Of a stretch of 39,805 nucleotides of DNA, positions 1 through 39,805 are shown one piece after another; position 1 is the first letter of the stretch, and every line of letters begins with the position of its first letter. The stretch is from Bordetella parapertussis. GTDB lineage: Bacteria; Pseudomonadota; Gammaproteobacteria; Burkholderiales; Burkholderiaceae_C. The notes below the pieces were generated by a model, which did no database searches, was not told where the DNA came from, and saw only the letters and a list, made by a program, of their open reading frames with translations. The DNA is taken from contig CAMDAN010000010.1 in the NCBI GenBank assembly GCA_945888535.1, positions 1 through 39,805 on the forward strand, given 5' to 3'. Made by a program: the position numbers and the translations under genes.

Positions 1-209
1 ATCGTATAATCTTTCTTTATAAATTTTCTGGTAATCCTAGTGGAACATATTGGGCAGCGCAAAGTGTCCCACCCTAATTCGCAATTAAAACAAAAAAAAT
101 TATAGTTGCCATCAGATGCTTTCATAGCACCGTATTTATTACAATTTGAGCACACATATTTTGACATATCACCTTCGTGATTACATCCTGGACAGCTGTA
201 TGTAGTCAT
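1..209 (-). CDS. Zinc-ribbon protein, partial (runs off left edge)
   Basis: An open frame starts with ATG at 207-209 and reads leftwards without a stop through the window edge, giving 69 visible residues. It contains four CxxC knuckles (CPGC, CSNC, CFNC, CPIC) spaced 10-20 residues apart, the pattern of two small zinc ribbons. It is Lys/Asn-rich and AT-rich compared with the chromosomal genes further right. It is divergent from the lipoprotein gene that follows. The spacing of cysteines is direct evidence; metal binding is inferred from the motif. The function is not recognisable and the C-terminus is not in the window. Confidence 0.6.
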   Translation of the reverse strand, partial: MTTYSCPGCNHEGDMSKYVCSNCNKYGAMKASDGNYNFFCFNCELGWDTLRCPICSTRITRKFIKKDYT

Positions 210-316
210 ATTAACAAATGAAGAGTTTAAGTAAAGAACGCAAACGGCAAGAATATGAAAGCAACCAAAATTCTCAGTCAATTTCTTTACATTCTAACAG
301 ATATCGAATTTCACTT

Positions 317-1288
317 ATGTGCAGAGTTACGCATCAGCTCATCCTTGTTGCTTTAGTTGTTGCGTTATTGATAGCCTGCGGCGGCGGCGGCGGAGCATCT
401 AATTCCAACACTACTCCTACTTCCGTTACTGCGATCAGAGTGCTAAACGAAAGCGCTTTCCAAAATAAAGTTGAAAACTACGCCGTTGGTGATCTCAACG
501 GAGACGGACTTGATGATGTAGTCATTGGTGGTTGGACAGGGGTGGCGCCTGGCAGTGATTCCTACCTTGCTGTGCTAATTCAAAATACCAACGGTTCACT
601 GACGGATCGAACTGCTCAACTGGCAGGAACCCACATTTACCCTGGCAGTAATCGCATCTTCATACTGGACGTTGACAGCGATGGGTTCGTTGATATTTGG
701 CTACCAGGATTCAATGACTGCACGGGTTGTTCTGCCCAAAGTGTCATGCTTTGGGGTAATGCGAATAGTATCTTTACACGGCAAACTTTTGCGACTGCCA
801 TAGATAGTCATGGAGCTGGTGTTGCTGATCTCAACGGCGATGGACGTAAAGATTTTCTTATTCGCGGGGTCTGGGACGGAACCACAAACAACTACGGCTA
901 TTACTTGAACAATGGCAATAGAACGTTTACTTTTGTGGCCAACGCGCAATTAAATGGTGCGGCTACGTGTGCAGTAGCCAAAGATCTGGTTTCGGGACAT
1001 CTCGCAGTGGCTCAAGGCAACAACAACCAAGTGGCAGGTTTTCAACACAGCATCAATATTTTTGACGCTAACCTCAATTTAATCACGCGAATCGGCGTAG
1101 TCAGTCAAGATCTAGCAGTCAATGATTTGATCAATAGCATCAGTGTTGATGTCAACGCAGATGGCCTGATGGATTTTGTGCTGGTTTTTAATCCACTAGC
1201 GGGGGCAGGTGGCAAAGGGCAACCATTTGGTGATATGCCCTTTGCATTGGATTTCAAAGTTAGAGTGTTTCTCATGTGCGTTCCTTAG
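317..1288 (+). CDS. FG-GAP/VCBS-repeat lipoprotein, possibly C-terminally truncated
   Basis: Predicted secreted lipoprotein of 323 residues. I chose the ATG at 317 because it gives a short basic N-terminus, a hydrophobic stretch and a lipobox (LIAC followed by five glycines). The upstream ATG at 218 would add 33 charged residues before the signal. The body has at least four Asp-rich Ca-binding repeats of the FG-GAP/VCBS type: DLNGDGLDD, DVDSDGFVD, DLNGDGRKD and DVNADGLMD. Such repeats build beta-propeller surface domains used in adhesion or ligand binding. The protein stops abruptly after KVRVFL, a place where homologous repeat proteins usually continue, so the C-terminus may be lost. The gene lies in the AT-richer island and its ligand is unknown. 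Confidence 0.65.
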   Translation: MCRVTHQLILVALVVALLIACGGGGGASNSNTTPTSVTAIRVLNESAFQNKVENYAVGDLNGDGLDDVVIGGWTGVAPGSDSYLAVLIQNTNGSLTDRTAQLAGTHIYPGSNRIFILDVDSDGFVDIWLPGFNDCTGCSAQSVMLWGNANSIFTRQTFATAIDSHGAGVADLNGDGRKDFLIRGVWDGTTNNYGYYLNNGNRTFTFVANAQLNGAATCAVAKDLVSGHLAVAQGNNNQVAGFQHSINIFDANLNLITRIGVVSQDLAVNDLINSISVDVNADGLMDFVLVFNPLAGAGGKGQPFGDMPFALDFKVRVFLMCVP

Positions 1289-1358
1289 TAAACGCCGCAT
1301 TGCCAAAGCACTGTGAAGATCGTAAAATGTGAGCGTCTGCTTCAACCAAAGCTCTCAC

Positions 1359-1396
1359 AAAGCCGCCTTCCCATTGCAGTGGGTTGCGCGGCTTTT
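1359..1396. terminator. Bidirectional rho-independent terminator
   Basis: An AAAGCCGC arm (1359-1366) pairs with GCGGCTTT (1388-1395). An inner CCCA/TGGG pairing is also possible. A T-rich tract follows on the plus side and an A-run precedes it on the other side. It sits between the lipoprotein gene (plus) and the small minus-strand genes, whose last stop codon overlaps the hairpin, so it probably serves both directions. Confidence 0.6.
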
Positions 1397-1697
1397 AAAT
1401 TTTTGATTTGGCTTCGTATTTCAGTACTAGGTCTCTACATGCCTGCTTACGCAGTTCGTAGTCAACATGTAAATTGATTAGCCGTCGGTTCATGCATATG
1501 ACGCGTCGGACTAATGTATTTTTTTCCCTTGGTACGTTTTTTAGATTGCAGGGCGACTTGCAGTGCCCCATAACGGCGAAGTGGATCAGCCTGACTTCAT
1601 TCGCGTAGTGGTAGGGTTTTGTTTCTTTGCCGGCAGTATCACGGTGGTTTTTAAGTGCTACTTGTACTGATGCAATATTGATTGTTTGGATGTTCAT
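1395..1697 (-). CDS. Hypothetical protein, 100 aa, in integrase-linked gene cluster
   Basis: Small basic protein of 100 residues with no family that I recognise. It contains several Cys and His residues but no clear CxxC pair. The start ATG at 1697 lies one base past the TGA of the upstream 80-aa gene, and a GGGGG purine tract precedes it, so translation is probably coupled. The genes at 1395, 1699 and 2014 share one strand and direction with the integrase, suggesting one mobile-element module. Role unknown. Confidence 0.45.
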   Translation of the reverse strand: MNIQTINIASVQVALKNHRDTAGKETKPYHYANEVRLIHFAVMGHCKSPCNLKNVPREKNTLVRRVICMNRRLINLHVDYELRKQACRDLVLKYEAKSKI

Positions 1698-1698
1698 G

Positions 1699-1941
1699 TC
1701 ATACCCCCATCAATTTACGAATACCAGCAACGGGCCAAGCTAGGCGACCTCCCACGCGAAGGGGTTGAATTGGGCCACCGCCTCTACACGCCCAAATGCG
1801 GAGGGTTTGCGGTGATCGGTTCAGGTGGTGTGCGGCTTCGCGCGTTACCAAAGTGCTGCGATGTTCTTGAGCAAGCGGTATACAGGCTTGCTGTTGATTT
1901 TTGTGGGAGACCATGTCGTACCTTTCGGATTTGTTGTACAT
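1699..1941 (-). CDS. Excisionase/AlpA-like small HTH DNA-binding protein
   Basis: Protein of 80 residues. Residues about 30-75 read as a winged helix of the excisionase/MerR-like class: VTREAAHHLNRSPQTLRIWA, then a GG-rich turn, then PLRVGGRLAWPV. This pattern (helix-turn-helix, short wing, then Arg-containing strand) is typical of Xis and AlpA proteins, which bend DNA for excision or switch prophage genes. The start at 1941 is supported by an AGGAAA just upstream; ATG at 1914 is an alternative. It is coupled to the next gene (one-base gap) and lies close to the integrase. The family is assigned from pattern only; the excision role is inferred. Confidence 0.6.
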   Translation of the reverse strand: MYNKSERYDMVSHKNQQQACIPLAQEHRSTLVTREAAHHLNRSPQTLRIWACRGGGPIQPLRVGGRLAWPVAGIRKLMGV

Positions 1942-2013
1942 GGTTTCCTATTGTTGTCATATTTCGGCAGGTAGGAGCCTGCATTTTGCCTGCCGTTGAC
2001 ATGCAATTTTTTA

Positions 2014-2649
2014 CTAGGCCCGCTCCCGATACTTATTCAAATCTTCCGTTAGGGTTTGACGTTTGATTCCAAGTTGTTTTGCAACTTTACCTATGCCTCT
2101 AGGGAATGGCCTGTAAGTATCGGTTGGCATCTTTAAACCCATAACTTCGCAAAGCTTCCAACGTTCTGCTTGGCGCACCTCAGCGGATTGATGGGTTAAA
2201 TTTGACATCGATGCAGTCGGACGATTTTCCGGATTCCAAAATACGTCGTATGAATTATTCTTCAGCCAAAAATTCACATCCTTAACGCGGACGCAGAGCG
2301 GCACTGAAAACGGTATTGGCACTTGCATTTCAGTGCCGTCTTGGTGACTGTATGCAGTGATTTGACCTTCATGTATTGCATTGAATATTTTCTTTGCGAA
2401 TTCCTCCCTAAAGTATTTATTGTGTTCAAGTCGATTACTGATTTGTTCGGCAGCTTGTGAGTGGAAATACAAGTCAGGGTCACTGTTCAACTTAATTTTT
2501 TTAGGGGTGGAAATTCCCCCTTTTTTTGTTTCGTCAGCAAGAGCAATGGTAACTTTGACCTTGCCATCAATCGCGCAAGTCGTTCCAAGATCTGCTGTAT
2601 TTACAGCCTTATGCTTTTCTTCGCCGGGTTTAGTTCGCGATTTAGCCAT
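2014..2649 (-). CDS. Hypothetical protein with C-terminal HTH-like segment
   Basis: Protein of 211 residues starting at ATG 2649; a TTG two codons earlier is less likely. The N-terminus is Lys-rich and polar. The last 25 residues (GKVAKQLGIKRQTLTEDLNK) resemble a helix-turn-helix recognition unit, so DNA binding is possible. I recognise no catalytic motif. It lies between the integrase and the Xis-like gene on the same strand, as a replication, regulation or cargo gene of an integrative element would. Function is not assignable from sequence alone. Confidence 0.5.
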   Translation of the reverse strand: MAKSRTKPGEEKHKAVNTADLGTTCAIDGKVKVTIALADETKKGGISTPKKIKLNSDPDLYFHSQAAEQISNRLEHNKYFREEFAKKIFNAIHEGQITAYSHQDGTEMQVPIPFSVPLCVRVKDVNFWLKNNSYDVFWNPENRPTASMSNLTHQSAEVRQAERWKLCEVMGLKMPTDTYRPFPRGIGKVAKQLGIKRQTLTEDLNKYRERA

Positions 2650-2705
2650 TTTCAAAAAATCTTTTTTCCGGTAGTTGATTTAGGACGTTTTGATCAGGGC
2701 CATAC

Positions 2706-4078
2706 TTATGCAGCAGCCCAAAGTTTTACGGGTTCTGCTTTGGCTTCAAATGCAATATCGGCTTGCTCCAAAATCCAAGCTTCGATGCGGTAGTGGTGCA
2801 GGGCCAGCAGTTCTAGCGGTCTGATGGTGTAATGTTTTTCAGCAGTGGCGCTCGGTTTGTGTCCCTGTATTTGTGCAACTACGCCTACGGGTACTTCCAG
2901 CCATTCGGTTAGGCTTTTGAATGAACGGCGCAGGCCATGCAGAGTCAACCCTTCCAGTCCAGCAACCTTGCAGGCACGTGCATGTGGCGTATTCGGTACT
3001 GTCAAGCAGCCTGTGCCGCTTGTGGGACTTGAAAACACCCATTCATTGCGACGGGGCAGAGTTACCAGAAGTTGTGCCACATAGGGGGTCAAGGGAATGG
3101 TGCGTTCACCTTCTACTTTGTCACGTATGGTCATGCCGTGCCATTGAAGGTTAACGTCATTCCACTTCAACGACAGCACTTCGCCACGCCTTGCACCTGT
3201 AAGAAGCAATGTTTGAAGGTAGGCGGCAATAACGGGATTTTGTAATTGCTGCACAGAGGTAAACCATGCAAGCAGTTGGCCTCGCTGAAGAACATCAGAC
3301 TTTATGTTTGCTTTGCCTAGAGCTTCGCGGGCTTTTTTGGTTTTGGCAGGATTTTGAGTTGGCAGGAGTGCAGCGTATTCTTTTTGTTCGCTGCACCATG
3401 TCAGGAAAACGGTCAGAAGTCGCCACGCCAGCCTTGCTGATGATGGGCGGGATTTACCTTCCAACGTAGCCCATTTTTGGATATGTTCAGGTGTCAGGTC
3501 TACCATTCGGCAGTCCATCAGGCTCGCTAGGGGGCCAGCTTGGGTTGTTGTGCCCTTGCTTCCACGTCTTTTAGACAACTCTCCACCACGCTTTGCTTTG
3601 TCAAGATGGTCACGGTAGTGCAATGCCCCCCAAAAGGGACGACGCTGTTCAATGTAGTCATCCCAGACCGCTGCAACAGTAATTAGCTGATGTTGCTCTT
3701 TCGTGTTCTTTGCCTCAAGGATTTGTTGCTCTAAGTCAGCCTGCGCTGCTTTTGTCTGCGCTTGTTTGCGCTCTAGCTCCCTTGGATCAATGCCTTGCTC
3801 TGTTAAACCACGTAGGCGGTGGGCTTCAGCTTGAGCGTGGGCAATGCTAACGGCAGGCCATTCACCTAATGAACGGGTGAACAGTTTTCCTTTAATGCGA
3901 GTTTCAAACTGCCAGTGTTTGCCGAACTGTGTAATACGGTTACGCAGTCCTTTTTTTCGGCATCTTTCAACAGCACAAATGGTTTGTTGATCGGACAGGT
4001 GGCACGTTCGAGCAGGCCATGAGTTAGGTCGTGTGCAGCGGTAAAATCAATCGCAGATGTTTTACTTGGTCTCGCCAT
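2706..4078 (-). pseudogene. int: Tyrosine integrase (P4/DUF4102-type), split by a -1 frameshift
   Basis: Site-specific recombinase of the tyrosine family. It starts at ATG 4078 with a GAGGA ribosome site. Frame 0 carries 70 codons and stops at 3866. From about 3950 down to 2706 the -1 frame continues as one protein without a stop. Joined at the heptamer A AAA AAG (3950-3956) it makes 457 residues, a normal length for this family. The catalytic domain is intact: TGARRGE with the first Arg, HGLRRS (HxxR), GH, and the Tyr in HYTIRP. The N-terminal part matches the arm-binding region of such integrases. The frame break may be a real deletion in a 7-A run, a sequencing error, or programmed frameshifting. 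It sits next to the tRNA-His att copy, as expected for an island integrase. Confidence 0.85.
3926..3957 (-). promoter_or_regulatory. Candidate -1 frameshift site: A AAA AAG heptamer plus hairpin
   Basis: On the minus strand the integrase codons GAA AAA AAG create the heptamer A AAA AAG in the phase known for dnaX and IS3-type frameshifting. One base after it a stem can form: ACTG-C-GTAA (3948-3940) with TTAC-A-CAGT (3934-3926), loop CCGTA, one C/A mismatch. The upper GTAA/TTAC stem begins 6 nt past the heptamer. No upstream Shine-Dalgarno stimulator is obvious. The alternative is a simple one-base loss. Confidence 0.35.
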
Positions 4079-4097
4079 TGTTGATGTCCTCAAGTGG

Positions 4098-4119
4098 TTA
4101 CAGACTAATTACAGACTAA
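4098..4119. repeat. Tandem 11-bp direct repeat, candidate integrase arm site
   Basis: TTACAGACTAA occurs twice back to back (4098-4108, 4109-4119), 20 bp upstream of the integrase start and 130 bp from the tRNA-His core. Tandem short repeats next to the core are typical of arm-type binding sites in tyrosine-recombinase att regions. They may also autoregulate the integrase. Confidence 0.45.
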
Positions 4120-4155
4120 AAATCCAAATTAACCCGAATATCAATCAACAACTTT

Positions 4156-4192
4156 AACTGTTTATCTGTACAGTTAATAGCTCTAAGCTATT
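4156..4192. repeat. Two adjacent inverted repeats near the att core
   Basis: AACTGT (4156-4161) pairs with ACAGTT (4170-4175), and AATAGCT (4176-4182) pairs with AGCTATT (4186-4192). Both lie between the integrase start and the tRNA core, in an AT-rich stretch (4120-4246) without genes. They are candidates for Xis, IHF or repressor binding. Confidence 0.35.
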
Positions 4193-4246
4193 GATTTTTA
4201 TGGATTATATCAACAATGCTCAACCTATGTAAACAGCTATTTTTCA

Positions 4247-4294
4247 GGATTGTGATTCCGGTTGTCGTGGGTTCGAGCCCCATCAGCCACCCCA
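4247..4294 (+). other. 3' fragment of tRNA-His(GTG): attR-like insertion scar
   Basis: The 48 bp match the tRNA-His 3' half: GGATTGTGATTCC with anticodon GTG at 4252-4254, the T arm GTGGGTTCGAGCCC, and the end AGCCACCCCA. The 5' half (D arm and acceptor 5' strand) is missing; what precedes is unrelated AT-rich DNA. This is what remains on the distal side when an element integrates into the 3' end of a tRNA gene. The complete tRNA should lie at the other end of the element, left of this window. It is not a functional tRNA gene. Confidence 0.85.
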
Positions 4295-4303
4295 ATATTC
4301 ATG

Positions 4304-4334
4304 CGCCCTAGCGACCTTTTTGGTTTCTAGGGCG
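4304..4334 (+). terminator. Terminator behind the tRNA-His fragment
   Basis: CGCCCTAG (4304-4311) pairs perfectly with CTAGGGCG (4327-4334), followed by TTTTGTTT. It was probably the chromosomal terminator of the original tRNA-His gene. Confidence 0.7.
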
Positions 4335-4412
4335 TTTTGTTTGGGTGACTTTCTAAAATGCGCAGTTCACTGAATTAGCTTGCCACAGCTAATTCAAATT
4401 CAAGTTGTATCC

Positions 4413-5072
4413 ATGCCAATGAACATCAATGCTGATTACAGTGAAAGAGTCGTGATTAATCATCACGACCTTCCTTGGACTTCAAGTCCCGATTCAGGGG
4501 TGGAGCGACGTATGCTTGAGCGCCAAGGTGATGAGGTGGCGAAGGCAACTTCTATAGTGCGCTACAAGCCAGGATCTAAGTTTCAAGCGCATCACCATGA
4601 ACTCGGTGAAGAGATTTTTGTTTTGGATGGGACTTTTAGTGATGAGACTGGCGACTATCCTGCTGGCACCTACATCATGAATCCCCCTGGCTCCTCCCAT
4701 GCGCCATTTAGCGAGCATGGCTGCACCTTGTTCGTGAAGCTGCGTCATCTTGGGCCCGACCAAGTCGTGCGCGAAGTCATTGATACGACAACTTCGCCTT
4801 GGTATCAGGGCATGGTTCTAGGCTTAAATGTCATGCCGCTCATGCAGCAAGGAAGTGGCTCGACTTTAGTGAAATGGGCCCCGCAAACTTTTTTCAATCC
4901 TCATAGACATTACGGTGGAGAAGAAATCTTTGTCGTTGATGGTGTGTTCGAAGATGAACATGGACGCTATCCAGCTGGGTCGTGGATCAGAAGCCCCCAT
5001 ATGAGCCAGCATCAACCTTTTAGTAAAGAGGGCTGTACTATATTTGTAAAGACGGGGCATCTCCTTGGCTAG
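4413..5072 (+). CDS. Tandem-cupin protein, ChrR-like
   Basis: Protein of 219 residues from ATG 4413; ATG 4419 is an equal alternative because no clear ribosome site decides. It has two ChrR-type cupin domains in tandem. The first has HHHELGEEIFVLDG and a later SHAPFS. The second has HRHYGGEEIFVVDG and SQHQPFS. The His and Glu residues that bind metal in cupins are present in both copies. Such proteins occur as the C-terminal half of anti-sigma factor ChrR or as free-standing proteins tied to oxidative stress or small-ligand oxidation. There is no zinc anti-sigma N-terminal part and no sigma factor beside it, so a free-standing role is likely. It is the first chromosomal gene after the island scar. 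Confidence 0.75.
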   Translation: MPMNINADYSERVVINHHDLPWTSSPDSGVERRMLERQGDEVAKATSIVRYKPGSKFQAHHHELGEEIFVLDGTFSDETGDYPAGTYIMNPPGSSHAPFSEHGCTLFVKLRHLGPDQVVREVIDTTTSPWYQGMVLGLNVMPLMQQGSGSTLVKWAPQTFFNPHRHYGGEEIFVVDGVFEDEHGRYPAGSWIRSPHMSQHQPFSKEGCTIFVKTGHLLG

Positions 5073-5144
5073 TTTCATCAAGGCCCATTTTTTCACAATC
5101 CACTTCTTACCTAAATCCGCGAATTTTCTCTGGTCTTTATTATT

Positions 5145-6215
5145 TTGTTTCCATTTCCGAAGATTCCAACTTCTGGCGTTGACATTGTTTACCTCTGGGT
5201 AAATGGCAACGATGATGAATGGCGCGCCAAGCGCCAAAAGTATGCCCAAAAATTAGAAGCAACAGGAGACTTCAACATTGCCAAGTTTGGCAATGTTGAA
5301 GGCCGGTACCGCGACAATGACGAGTTACGATTTAGCTTGCGGGCACTTGAAAAGTTCTTTCCTGAGCACGGGCACATTTTCATCGTCACCGATGGGCAGG
5401 TGCCCGATTGGTTCCAAGCTTCAGATCAAGTTACCCTGATCGACCACCATCAGCTGATTCCCCATTCGGCATTGCCCACATTTGATTCAGGCAATATCGA
5501 ATCGTATATTCACCATATTCCAGGACTGTCCGAGCGCTACTTCTATTTGAATGACGATGTATTTTTTGGCTCACCTGTCTGTTTGGAGGATTGGTTTTTT
5601 GAAAGTGGTATTTATGTCTCTTGGTCTGATGAACCTGAGGTGATAGGTAGCAAGTTGCAAGCTGAATCAACATCCCTAGAAAATGCCAGTCGCATGTCCG
5701 AGCAATGGCTTCAAGCGAAATCAGACCATTCGAATTTAAATACAGATTCATTAGTCCGAAGAATGGATCGGCAGTACCAACATACGCCCAGAACTTTCGC
5801 GCATTCTCCACGGCCCATGTTGAAGTCTTTGATGTTGGAGATTGAACGTGAGGCGCCCGAGTTGTTTGAGCGAGTGAGGTCTACTGTTTTTCGTACTTGG
5901 AATAAGCCCACGATCATTTCCGACTTTGTATTGCGCTGGGCGTTGGCGTATGATTTTGCCAAAACAATAGATCACTCGCATTTGTACATAGCGACTGGAG
6001 AATCGTTAGAGGAGCAATCTCTCGTTCATCTCAAAAGGCTATTTGGCAGGCTAGATTTTTTTTGCATCAATGACACCACGGACGATGCTAAAGATAGCGA
6101 TCCGCGACTACTTAAAATCCATCAGGTTTTAAGTGATTTATTACCCGATGCTTCCCCTTGGGAGCTTACAAATCGCACTGCGAATACCATGCTGCAACTT
6201 CATGCCAATGTTTAG
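5145..6215 (+). CDS. Stealth-family sugar-phosphate transferase
   Basis: Stealth proteins transfer hexose-1-phosphate units to build phosphodiester-linked surface or capsular polysaccharides. Conserved regions appear in order: CR1 (DIVYLWVNGND, residues about 13-23), CR2 (RYRDNDELRFSLRALEKF, then IVTDGQVPDW, LPTFDSGNIE and YLNDDVFF), a CR3-like part (HSPRPM and FRTWNKP), and CR4 (FFCINDTTDD). The length of 356 residues fits the compact members. There is no ATG near the start; the frame opens at 5115 and I take TTG at 5145, with CTG 5130 possible, so the start is uncertain. No other polysaccharide genes adjoin it, so its acceptor is unknown. Confidence 0.85.
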   Translation: MFPFPKIPTSGVDIVYLWVNGNDDEWRAKRQKYAQKLEATGDFNIAKFGNVEGRYRDNDELRFSLRALEKFFPEHGHIFIVTDGQVPDWFQASDQVTLIDHHQLIPHSALPTFDSGNIESYIHHIPGLSERYFYLNDDVFFGSPVCLEDWFFESGIYVSWSDEPEVIGSKLQAESTSLENASRMSEQWLQAKSDHSNLNTDSLVRRMDRQYQHTPRTFAHSPRPMLKSLMLEIEREAPELFERVRSTVFRTWNKPTIISDFVLRWALAYDFAKTIDHSHLYIATGESLEEQSLVHLKRLFGRLDFFCINDTTDDAKDSDPRLLKIHQVLSDLLPDASPWELTNRTANTMLQLHANV

Positions 6216-6231
6216 TGTAGAAAGCAACCGA

Positions 6232-6834
6232 TCACGATTCCTGAATTAAGCGAACCACCGATTCCAATCGTTGCAAGGGATCTAATTCCACAAGGAGCTG
6301 CTGCTTTTGCTCCGGGCTCAGGGACATAGCCTCCGCGTATCGGTTGGCTAGCCACCCGCATTGGTCCAAGCGGTAGGGTTCAAAAATGGGTAGTTTGTCG
6401 ATGACTCCCTGCTGCTGAGCGGTTGCAATGACTTTGCCAAGTCGATCCGCATGGGCTTGCATGGCTAGGGGTACTTCAACCTCAGGATCTTGAGCCAAAT
6501 ACGTCACCTGACCTTGCCATACCCCAAACGGTCCCGGTTGCACTTCATGCAACTGAAAGCGCAGTCCGCCTTGGCATAAGATCCGAAAAAAGGTGGGCTG
6601 TACCTGTTCGAATTCTTTAATGTGTGCCATGCACCCCACTTTGTGGAGCGACGGCATTTGGCCTGGCACTTGAACTTCACTTCCTTGTTGAATCCATGCC
6701 ACTCCAAATGGCAGTTTTTGTTGCTGGCAGCGTTTAATGAGGTCGAGGTAGCGCACTTCAAAAATTTGAAGCGCCAGTAAACCATCTGGGAATATGCCTT
6801 GTGAGAGTGGAAAGAGTGGAATGGTGTCGTACAT
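6232..6834 (-). CDS. LON substrate-binding (N-terminal) domain protein
   Basis: Protein of 200 residues starting at ATG 6834 (MYDTIPLFPL). A longer frame adds 29 residues without family similarity, so I rejected it. It consists of a free-standing LON substrate-binding domain: IPLFPL...FPDGLLALQIFEVRYLDL at the start is the domain's signature. The ATPase and protease parts of Lon are absent. Free-standing forms are common in proteobacteria and their role is unclear; protein or ligand binding is inferred. It is convergent with the Stealth gene (16 bp between stops). The 280 bp upstream to the CBS gene hold no evident gene. Confidence 0.85.
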   Translation of the reverse strand: MYDTIPLFPLSQGIFPDGLLALQIFEVRYLDLIKRCQQQKLPFGVAWIQQGSEVQVPGQMPSLHKVGCMAHIKEFEQVQPTFFRILCQGGLRFQLHEVQPGPFGVWQGQVTYLAQDPEVEVPLAMQAHADRLGKVIATAQQQGVIDKLPIFEPYRLDQCGWLANRYAEAMSLSPEQKQQLLVELDPLQRLESVVRLIQES

Positions 6835-7114
6835 GGATAAAAAATGGAATAGTAGAAATTTCTGCCATCGCATTTTGAGGGATGAAGTGAAAAGCTGCTC
6901 ACTTAGGCAACATGCCCCCACGCGCCTAGTAACTGCTCGGATTATTCAATGTGTGCCAGAAGAATTTACAACCTTAAATACCCTATGAAGTAAGGCTTTT
7001 TGGGCGTCGGTGGTAGAGTTAGGTTGAATACTCAAGCATTGCACAAAATTTAAGCTACCTTGCTCGTGGTTGTATCTCTTATCCGTTCAAGAAATTAACT
7101 CCTAACGAAAAAAA

Positions 7115-7546
7115 ATGACAACAGTACAAAAATGCATATCAGCTAAAGGCGCAAAAATATATTCAGTGTCATCGACTGATACTGTCCATAACGCACTGCA
7201 ACTTATGCGCGATAACCGCATAAGATCTGTGATGGTTATAGATTCAAAAAAATTAGTTGGAATTATTTCTCAAGGGGATTGCGCCATTAAAGTCCTGTTG
7301 CCAGGTAAAAATGCTACTTCTACTGTTGTTGCTTCAGTGATGACAACTAATCCATTAACTGTCACTTTTGAAAATACGCTCAGCGAATGCATGGCCATCA
7401 TGGATTTGAAACGCATAAGACACCTTCCCGTAGTCAATAACGGTGATGTTGCTGGACTGATTTCAATTGGCGATATTGTGAAAACTTTGATGTCTGACCA
7501 AGACAGCCAGATTAAATTTTTAGAAATTTACATCCGGGGTCATTAA
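7115..7546 (+). CDS. CBS-domain pair protein
   Basis: Cytosolic protein of 143 residues made almost entirely of two CBS motifs (about residues 10-60 and 75-130). Typical pieces are ALQLMRDNRIRSVMVID, LVGIISQGDC, VMTTNPLTV and RHLPVVNNGDVAGLISIGDIVK. A CBS pair (Bateman module) senses adenosine nucleotides or related ligands and normally tunes a partner protein. No partner domain is fused. The following PsiE-like membrane gene is 62 bp downstream on the same strand and could be co-transcribed. Confidence 0.88.
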   Translation: MTTVQKCISAKGAKIYSVSSTDTVHNALQLMRDNRIRSVMVIDSKKLVGIISQGDCAIKVLLPGKNATSTVVASVMTTNPLTVTFENTLSECMAIMDLKRIRHLPVVNNGDVAGLISIGDIVKTLMSDQDSQIKFLEIYIRGH

Positions 7547-7608
7547 ACTTTTATTTGTTACTTCTGCAAACTAGATGACTAGCCATCAATTTTTGAAAGC
7601 ATAGATAT

Positions 7609-8031
7609 ATGTTTAATCGATTCAAGATTTTCTCAAATAGTTTGGGAAATGCGTTGGTTTATATATTTCACACCTTGGCACTATTTTGCATAGGTGCCGC
7701 CACTATTTGGGCTGCAGCGTACACATTTTTCGACCTTTTCAACCAATCAAGGGCTGGTGTAGGTGACCTTCTTTTGCTGTTTATCTACTTAGAGATAGGT
7801 GCAATGGTCGGTATCTACTTTAAAACTAACCATATGCCGGTGCGTTTTCTTTTGTACATTGCCATCACCGCACTTACGCGCCACATGGTTGACCTCATGA
7901 GCCATACACCGGTAAATATTTTAGAAATGTTAAGTGTGGCTGCAAGCACGGTAGCCATGGCAGCGTGCGTTTTTATTGTTAGGTACACCAGCGCGCAATT
8001 TCCTAGCAAAAATCACGATGATTCACATTGA
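7609..8031 (+). CDS. PsiE-like inner-membrane protein
   Basis: Protein of 140 residues with four predicted membrane helices, about residues 18-38, 47-66, 78-95 and 103-122. The stretch LFIYLEIGAMVGIYF followed by NHMPVRFLLYIAITALTRHM fits the phosphate-starvation-inducible PsiE family. The E. coli member is induced by phosphate limitation, but its biochemical role is unknown. It follows the CBS gene and slightly overlaps the open frame of the next small secreted protein. No Pho box could be established by eye. Confidence 0.8.
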   Translation: MFNRFKIFSNSLGNALVYIFHTLALFCIGAATIWAAAYTFFDLFNQSRAGVGDLLLLFIYLEIGAMVGIYFKTNHMPVRFLLYIAITALTRHMVDLMSHTPVNILEMLSVAASTVAMAACVFIVRYTSAQFPSKNHDDSH

Positions 8032-8066
8032 AGCTCTGGTCTCTGTCTCTTAGTCGCAGGTTGTCG

Positions 8067-8375
8067 ATGCCGCTTCCAATAGCGCTTACGTTTTTTGTAT
8101 TTGCATTTTCCACTTTAGCTAACGCTTGGAGCCCCTTTGCAGGTAAAGATATAGCTGAAGTCGCATTAACCCCATTGGAACTTCAAAAGATCAAGGTTGC
8201 AGCGGGTTGGGCAAAAGGTGAGGATCGTCCTTTTATTCCCAAATTCTCAATACCGGCAAATGCATCACGCAGTGCCAGCTTGTCTGTAATTAAGGGAAGT
8301 GTGAAATCATATTCCCTGAATTGCTATTGTTACAAAAAAGCGGACCAAAATATTTGTGTCAGTCCGACTTTATGA
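8067..8375 (+). CDS. Small secreted protein of unknown function
   Basis: Protein of 102 residues from ATG 8067. It begins with a clear signal peptide (hydrophobic core ALTFFVFAFS, cleavage after LANA). A TTG at 8028 overlapping the PsiE stop would allow translational coupling but puts 13 extra residues before the signal. The mature part is short and polar. Its end contains LNCYCYKKADQNIC, three closely spaced cysteines that may form a disulfide in the periplasm. I recognise no family. It is convergent with the mttB-like gene, 13 bp apart. Confidence 0.5.
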   Translation: MPLPIALTFFVFAFSTLANAWSPFAGKDIAEVALTPLELQKIKVAAGWAKGEDRPFIPKFSIPANASRSASLSVIKGSVKSYSLNCYCYKKADQNICVSPTL

Positions 8376-8388
8376 GTAGCAGCTTAAA

Positions 8389-9966
8389 TCACTTGGGCAA
8401 CATGCCCTCACGCGCCAAACGCACAGGGAAATCGGCCCTGAGTTGGGCGTCCATTTCAGGGGAAATATGTGAAGGGTAGTGGCTGTCTAAGATGAATTGC
8501 AGCTTTTTCGACGCTGTTTCAATCAAGCTAGGGCGGCCTTGCTCGACCCATTGGTTGGGGCTGGAGCGGTTGGCGATTTGGGGGTAGAGGTAGTCTTTTT
8601 GCATGAGCTGCAAAGTTTGCGGTGCGCCAAGATAGTGACCCGGGCCGGTGAGGCAGACGTCGCGAATGGTATCAAGCGACAGGGTTTCGTCGTTGACCTC
8701 AATGCCACGAATCGTGCGCTGGACTGCGCCAATGATATCGTTGTCAATGAGCAAACTTTCCAGAGAAAAACCGAGCAAACTAGCCAACATACCTGCTGAT
8801 TCATAAATCAGATTGGCACCCGCGTTACCAACGAGCGCGTGGTTGTAGGCCTTCTCGAAACCAGCTTGGCCATCGGGCATTTTGGAGTCGCTCATGCCAG
8901 AGGCAGTCGCTCCGGTTAAGTCGTAAAAGCGTGACATTTGGGCGCTGGCTGCGGACAAGAGCGCTTGCTCGGGGCTGCCGCCTGACATGGCGCCGGTGCG
9001 TAAGTCAGAGACAAAACACCAGGTACCAAACATGGCAGGGGCTTTGGGTTTGATGGCGTTCACGTACACCAAACCTGCCAAACACTCTGCAGTTTCTTGA
9101 ACCAGCGCGGTCGCTAACGAAGCGGGTGCGGTGGCACCGGCTTGGCCAGCAGACAAAAGCAGCACGGGCATACCGCCGCGTACCGCAACCTCTAAACACT
9201 TGCAGGCGTCGTAGGCAAACTTCATGGGCGGCACGACAAAGCAGTTGGACTGGCTAACAAACGGACGCGCACGCCATTTGTCTTCGCCTCCGGCAATCAC
9301 GTGGAGCATTTTGAGCGTTTCTTCTAAATGCTCGGGCGAAACCCAGCTTGCGCCAACGTGTTTGGTAGTTCCTGAAACACACGCGTAGGTGGTGTTGAAA
9401 TCCATCTCGCGGGGAATATCGAGGTCACGGCAGACTACGGAGCGTTGGAAGAAGTGGATGTGCTCCAGGGTATCGACCACGCGGGCGATGTTGTAGAGGT
9501 CTTGGGTGGTGGAGTCGCGGTATTCGCCGGTCTGGGCATTCACCATGCTCACCGCAGCGCCTGCCGTTCCGAAGTAAACGTTCGATCCCCACGGCTCCAT
9601 GTCATGCTTGGGGTCTTGGCCGTGCAATACAAAATTGCGCGCTGCGTTGGCAACCGTATCTTCAATGAGAGCGCGAGGAAAAATCAAACGCCCGGTGTCG
9701 GTCAATTTGGCGCCTGCTTTGGTCATGAGCTCGATGCCGCTTTCAGGCGCATCGGCCAAGCCAATGTGCTCTAAGGCATCTAAAGCGGCGTTATGAATTT
9801 TAAGAACATCAGCGTCGCTCAAGGGCTTGTAAGCGCCGCCGCGCATGCCAGGGCGAACTGGGCGCAAGCTGTCAGGCAGTGGCGCAGAGCGGGCGGCCCG
9901 ACGTGCATCACGTGCACCGCCACGGGGTGAAGATTTAGTCGTTGGTTCAATCATTGTTTCGCTCAT
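8389..9966 (-). CDS. MttB-superfamily (trimethylamine methyltransferase-like) protein, non-pyrrolysine
   Basis: Protein of 525 residues with the whole-length pattern of the trimethylamine methyltransferase (MttB) superfamily, including a GTAGAAVSMVNAQTGEYR segment and an intact C-terminal barrel part. The frame has no internal amber codon, so it is a non-Pyl member. Characterised non-Pyl members demethylate glycine betaine, carnitine or related quaternary amines and pass the methyl group to a corrinoid protein. No corrinoid-protein gene is present here. It lies 36 bp behind the FAD/GcvT-domain gene on the same strand, so the two are probably one operon. This points to methylated-glycine use; the substrate and methyl acceptor are unknown. 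Confidence 0.88.
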   Translation of the reverse strand: MSETMIEPTTKSSPRGGARDARRAARSAPLPDSLRPVRPGMRGGAYKPLSDADVLKIHNAALDALEHIGLADAPESGIELMTKAGAKLTDTGRLIFPRALIEDTVANAARNFVLHGQDPKHDMEPWGSNVYFGTAGAAVSMVNAQTGEYRDSTTQDLYNIARVVDTLEHIHFFQRSVVCRDLDIPREMDFNTTYACVSGTTKHVGASWVSPEHLEETLKMLHVIAGGEDKWRARPFVSQSNCFVVPPMKFAYDACKCLEVAVRGGMPVLLLSAGQAGATAPASLATALVQETAECLAGLVYVNAIKPKAPAMFGTWCFVSDLRTGAMSGGSPEQALLSAASAQMSRFYDLTGATASGMSDSKMPDGQAGFEKAYNHALVGNAGANLIYESAGMLASLLGFSLESLLIDNDIIGAVQRTIRGIEVNDETLSLDTIRDVCLTGPGHYLGAPQTLQLMQKDYLYPQIANRSSPNQWVEQGRPSLIETASKKLQFILDSHYPSHISPEMDAQLRADFPVRLAREGMLPK

Positions 9967-10002
9967 GGTATTGCCTTATGAAAAAAGGATGAATCGTTCT
10001 GC

Positions 10003-12429
10003 TTAGGCCCGAAGCCGCAGGTTGGTGGGGTCGTAAAGGGGTTCTTGTTGCACGGTGGCGCTGCGCATGTGACCAAGGATTTCGACGTGCACTTTGGTGC
10101 CAGGAGTCGCTAAATCAGCGCGAACGTAGGCCAGTGCCACGTTCTTTTGTAGCGTATGGCTCCAAACGCCCGAGGTCGTTAAGCCCACGTTGGTTCCATT
10201 TTGAAATACTTGGGCGCAATACGGCGCTTCGGCGTCCCCGTTTTCATCAAAAATCAACGGTACAAAGCGTTGCGCCGCGCCGCGCTGGTGTTCCGCAAGC
10301 AAGGCGGCTTTACCAACGAAGTCAACGGTTTTCTTGACATCGACAAAACGGTCAAGCGACGCTTCCAAAGGCGTGTAGCCACTTTCCAAATCGCTTTTCC
10401 AGCCGCGGTAGCATTTGTCAACGCGCAGGCTGTCCATTGCATAGAGACCGAAGTCGCGAATATCAAACGCTTTGCCGGCTTTCCAAATGGCTGCGTACAG
10501 GGCGGAGATTTGGTCCACGGGCGCATGCAATTCCCAGCCCAGCTCACCCACATAATTCACTCGCATGGCAAGCATTTTTCCGGTGACGGTGGTGATTTCT
10601 CGGGCTGTGAGCCACGGGAAGCCTGCGTTGGATAAATCATCCTTTGTCACTTGGCTGAGCACGTCGCGGGCGTGGGGGCCGGCAACGATCAGGGTGCCGA
10701 GTTGGGCCGAGATGTCCGTGACTTGAACCGGGCTGTTGTCCGGTAAGGATTGGCGCAGCACGTCCATGTCATGGGTCGCGGCGATGGCCGCACTGATGAT
10801 GTAGAAATGGTCTTCGGCCAACCTGGTAATCGTGAATTCGCTGAGCAGCTTGCCGGTGGGCGTGAGCGCGTAGGCCAAAGAAACGCGGCCTAAGCTAGGC
10901 AGCTTGGAGCACGACACGCGGTCTAAGTGCGCTGCAGCGCCTGGGCCTTTGAGTTCGTATTTGGTAAAACCTGGCAGATCTAAAACGGCAACGCGTTCGC
11001 GCACTGCTTTGACTTCTTCAGCCACCGCGGGGTGCCAAATGTTTTCCCTACGGAACGAGTGCGTGTCTGCGGGGAGCTTGCCGCCTAAGTCGAAGTACAC
11101 CGCGCGTTCCCAACCCCCACGAGCGCCAAAGCGTGCGCCTTTGGCTTTGAGTTGGTCATACAAAGGCGAGGTGCGCAATGGCCGGCCAGCGGGGCGTTCT
11201 TCGTAGGGGAACGAAGACGCGTATTCGTTTTGGTACACCTCAATGGCTTTGGCCACGGTGTAGGCGGTCGTGGCGTAGTCGCCAAAACGGCGGCGGTCGA
11301 GTGACCACAGGTCCCACTCGGTTTGCCCGTGAACCACCCACTCGGCCAGCGCTTTACCAGCGCCACCACCTTGGGTGATACCAAAACTAAAGGTGTTGCA
11401 GTGAAAGAAGTTGCGTAAACCTGGCTCGGGCCCGATGTAGGGGTTGCCGTCAGGTGAGTAGGGAATCGGGCCGTTGACGCCCCGTTTGATACCTGCGCGA
11501 GCAAGCGCAGGTACACGGGCCATCGCATCTTCGATGTAACTTTCTAAGCGCTCAAAGTCGTCGTTCCACAACTGGTTGGCAAAGTCATCGGGCATACCGT
11601 CCAGCCACATCGGTGTGGCCTTCCATTCGTAAGGGCCCAAGATAAAACCTTCGCGTTCTTGGCGCAGGTAATACGAGGTATCGGGGTCGCGCAACAAAGG
11701 CAAACGCGCTGCGCTTTCTTTGAGCTCGGGAACATCTTCGGTTACCAAATACTGGTGCGACATTATGGCAATCGGTAAGTGCCGCCCGACCATGGCCATC
11801 ACTTCGCCAGCGCGGTAGCCCGCCGCATTGACCACGATCTCTGCAGTAATTTGGCCTTTGTCGGTGGTTACGATCCACTCGCCGTTGGGCTTTTGTTCTA
11901 GGCCGGTCACGCGGGTGTGGCGACGAATGGTGGCGCCAAGTAAGCGGGCTTCTCGTGCCAAAGCTTGGGTGAGCTGGGAAGGGTCAATGTCGCCATCGAG
12001 CGGGTCCCACAACGCGCCTAGGATGTCGTGGGTTTCAATCAGGGGATAGCGATCTTTGAGTTCGCTGGGCGACAAAATTTCGTATTCCAGTCCGTTAGCT
12101 CGGCCCATGCTTTGAACATGGTGAAATTCATCCATGCGGTTGCGCCCGTGGGCCAAACGCACCGAACCTGTCAGGTGGTAATTGATGGGGTTCTCAGAAG
12201 ACGCCGCTAATTTACGGTACAGGGCAGCTGAGTATTTTTGAAGCTTTAAGATGCTCCAGCTGGTCGAAAAGGTAGGCAAATTACCAGCGGCGTGCCAAGT
12301 GGAGCCCGAAGTTAATTCATCACGCTCAAGGAGCAATGCGTCTTTTATTCCTAATGCCGCTAAGTGATACAAGCAGCTGCAACCCACCACGCCGCCGCCT
12401 ATAACGACAACTTTCACATGCTCTGTCAT
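10003..12429 (-). CDS. FAD-dependent dehydrogenase with GcvT domain (dimethylglycine/sarcosine dehydrogenase-like), copy 1
   Basis: Protein of 808 residues. The N-terminal half is a DAO-type FAD domain with a VVVIGGGVVGCS dinucleotide motif and STWHAAG, whose His46 corresponds to the histidine that carries covalent FAD in dimethylglycine dehydrogenase. The C-terminal half is an aminomethyltransferase (GcvT) domain, with YVGELGWELH and a C-terminal beta-barrel. The family oxidatively removes an N-methyl group and transfers the one-carbon unit to tetrahydrofolate as methylene-THF. A GGAG precedes the ATG. It is divergent from a paralogue at 12582 and co-directional with the mttB-like gene. It differs from the paralogue just after WHAAG (NLPTFSTSW versus LVGQLRATY), suggesting another substrate. 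Confidence 0.88.
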   Translation of the reverse strand: MTEHVKVVVIGGGVVGCSCLYHLAALGIKDALLLERDELTSGSTWHAAGNLPTFSTSWSILKLQKYSAALYRKLAASSENPINYHLTGSVRLAHGRNRMDEFHHVQSMGRANGLEYEILSPSELKDRYPLIETHDILGALWDPLDGDIDPSQLTQALAREARLLGATIRRHTRVTGLEQKPNGEWIVTTDKGQITAEIVVNAAGYRAGEVMAMVGRHLPIAIMSHQYLVTEDVPELKESAARLPLLRDPDTSYYLRQEREGFILGPYEWKATPMWLDGMPDDFANQLWNDDFERLESYIEDAMARVPALARAGIKRGVNGPIPYSPDGNPYIGPEPGLRNFFHCNTFSFGITQGGGAGKALAEWVVHGQTEWDLWSLDRRRFGDYATTAYTVAKAIEVYQNEYASSFPYEERPAGRPLRTSPLYDQLKAKGARFGARGGWERAVYFDLGGKLPADTHSFRRENIWHPAVAEEVKAVRERVAVLDLPGFTKYELKGPGAAAHLDRVSCSKLPSLGRVSLAYALTPTGKLLSEFTITRLAEDHFYIISAAIAATHDMDVLRQSLPDNSPVQVTDISAQLGTLIVAGPHARDVLSQVTKDDLSNAGFPWLTAREITTVTGKMLAMRVNYVGELGWELHAPVDQISALYAAIWKAGKAFDIRDFGLYAMDSLRVDKCYRGWKSDLESGYTPLEASLDRFVDVKKTVDFVGKAALLAEHQRGAAQRFVPLIFDENGDAEAPYCAQVFQNGTNVGLTTSGVWSHTLQKNVALAYVRADLATPGTKVHVEILGHMRSATVQQEPLYDPTNLRLRA

Positions 12430-12572
12430 GTCTGTCTCCGTTGACTTGAGGAAGAGGCAAACGGGCTTTAACGCGCCGCTTGCCGCTTATTTTTTTGGAT
12501 TGTAAGCACAAATCTAAAATTCTTTGATAAATTTTTACATTAGAATAATTTTTGGCTTATTTTTTACTTTTC

Positions 12573-12577
12573 GGAGG
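12573..12577 (+). promoter_or_regulatory. Ribosome binding site deciding the start at 12582
   Basis: GGAGG lies 4 bases before the ATG at 12582 and supports that start over the in-frame TTG at 12552. The 152-bp region 12430-12581 between the divergent dehydrogenase genes is AT-rich and must hold both promoters; I saw no certain operator or riboswitch in it. Confidence 0.75.
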
Positions 12578-12581
12578 TCGT

Positions 12582-15026
12582 ATGGATCTACCTAATCGGG
12601 CGAGTGTGGTCATTGTGGGTGGTGGAATCGTGGGCTGTAGCCTGGCGTATCACCTTACTTTGCGTGGGTGTACCGATGTTGTTTTGCTCGAGCGCAAGCA
12701 ACTGACCTGCGGCACCACGTGGCACGCGGCGGGATTGGTAGGCCAACTGCGGGCGACCTACAACATGACCCGGTTGGCGCAGTACACCACTAATTTATAT
12801 AAATCGCTCGAAGAAGAAACCGGCCAAGCCACCGGCTTTCGCCAAACCGGCTCAATCGCAGTTGCAACTCACCAAGCGCGATTTGAAGAGTTGAAGCGCG
12901 GCGCCTCGATGGCCAAGTGCTTTGGCCTAGAAGTCCAAACCCTCACGCCCAGCGAAATTGCCAGCCTCTGGCCTGGCGTTCGCATTGACGATTTGGTCGG
13001 CGGTGTTTATTTGCCCAAAGACGGTAGGACCAATCCGATTGACACCACGCAAGCTTTAGCCAAAGGCGCTAAGAGCCGGGGTGCACGTATTTTTGAAAAT
13101 ACCGCCGTTGAAGAAATTCTGATTGAAAACGGCAAAGCCGTAGGCGTTCGTACCGCACAAGGTGAAATTCGCGCTGACATGGTTGTCAACTGCGCAGGCA
13201 TGTGGGCCCATGAACTCGGTGCCAAATCGGGCACCACCATTCCATTGCACGCGGCCGAACACTTCTACATCGTCACCGAACCGATGGAAGGCTTGTCTTC
13301 GGAAATGCCGGTCTTGCGTGACCCCGATGGTTGTGCCTACTTTAAAGAAGATGCGGGCAAGTTGTTGGTTGGCTGGTTCGAGCCTGTCGCTAAGCCCTGG
13401 GGCATGCGCGGCATTCCTGAGACCTTCTGCTTTGATCAGTTGCCCGATGACTTAGAGCATATTGAGCCTTTGCTAACCGCCGCGATGCACCGCACCCCTG
13501 CGTTGGAGAAAACCGGTATCAACTTGTTCTTTAACGGCCCCGAAAGCTTTACGCCCGACGACCGCTATTTGTTAGGTGAGACGCCAGAAGTGCGCAACCT
13601 GTTTGTCGCCGCTGGCTTTAATTCGATTGGTATTCAGTCAGCCGGTGGCGCTGGAAAAGTGCTCGCTGATTGGATGCTCGACGGCCATCCGCCCATGGAC
13701 TTATGGGACGTGGATGTGCGACGCTGCATGCCGTTTCAACGCAACCGCAGTTACCTTAAAGACCGCACGGTGGAAACCTTGGGCTTGTTATACGCAATGC
13801 ACTGGCCGTTTCGACAAGCTGAAACGGCGCGTGGCGTTCGCCGTTCGATCTTGCATGATCGCTTGTTGGCCAAGGGTGCCTGTTTTGGCGAGGTCGCTGG
13901 TTGGGAGCGGCCGAACTGGTACGCCCCTGCGGGAGTCAAAGCCGAATACGAATACAGCTACGGCCGTCAAAATTGGTTTGACTATTCCGCCCAAGAACAT
14001 GCCGCCGTTCGCAACGCCGTGGGCTTGTTTGACCAATCGTCGTTTGCGAAATTCTTGGTGCAAGGGCCGGACGCAGAAAAAGTGTTGAACCACTTGTGTG
14101 CCAACAACGTCTCAGTCCCCGTGGGCAAAGTGGTTTATACCCAATGGCTCAATGCGCGGGGTGGTATTGAGGCCGATTTAACAATTACCCGAGAAGCGTT
14201 GGACCGTTACTTGGTCGTCTCAGCAGCCGCAACCCAGACCCGCGACTTTGCGTGGTTGAACCGCAATATTGACCCCGATGCCCGCGCTACGGCGGTTGAT
14301 GTGTCATCAAGCATGGCGGTATTGGGGGTGATGGGTCCGCGTTCACGCGAGTTGATCAGCCTGTTGACAAACGCGGATATGTCCAACGCAGCTTTCCCTT
14401 TTGGCACCTCGCAAGTCATTGACCTCGCCTACGCGCGGGTGCGGGCAAGCCGCATTACCTATGTCGGTGAATTGGGTTGGGAGATTTACATTCCGGTCGA
14501 GTTCGCGCCCTCCGTTTTTGATGCGCTCATGAAAGAAGGCGAGCCTTTGGGATTGCGCTTGGCGGGTTACCACGCGTTGAACTCTTTGCGTATGGAAAAA
14601 GGCTACCGCCATTGGGGCCACGACATCAGCGACGAAGACACCCCGCTGCAATCCGGCCTCGGGTTTGCAGTGGCTTGGAACAAGCCCAGCGGTTTCTTAG
14701 GAAAAGACGCGTTGCTTGCGCAAAAGGCGACGGGTACCACCCGCACCTTGGTGCAATTTGCGTTGGATGCGCCAGATGCTTTGCTGTATCACAATGAGCC
14801 GATTTGTCGCGATGGCGTGATTGTGGGCCGCATCTCTTCCGGTATGTTTGGCCACACCTTAGGAAAATCATTGGGGATGGGATACGTAGAGCACAATACC
14901 AAGTACGCATCGATGCTTGAAGGCGTTTACGAGATTGAAGTGGCTGGGGTGAGATTAAAAGCCCAGCCTTCTTTGATCCCGTTTTATGACCCGCAAAGTT
15001 CACGCATCAAAGAAACCGCTAAATAA
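12582..15026 (+). CDS. FAD-dependent dehydrogenase with GcvT domain (sarcosine/dimethylglycine dehydrogenase-like), copy 2
   Basis: Protein of 814 residues with the same architecture as the divergent paralogue. The FAD-binding VVIVGGGIVGCS is at residues 9-20. GTTWHAAG contains His48, the probable covalent FAD site. A GcvT half has YVGELGWEIY and ends in FYDPQSSR. Its family uses sarcosine, dimethylglycine or related N-methyl amines and feeds methylene-THF. The GTTWHAAGL form is closer to sarcosine dehydrogenases than copy 1 is, but the substrate cannot be fixed by eye. The XRE-cupin regulator follows after 20 bp and is probably in the same transcript. Confidence 0.88.
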   Translation: MDLPNRASVVIVGGGIVGCSLAYHLTLRGCTDVVLLERKQLTCGTTWHAAGLVGQLRATYNMTRLAQYTTNLYKSLEEETGQATGFRQTGSIAVATHQARFEELKRGASMAKCFGLEVQTLTPSEIASLWPGVRIDDLVGGVYLPKDGRTNPIDTTQALAKGAKSRGARIFENTAVEEILIENGKAVGVRTAQGEIRADMVVNCAGMWAHELGAKSGTTIPLHAAEHFYIVTEPMEGLSSEMPVLRDPDGCAYFKEDAGKLLVGWFEPVAKPWGMRGIPETFCFDQLPDDLEHIEPLLTAAMHRTPALEKTGINLFFNGPESFTPDDRYLLGETPEVRNLFVAAGFNSIGIQSAGGAGKVLADWMLDGHPPMDLWDVDVRRCMPFQRNRSYLKDRTVETLGLLYAMHWPFRQAETARGVRRSILHDRLLAKGACFGEVAGWERPNWYAPAGVKAEYEYSYGRQNWFDYSAQEHAAVRNAVGLFDQSSFAKFLVQGPDAEKVLNHLCANNVSVPVGKVVYTQWLNARGGIEADLTITREALDRYLVVSAAATQTRDFAWLNRNIDPDARATAVDVSSSMAVLGVMGPRSRELISLLTNADMSNAAFPFGTSQVIDLAYARVRASRITYVGELGWEIYIPVEFAPSVFDALMKEGEPLGLRLAGYHALNSLRMEKGYRHWGHDISDEDTPLQSGLGFAVAWNKPSGFLGKDALLAQKATGTTRTLVQFALDAPDALLYHNEPICRDGVIVGRISSGMFGHTLGKSLGMGYVEHNTKYASMLEGVYEIEVAGVRLKAQPSLIPFYDPQSSRIKETAK

Positions 15027-15046
15027 ACGGACCTACTTCACTTTCA

Positions 15047-15676
15047 ATGGCCATCCAATCTGCACGCCTTCCCCAACCAGCCGAGCCGTTTGACGGCTCT
15101 ATTGGCTTGGACGCGATTGATCCGAGCGCTGCGATTGGAGAGCAGTTGCGTGAGCTGCGCCAGGTTAAAAACTTACCGTTGCGTGAGGTTGCAGAAAGAG
15201 CCGGAATTTCGGTGGGCTATCTCAGCCAGCTCGAGCGCAACCATTCGCGTTTGCCGATTGGGGTACTTAAGCGAATCAGTGATGCTTTAGGCGTTCACAT
15301 GAATTGGTTTTTTCAGCAAAACAACGAAGGTGATCCTGCCGAGCGGGATGTCGTGGTGCGAAGCAATAACCGCAAACGTATGTCTTTTACGGGTCTGGGA
15401 ATTCAAGAGGAACTGCTTTCTCCCAACTTGAGCGGCCCATTGGAATTACTCATCAGTACGATTGACCCCAAGGCCGACAGCGAAGACTATTTCCACGACG
15501 GCGCAGAAGCCGGTTTGGTCCTCACTGGAACCTTGGATTTGTGGGTGTCAGGCCGACACTTTAAGCTTAACGAAGGCGACAGCTTTTCCTTTAAGAGCAC
15601 CGAGGTTCACCGCTGCGCCAACGTCACAGACACACCTACGCGGGTGCTGTGGGTGATTACCCCGCCGCACTATTGA
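15047..15676 (+). CDS. XRE-family regulator with C-terminal cupin
   Basis: Protein of 209 residues. An XRE helix-turn-helix lies at about residues 30-85 (QLRELRQVKNLPLREVAE, then SVGYLSQLERN). A cupin_2 sensor domain follows at about 130-205 (GLVLTGTLDLWVSG, then LNEGDSFSF). This architecture is common for regulators of amine and amino-acid catabolic genes, where the cupin senses a small ligand. It lies directly behind the FAD/GcvT gene and probably controls the divergent promoters at 12430-12581 (inference). Its 3' end overlaps the convergent oligopeptidase gene by 7 bp. Confidence 0.85.
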   Translation: MAIQSARLPQPAEPFDGSIGLDAIDPSAAIGEQLRELRQVKNLPLREVAERAGISVGYLSQLERNHSRLPIGVLKRISDALGVHMNWFFQQNNEGDPAERDVVVRSNNRKRMSFTGLGIQEELLSPNLSGPLELLISTIDPKADSEDYFHDGAEAGLVLTGTLDLWVSGRHFKLNEGDSFSFKSTEVHRCANVTDTPTRVLWVITPPHY

Positions 15677-17748
15677 ACCGTAGGCGGCGACGTTTGCGGG
15701 ACCATGCCTTGGTGACGCAACAGTGCGTCTAGGTTGGGTTCACGGCCCCGAAAGGCTTTAAACGATTCCATGGCTGGGCGGCTTCCGCCAGCTTCCAAAA
15801 TCGCTTGGCGGTACTTTTGGCCCGTGCTGGGGTTGTGTTCGCCGCTGGGGTGTGCAGTTTCTTCAAACGCAGCATAGGCATCGGCGCTCAAGACTTCGGC
15901 CCACTTGTAGCTGTAATAACCTGCGGCGTAACCCCCCGCAAAAATATGGCTGAAGGTGTGGGCGTTGCGGCTGAATGCGGGGCTTTGTAAGACGGCGACT
16001 TCTTTACGCACGGCGTCAAGCAATGGCATGAAATCCATAGCGGGGTCGTGTGCGGTATGGAGCAACATGTCAAACAAGGAGAACTCAATTTGTCGCACGG
16101 TTTGCATACCGCTTTGAAAGTTGCGAGCGGCCAGCATCTTGTCAAACAGAGCCCGGGGCAACGCTTCGCCCGTATCGACGTGGGTGGTCATGTGTTTAAG
16201 TACATTCCATTCCCAGCAAAAATTTTCCATAAACTGGCTTGGCAGTTCAACTGCATCCCATTCCACACCGCTGATGCCAGAGACATCGCGTTCATTGACC
16301 TGGCTCAGCAAGTGGTGCAGCCCGTGACCAAATTCATGAAAGAGGGTGGTCACGTCGTCATGCGAGAGCAGGGCGGGTTTGGTGATGCCATCGACTTCAC
16401 TGCCTTGGGCAAAGTTACAAACCAAATGCGCGACAGGCGTTTGTAATGTGTGCGTATCAGGGCGCAACCACCGGGTGCGTACATCGTCCATCCAAGCGCC
16501 GCCTCGCTTACCGCTGCGGGCGCTGGGGTCGAGGTAAAACTGCCCGACCAACTCTATGCCACCGGGGACTGCGCGTTCAATGCGGTAAAAGCCCACATCC
16601 GCATTCCAAACGGGCGCGGTATCGGGTCGAATCGAGACTTCAAACAAAGTCTCCACAATCTTGAACAGCCCCGCCAAGACTTTGGGGAAGGTGAAATACT
16701 GTTTGACTTCTTGCTCACTAAACGCGTAGCGGGCTTCTTTGAGCTTTTCGCTGATAAAGGGCCAATCCCACGCTTGCGGATCTGACAGGCCTAAATCGGT
16801 TTGCGCAAACGCGCGCAACTCTGCAACATCTTGTTTGGCATACGGCTTAGCTTTGACGGCTAAGTCACGCAAAAAAGCAATCACGGTATCCGGCGAGTCC
16901 GCCATTTTGGGGGCGACAGACAGAGCGCCAAAATGATCAAATCCCAACAATTTAGATTCTTCTAGGCGCAAGGCCAAGATCTCCAACATGACCGAAGTGT
17001 TGTCAAATTTTTGCGCGTCTGGGGCGGCTTCTTGCGATGCGCGGGTCACATAGGCGCGGTACAAGGTGCTGCGCAAAGCGCTGCTTTTTGCAAACTGCAT
17101 CACCGGCAAATAGCACGGCATTTTGAGCGTCAGTTTGTAACCCGGCGTGTTCTCAGCAATCGCTGCGGTGCGCGCGGCGTCTTGAACGTCTTCGGGAACG
17201 CCTTCTAGTTCTTCGGCGGTGGCAAAGTAGCTAAAGGCATCGGTGGCATCGAGCGTGTTTTCGCTGAACTTTTGGCTTAATTCGGCTTGGCGTTCTTGAA
17301 TTTGTGCGAAGCGCTCTCGCGCGGGGCCTTGGAGTTCTGCGCCACCAAGAACAAAGTTACGCATGGCGTTTTTATGCGCCTGCTTTTGTTCCGTTGTGAG
17401 ATCTTCAGGTCGCATGGCTTTGTACTTGGCGTACAAGCGCTCGTCGGCGCCTAAGCGAGTCCAAAATTCAGTGACCAAGGGCAGGGCGCTGTTGTAGGCT
17501 GCACGCAGTTCGGGTGTATCCGCCACGCTGTTGAGGTGGCTGACAGCGCCCCAAGCGATGCTGAGTTTTTCAGTGGCAACGTCAAGTTCTTTGGCAATGG
17601 CGTTCCATTGCGCGGGAAAGCTATCGGCGGTGACGGTGTCTAACGCGGTGCTAGCTTGTGCTAACAGAGTCTCGATGGCGGAGGCAACGTGCGCAGGACG
17701 AATCTGGTCAAACAGCGGTAGGCCAGTGCCCGATAACAAAGGGTTCAT
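15670..17748 (-). CDS. prlC: M3-family oligopeptidase A
   Basis: Cytosolic zinc metallopeptidase of 692 residues, the usual length for oligopeptidase A, which degrades short peptides including cleaved signal peptides. The catalytic HEFGH (HExxH, about residues 468-472) lies in TTLFHEFGHGLHH, and the third zinc ligand region (WDAVELPSQFMENF) follows. The C-terminal FAGGYAAGYYSYKWAEVLSADA stretch is typical of M3 enzymes. It starts at ATG 17748, 15 bp behind folD on the same strand, so it is the last gene of the kinase-regulator-folD-prlC run. Confidence 0.93.
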   Translation of the reverse strand: MNPLLSGTGLPLFDQIRPAHVASAIETLLAQASTALDTVTADSFPAQWNAIAKELDVATEKLSIAWGAVSHLNSVADTPELRAAYNSALPLVTEFWTRLGADERLYAKYKAMRPEDLTTEQKQAHKNAMRNFVLGGAELQGPARERFAQIQERQAELSQKFSENTLDATDAFSYFATAEELEGVPEDVQDAARTAAIAENTPGYKLTLKMPCYLPVMQFAKSSALRSTLYRAYVTRASQEAAPDAQKFDNTSVMLEILALRLEESKLLGFDHFGALSVAPKMADSPDTVIAFLRDLAVKAKPYAKQDVAELRAFAQTDLGLSDPQAWDWPFISEKLKEARYAFSEQEVKQYFTFPKVLAGLFKIVETLFEVSIRPDTAPVWNADVGFYRIERAVPGGIELVGQFYLDPSARSGKRGGAWMDDVRTRWLRPDTHTLQTPVAHLVCNFAQGSEVDGITKPALLSHDDVTTLFHEFGHGLHHLLSQVNERDVSGISGVEWDAVELPSQFMENFCWEWNVLKHMTTHVDTGEALPRALFDKMLAARNFQSGMQTVRQIEFSLFDMLLHTAHDPAMDFMPLLDAVRKEVAVLQSPAFSRNAHTFSHIFAGGYAAGYYSYKWAEVLSADAYAAFEETAHPSGEHNPSTGQKYRQAILEAGGSRPAMESFKAFRGREPNLDALLRHQGMVPQTSPPTVQ

Positions 17749-17763
17749 GGGCAGATTTAGTGT

Positions 17764-18645
17764 TTAAGCGAGACCGCGCTCAGCGGCAGCGCGTTCAGCT
17801 GACTCAAGCGTATTGACCAAAAGCATCGTGATGGTCATGGGGCCCACGCCACCGGGCACGGGAGTGATGAAGCCGGCGACTTCGCGCACACCCGCGTAGT
17901 CCACGTCACCACACAATTTTCCTTCAGGGGTGCGGTTCATGCCTACGTCAATCACGACCGCGCCGGGCTTAACCATGTCAGCCGTTAACACGTTGCGCTT
18001 GCCGACCGCAGCCACGATGACATCGGCCTGGAGCGTCATCGCCTTGAGGTCTTTGGTGCCGCTGTGGCAGATGGTCACAGTGGCATTTTTTTGCAGCAGC
18101 ATCATGGCCATCGGTTTGCCCACGATGTTGCTGCGTCCGATCACCACGGCATGTTTGCCGCGCAGGTCGAAGCCAATCGACTCCAGCATCTTCATGCAGC
18201 CGTAAGGCGTGCAAGGCCAAAACCCGGGTTGTCCGACCATCAACGCGCCGGCGCTGGCAATGTGAAAACCGTCAACATCTTTGGCGGGAGAGATCGATTC
18301 AATAACTTTGTTGGCATCGATGTGCGCTGGCAGAGGCAGTTGTACCAAGATACCGTGGATGCTGTCGTCGTGGTTGAGCTGGTCAATGCGGGTTAGCAGT
18401 TGGTCCTCGGTCATGCTGGCGTCATACCGGTCTAACACCGAGTGCAAACCAGAATCGGCACAGGCCTTGACCTTATTGCGCACATAAACTTCCGAGGCTT
18501 GGTTGTCGCCTACCAAAACCACCGCCAAGCCGGGCGTCAAGCCTCGGGCTTTTAATGCGTTAGTGCGTTGGGTGACTTCTTGGCGAAGCTGGGCAGAGAG
18601 CGCGTTTCCATCAATGATTTGGGCGCTAGTTTTCGATGCGGTCAT
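17764..18645 (-). CDS. folD: Bifunctional methylene-THF dehydrogenase/methenyl-THF cyclohydrolase
   Basis: Protein of 293 residues from ATG 18645 ([13 protein letters not shown]). A longer frame adds 41 residues with no FolD similarity. FolD interconverts 5,10-methylene-THF and 10-formyl-THF in the cytosol using NADP. Visible signatures are YVRNKVKAC with the catalytic Lys, [33 protein letters not shown] (nucleotide-binding) and [11 protein letters not shown] near the end. It lies 25 bp behind the response regulator and 15 bp before prlC. The two THF-linked demethylases 2-7 kb away would supply its substrate, which may explain the location (inference). Confidence 0.95.
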
Positions 18646-18670
18646 GGCTATAAAAAATACGAAGGTTGAA

Positions 18671-19297
18671 TTAGGCTTTGGGTGCGTGTTGGCCGAGCGC
18701 AATTTTGAGCAAGTCGGCAACCGTATTGGCGCTGAGTTTTTCCATGATGTTGGCGCGGTGCGCCTCAACGGTTTTGATGCTGATACCTAAGTCGTCGGCA
18801 ATTTGTTTGTTCAAGCGGCCTGCCACAATGCGCTCTAGCACTTGGGATTCACGCAACGTTAATTTAGACAACAAAGTCTCGCGGCTTGCAGCTTGTAATG
18901 AATCGGCAAACGAGTCTTTAGCATGCTCGAGCATGTTTTCAACCAAGCGCACCAAATCATCTTCATTGAAAGGCTTTTGAATAAAGTCCATCGCGCCTTT
19001 TTTCATCGTGTCCACTGCCATTGGCACATCGCCGTGGCCTGTGATGAAAACGATAGGCAAAGGCGAGCGGGTTTCCAATAAGCGGCTTTGGAGATCTAAG
19101 CCGGACATCCCACCCATGCGGATGTCAACAATCAGGCAAGCGACCTCGCGGGCGTCATAGCGGCTAAGGAAAGATTCTGCGGATTCAAAGCACCGAACGC
19201 GGTAGCCTTTGCCCTCAAGAAGCCATTGAAGAGAGTCGCGTACAGCTTCGTCGTCATCGACCACATAGACCGTACCCTTTTTGGGAATTAAGCTCAT
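18671..19297 (-). CDS. FixJ-type response regulator (receiver + LuxR HTH)
   Basis: Protein of 208 residues from ATG 19297; a TTG one codon earlier is less likely. The receiver domain has the acidic pair in [12 protein letters not shown], phosphoacceptor Asp58 in LIVDIRMGG, the Thr in [10 protein letters not shown] and the Lys in FIQKPF. The LuxR/GerE-type HTH at about residues 140-200 has [12 protein letters not shown] and [14 protein letters not shown]. These features place it in the FixJ/NarL group. Only 3 bp separate it from the sensor-kinase stop, so they are a cognate pair. Targets are unknown; the divergent aceE promoter is a candidate. Confidence 0.92.
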
Positions 19298-19300
19298 CAA

Positions 19301-21847
19301 TTAATCCTGCTTGTGTTGGCTTGAAATCTGGCGGCGTGCTTTGGCAGTTCCAGGTTCGGCGAGTGGAATCCAAAACGCAAATCTGCATCCCACAACTTCT
19401 GGGCCATTGTAGATGTTCTCAGCGGTCATTCTCCCTCTGTGGGACTCGATGATGGAGCGGCATAAGCTCAGGCCAATCCCCATGCCGTCGGCCTTGGTGG
19501 AATAGAACGCTTCGTACAAGCGGCTCATCACCTCGGGCGCAATGCCGTTGCCAGTGTCTTGAACAGAGAAGTCGATGCCGTGTTTGCCTTCATGAGTTTG
19601 CGGAACGACTCTTAACTCCACAATCCGCTGGGGTGCGGGGCGAAGGGCGGCGTCGATGGATTCCGCCGCGTTGCGCAGCAGGTTGACCAACACCTGCTCA
19701 ATCAAAATTGCATCGACATCAAGAACCGGTAGCCGCGTTGAAACGCGTTTATTGAGGCGCACATTAAAACGGCGCAACTCAATTTCACCAAGCTCCAAAG
19801 CTTCGGATACCAAAGTTTCAATGTCGGTGGGTGCGCGGTTGGACTCGCTTCGTTTTACAAAAGCACGAATGCGCTGAATGATTTGACCGGCGCGTTCGGC
19901 TTGTTTGGCGGTTTTTTTCAAGGCCAACAATAATTCTTCTTCCGAGATTTGTTTGTCTTTGATGCGCGAGACCATTCCGCTGCAGTAATTGTTAATCGCC
20001 GTGAGCGGTTGGTTGAGTTCATGGGCGACGCTTGACGCCATTTCTCCCATCGTGATCATGCGGCTGGCGTTTTGGGCGCGCTCGGCCTGGTTGGCGGCTT
20101 GTTCTTCTGCAACACGGCGGCTGGTAATGTCGGTAGCAATCACCATTTGCGCAAGGCGGCCATCCACCCAGCTCAAATAGCGGGTACGAACTTCCATCCA
20201 TTTCTTAAGCCCTGGGATAAAAATCTCAGCGCTTTCAATATCGCTTTCCGCCAACGTGCTGGTTGGAAACCCGGCAAACGAATCGACATCATCGGAGGTC
20301 TCCTCGTTGGTACGCGTTTGCGGCATGCCAGCTTCTGCGACCAATTGCAGGTGCCCGCCGGCCAAGGTGCCAAACCATTGGCGGTACAACTTATTGGCAA
20401 AAACCAATTCATCGCTACCTAAAGGAGCCACGGAAATGGAGGCATCAAGCGCTTCTAGAACCGCCGTAAAACGCTGGTGGGATGCAGACAACTGCTCGCG
20501 AACGCGGTTGGGCTCGGTAATGTCAGTCATCGAGGTGACCCAGCCGGTTTGCGAACCCATGGCATCAATCAAAGGCGAGACATACATCCGCGCTTCAAAG
20601 ACGATGCCATCACGCCTCTTAACTTGAACTTGAATCCCGCCCTTGTCCGTTTTTCCGGCCAACTCTTCATCAAGCAACTTCATCAAATGCTCGCGGTCGC
20701 TTTCGGGCCAATACGGAAAAGGCGCAGTGCGGCCCATCAACTCCGACTCGCTCCAACCCGTCATCATGCAAAAAGCCGCGTTGACATAGGTGATGCGGCC
20801 TTGCAAATCCATGGCCCGCATCCCTGTGAGCATCGAGTTTTCCATCGCGCGTCGGAAATTGGTTTCTGCAACCAGCGCCTGCTGCGCTTGCATTCGTCTG
20901 CGCGTGTGCCGCCAGTTGGCAATCAACATCCAACCCGTCATCAAACTTAAAGCGCTAACCAACCAAAACAAACCACTTCCAATCACGCCCAAAGAAGCCC
21001 GGTAGGCTTGCGCTCGCAAAACTAAGGCGGGCCCAACGGGCGAGAGGGGCATCGAGTAGCTGGTGGTTCGGCTGCTCCAAGGCATCGCATTGGCGACCGA
21101 CTTATTCATTGGCAACGCGACACCCGCTAGAACGGCGCCTTTACCGTCCTGGAGTGAAATCGCATAGCGGGCGCTGACGTCATACGGAACCCCGTACCGG
21201 TACAACGCATCCACCGAAAGTTCAACAAGCAACACACCAGAAAAACGCCCCCGATCGGACAAGGGAAGGTACATCTGCAACAAGGGCGCGTAGTCTGACG
21301 TTTTAGGCCGTTGGATATAAACCGGCTGGCGTTGTTCGCGGGCTAGGCTAAAGCCAGGTTCATAGCTAATTTGAGGTGGTATTTCTAACCCTTGGAATGG
21401 CCGTACTGACCAAACTACGGTCGAACCCACACTGCTTTTAATTTTTCGCTTGTCATCAATCCAGCTTGCGCCTTGCAACTCCGGGTATTGATTAAGGAGA
21501 ACCGATGCCCGAAGGCGGAAATCCTCAGCTTCAAGCTCCTGGTTGGAAATCTCCCGGGCAATCCGAGATAGCTGTTCTTGGCGCTCCAGCAAACGCAAGC
21601 GAAGCCGCTGCTGGGCGTATTCCACGTCCCTTTGAACCGCTTGTTGTTCTCGGTCAATTTCTTCGAGCCGCAGGTAACCCAATGCCGCAACGATGGCCGC
21701 TAAAAACAAGGCGACCGCTGCCAGCGGCGCCAGCATCGCAAACCGGTCTTGTCGGTAGGGCGTGAGTCGCTTCCACCAACGCTTGGCGCCTGTCACCGTT
21801 GGAATTCCAAGGCTGGTGGGGAAAGTGACTAAGTCGGCTATTGGCAT
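19301..21847 (-). CDS. Membrane PAS-domain sensor histidine kinase
   Basis: Protein of 848 residues. A first membrane helix lies at about residues 39-59 and a second at about 285-310. They enclose a periplasmic sensor region of some 225 residues with no family I can name. Two PAS domains follow (one includes MRAMDLQGRITYVNAAFCMMTGWSE). The HisKA domain has its His near residue 607 in SVAHELNQPLTAINN. HATPase_c has LLRNAAES (N box), DTGNGIAPE and GMGIGLS. It resembles the FixL/DctB-like group of kinases. It pairs with the regulator 3 bp downstream. It is divergent from aceE, 152 bp apart. Confidence 0.9.
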   Translation of the reverse strand: MPIADLVTFPTSLGIPTVTGAKRWWKRLTPYRQDRFAMLAPLAAVALFLAAIVAALGYLRLEEIDREQQAVQRDVEYAQQRLRLRLLERQEQLSRIAREISNQELEAEDFRLRASVLLNQYPELQGASWIDDKRKIKSSVGSTVVWSVRPFQGLEIPPQISYEPGFSLAREQRQPVYIQRPKTSDYAPLLQMYLPLSDRGRFSGVLLVELSVDALYRYGVPYDVSARYAISLQDGKGAVLAGVALPMNKSVANAMPWSSRTTSYSMPLSPVGPALVLRAQAYRASLGVIGSGLFWLVSALSLMTGWMLIANWRHTRRRMQAQQALVAETNFRRAMENSMLTGMRAMDLQGRITYVNAAFCMMTGWSESELMGRTAPFPYWPESDREHLMKLLDEELAGKTDKGGIQVQVKRRDGIVFEARMYVSPLIDAMGSQTGWVTSMTDITEPNRVREQLSASHQRFTAVLEALDASISVAPLGSDELVFANKLYRQWFGTLAGGHLQLVAEAGMPQTRTNEETSDDVDSFAGFPTSTLAESDIESAEIFIPGLKKWMEVRTRYLSWVDGRLAQMVIATDITSRRVAEEQAANQAERAQNASRMITMGEMASSVAHELNQPLTAINNYCSGMVSRIKDKQISEEELLLALKKTAKQAERAGQIIQRIRAFVKRSESNRAPTDIETLVSEALELGEIELRRFNVRLNKRVSTRLPVLDVDAILIEQVLVNLLRNAAESIDAALRPAPQRIVELRVVPQTHEGKHGIDFSVQDTGNGIAPEVMSRLYEAFYSTKADGMGIGLSLCRSIIESHRGRMTAENIYNGPEVVGCRFAFWIPLAEPGTAKARRQISSQHKQD

Positions 21848-21944
21848 AGGTGAAGTGTAGGCGAGTGCCGTGCAATATGTTGCGATGCATCATTAATATT
21901 TCATAATACAAAACACAAAAGCATTATTTGAAATTTTATTGGAA

Positions 21945-21973
21945 TTGTGCGAAACTTCGAACAGAGATATAAA
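21945..21973 (+). promoter_or_regulatory. Candidate sigma-70 promoter of the pyruvate dehydrogenase operon
   Basis: TTGTGC (21945-21950), a 17-bp spacer and TATAAA (21968-21973) lie 27 bp before the aceE start. The spacer contains the palindrome TTCGAA. AGGAGA at about 21989-21994 is the ribosome site. Prediction by eye only. Confidence 0.45.
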
Positions 21974-21999
21974 AGTAACAACGACCCTAGGAGACAAGC

Positions 22000-24765
<2,766 letters not shown>

Positions 24766-24785
24766 TAACGGTATTGGAGACCCCT

Positions 24786-26162
24786 ATGGCAACGATAGAA
24801 ATACACGTCCCCGATATTGGCGACTTTGACGAAGTCACCGTGATTGAGCTGATGGTCAAACCTGGCGACACCGTTCGCGCTGAGCAAAGCCTGATTACCG
24901 TTGAGAGCGACAAAGCCTCTATGGAAATTCCTTCCTCTGCCGCTGGCGTGGTGAAGGAAGTCAAAGTCGTCTTGGGCGACAAGGTAAAGCAAGGCTCTTT
25001 GGTGCTTTTGCTAGAAGCCGCTGCAGACACAGCCGCCGCCCCCGTTGCGGCTCCATCTGCTGCCCCCTCTCCTGTTGCCGCGCCGGTTGCAGAGCCAGCA
25101 AAGCCCGCCACAGTGACGCCTCCATTGGCCGCTGCGCCAACTGCAACGCCTGCCGCTATAGCCAACACTGCGGTGGCATTGCCCTCCCACGCGCCAGGAA
25201 CCGCCCCCTTGGGCTTGCCGCATGCATCTCCTTCGGTGCGTAAATTTGCGCGTGAATTGGGTGTGCCGCTGAACGAAGTCAAAGGCAGCGGCAATAAGGG
25301 CCGTATTACTGAAGAAGACGTTCAATCGTTTACCCGCTCCGTGATGGCCGGCGCAATACAAACCTTGGCGGCAGCACAAAACAAAACTTCGTCAGGCGGC
25401 GGCTCTGAACTCGGCCTCATCCCGTGGCCCAAGGTCGACTTCGCCAAGTTCGGCCCCATCGAACGTAAAGAAATGGGTCGCATCAAAAAGATCAGCGGCG
25501 CCAACTTGTTGCGTAACGCGGTGATGATTCCAGCCGTCACTAACCATGACGATGCCGACATCACAGAGCTCGAAGCCTTCCGAGTTTTAACGAACCTAGA
25601 AAACGAAAAGTCGGCGAAAGCTGGAAATAACGTGAGCGTTAAAGTAACGATGTTGGCGTTCTTAATCAAAGCCTGCGTTGTCGCGCTGAAGAAGTTCCCA
25701 GACTTCAACAGCTCGTTAGATGGCGACGCGGTGGTCTATAAAAACTACTGGCACATCGGCTTTGCTGCCGATACGCCCAACGGCTTGATGGTGCCTGTAT
25801 TGAAAGACGCAGACAAAAAAGGCGTATTACAGATCAGCACTGAGATGGGCGAGTTAGCCAAGAAGGCCCGCGAAGGCAAGCTCAGCCCTGCAGAGATGTC
25901 AGGCGCTACTTTCACCATTTCGAGTTTGGGAGGCATTGGCGGGCGCTATTTCACGCCCATCATCAACGCCCCTGAAGTAGCTATTTTGGGCGTATGCAAA
26001 AGCCAAATAGAACCCGTTTGGGATGGCAAGGCGTTCCAGCCGCGTTTGATGTTGCCCCTGAGTTTGACGTGGGACCACCGCGTCATTGACGGCGCATCGG
26101 CTGCCCGATTTAACGCCTATTTAGGTCAGATTCTGAGCGATTTCCGCCGGGTCATCCTCTAA
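24786..26162 (+). CDS. aceF: Pyruvate dehydrogenase E2, dihydrolipoamide acetyltransferase
   Basis: Protein of 458 residues from ATG 24786; a TTG at 24774 lies in the ribosome-site region and is rejected. A single N-terminal lipoyl domain carries Lys43 in ESDKASME. A long Ala/Pro-rich flexible linker (about residues 80-145) follows. Then come the peripheral-subunit-binding domain (SPSVRKFARELGV, near GNKGRITEEDV) and the catalytic acetyltransferase core with the C-terminal WDHRVIDGA containing the active His and Asp. It forms the core of the PDH complex, moving acetyl groups to CoA. It has one lipoyl domain, where E. coli has three. Confidence 0.96.
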   Translation: MATIEIHVPDIGDFDEVTVIELMVKPGDTVRAEQSLITVESDKASMEIPSSAAGVVKEVKVVLGDKVKQGSLVLLLEAAADTAAAPVAAPSAAPSPVAAPVAEPAKPATVTPPLAAAPTATPAAIANTAVALPSHAPGTAPLGLPHASPSVRKFARELGVPLNEVKGSGNKGRITEEDVQSFTRSVMAGAIQTLAAAQNKTSSGGGSELGLIPWPKVDFAKFGPIERKEMGRIKKISGANLLRNAVMIPAVTNHDDADITELEAFRVLTNLENEKSAKAGNNVSVKVTMLAFLIKACVVALKKFPDFNSSLDGDAVVYKNYWHIGFAADTPNGLMVPVLKDADKKGVLQISTEMGELAKKAREGKLSPAEMSGATFTISSLGGIGGRYFTPIINAPEVAILGVCKSQIEPVWDGKAFQPRLMLPLSLTWDHRVIDGASAARFNAYLGQILSDFRRVIL

Positions 26163-26179
26163 AAAACTGAGAAAACTGT

Positions 26180-28081
26180 ATGGCAATCTTAGACATTAAA
26201 GTCCCCGATATTGGCGATTTTTCAGAAGTGACCGTGATTGAATTGATGGTCAAAGTAGGCGACACCATTCGCCAAGAACAAAGCCTTATCACGGTGGAGT
26301 CCGACAAAGCGTCGATGGAAATTCCATCGTCACACGCGGGCGTGGTGAAGGAGTTGAAGATCAAGCTGGGCGATAAGGTCAAAGAAGGCTCCGTTGTGTT
26401 GGTGCTGGAAGGCGAGGGCGCTGATGCTCCGGCCGCTTCAGTTTCGGCAACTGCTGCACCTGTTGCTCCTGTGGCAGTAGCAGCTGCAACCTCAGCTACG
26501 GCGCCTGCAACAGCCTCACCCACAGCTGCTAGTTTCAGCGGCTCTGCCGACATCGAGTGCGATGTGCTCGTGTTGGGCGGTGGCCCTGGCGGTTACTCAG
26601 CAGCGTTCCGCGCGGCTGACCTCGGCTTGAACGTTGTCATCGTTGAGCGCTACGCCACTTTGGGCGGCGTGTGTTTGAACGTGGGTTGCATTCCATCCAA
26701 AGCTTTGCTGCACGTCGCAGCCGTCATGGACGAAGTCAACCACATGGCTGACCTCGGTGTGGACTTCGGCAAGCCGGTGGTCAACATCGACAAGCTGCGC
26801 GGCCACAAAGAAAAAGTCATTGGCAAACTCACAGGCGGCTTGGCTGCCATGGCCAAGATGCGCAAGGTCACCACCGTGCGCGGCTTGGGTCAATTTGTGG
26901 GGGCCAACCACCTCGAAGTGTTGGAAACCAGCGGTACTGCTCAAGAGCAAAACGGCAGCAAAAAAGTGATCGCCTTCAAGAAGGCCATCATCGCTGCAGG
27001 CTCGCAAGCTGTTCGCTTGCCTTTCATGCAGAAGGATGGGCTAGATAAGGATCCACGCGTCGTCGACAGCACTGGAGCTTTGGAACTCAAAGAAGTACCC
27101 AAGCGCATGCTGATTCTGGGCGGCGGCATCATCGGCCTGGAAATGGGCACGGTTTACAGCACGCTGGGCGCACGCCTGGACGTGGTGGAAATGATGGACG
27201 GTCTCATGCAAGGCGCTGACCGCGACTTGGTCAAAGTCTGGCAAAAGATGAACGCCAAGCGCTTTGACAACATCATGCTCAAGACCAAGACCGTGTCCGC
27301 ACGCGCCTTGCCTGAAGGCATTGAAGTCACGTTCGAGAGCGCTGAACCCGGTGGCACAGCCCCCGCGCCGCAGGTGTACGACTTGGTCTTGCAAGCCGTG
27401 GGCCGCACGCCCAACGGCAAAAAACTCGCCGCTGAAAAGGCGGGCGTCGCTGTGACCGATCGTGGCTTCATCAACGTCGACATTCAAATGCGCACCAACG
27501 TGCCGCACATCTTCGCCATTGGCGACATCGTGGGCCAGCCCATGTTGGCGCACAAAGCGGTGCACGAAGCCCACGTGGCGGCTGAAGTGATTGCGGGCGA
27601 ACTGATGCAAGGCAACGAAGAGTTGGCCCAACAACTCAGGTCCTCGGCGTTCAACGCACGCGTCATCCCAAGCGTGGCCTACACCGACCCCGAAGTGGCC
27701 TGGGTGGGCCTCACCGAAGACCAGGCCAAAGCGCAAGGCATCAAAGTGAAAAAGGGCTTGTTCCCTTGGACCGCCTCGGGCCGCGCCATTGCCAACGGCC
27801 GCGACGAAGGCGTGACCAAACTGCTGTTTGATGACAGCCCCGAAGGTGGCTCAGAGGTCGGCCATGCTGGCCGGGGCCACGGCAAGATCTTGGGCGGCGG
27901 CATGGTGGGCACGCACGCGGGCGACATGATTGGCGAGATCGCTCTGGCGATTGAGATGGGCGCAGACGCTGTGGACATCGGCAAAACCATCCACCCCCAC
28001 CCCACGCTGGGTGAAAGCATCGGCATGGCGGCGGAAGTGGCGCACGGTAGCTGCACGGACTTGCCGACTAGCAAGAAGTAA
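26180..28081 (+). CDS. lpdA: Dihydrolipoamide dehydrogenase (E3) with N-terminal lipoyl domain
   Basis: Protein of 633 residues. Residues 1-80 are a lipoyl domain almost identical to that of AceF (Lys43 in ESDKASME), followed by an Ala-rich linker to about 120. The rest is the FAD/NAD disulfide reductase: [19 protein letters not shown], redox cysteines near residues 164 and 169 in [25 protein letters not shown] for NAD, the FAD-binding FAIGDIVG, and the C-terminal HPHPTLGE with the catalytic His and Glu. E3 reoxidises the lipoyl groups. The lipoyl-E3 fusion is known in beta-proteobacteria. The 3' half seems richer in G/C-ending codons than aceE/aceF, and two partial copies of its 3' end lie downstream. 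Confidence 0.96.
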
Positions 28082-28100
28082 ACGCTCCGCGCTGTAAATA

Positions 28101-28138
28101 AAGAAGCCGTCAACCTGAAAGGGTTGGCGGCTTCTTTT
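28101..28138 (+). terminator. Strong terminator of the aceE-aceF-lpdA operon
   Basis: GAAGCCGTCAACC pairs with GGTTGGCGGCTTC (13 bp, one G/T pair), loop about 5 nt, then TTTT. The upstream side also has AAA, so it may work for the opposite direction behind the fic gene at 28161. Confidence 0.85.
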
Positions 28139-28160
28139 ATTGAAGATCGTTTCTGCCAGT

Positions 28161-29351
28161 TCAGTGTTTATTATTTTTTGCGTGTGCAATAGCCTCATTC
28201 AAACCTTGCTTGATGCTGCCAAATGCATCAACCGTCGTTGGTCGAATTTCATAACTCGTACTCCGTCCACTCGCCTCAGACCGCATCAACATACCGCGCT
28301 CTAGCAGCTCGTTGATATCGCGCAGTGCAGTGTCTTGCGAACATTTGGCAATCGCTGCCCACTTGCTGGTGGTGAGCTTGCCGTCAAAGCCATCAAGCAG
28401 TTTGTTGAGCAGTTTGATTTGTCGCTCGTTCATGGGTGTGTCGGCCCATTGCCGCCAGACGTTGGCTTTGCTCAGCACCGCTGACAGCGTGCCTTGTGCG
28501 CCTTGCACGGCGCGCAGCAGGCAACCCAAAAACCACTCTAGCCAATCGGTCACGTCCAGCGTGCCTTTTTGGGTGCGTTCGAGTTGGTCGTAATAGTCTT
28601 TGCGCTCGCGCTGGAATTGCGCCGACAGGCTGTAGTAGCGCTGCGCTGTGGCTTCAGCGCGGGCCAGTGCCAAGTCGCCCACGGCACGGCCCATGCGGCC
28701 ATTGCCATCGTCCATCGGGTGCACCGTCACAAACCACAAGTGGGCTAGGCCAGCTTTGATCAGCGGGTCGTCTTGGCTGGCGGTGTTGAACCAATTTAGG
28801 AACAGCGCCATTTCAGCGTTTAGCGTATTCGCAGGGGGGGCTTGGTAGTGCACGCGTGGGCGGTGCAGCGGGCCAGACACCACTTGCATGGGGCCTTGTG
28901 CGTCGTTGCGCCACTCACCAACGCGGATGGGTGTCATGCCGCTATAGCCAGTGGGGAAGAGGGCGGCGTGCCAGCCGCACAGGCGCTGCACGGTCAGCGC
29001 TTGGTCGTGCTGTTGGGTGGCGTCTAGCACCATGTCCACCACACCGTCTACATGGCGGTCGGTGGGTGCCAGTGCGCCAATGTCCACGCCTAAGCGGCGG
29101 GCGATGGACGAGCGCACCGACTCGGGGTTGAGCATTTCGCCCTCGATCTCGCTGGTTTTGATCACGTCTTCGGTCAGCACGCGCAGGGTGGCTTGGTCGC
29201 GCTGCTCTAGGCCAATGTCGTGCATGCGGCCCAGCAGCAGGCCTTGTGCGTGGTGCACTTGCGCCAGTAGTGGGGCCAAATGCGTGTTCGCGTAGGTCCA
29301 CTTGGGCCAAGTGTCTTGCTGCCAGATATAAAGTTTATCGCCGCTATTCAT
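28161..29351 (-). CDS. Fic-family AMP-transferase, class II, with DUF4172 and C-terminal HTH
   Basis: Protein of 396 residues from ATG 29351; the longer frame reads backwards through a lpdA scrap and is rejected. The order is an N-terminal DUF4172 domain (YIWQQDTWPKW), an inhibitory helix with TSEIEG at residues 66-71 (Glu70), the Fic core with HPMDDGNGRMGR at 211-222, and a winged-helix-like C-terminus (KWAAIAKCSQDTALRDINELLERG). Fic enzymes usually transfer AMP from ATP to a hydroxyl side chain on a target. The Glu of the inhibitory motif would block ATP binding in cis (class II). The canonical Phe of HPFxxGNGR is Met here. Repeats just upstream of the start suggest autoregulation. Target unknown. 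Confidence 0.9.
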   Translation of the reverse strand: MNSGDKLYIWQQDTWPKWTYANTHLAPLLAQVHHAQGLLLGRMHDIGLEQRDQATLRVLTEDVIKTSEIEGEMLNPESVRSSIARRLGVDIGALAPTDRHVDGVVDMVLDATQQHDQALTVQRLCGWHAALFPTGYSGMTPIRVGEWRNDAQGPMQVVSGPLHRPRVHYQAPPANTLNAEMALFLNWFNTASQDDPLIKAGLAHLWFVTVHPMDDGNGRMGRAVGDLALARAEATAQRYYSLSAQFQRERKDYYDQLERTQKGTLDVTDWLEWFLGCLLRAVQGAQGTLSAVLSKANVWRQWADTPMNERQIKLLNKLLDGFDGKLTTSKWAAIAKCSQDTALRDINELLERGMLMRSEASGRSTSYEIRPTTVDAFGSIKQGLNEAIAHAKNNKH

Positions 29352-29435
29352 GCGGTGATTATGCGGTGAATGCGCCTCATGCGCAAGATATTCGGCGCAT
29401 ATTTTGCGGTGATTGTGTGGTTTTATCACCGCAAA
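29351..29435. promoter_or_regulatory. Repeats in the fic promoter region (putative operator)
   Basis: TGCGGTGA occurs at 29351-29358 and 29363-29370, and again within TTTGCGGTGAT (29403-29413). The latter forms a perfect 11-bp inverted repeat with ATCACCGCAAA (29425-29435), with an 11-nt spacer. All lie just upstream of the fic start on the minus strand. The C-terminal HTH of the Fic protein is a candidate binder. Confidence 0.5.
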
Positions 29436-29436
29436 G

Positions 29437-29488
29437 GCATGGTGGCGTAGGTGGCGCACGGTAGCTGCACGGACTTGCCGCCTAGCAA
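29437..29488 (+). repeat. Duplicated scrap of the lpdA 3' end (copy 2)
   Basis: 52 bp correspond to lpdA 28023-28074. The last 38 bp (29451-29488) differ at a single base, while the first 14 have 3 mismatches. The copy has no open lpdA frame around it. With the genuine lpdA end it brackets the 1.4-kb fic unit as a direct repeat. Confidence 0.85.
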
Positions 29489-29490
29489 AC

Positions 29491-29767
29491 ATGCGGCAGT
29501 TTTACGAGGTTTACCCCGACCCGCCTGATTACAAGAAGGTGCGCAACTACTGGAAGTGGCTGAAGAACTAATTGATCGCCGAAAGCAGTCAGTTGGTTAG
29601 TGCCACTAACCAACTGAAATTGTCAGCGAGCGGTGGTAGGAAGTATTTAGATGACCACCAAAGAGTTGGTAATAAGCATGCTGGCCGAGACGGGAAAAAA
29701 GCTTATGAGCCCGCAGAGCGCCAAGCAGTTGCGGTTGCTGGAGCAGGCGAAAAGCGAGAGGGGATAG
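29491..29767 (+). pseudogene. Broken phage-type gene, possibly BRO-N-like
   Basis: ATG 29491 opens a 26-codon frame ending in TAA at 29569-29571. The same frame continues after the stop with similar composition (GSQLVSATNQLKL-type sequence, read as SSQLVSATNQLKL), and a shifted frame from 29651 to 29767 encodes 38 residues (MTTKELVISMLAE...). Together DYKKVRNYWKWLKN and the following SQLVSATNQLKL resemble the N-terminal region of BRO/antirepressor-type phage proteins. The likeness is from memory of the family pattern and is tentative. At least one stop and one frameshift make it a remnant. No other gene is visible in 29489-29814. Confidence 0.4.
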
Positions 29768-29814
29768 CAACGGCTGACCGTATTGCTAATCAATGCGCCC
29801 CGGGGTAACACCCC

Positions 29815-31071
29815 TCAGCCCGCTAGGCCACGCGCTATGTCGTGAATGTGCCGGGTTGGGAGCAGCCACAAATCCAGTGGCATGCCCCCCGTGCCAATGA
29901 CCAGCGGCTGTGCCTGTGGGAACTGCTGCACAAATGCGGTCAGGCCCGATACATTGCCCACGTTGTGGCCGCTTTTCACTTCCAGTGCGTGCAGTGTTTG
30001 GCCGTCGCGCAGCACGTAGTCCACTTCTTTTTGGCCGTTGTTCCAGTAGTGAATGAGGGGGTGGCGGCTGCTGTGCGTCAAGTGCCGGGCCAGCAGCTCG
30101 GTGCCCACGGCGCTCTCGGCCAGGCGGCCCCATACATCGGGGCGCGCTTGCGCAGCTTGCAGTCCCACACCTTGCGCGACCCAGTGGCAGCCCATCAGGG
30201 CGTTGTTGAACACTTGCAGCTTGGGGCTGGATGCCCGCTGGCGCACCACTTGGCCCATGTATTTGGGCAGGCCGCAGGCCATGCCTGCCCCTTCGAGCAG
30301 GTCGAGGTAGTGGGCGAGGGTGGTGGTGTTGCCCGCATCGTCGAGCTGGCCCAGCATCTTTTGGTAGCTGAGGATCTGACCGCTGTACGCGCAGGCGAGG
30401 TCAAACACGCGGCGCAACAGCGCGGGCTTTTGCACGGGGGCCATCAGCAGCACGTCTTTGCTGATGGTGGTTTCGATCAAAGCGTCGCTCACGTAGGCGG
30501 CCCAGCGGGTTTCATCGTGCACCAAGGGGGCTGCGCCGGGGTAGCCACCATAAAAGATGAACTGCTCCAGGCTAAAGCCAAAGGCGTCGCGCATTTCGGC
30601 GTAGCGCCAGTGGCCCAGGCGAGTGATCTCAAACCGCCCAGCCATGCTTTCGCTCAAGCCCCGTGCGATCAGCAATGGCGCAGAGCCGAGGATGACCACA
30701 CGTACATCGCGACCCGTGGCGGTGTCTTCGTCCCACAGGCGTTTGACTTCTTCGGTCCAATTGGACACTTTTTGGATCTCGTCCAGCACCAGCACGCAGC
30801 TGCCCGCTTGGGCCGCGAGCGCTCGGGCCACCTGCCATTGGGTGCCCAGCCAGACTTGGCCTTGCAGACCGGGGCCATCGGCACTGGCGCTGTGCTGGGC
30901 TTTGGGGCTGGTGCTTGGCTGGTCTTGAGCGTCCCGTTGCAAGCGCTCCAGCGCCTGGCGCACCAGTGTGGTTTTGCCCACTTGGCGTGGGCCAGCGACC
31001 ACCTGTAAAAACAGACGCGGCTCTTTGAGCCGGGCAACCAGAGGGGCAAGTGCTTCGCGTTCGATGGTCAT
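29815..31071 (-). CDS. AAA_14/DUF4143-family ATPase
   Basis: Protein of 418 residues from ATG 31071; a TTG at 31086 is less likely. The AAA domain has Walker A GPRQVGKTT near the N-terminus and Walker B CVLVLDEIQKV. The C-terminal DUF4143 part includes GRLAESAVGTELL, HYWNNGQKEVDYVL and LEVKSG, a PD-(D/E)xK-like strand pattern. This family is widespread and often sits in mobile or defence regions; its function is unproven. The start is preceded by two near-palindromic boxes. It lies between two lpdA scraps, as if imported as a unit. Confidence 0.88.
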   Translation of the reverse strand: MTIEREALAPLVARLKEPRLFLQVVAGPRQVGKTTLVRQALERLQRDAQDQPSTSPKAQHSASADGPGLQGQVWLGTQWQVARALAAQAGSCVLVLDEIQKVSNWTEEVKRLWDEDTATGRDVRVVILGSAPLLIARGLSESMAGRFEITRLGHWRYAEMRDAFGFSLEQFIFYGGYPGAAPLVHDETRWAAYVSDALIETTISKDVLLMAPVQKPALLRRVFDLACAYSGQILSYQKMLGQLDDAGNTTTLAHYLDLLEGAGMACGLPKYMGQVVRQRASSPKLQVFNNALMGCHWVAQGVGLQAAQARPDVWGRLAESAVGTELLARHLTHSSRHPLIHYWNNGQKEVDYVLRDGQTLHALEVKSGHNVGNVSGLTAFVQQFPQAQPLVIGTGGMPLDLWLLPTRHIHDIARGLAG

Positions 31072-31081
31072 TTTTGATTTG

Positions 31082-31118
31082 CTCAATGCATTGAGTAATT
31101 TAACTCATTGTATTGAGT
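31082..31118. promoter_or_regulatory. Two palindromic operator-like boxes upstream of the ATPase gene
   Basis: CTCAATGCATTGAG (31082-31095) is a perfect 14-bp palindrome and ACTCATTGTATTGAGT (31103-31118) is a related imperfect one. Their centres are 22 bp apart, two helical turns. They sit 11 bp upstream of the ATPase start, in AT-rich DNA that should contain its promoter. A dimeric repressor site is the likely meaning; the binder is unknown. Confidence 0.5.
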
Positions 31119-31195
31119 AAATTAAATTCTGTCAATGCACGCTGGTCAATGCGCCTCAAGCTAACAACACTAAACCCACTCATGATCTGAAGAGC

Positions 31196-31378
31196 TGGCA
31201 AAAAATGAACGCCAAACGCTTTGACTTGCAGCTGATCGCTCTGGCGATTGAGATGAGCGCAGACGCTGTGGACATCGGCAAAACCATCCACCCCCACCCC
31301 ACGCTGGGCGAGAGCATCGGCATGGCGGCAGAAGTGGCGCATGGCAGCTGCACGGACTTGCCGCCCGCGAAGAAGTAA
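31196..31378 (+). pseudogene. Internally deleted lpdA remnant (copy 3)
   Basis: An open 61-codon stretch joins two pieces of lpdA in frame. The first encodes [10 protein letters not shown] (lpdA 27239-27268). After two or three unrelated codons the second encodes IALAIEM through the last residues and TAA (lpdA 27938-28081). About 665 bp between them are missing. Several synonymous and a few non-synonymous differences from lpdA (for example PPAKK versus PTSKK at the end) show it is a different allele and not a recent copy. There is no start codon or ribosome site. The surrounding 31119-31461 hold no other gene. Confidence 0.85.
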
Positions 31379-31461
31379 AATCAGAAGCTGCTGAATTGAC
31401 TATAAATTCAGCTGCTCAGTTGGCATGCGTCAAGAACGTTAATGGAAGTTGGCCTGGACTT

Positions 31462-31902
31462 TCAAATTCCGAGCCCTAAACTTTTATATGAGTCTTTTTC
31501 CAAATCCCGCTGCAACCCGATCCAAGCTTGGTCAAAACTGAGTTTTTTGGATAAAGGAGTTCCTGGCTCCACGACTCGCCAAAACGGTGGCAAATCGACC
31601 AGCGGGACATTTCTCTCGTTGTGTTCCTCCCAAGCGTACTCGGCCACAATTCTCAAGAACAGGGATGTCGACACGGGGCACGCGGCATCACAGGCTTGTG
31701 CTTGGGCAATTATTTTTCTAAATTGCTGAAGGGATACCGTTTCGCCTGGCCGAATTTTTTTGAGCTGATCGGCAATCTCTTGCGGACTAGAGATGTGCAG
31801 TTTTGAGCCGCTTTTCACGCCCGCGAAGTCTTTTTCAAGAACGACATGGTGCGGTGGCTTGGCCGCCATTTTTTCTTTCCAAGTTTTTTTGGATCTTGGC
31901 AT
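31462..31902 (-). CDS. MGMT-like DNA-binding-domain protein
   Basis: Protein of 146 residues from ATG 31902 (MPRSKKTWKEK); the frame's earlier start adds 15 residues without similarity. The start KTWKEK and the middle part (LKKIRPGETVSLQQFRKII, then ACPVSTSLFLRIVAEYA, then PPFWRVVEPG) fit a family of small proteins related to the DNA-binding domain of O6-alkylguanine-DNA alkyltransferases. The catalytic PCHR motif is absent, so it should not be an alkyltransferase. DNA-lesion recognition is possible but unproven. It lies alone between the lpdA remnant and a decayed gene. Confidence 0.5.
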   Translation of the reverse strand: MPRSKKTWKEKMAAKPPHHVVLEKDFAGVKSGSKLHISSPQEIADQLKKIRPGETVSLQQFRKIIAQAQACDAACPVSTSLFLRIVAEYAWEEHNERNVPLVDLPPFWRVVEPGTPLSKKLSFDQAWIGLQRDLEKDSYKSLGLGI

Positions 31903-32033
31903 GGTGAATGCACATGTGGTTGTGATGGCTTGATTTTCGTTGCCCAATGGGTTGGTGCAAATAATGCTGGGGTAAACCCCGTGTTATGTGGGGATTGGTG
32001 ATTCCCCCCGATGGATTGACCAACCTGTTTACA

Positions 32034-32363
32034 TAAAGCACATCGGCACAGCCTAAAATGAAAGGGTACTCGGTGCGCGGATCGCCGTGAATCGACGCGG
32101 TAAACACATCGCTGCGCTCGTAAAAGTAAGTCTGTGTGCCATTGCCGTGGTGGTAGTCCACATCCAGCACGGCAACGCGTTCTAGCCCGCCGCCAAGGGT
32201 GTGCCAGAGTCAAACGCATATTGCCCAAGCCGTGCCGCGATGCCAAAGGCCACACCGAGGGCATGGCGTCCAACACATGTTGCAAGCGCTCAGGCACCTC
32301 GTGGCAATCGACCAAGCGGCCATGGAACATTTCTTGGCGGCATAAGTGGCGAATCGGTTTCAC
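32034..32363 (-). pseudogene. Decayed histone-deacetylase-family (acetylpolyamine amidohydrolase-like) gene
   Basis: Two frames carry pieces of one HDAC-superfamily protein. From 32363 the N-terminal piece reads HGRLVDCHEVPERLQHVLDAM, as in class II deacetylase-like proteins. A large internal part is missing. After a frame change near 32200 the catalytic region appears as LDVDYHHGNGTQ, then DVFTASIHGDPRTEYPF, and then dissolves. The His-His and Asp of the zinc site are in DVDYHHGNGTQ. The deletion and the frameshift make it non-functional. A few short GC hairpins lie between it and the MGMT-like gene. Confidence 0.75.
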
Positions 32364-32477
32364 CCGCCCATTGGCACTGATGCGTTTCTAGGCCACGGGT
32401 TAACCCCTAAATATCTTTTAACACTATTTAACTATTTAGCAAGCGCTTGTAGTTTATAAGAGTATTATTAAAATACG

Positions 32478-32507
32478 TTAAGTTGCTTTAAGTTAAGTTA
32501 AGTTAAG
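32478..32507 (+). repeat. TTAAG tandem repeats upstream of the binding-protein cluster
   Basis: TTAAG occurs four times in tandem at 32488-32507 and once more at 32478-32482, followed by a T run and TATAGA (32519-32524), a possible -10 element. This AT-rich 190-bp region (32391-32577) is the only room for the promoter of the four-gene cluster. No convincing -35 is seen. Confidence 0.5.
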
Positions 32508-32577
32508 TTTTTTTAGACTATAGAAAATTTCATCATTGAATGACTATTCCAATGTCCTTCTAAGTGAAAGATAAACA

Positions 32578-33870
32578 ATGTTTTCATCTCTCCGCTACCC
32601 CCAACAAAGCCGCCGATTGCGGATGGGCGTTGTTTGGGCGTTGGGTTTGTTTGCGTTGCTGTCGTTGCGATGTGTTCAAGCCCAAGGCGAAACGCTAACG
32701 CTCGAAACCTGGCGCGGCGACGATACGTCGCATTGGATTAATGAAATACTCCCCGCTTTCAACCGCACACACCCCAATATTAAAGTCAGGATAACTCCAA
32801 CCGTACCAACTCGCTATGACAAAGTCCTAGAGCAGAAGTTGGCAACCGGTAAGGCCGGCGATCTGATTACCTGTAGGCCGTTTGACCAGTCACTTGACCT
32901 GTACAACAAGGGCTACCTTCAAGACATCACCGAGATGCCCGAGTTACTTAAATTTCGTAACAACGGGAAAGTCGCTTGGACTACTTATTTCGCAGACCGT
33001 GAGTTTTGTATGCCTATGGCTGCGGTTATGACGGGGTTTTTCTACAACACAACCCTCTTCAAAGAACTCAACTTGAGCCCACCCCGAACTGAAGAAGAGT
33101 TTTTTAAGGTGCTTGAGAAAATTAAAGCATCAGGCAAATATGTCCCCTTGGCCTTTGGCACCAAAGATTCATGGCAGTCCGCGCAGGTGTTGTTTGCTGC
33201 CATAGGGCCCAATTATTGGAGCGGCGAACAAGGGCGTATCAATCTATTAACCGGACGCGCCAAATTTACAGATTCGCCTTACGTTGAGGTATGGAGAATG
33301 CTCGACAAGATCGACAACTATTTTCCGGACAACCATAGGAAGGTGGGCGAAAAAGAAGCGCGCGATTTATTTCTTCAAGGCAAAGCAGCGATTTACCCTG
33401 CGGGCTCATGGGAGATTCCGTTTTTGTCTGAATCGAGCATTGCGAAAAACATTGCTGTATTTGCCTCGCCACCTAAACAAGACCAAAACAACTGCTACGT
33501 ACTGAACCATTTAGACATTGGGGTCGGAATTAACGCTAAAAGTGCCCACTCTAAAGCTGCCAGTGATTTTTTAGTATGGCTCAGCACGCCCGATTTTTCT
33601 CAAACCTTGGTCAATAGCCTCCCCGGATTTTTCCCACTCTCTAACCACCCAGTTGAAGTTAGCAATCCGCTGGCCAAAGAAATGCTGTCTTGGCGCAAGC
33701 AATGCGACACCACGATACGTATCAACAGTCAATTTTTAAATCAAGCATGGCCAGGCTTAGAGCAAGAGTTATGGAGACTCAGCGCACAAGTCATGCGGCA
33801 TGAAATTTCACCCGAAGAAGCTGCAAAACAAATTTCCAATGGAGTCGAAAAATGGTTCAAACCCTTTTGA
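32578..33870 (+). CDS. Periplasmic extracellular solute-binding protein, family 1 (MalE-type)
   Basis: Protein of 430 residues with an N-terminal signal (hydrophobic VVWALGLFALLSL, cleavage after VQA). The mature part has the family-1 layout: LTLETWRGDD, FNRTHPNIKVRIT, KLATGKAGDLI, YLQDITE, an MTGFFYNTTLFKE hinge and AIYPAGSWEIP. Such proteins bind oligosaccharides or related solutes and deliver them to an ABC importer. Here no permease or ATPase gene follows. It overlaps the protease gene by 19 bp, so translation is coupled. Possible roles are binding for a distant transporter or sensing. The ligand is not predictable. Confidence 0.88.
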   Translation: MFSSLRYPQQSRRLRMGVVWALGLFALLSLRCVQAQGETLTLETWRGDDTSHWINEILPAFNRTHPNIKVRITPTVPTRYDKVLEQKLATGKAGDLITCRPFDQSLDLYNKGYLQDITEMPELLKFRNNGKVAWTTYFADREFCMPMAAVMTGFFYNTTLFKELNLSPPRTEEEFFKVLEKIKASGKYVPLAFGTKDSWQSAQVLFAAIGPNYWSGEQGRINLLTGRAKFTDSPYVEVWRMLDKIDNYFPDNHRKVGEKEARDLFLQGKAAIYPAGSWEIPFLSESSIAKNIAVFASPPKQDQNNCYVLNHLDIGVGINAKSAHSKAASDFLVWLSTPDFSQTLVNSLPGFFPLSNHPVEVSNPLAKEMLSWRKQCDTTIRINSQFLNQAWPGLEQELWRLSAQVMRHEISPEEAAKQISNGVEKWFKPF

Positions 33871-34994
33871 GCTTTATCGTGCATTTGAACTTGCGTCGAT
33901 CGATCGCTCACGGCCTTCTTAGTTTGCTTTGGGGCCTAGGAATAACTCTAACGCTGTGCCTAGACGTACATGCAAGCACAACACCGTGGTACATAGAACC
34001 TAGCGGACCCGACACATCACCCGCCTCAATACAAAGCGCTCCGATCAAACCAGGCGCAAACACTATTGTTGTCGCCGTGATCGATAGTGGAGTCATCGCC
34101 GAACATCCTGCGCTTGAGGGTGTGCTGCTTCCTGGCTTTGATATGGTGGCAGCGCAGCGCAACATAAGAGGAACGAGATCTTCGAACTTCGCGCCCGACC
34201 CAAGAGATGCCACGTGCGGCCAAAGACTTGTCTCGTCCTCATTTCGCACGCATGGCACGGAAGTGGCAAGTCTCATTGCGGGGAATGGGTACGAAAACAT
34301 GTGGGGCGTTAACCCCCGTGCGCGAATTGTCCCTATACGCATCTTTTGCACATGCGGCATGTTGCCTGAAGACATGATCGATGCGATTCGTTGGGCTGCT
34401 GGCTTAAAAGTCGAAGGTACGCCCAATAACCAACATCCGGCCCATGTGATCAACATCAGCATTGCCGGCGGCGTCGCCCAATGCAGACCCGAGCTTCAAA
34501 GAGCCATCAACGCCGCCCGTAAAAATGGTACGTTTGTGGTTGCTGCCGCAGGAAACAACTTTCAGAAACCGCTTGCAGAACCCGCAAACTGTGAGGGTGT
34601 GATCTCAGTGGGCGCACTTTCTGCAGAAAACAAGATTGAAAACTACTCGGCCTTGGACTCCCGCACCACCATTTACACCGCCGGCGGTGGCCCCGCACTC
34701 CGCATGAGTCAAGCATGGGCACATAACAAACTCAGAGTTGCCACAGCCGAACTAAGCGTGTCTGGCAACGAGAGACTCATCGTGATGGATAAAGGCATAG
34801 GAACCAGTTTTGCGGCACCTGTGGTATCTGGTTTTTTGTCACTCTTGCTCTCCTTCAACCCCAACCTCAAACCCCAAGACTGGGACGCTTATGTTGATTC
34901 CTTTGTCAGGCAGGTTCCCCGCTTGGAAAAGTGTGTCGATTGCAATCCGCGTGGGCTCGTTGCTTCAGGCATCTTGACAAAATTTTCAAAATGA
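33852..34994 (+). CDS. Secreted subtilisin-like (S8) serine protease
   Basis: Protein of 380 residues with an N-terminal hydrophobic signal (about residues 19-41). The S8 catalytic triad is complete: Asp78 in VAVIDSGV, His134 in RTHGTEVAS and Ser319 in GTSFAAPVVSGF. The oxyanion Asn235 is in AAAGNN. A Cys pair around FCTCG and others suggest disulfides. There is no large propeptide or C-terminal domain, so it is a compact periplasmic or secreted form. Its start lies inside the upstream binding-protein gene (19-bp overlap) and its stop overlaps the next start as ATGA. The protease is thus produced together with two binding proteins, an unusual combination. Confidence 0.92.
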   Translation: MVQTLLSFIVHLNLRRSIAHGLLSLLWGLGITLTLCLDVHASTTPWYIEPSGPDTSPASIQSAPIKPGANTIVVAVIDSGVIAEHPALEGVLLPGFDMVAAQRNIRGTRSSNFAPDPRDATCGQRLVSSSFRTHGTEVASLIAGNGYENMWGVNPRARIVPIRIFCTCGMLPEDMIDAIRWAAGLKVEGTPNNQHPAHVINISIAGGVAQCRPELQRAINAARKNGTFVVAAAGNNFQKPLAEPANCEGVISVGALSAENKIENYSALDSRTTIYTAGGGPALRMSQAWAHNKLRVATAELSVSGNERLIVMDKGIGTSFAAPVVSGFLSLLLSFNPNLKPQDWDAYVDSFVRQVPRLEKCVDCNPRGLVASGILTKFSK

Positions 34995-35470
34995 GAAGTA
35001 CCACTTATTCAAATCGCCGCCTGATAGTTTTGTTATCCATGGTGCTGCTCACGCTACAAAACGCATGGGCCGACTCTGTGGTTTGGTCTTGCTCGCGTTC
35101 GGAGCCCAAGCAAACTGTCTTTGAAGGAATTCGAGCGTTTCGTCTTGAGAAAATTTCTGTAAAAGACAATGACACTATTTCTATTACCTTGATGGATCTG
35201 TATGCGGCATACGGTGGCGAGATTATTCAACTCGGGAAATCTTCGCTTGCCGTTTGCAGCCTCCCACCGAACGACCCATTCCAACTTGCCGCTATGGAAT
35301 TACTAGGATACACAGCCAAAGACTTGATCCAAGCGTCAAAACGTCCTAAGTCTTCTTTGATTCTGATTCCCTCGATCAATGAAATGCACAAGTGTCTAAG
35401 CGAAAACCACCCAGCCATCGGCTTCTTCAAAAACGTCGTGGAAAACGAACGGATTGCGCCGTGTTTTTAA
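34991..35470 (+). CDS. Small secreted protein of unknown function, protease-coupled
   Basis: Protein of 159 residues from ATG 34991, overlapping the protease stop by 4 bp (ATGA); a longer frame start is rejected. A signal peptide is clear (LIVLLSMVLLTLQNAWA, cleaved before DS). The mature protein has four cysteines (in VWSCSRS, AVCSL, HKCLS and near the C-terminus in APCF), which could form two disulfides. I recognise no domain. It may be a substrate, chaperone, inhibitor or adaptor of the protease upstream; that is inferred from coupling only. The DppA-type gene follows after 28 bp. Confidence 0.7.
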   Translation: MRSTTYSNRRLIVLLSMVLLTLQNAWADSVVWSCSRSEPKQTVFEGIRAFRLEKISVKDNDTISITLMDLYAAYGGEIIQLGKSSLAVCSLPPNDPFQLAAMELLGYTAKDLIQASKRPKSSLILIPSINEMHKCLSENHPAIGFFKNVVENERIAPCF

Positions 35471-35498
35471 CTGTCTGCAAGATGCTTAGGAGTTTCAA

Positions 35499-37124
35499 AT
35501 GAAAAAACAAGCTTCATGGCGAGTCTTCACTCAGGTCCTAGTGATGGGGTGTGTCGGGCTGAGCCCATTGTTTGCGCATGCAAAAGATACACCGCACAAG
35601 CTTGTCTTTTGCTCGGAGGGAAATCCCGAATCACTCGTACCTTACAGCTCCAGCACAACGTCTGTCGGTGTTTACGTTGCGTTGAACGACACCCTCATCT
35701 CGCATGTTCGCGGCGAGACCGATATCACCCCCAGCTTGGCCGTGCACTGGCAAATTTCCAGAGATGGCAAGGAATACACCTTCTTTTTGCGCCGAGGGGT
35801 CAAATGGCATAGGAATGCATTTTTTGAGCCAACACGCGATTTCAATGCAGACGATGTCATTTTCACCATTGAGCGACAGCGCGATATAAATCATCCCTAC
35901 CATGCCGTATCCGATTTTAATTATTCCTATTTCAAAGCGGCAGGCTTTGGCGCACTGCTTAAGAGCATCAAGAAATTAGACAACTACACGATCAAATTCA
36001 CCCTCAATCAAGCCAACGCTGCTTTTTTGACCATGCTGACGCTTCCGTTTACAGGCATGCAGAGCCATGATTACGCGATGGCCATGCTTAAACGTGGAAC
36101 GCCTGAAATTTTCGATGCCAACCCGATTGGCGTTGGGCCATTCTCTTTTGAAAGTTTCGAAAAAAATCAACGCGTTGTTTTCAAATCCTTCCCCGATTAC
36201 TGGCGTGGAAAAGCCAAGATTGACGTGCTTGAATTTTCGATCACACCCAACGCCTCTGATCGATGGAAAAAACTCCAAGACAACATGTGCCAGGTGATGC
36301 TTTTCCCTAATCCCGCTGACTTAGCGCAAATGCGTAAACACCCTGATACGACTGTTTTGGAACAAGCCGGACTCAATGTCGGCTTCTTGGCTTACAACAC
36401 CTCCAAACCCCCCTTTAATGATGTGCGCGTTCGCAAGGCCCTTAATATGGCCATTAACAAGGCAGCGATTGTGGAACGCGTCTTCCAAGGCATAGGCGTT
36501 GCTGCGGTCAATCTCATCCCGCCTACGATGTGGTCTTACAACAAAGAAGTGAAAGACGATGTATTTGACCCTGTTGCAGCAAAGCAATTACTCAAAGAAG
36601 CGGGATTGCCTAACGGCTTTTCGACCGATCTCTGGGTCATGACAGTCGCAGGTCCAACCAACCCCAATCCAGAATTGACGGGGCAAATGATTCAGACTGA
36701 TTTAGCTGCGATTGGCGTCAAAGCGGAGATCAAAAACCCTGAATGGACTGAATATGCGAACCGCATGGCGCATGGCGAACACGCCATGGGCTTGTACGGA
36801 TGGACAACCGGACAAGGTGATCCTGATGCTTTCTTTTATGGGCTTTTGAGCTGCGAAGTTGCCCAGTCAAATGGACCGAATATGGCTAAGTTTTGCTACC
36901 AGCCCTACGATGATCTCGTTCGCAAAGCCCGAGCTGTGGCAGACCCAATGCTTCGAATACCCCTTTATGAGAAAGCCCAGCAGATTTTCAAAGAACAAGC
37001 ACCGTGGATGACCATCGCCCACGTCAAGCAAATAGTCGTCATCAGAAACGAGGTCGAAAATTTCCGATTAAGCCCATTTGGAGCTGTCCGATTTTATGGA
37101 GCCGAATTAAAAGACCGCCCTTAG
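35499..37124 (+). CDS. Periplasmic solute-binding protein, family 5 (DppA/OppA-type)
   Basis: Protein of 541 residues with a signal peptide (cleavage after FAHA) and a strong AGGAG ribosome site. Family-5 signatures are visible: LVFCSEGNPESLVPY, ITPSLAVHWQISRDGKEYTFFLRRGVKWH, FNADDVIFTIER, YTIKFTLNQANAAFL, NPIGVGPFSFESF and VRKALNMAINKAAIV. This family binds peptides, nickel, heme or other cargo for Dpp/Opp-type ABC importers. No dppBCDF genes follow. Next to a secreted protease, peptide capture is an attractive role, but the ligand is not proven. Confidence 0.92.
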   Translation: MKKQASWRVFTQVLVMGCVGLSPLFAHAKDTPHKLVFCSEGNPESLVPYSSSTTSVGVYVALNDTLISHVRGETDITPSLAVHWQISRDGKEYTFFLRRGVKWHRNAFFEPTRDFNADDVIFTIERQRDINHPYHAVSDFNYSYFKAAGFGALLKSIKKLDNYTIKFTLNQANAAFLTMLTLPFTGMQSHDYAMAMLKRGTPEIFDANPIGVGPFSFESFEKNQRVVFKSFPDYWRGKAKIDVLEFSITPNASDRWKKLQDNMCQVMLFPNPADLAQMRKHPDTTVLEQAGLNVGFLAYNTSKPPFNDVRVRKALNMAINKAAIVERVFQGIGVAAVNLIPPTMWSYNKEVKDDVFDPVAAKQLLKEAGLPNGFSTDLWVMTVAGPTNPNPELTGQMIQTDLAAIGVKAEIKNPEWTEYANRMAHGEHAMGLYGWTTGQGDPDAFFYGLLSCEVAQSNGPNMAKFCYQPYDDLVRKARAVADPMLRIPLYEKAQQIFKEQAPWMTIAHVKQIVVIRNEVENFRLSPFGAVRFYGAELKDRP

Positions 37125-37167
37125 TTGTGGGCCGCGCCATCTCAAACAGCGTTGTTTAGGTTTCGCT

Positions 37168-38181
37168 TCAGGCACCCGGAGGCATCACATCGTTCCCCAA
37201 CATCCTTTGCCACAGCCACTTCAAGCTTGCCCCCACATCCATGCTGCGGGCTAGTTGCTGGGCAGGCCCATGGGCTTGACCTTCTTCAAGCGACGGGCCG
37301 ATGTCAAAGGTAAATACATAAGCCGGCTCTTGTCCCATGCGCAGGTCGGTCACGACCAAGTGGCTGTTATCGGCCTCGATTTTGAAGAAGCCATCGGTAA
37401 ACCGCGCCAGACGTTGGAGCTGCGGGTGCTTGTCGTTTTGTGCCGCCAAAGTACCGCCTCGCGCATAGGCCACAAAGCGCACGGCTCTTTCGCCATCCAA
37501 GAACGAATAAAAGCCCTCGTGGAAACGTTCGCCGTCGAGCGCTACCACGCGCCACAACACGGTGTTAAGCGGCGCAGGGGTGACCAACAACTGCTGGCTG
37601 GGAAGCCCTTGCGCTTGCAAAGACGCGCGGGCGTGCTGCGTTACCCAAGCTTGCCCTAGGGCGCTCCATACCAAATAAGCGATGCTGAAGGCCAGCGCCC
37701 AGCCATTGATGGCTAAGGCCCTTCCTGTGGTTTTGACGCGCAGCGCCGCCACTACGCCTGCAAGCAAGGGCAGCGAATAAATCGGGTCGACGATGAACAT
37801 GCTGCCTAGGCCATAGGCTTCGTCGCTGAAAGGCTGAAACACCTGGGTGCCGTAAATGGTCATCAGGTCGAGCAAGGGGTGCGTAACCAGCGCCAGCATC
37901 AGAGCCCACCACCAGCGGCCATACAGCTGCGGCTGCCGATGGACACGACTCACCACCCAGGCCATGGGAAACGCAAAAAGCGTCAGCAACAGCAAAGCGT
38001 GCGATTCCGCGCGGTGTCGGATCATGTTCAGGATCGGATCACCGTGGTCTATCAGCACATCCAGATCAGGCAACAGACCCGCCACGCCGCCCCACAAGGC
38101 CGATTTCCAAAGCGCTGTTCGCCGCCCCATAACAGCGACGCCAACCGAGGCACCTAAAAGGATTTGTGTGACGGAATCCAT
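37168..38181 (-). CDS. Membrane-bound metal-dependent hydrolase, YdjM/LexA-binding-type
   Basis: Protein of 337 residues from ATG 38181 (MDSVTQILLGA); a longer frame adds 37 unrelated residues. The N-terminal half has several hydrophobic helices and the family's polar sites: GLLPDLDVLID, HRAESHALL and THPLLDLMTIYGT, where His and Asp residues would hold a metal. The C-terminal half is soluble. The family (DUF457/YdjM-like) is annotated as inner-membrane metal-dependent hydrolase; its substrate is unknown. It is convergent with the DppA-type gene, 43 bp apart. Confidence 0.85.
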   Translation of the reverse strand: MDSVTQILLGASVGVAVMGRRTALWKSALWGGVAGLLPDLDVLIDHGDPILNMIRHRAESHALLLLTLFAFPMAWVVSRVHRQPQLYGRWWWALMLALVTHPLLDLMTIYGTQVFQPFSDEAYGLGSMFIVDPIYSLPLLAGVVAALRVKTTGRALAINGWALAFSIAYLVWSALGQAWVTQHARASLQAQGLPSQQLLVTPAPLNTVLWRVVALDGERFHEGFYSFLDGERAVRFVAYARGGTLAAQNDKHPQLQRLARFTDGFFKIEADNSHLVVTDLRMGQEPAYVFTFDIGPSLEEGQAHGPAQQLARSMDVGASLKWLWQRMLGNDVMPPGA

Positions 38182-38360
38182 GGGTTGGCTCTGCGCTCCA
38201 ATGTTAAAAACAAATAGGTTAACGGCTTGAGCATGCCCTGTGTGCCAGTCATGCGCCAAAGCCCTACGTGCGCGAGGCGTTTCGAAAATCACTGAAGTGC
38301 GATATCTTCGCCTACGGCTTTGCGCGTCTAAGCCTACGCGGCTCGATAGGATGATAAATT

Positions 38361-39056
38361 ATGAAATACACATTGCTTGGCCTCTTGCTATTCACTAGCG
38401 TCACACGCGCTCAAGTGGATGACAAAGTGGCCTTACCCAACTTTGCGATTGACCGAATCGAAGTCACGATCGGGCAGTTTGAGCGCTACGTGCGTGCCAC
38501 GGGCACCATCACGCGGGCTGAAAAAGAGGGCGGTGGTTTTGAATACGTCGCGGGTTGGGAGCGTCGGCCCGGTTGGTCCTGGCGAAAGCCCGATGGCCAG
38601 ACAACCAGCGCCGACATCCCCGCAGTGCATTTGGATTTTGCAGAAGCGCAAGCGTATTGCCGTTGGGCGGGTGGCCGTTTGCCCACGGGGGCAGAGTGGC
38701 AAATGGCAGGCTTTACCGAACTGCGCGAGTCGCCTCCAGCGCCTTGGCAGAAGGGCCGAACTTATCCATGGGCTACGGGCGAAAGCCCGCAAGGAGCCAA
38801 CACAAGTGACGCTGATCCATGGCCCCGAGCCGCGACTGCGGGGGCCACCAAGCAAGGTGTAAATGGCTTGTATGACATGGGGGCCAATGTGTGGGAATGG
38901 GCCACCGACAGCCCCGACGGTAAGGGCCGCGAGCGGCGCACAGTTGGCGGCTCTTGGTGGTACGGCGCGTTCAACATGAAGGCTGATGTGCAGGCTTTTA
39001 AACCGGCAGATTTCTATGCGGTATATATCGGGTTTCGGTGTGTTTACGAGCGCTGA
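38361..39056 (+). CDS. Secreted SUMF1/FGE-sulfatase-fold protein
   Basis: Protein of 231 residues with an N-terminal signal (LLGLLLFTSVTRAQ). The SUMF1 fold is clear: FAIDRIEVTIGQFERYV, PAVHLDFAEAQAYCRWAGGRLPTGAEWQMA, YPWATGE, GLYDMGANVWEWATD, GGSWWYG and the final IGFRCVYER. The cysteine pair of formylglycine-generating enzymes, normally in a CxxxxC loop shortly before the GFRC end, is not there, so sulfatase activation is unlikely. Other members of the fold modify ergothioneine precursors or bind carbohydrates. Its role is open. No sulfatase is nearby. Confidence 0.88.
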   Translation: MKYTLLGLLLFTSVTRAQVDDKVALPNFAIDRIEVTIGQFERYVRATGTITRAEKEGGGFEYVAGWERRPGWSWRKPDGQTTSADIPAVHLDFAEAQAYCRWAGGRLPTGAEWQMAGFTELRESPPAPWQKGRTYPWATGESPQGANTSDADPWPRAATAGATKQGVNGLYDMGANVWEWATDSPDGKGRERRTVGGSWWYGAFNMKADVQAFKPADFYAVYIGFRCVYER

Positions 39057-39058
39057 GT

Positions 39059-39187
39059 TTGGGTGAGTTCAGCAAACGCATCGTTGGCGCTTGGGCTGGA
39101 CGATTGCACAGCCAAGCGGTTTGCAACACCCTGCGCGATGCGGAGGGTTTGAAGCTACTCGCGCCCAAGGTACTGGAGAAACAGTAA
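39059..39187 (+). pseudogene. Possible 3' scrap of an unknown gene
   Basis: After the SUMF1 stop an open stretch of 42 codons ends at TAA 39185-39187 and reads as a plausible protein C-terminus (FSKRIVGAWAGRLHSQAVCN, then LAPKVLEKQ). It has no ribosome site and only a TTG near its start. It may be a fragment left by a rearrangement before the toxin-antitoxin pair, or chance. I do not recognise the family. Confidence 0.25.
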
Positions 39188-39256
39188 ACCAGCTGATTTG
39201 ACGGAAATAATAAGTGCGCACATAATATGTGTAAAATTTACTTTCTGGAGCTCATA

Positions 39257-39481
39257 ATGAATATCACTCTTTCAGTTGACGAAAAAGTCGCTCAACGCGC
39301 CCGCGAGGCCGCTCAAAAAATGGGAAAAAGCCTGAATCAGGCGGTGCGTGATTATTTGGAGCAACTGGCGGGAAGTTCGCGCCGGGGCCAAGAATGGGCC
39401 CAATTTGAATCGCGTTGCCTCCAGTCTCCTGCGCAACTCGGCGGATGGAAATTCAATCGCGAAGAGGCCAACGTGCGTTGA
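39257..39481 (+). CDS. VapB-type ribbon-helix-helix antitoxin
   Basis: Protein of 74 residues from ATG 39257 with a CTGGAG ribosome site. The N-terminus MNITLSVDEKVAQRAREAA, then MGKSLNQAVRDYLEQL is a ribbon-helix-helix DNA-binding unit. The C-terminal tail (WKFNREEANVR) would wrap the toxin. The PIN-domain toxin follows after 4 bp. Such pairs repress their own promoter; an AT-rich stretch at 39205-39240 is the probable operator area. Confidence 0.82.
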   Translation: MNITLSVDEKVAQRAREAAQKMGKSLNQAVRDYLEQLAGSSRRGQEWAQFESRCLQSPAQLGGWKFNREEANVR

Positions 39482-39485
39482 CACG

Positions 39486-39805
39486 ATGACAGATCGTAGC
39501 TTTATCGATACCAACGTGCTCGTCTATGCAGAGGCCAGCGACGCGCCTGACAAGCAGCAAGCCGCGTTGGCCCTGCTCAAACAGCTTTATGAGACCGGTA
39601 CAGGCGTGCTGTCAACCCAAGTTTTGCAAGAGTATTGCAATGTTGCCATCAAAAAACTCAAACTTCCAGTAGCGCACATCCGAGCTCAACTTGATATGTA
39701 CGAGCAGTTTGAAGTCGTTCAGATCACCCCTGCCATCATTCGCGCAGGGCTTGACTTGAACCAAACCCGCAGCGTCGGGTTTTACGATGCGCTCATCATC
39801 GCGAG
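39486..39805 (+). CDS. VapC-type PIN-domain toxin, partial (runs off right edge)
   Basis: ATG 39486 opens a frame with no stop to the window end (106 codons visible). The start MTDRSFIDTNVLVYAEA contains the first PIN-domain Asp (DTNVLVY). STQVLQEYCNV carries the conserved Glu, and SVGFYDALIIA near the edge holds the next Asp. PIN toxins are Mg-dependent ribonucleases that cleave tRNA or rRNA. It is 4 bp behind the RHH antitoxin gene, confirming a VapBC-like pair. The last 20-30 residues are outside the window. Confidence 0.88.
   Translation, partial: MTDRSFIDTNVLVYAEASDAPDKQQAALALLKQLYETGTGVLSTQVLQEYCNVAIKKLKLPVAHIRAQLDMYEQFEVVQITPAIIRAGLDLNQTRSVGFYDALIIA

Follow-up and report, generated by a model that had tools for sequence, protein, structure and literature searches.

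What might two binding proteins without a transporter be doing on either side of a secreted protease? The question is raised by a four-gene cluster in a 39,805-nucleotide stretch of Bordetella parapertussis DNA, here called the window. Its ORF list places the genes on the plus strand in the order SBP1, S8, SM and SBP5 (Table 1), with the same overlaps and gap as in the first-pass annotation of this DNA: SBP1 and S8 overlap by 19 bp (33852-33870), S8 and SM by 4 bp, ATGA (34991-34994), and a gap of 28 bp (35471-35498) separates SM from SBP5. The SM ORF is listed from a GTG at 34931; translation from the ATGA at 34991 yields a protein of 159 aa, in agreement with its relatives. All four proteins have a hydrophobic N-terminal stretch (17-residue Kyte-Doolittle maxima of 1.8-2.0, starting at residues 9-21), and these stretches, judged by eye, are read as candidate Sec signals, in keeping with the signal sequences earlier ascribed to all four.

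Table 1. Features of the cassette and its immediate flanks in the window
Feature	Positions	Strand	Basis or remarks
lpdA 3' end, duplicated copy upstream of cassette	31234..31379	+	92% of 146 nt
Operon leader, A+T-rich to eye, holding AAGCGCTT at 32441-32448	32392..32577	+	Sequence inspection
SBP1, MalE/MsmE-type SBP_bac_1 solute-binding protein, orphan	32578..33870	+	430 aa; ORF and family search
S8, secreted subtilase	33852..34994	+	380 aa; PF00082
SM, candidate exported protein with Cys34, 89, 135 and 158	34991..35470	+	159 aa; predicted PstS-type PBP lobe 2
SBP5, DppA-like SBP_bac_5 protein	35499..37124	+	541 aa; PF00496; both dipeptide-anchor residues absent
Cassette 3' tail common to window and L001	37125..37189	+	DNA identity to L001 stops at 37189

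Between 28161 and 39056, the genes put through family searches include neither an ABC permease nor an ABC ATPase, and the same holds for the further upstream genes searched. The cluster had already been described as having neither and, within 28161-39056, it does not have the permease plus ATPase of an ABC importer operon. No adhesin gene was found among the genes searched near the cassette. The cassette itself encodes neither a sensor kinase nor an adhesin or porin, and the closest two-component pair located is separated from it by 10.7 kb, on the far side of the PDH operon. A truncated histone deacetylase is also present in the cassette flanks.

No sigma-70-like site was found on the plus strand of the leader, and scanning for promoters and terminators yielded fewer sites than were seen in shuffles. 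The sequence AAGCGCTT, some 130 bp upstream of SBP1, was considered as a LacI-type operator and rejected: it occurs 5 times in the window against 1.58 expected, and 3 of 100 shuffles reach 5.

Recurrence of the gene set

The same set is found, at 97.6% DNA identity and between other flanks, on the MAG contig L001. All four genes are there, SBP1 being cut by the contig end, which disposes of the possibility, raised in the first-pass annotation, that they co-occur nowhere else. A related copy of the lpdA end lies 33 bp past the shared cassette end (3831-3929 of L001). Between the window and L001, dN/dS is 0.26 for the SBP1 part, 0.04 for S8, 0 for SM and 0.12 for SBP5, values well below 1 that indicate purifying selection on the cassette genes. 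G001 is the only genome found with the full cassette. Its contig could be misbinned; in that case the description 'between genera' would be weakened, whereas the flanks would still differ.

Linkage in broader sets of relatives was assessed indirectly, through identical 'longest contig' bp values, each the property of a 90% cluster. The test took in rows of SM (53/53), SBP1 (59, P0054-P0112, versus 59 control rows, P0113-P0171) and SBP5 (36, P0174-P0209, versus 36 control rows, P0214-P0249). By this measure relatives of SBP1, SM and SBP5 are pairwise linked on 14 contigs, against a background of about 0.4, and the linkage covers members 52-78% identical to the window. The pairwise coincidences kept number 7, 5 and 6 (the middle figure being SM-SBP5); at non-zero offsets of 1-60 the means are 0.15, 0.09 and 0.13 per offset, with a maximum of 2. 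A further SM-SBP5 coincidence, at 1,830 bp (P0006-P0190), was dropped because both full genes need 2,106 bp, and a match of impossible size demonstrates that chance coincidences do happen. On one 5,729-bp contig, once the relatives of SBP1, SM and SBP5 are accounted for, about 2.3 kb is left to accommodate S8 and any other sequence.

The binding proteins and possible nutrient scavenging

That the two binding proteins belong to different families was confirmed: SBP1 matches PF01547/PF13416 and SBP5 matches PF00496 (326.7 bits). In a comparison of 59 with 61 rows (the partial P0107 omitted), the cassette-like SBP1 clade has 80 conserved positions in common with less similar relatives, plus clade-specific fixed changes. 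SBP5 is SBP_bac_5/DppA-like by overall similarity, and its best NCBIfam entry is DppA (NF043070), at 591.5 bits, under the 1005-bit equivalog cutoff. For this generic family, adjacency to full transporter genes is seen at least once: in G001 a second DppA-like gene (54%) follows ORFs resembling dppB, C, D and F, which were assigned by their sequence and order.

In the window SBP5, both dipeptide-anchor residues of DppA, Arg383 and Asp436, are absent, with Gly at the corresponding positions 385 and 438. Asp436, which holds the dipeptide N-terminus, is lost in 33 of 36 SBP5-clade rows and present in 80 of the 82 relatives used for comparison; Arg383, which holds the peptide carboxylate, is kept in 34/36 and 82/82, respectively. 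The clade comprises P0174-P0208 and the window (P0209-P0212 omitted), the comparison set P0213-P0293 and the G001 DppA-like protein, these being less similar relatives by rank, not by context. Three of the nine contig-matched SBP5 rows that fit retain the Asp (P0188, P0199 and P0203). Since most of the clade is without the Asp for the dipeptide N-terminus, simple capture of protease-made dipeptides is disfavoured, and the earlier suggestion that the protease frees a ligand for the binding proteins to capture is weakened, the window copy being without the Arg as well. Given the persistence of Arg383 and of the Asp in those three rows, the clade may still accept ligands with a carboxylate and, in some members, dipeptides.

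These residues bear on the possibility of nutrient scavenging, in which S8 would break down extracellular proteins or glycoproteins, the products would be bound by SBP1 and SBP5 and handed to permeases encoded elsewhere, and SM would be an accessory. The G001 paralog behind its transporter-like ORFs favours this, as do purifying selection on the SBP1 part and SBP5 and the published cases (PMC4206461, PMC12728205) of one permease serving several SBPs; PMC8938411 gives general background on orphan SBPs. P. aeruginosa DppA1-A5/DppBCDF resembles the cassette in having SBP_bac_5 proteins in excess of one per permease. However, DppA1-A5 serve one permease, whereas the cassette has a coupled protease and no linked permease, and they retain, according to part of PMC12728205, a Gly-Asp-Asn peptide motif that is lost in the window SBP5 and most of its clade. 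Scavenging is further opposed by the loss of the amino anchor from most of the clade and of both anchors from the window copy, residues that also contact the DppB scoop loop, as part of PMC12136057 describes. The form of SM is unlike that of a ligand-binding SBP and, among the neighbours named, those of S8-SM in relatives are regulators, porins and an adhesin system. Scavenging is possible, though less likely than not.

The protease and the small protein SM

S8 matches PF00082 (E 2.4e-39), and motifs at D78, H134 and S319, together with N235, were located in this domain; we take them to be the catalytic triad and oxyanion Asn of a subtilase, the triad being intact, as first reported. The catalytic domain follows the presumed signal after about 28 residues, and there is no Pfam match to an inhibitor_I9 prodomain, although a short unusual prodomain might escape. 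A second hydrophobic stretch (1.79) falls at residue 319, the location of the catalytic Ser. In the tree the branch leading to the window S8 is long (1.33) and falls outside the S8 proteins of regulator-linked loci. A tblastn search for plasmid relatives returned 213 records, all below 60% identity, which were read as generic subtilases.

SM was first described as a small Cys-containing protein, and this needs to be corrected by the addition of a recognisable predicted fold. It has no Pfam or NCBIfam match in family searches, and neither it nor the cassette features in any title or abstract start found in the open-licence literature. Structure comparison matches its predicted model to lobe 2 of PstS-type phosphate-binding proteins, with all matches falling in one lobe; the predicted relationship is new here. 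Unlike those proteins, the modelled SM has no lobe 1, and no two-lobe closing cleft; the phosphate loop of 1twy has no counterpart in the alignment, and there are four Cys, all invariant, in 159 aa. Invariant positions of SM include W32, C34, D69, L70, M132, C135, P141, G144 and P157-C158-F159. A YfiR-like inhibitor, suggested by a CHASE8-EAL neighbour and the four Cys, was rejected when structure comparison gave the PstS-type lobe; the YfiR family is absent from the weak Pfam matches of SM.

Among genomes sampled from G001's order, SM was detected in 1 of 399, and among those from its family in 3 of 399; the counts were 2/61 in its genus with profile A1, 6/103 there with the wider profile A2, and 10/84 in the genus of G574. 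These genome sets overlap, and a second family draw (2/386) seems for the most part to repeat the first, without contributing new information. Ten pattern matches in viral contigs yielded 0 confirmed relatives.

S8 lies directly 5' of SM in 12 of 21 SM copies, and the S8-SM pair is the more widespread core of the module. This arrangement, and the want of a prodomain family match in S8, would suit a dedicated helper, SM being an in-trans chaperone or inhibitor of S8 and the flanking SBPs island hitch-hikers. But in G574 (two copies) and G846 SM is found next to a barrel gene and has no adjoining S8, and in G870 and G895 it occurs in isolation or where a contig ends; searches of G574, G846 and G895 detected no comparable S8 anywhere (E <= 1e-40; genome completeness not given). 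SM is therefore not solely a protease partner. Since, in addition, the linkage of SBP1, SM and SBP5 among 52-78% identical members exceeds the expectation from hitch-hiking, a dedicated helper is unlikely.

Six distant S8-SM loci adjoin a response regulator/LysM-FecR/CHASE2-kinase operon (four complete, two partial) and an EAL gene, and a porin-type barrel gene adjoins relatives' loci in five cases. The operon has the gene order of the BiofilmReg operon of Burkholderiales, for which part of PMC5192318 names DUF4136, an AraC regulator and glutamyl-tRNA reductase as fourth genes, neither S8 nor SM being among them; it was not found among the window genes searched. At two loci an SM-less protease paralog is transcribed divergently from genes for an SBP_bac_1 protein and a response regulator. 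One of these loci also has a HAMP kinase; the other is cut by the contig end. The general idea of a sensing device, advanced in the first-pass annotation, is thus partly supported, by sensor genes beside distant S8-SM relatives and by a set that recurs transporter-free where context is readable; its ligand-release step fared as above.

In G933, TpsA (ESPR, TPS and YDG domains), TpsB (ShlB), S8 and SM are consecutive, so that S8-SM might trim a surface adhesin as in Bordetella SphB1/FhaB, the SBPs being incidental. SphB1, the subtilisin-type protease of FhaB, is an autotransporter according to part of PMC6070651, whereas the window S8 has 380 aa and is coupled to SM. The likeness extends no further than a subtilase next to a two-partner adhesin, and with an adhesin system at 1 of 12 S8-SM loci, and none among the genes searched near the window cassette, this explanation is improbable. 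Decaying island debris, of genes without joint function, is disfavoured and highly improbable: duplicated lpdA ends and the truncated deacetylase would fit, but the four frames are open in the window and, to the contig end, in L001, dN/dS is well under 1 and the set recurs elsewhere.

A proposed envelope module

We tentatively prefer to read the cassette as a mobile module of the cell envelope that has no transporter and serves ligand-gated proteolysis or sensing, maybe tied to surface attachment, with an S8-SM core and ligand-dependent orphan SBPs. Its products would be exported and form a complex. The core would be the translationally coupled S8 and SM, the latter, predicted to be a single Cys-bearing PstS-like lobe without Venus flytrap closure, most likely docking or restraining the protease. 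In the window lineage the orphan SBP1 and SBP5 flank this pair and would bind small molecules, the SBP5 ligand being probably no ordinary free dipeptide. As ligand-dependent partners they may tune the place or time of S8 action on an envelope or surface protein or, alternatively, may report to a sensor encoded elsewhere. SBP-activated sensor kinases, described in part of PMC11113362, similarly involve SBPs in signalling, not transport, but the cassette adds a protease and a half-SBP and has no kinase. Counting against the proposal are the lack of a sensor kinase, adhesin or porin in the cassette, the SM copies without S8, the anchor residues still kept in the SBP5 clade and the long branch of the window S8. 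Gene neighbourhood is weak evidence of joint function, and the same source records SBP genes next to kinase genes for which no link was detected. Related sets occur together in other bacteria too, and for that reason the cassette looks more like a reusable device, for sensing or for surface trimming, than like a nutrient pump.

A bolder and unlikely version would be a ligand-gated periplasmic protease: SBP1 (sugar-type), SBP5 (ex-dipeptide-type) and the SM lobe would make a switch around the subtilase, and small-molecule supply would set cleavage of surface or sensor proteins, with no kinase or transporter, in an intergeneric cassette. If true, nutrient sensing would be connected to attachment in a single step.

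In this compact and recurring cassette, binding proteins seem to have been released from transport, and for SBP5 the loss of its peptide anchor gives a sequence-level reason. SM represents a family outside Pfam and NCBIfam, predicted to be one four-Cys binding-protein lobe, coupled to a protease. Were the gating true, it would be a new route connecting nutrient state with surface proteolysis; were it false, the family still puts subtilases beside biofilm-type regulators, with a target that can be tested.

Make-up and setting of the cassette

The ORF listing of the window agrees with the first-pass annotation in placing four genes on one strand, with overlaps of 19 and 4 bp and a gap of 28 bp. 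In family searches their products match SBP_bac_1 (SBP1), S8 subtilase (S8), no family (the 159-aa Cys protein SM) and SBP_bac_5 (the DppA-like SBP5), so that the two binding proteins do indeed come from different families. The protease triad is intact, as claimed, and so are the oxyanion motifs; judged by these motifs, S8 is an ordinary S8 subtilase. As also claimed, the cluster lacks a transporter: no ABC permease or ATPase is among the flanking genes searched.

Gene spacing places the cassette inside an insertion, since lpdA (88%) and the FGE-domain gene (82%) lie about 1.2 kb apart in genome G846, with one ORF between, but 10.3 kb apart in the window. Repeated 3' ends of lpdA next to the inserted modules suggest that the region after the pyruvate dehydrogenase operon is a hot spot of recombination or integration.

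Features of the window and of related loci (L001, cassette copy in MAG genome G001; L030 and L047, further loci)
Feature	Location	Remarks
SBP1	window 32578..33870 (+)	
S8	window 33852..34994 (+)	
SM	window 34991..35470 (+)	
SBP5	window 35499..37124 (+)	
Upstream neighbours		161-aa unknown; histone-deacetylase remnant; AAA_14/DUF4143 protein; Fic protein (family search)
Downstream neighbours		YdjM; FGE-sulfatase-domain protein (family search)
Histone-deacetylase-family remnant, truncated	window 31835-32390 (-)	adjoins cassette; matching stretch in a 354-aa ORF on G001 contig
Repeated lpdA 3' ends	window 27937-28082, 29431-29488, 31234-31379; L001 3831-3929; L047 8262-8495	adjoin inserted modules (Fic, AAA_14/DUF4143, cassette) in window, again on G001 contig
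Trimethylamine methyltransferase-like gene with two large FAD/GcvT-domain demethylase-like genes	window 8389-15026	adjacent to one another; methyltransferase-like gene scores below its NCBIfam cutoff
Antitoxin-like short ORF, then PIN-like ORF	window 39227-39803	by reading of ORF sequences; PIN-like ORF cut by window end
CHASE2 kinase start fused to S8 end	L030 (G870) 9872-10935	single ORF; SM still open

Recurrence of the cassette and of the S8-SM pair

Scanning genome contigs with S8, a method that detects close relatives only, revealed one further locus (L001), carried by a MAG contig whose title names Sulfuritalea sp. The same gene set is thus found elsewhere with different flanks: window 33392-37189 matches L001 1-3798 at 97.55% identity, a comparison that covers the cassette from within SBP1, where the contig begins, and its downstream side. 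Outside the cassette, the final 17.8 kb of the window matches G001 only in short pieces (≤729 bp, 67-96% identity); similarity is thus higher within the cassette than around it. We infer that the cassette was recently transferred, though the contig may be misbinned. Unequal dS between the copies (0.02-0.03 for the SBP1 part, S8 and SM; 0.14 for SBP5) hints at a mosaic origin.

Beyond L001, recurrence was assessed indirectly, in a database without gene context, by matching relatives of SM, SBP1 and SBP5 (S8 lay outside the test) whose clusters shared a source and exactly the same longest contig in bp. The first count gave 7 SM-SBP1, 6 SM-SBP5 and 6 SBP1-SBP5 matches; one (1,830 bp) was dropped as too short to hold both genes, leaving 18 on 14 contig sizes, with members 52-78% identical to the window proteins. 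Contigs of 5,729 and 41,978 bp carry relatives of all three. Neighbouring size offsets give a chance expectation of 0.37 in total, and no match arose in five control pairings that used more distant members of the families.

Among 21 SM copies surveyed across 16 genomes, S8 lies directly upstream of SM at 12 loci, including the G001 cassette, and as a remnant at one (G870); a second SM precedes S8 in three genomes, SM accompanies a barrel gene without S8 in three cases, and two copies are solitary or at a contig edge. At L026, L028 and L031 one protease is flanked by two different SM copies. Six SM loci adjoin RR, LysM-FecR and CHASE2-kinase genes plus a convergent EAL gene, the set being complete in L006, L023, L026 and L028 (domains by Pfam in L006 and L026, by similarity elsewhere); L031 has the kinase end alone on its contig, and in L030 a cut kinase is fused to the S8 remnant, apparently through a deletion. 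This order, which PMC5192318 gives for the BiofilmReg operon, here adjoins SM. At five loci the gene after S8-SM shares 28-32% identity with the G574 barrel, which is modelled with about 16 strands and matches the porins OprP and DcaP (pLDDT 65). In G933 TpsA, TpsB, S8 and SM are consecutive.

S8 paralogs without SM adjoin an EAL gene in L026, L030, L031 and L058. In G839 and G950 (L056 and L057) such a paralog and an SBP_bac_1 gene are divergently oriented, the latter preceding a response regulator gene and, in G950, a HAMP kinase gene as well, a second link of this protease family to a binding protein. Those in G933 and G001 have neither kind of neighbour. The window S8 forms a long branch outside the S8 of these relatives, which makes it uncertain whether their functions can be transferred to it.

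Ligand sites of the binding proteins

In E. coli DppA, according to PMC12136057, R383 holds the carboxyl end of the dipeptide and D436 the amino end, and double charge reversal abolishes binding and transport. PDB chains 8z1y and 8z1z differ at these two positions in alignments, which fixes their correspondence to SBP5 positions 385 and 438. Both are Gly in the window SBP5; that of L001 retains R at 385. In the cassette-like clade, delimited by similarity, D is kept in 3/36 rows and R in 34/36, against 80/82 and 82/82 comparison rows. Equal-size contigs tie 9/35 database rows to SM or SBP1, and 3 of these 9 keep D. Loss of the amino anchor is thus general in the clade but not universal. We do not count SBP5 among the functional dipeptide-transport DppA proteins.

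SBP1 has 80 positions, many of them Trp and Asp, conserved both in its cassette-like clade (59 rows) and in less similar relatives (61 rows); others, such as R262 and M369, are fixed in the clade only. It probably still binds some ligand.

Uptake or envelope regulation

The main rival explanation is that the binding proteins would feed shared permeases. It persists because a dpp-like operon lies elsewhere in G001 and because losing one anchor leaves other ligands possible. The first-pass idea of a periplasmic sensing or peptide-processing device is supported in part, its peptide-capture version being disfavoured. The cassette is real, recurring and unusual, and its make-up points to envelope regulation instead of uptake: a lobe is coupled to the protease, the two receptors lack transporters, and relatives stand next to regulators of the attachment type, to porins or to an adhesin system. 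Together the parts may form a ligand-gated protease.
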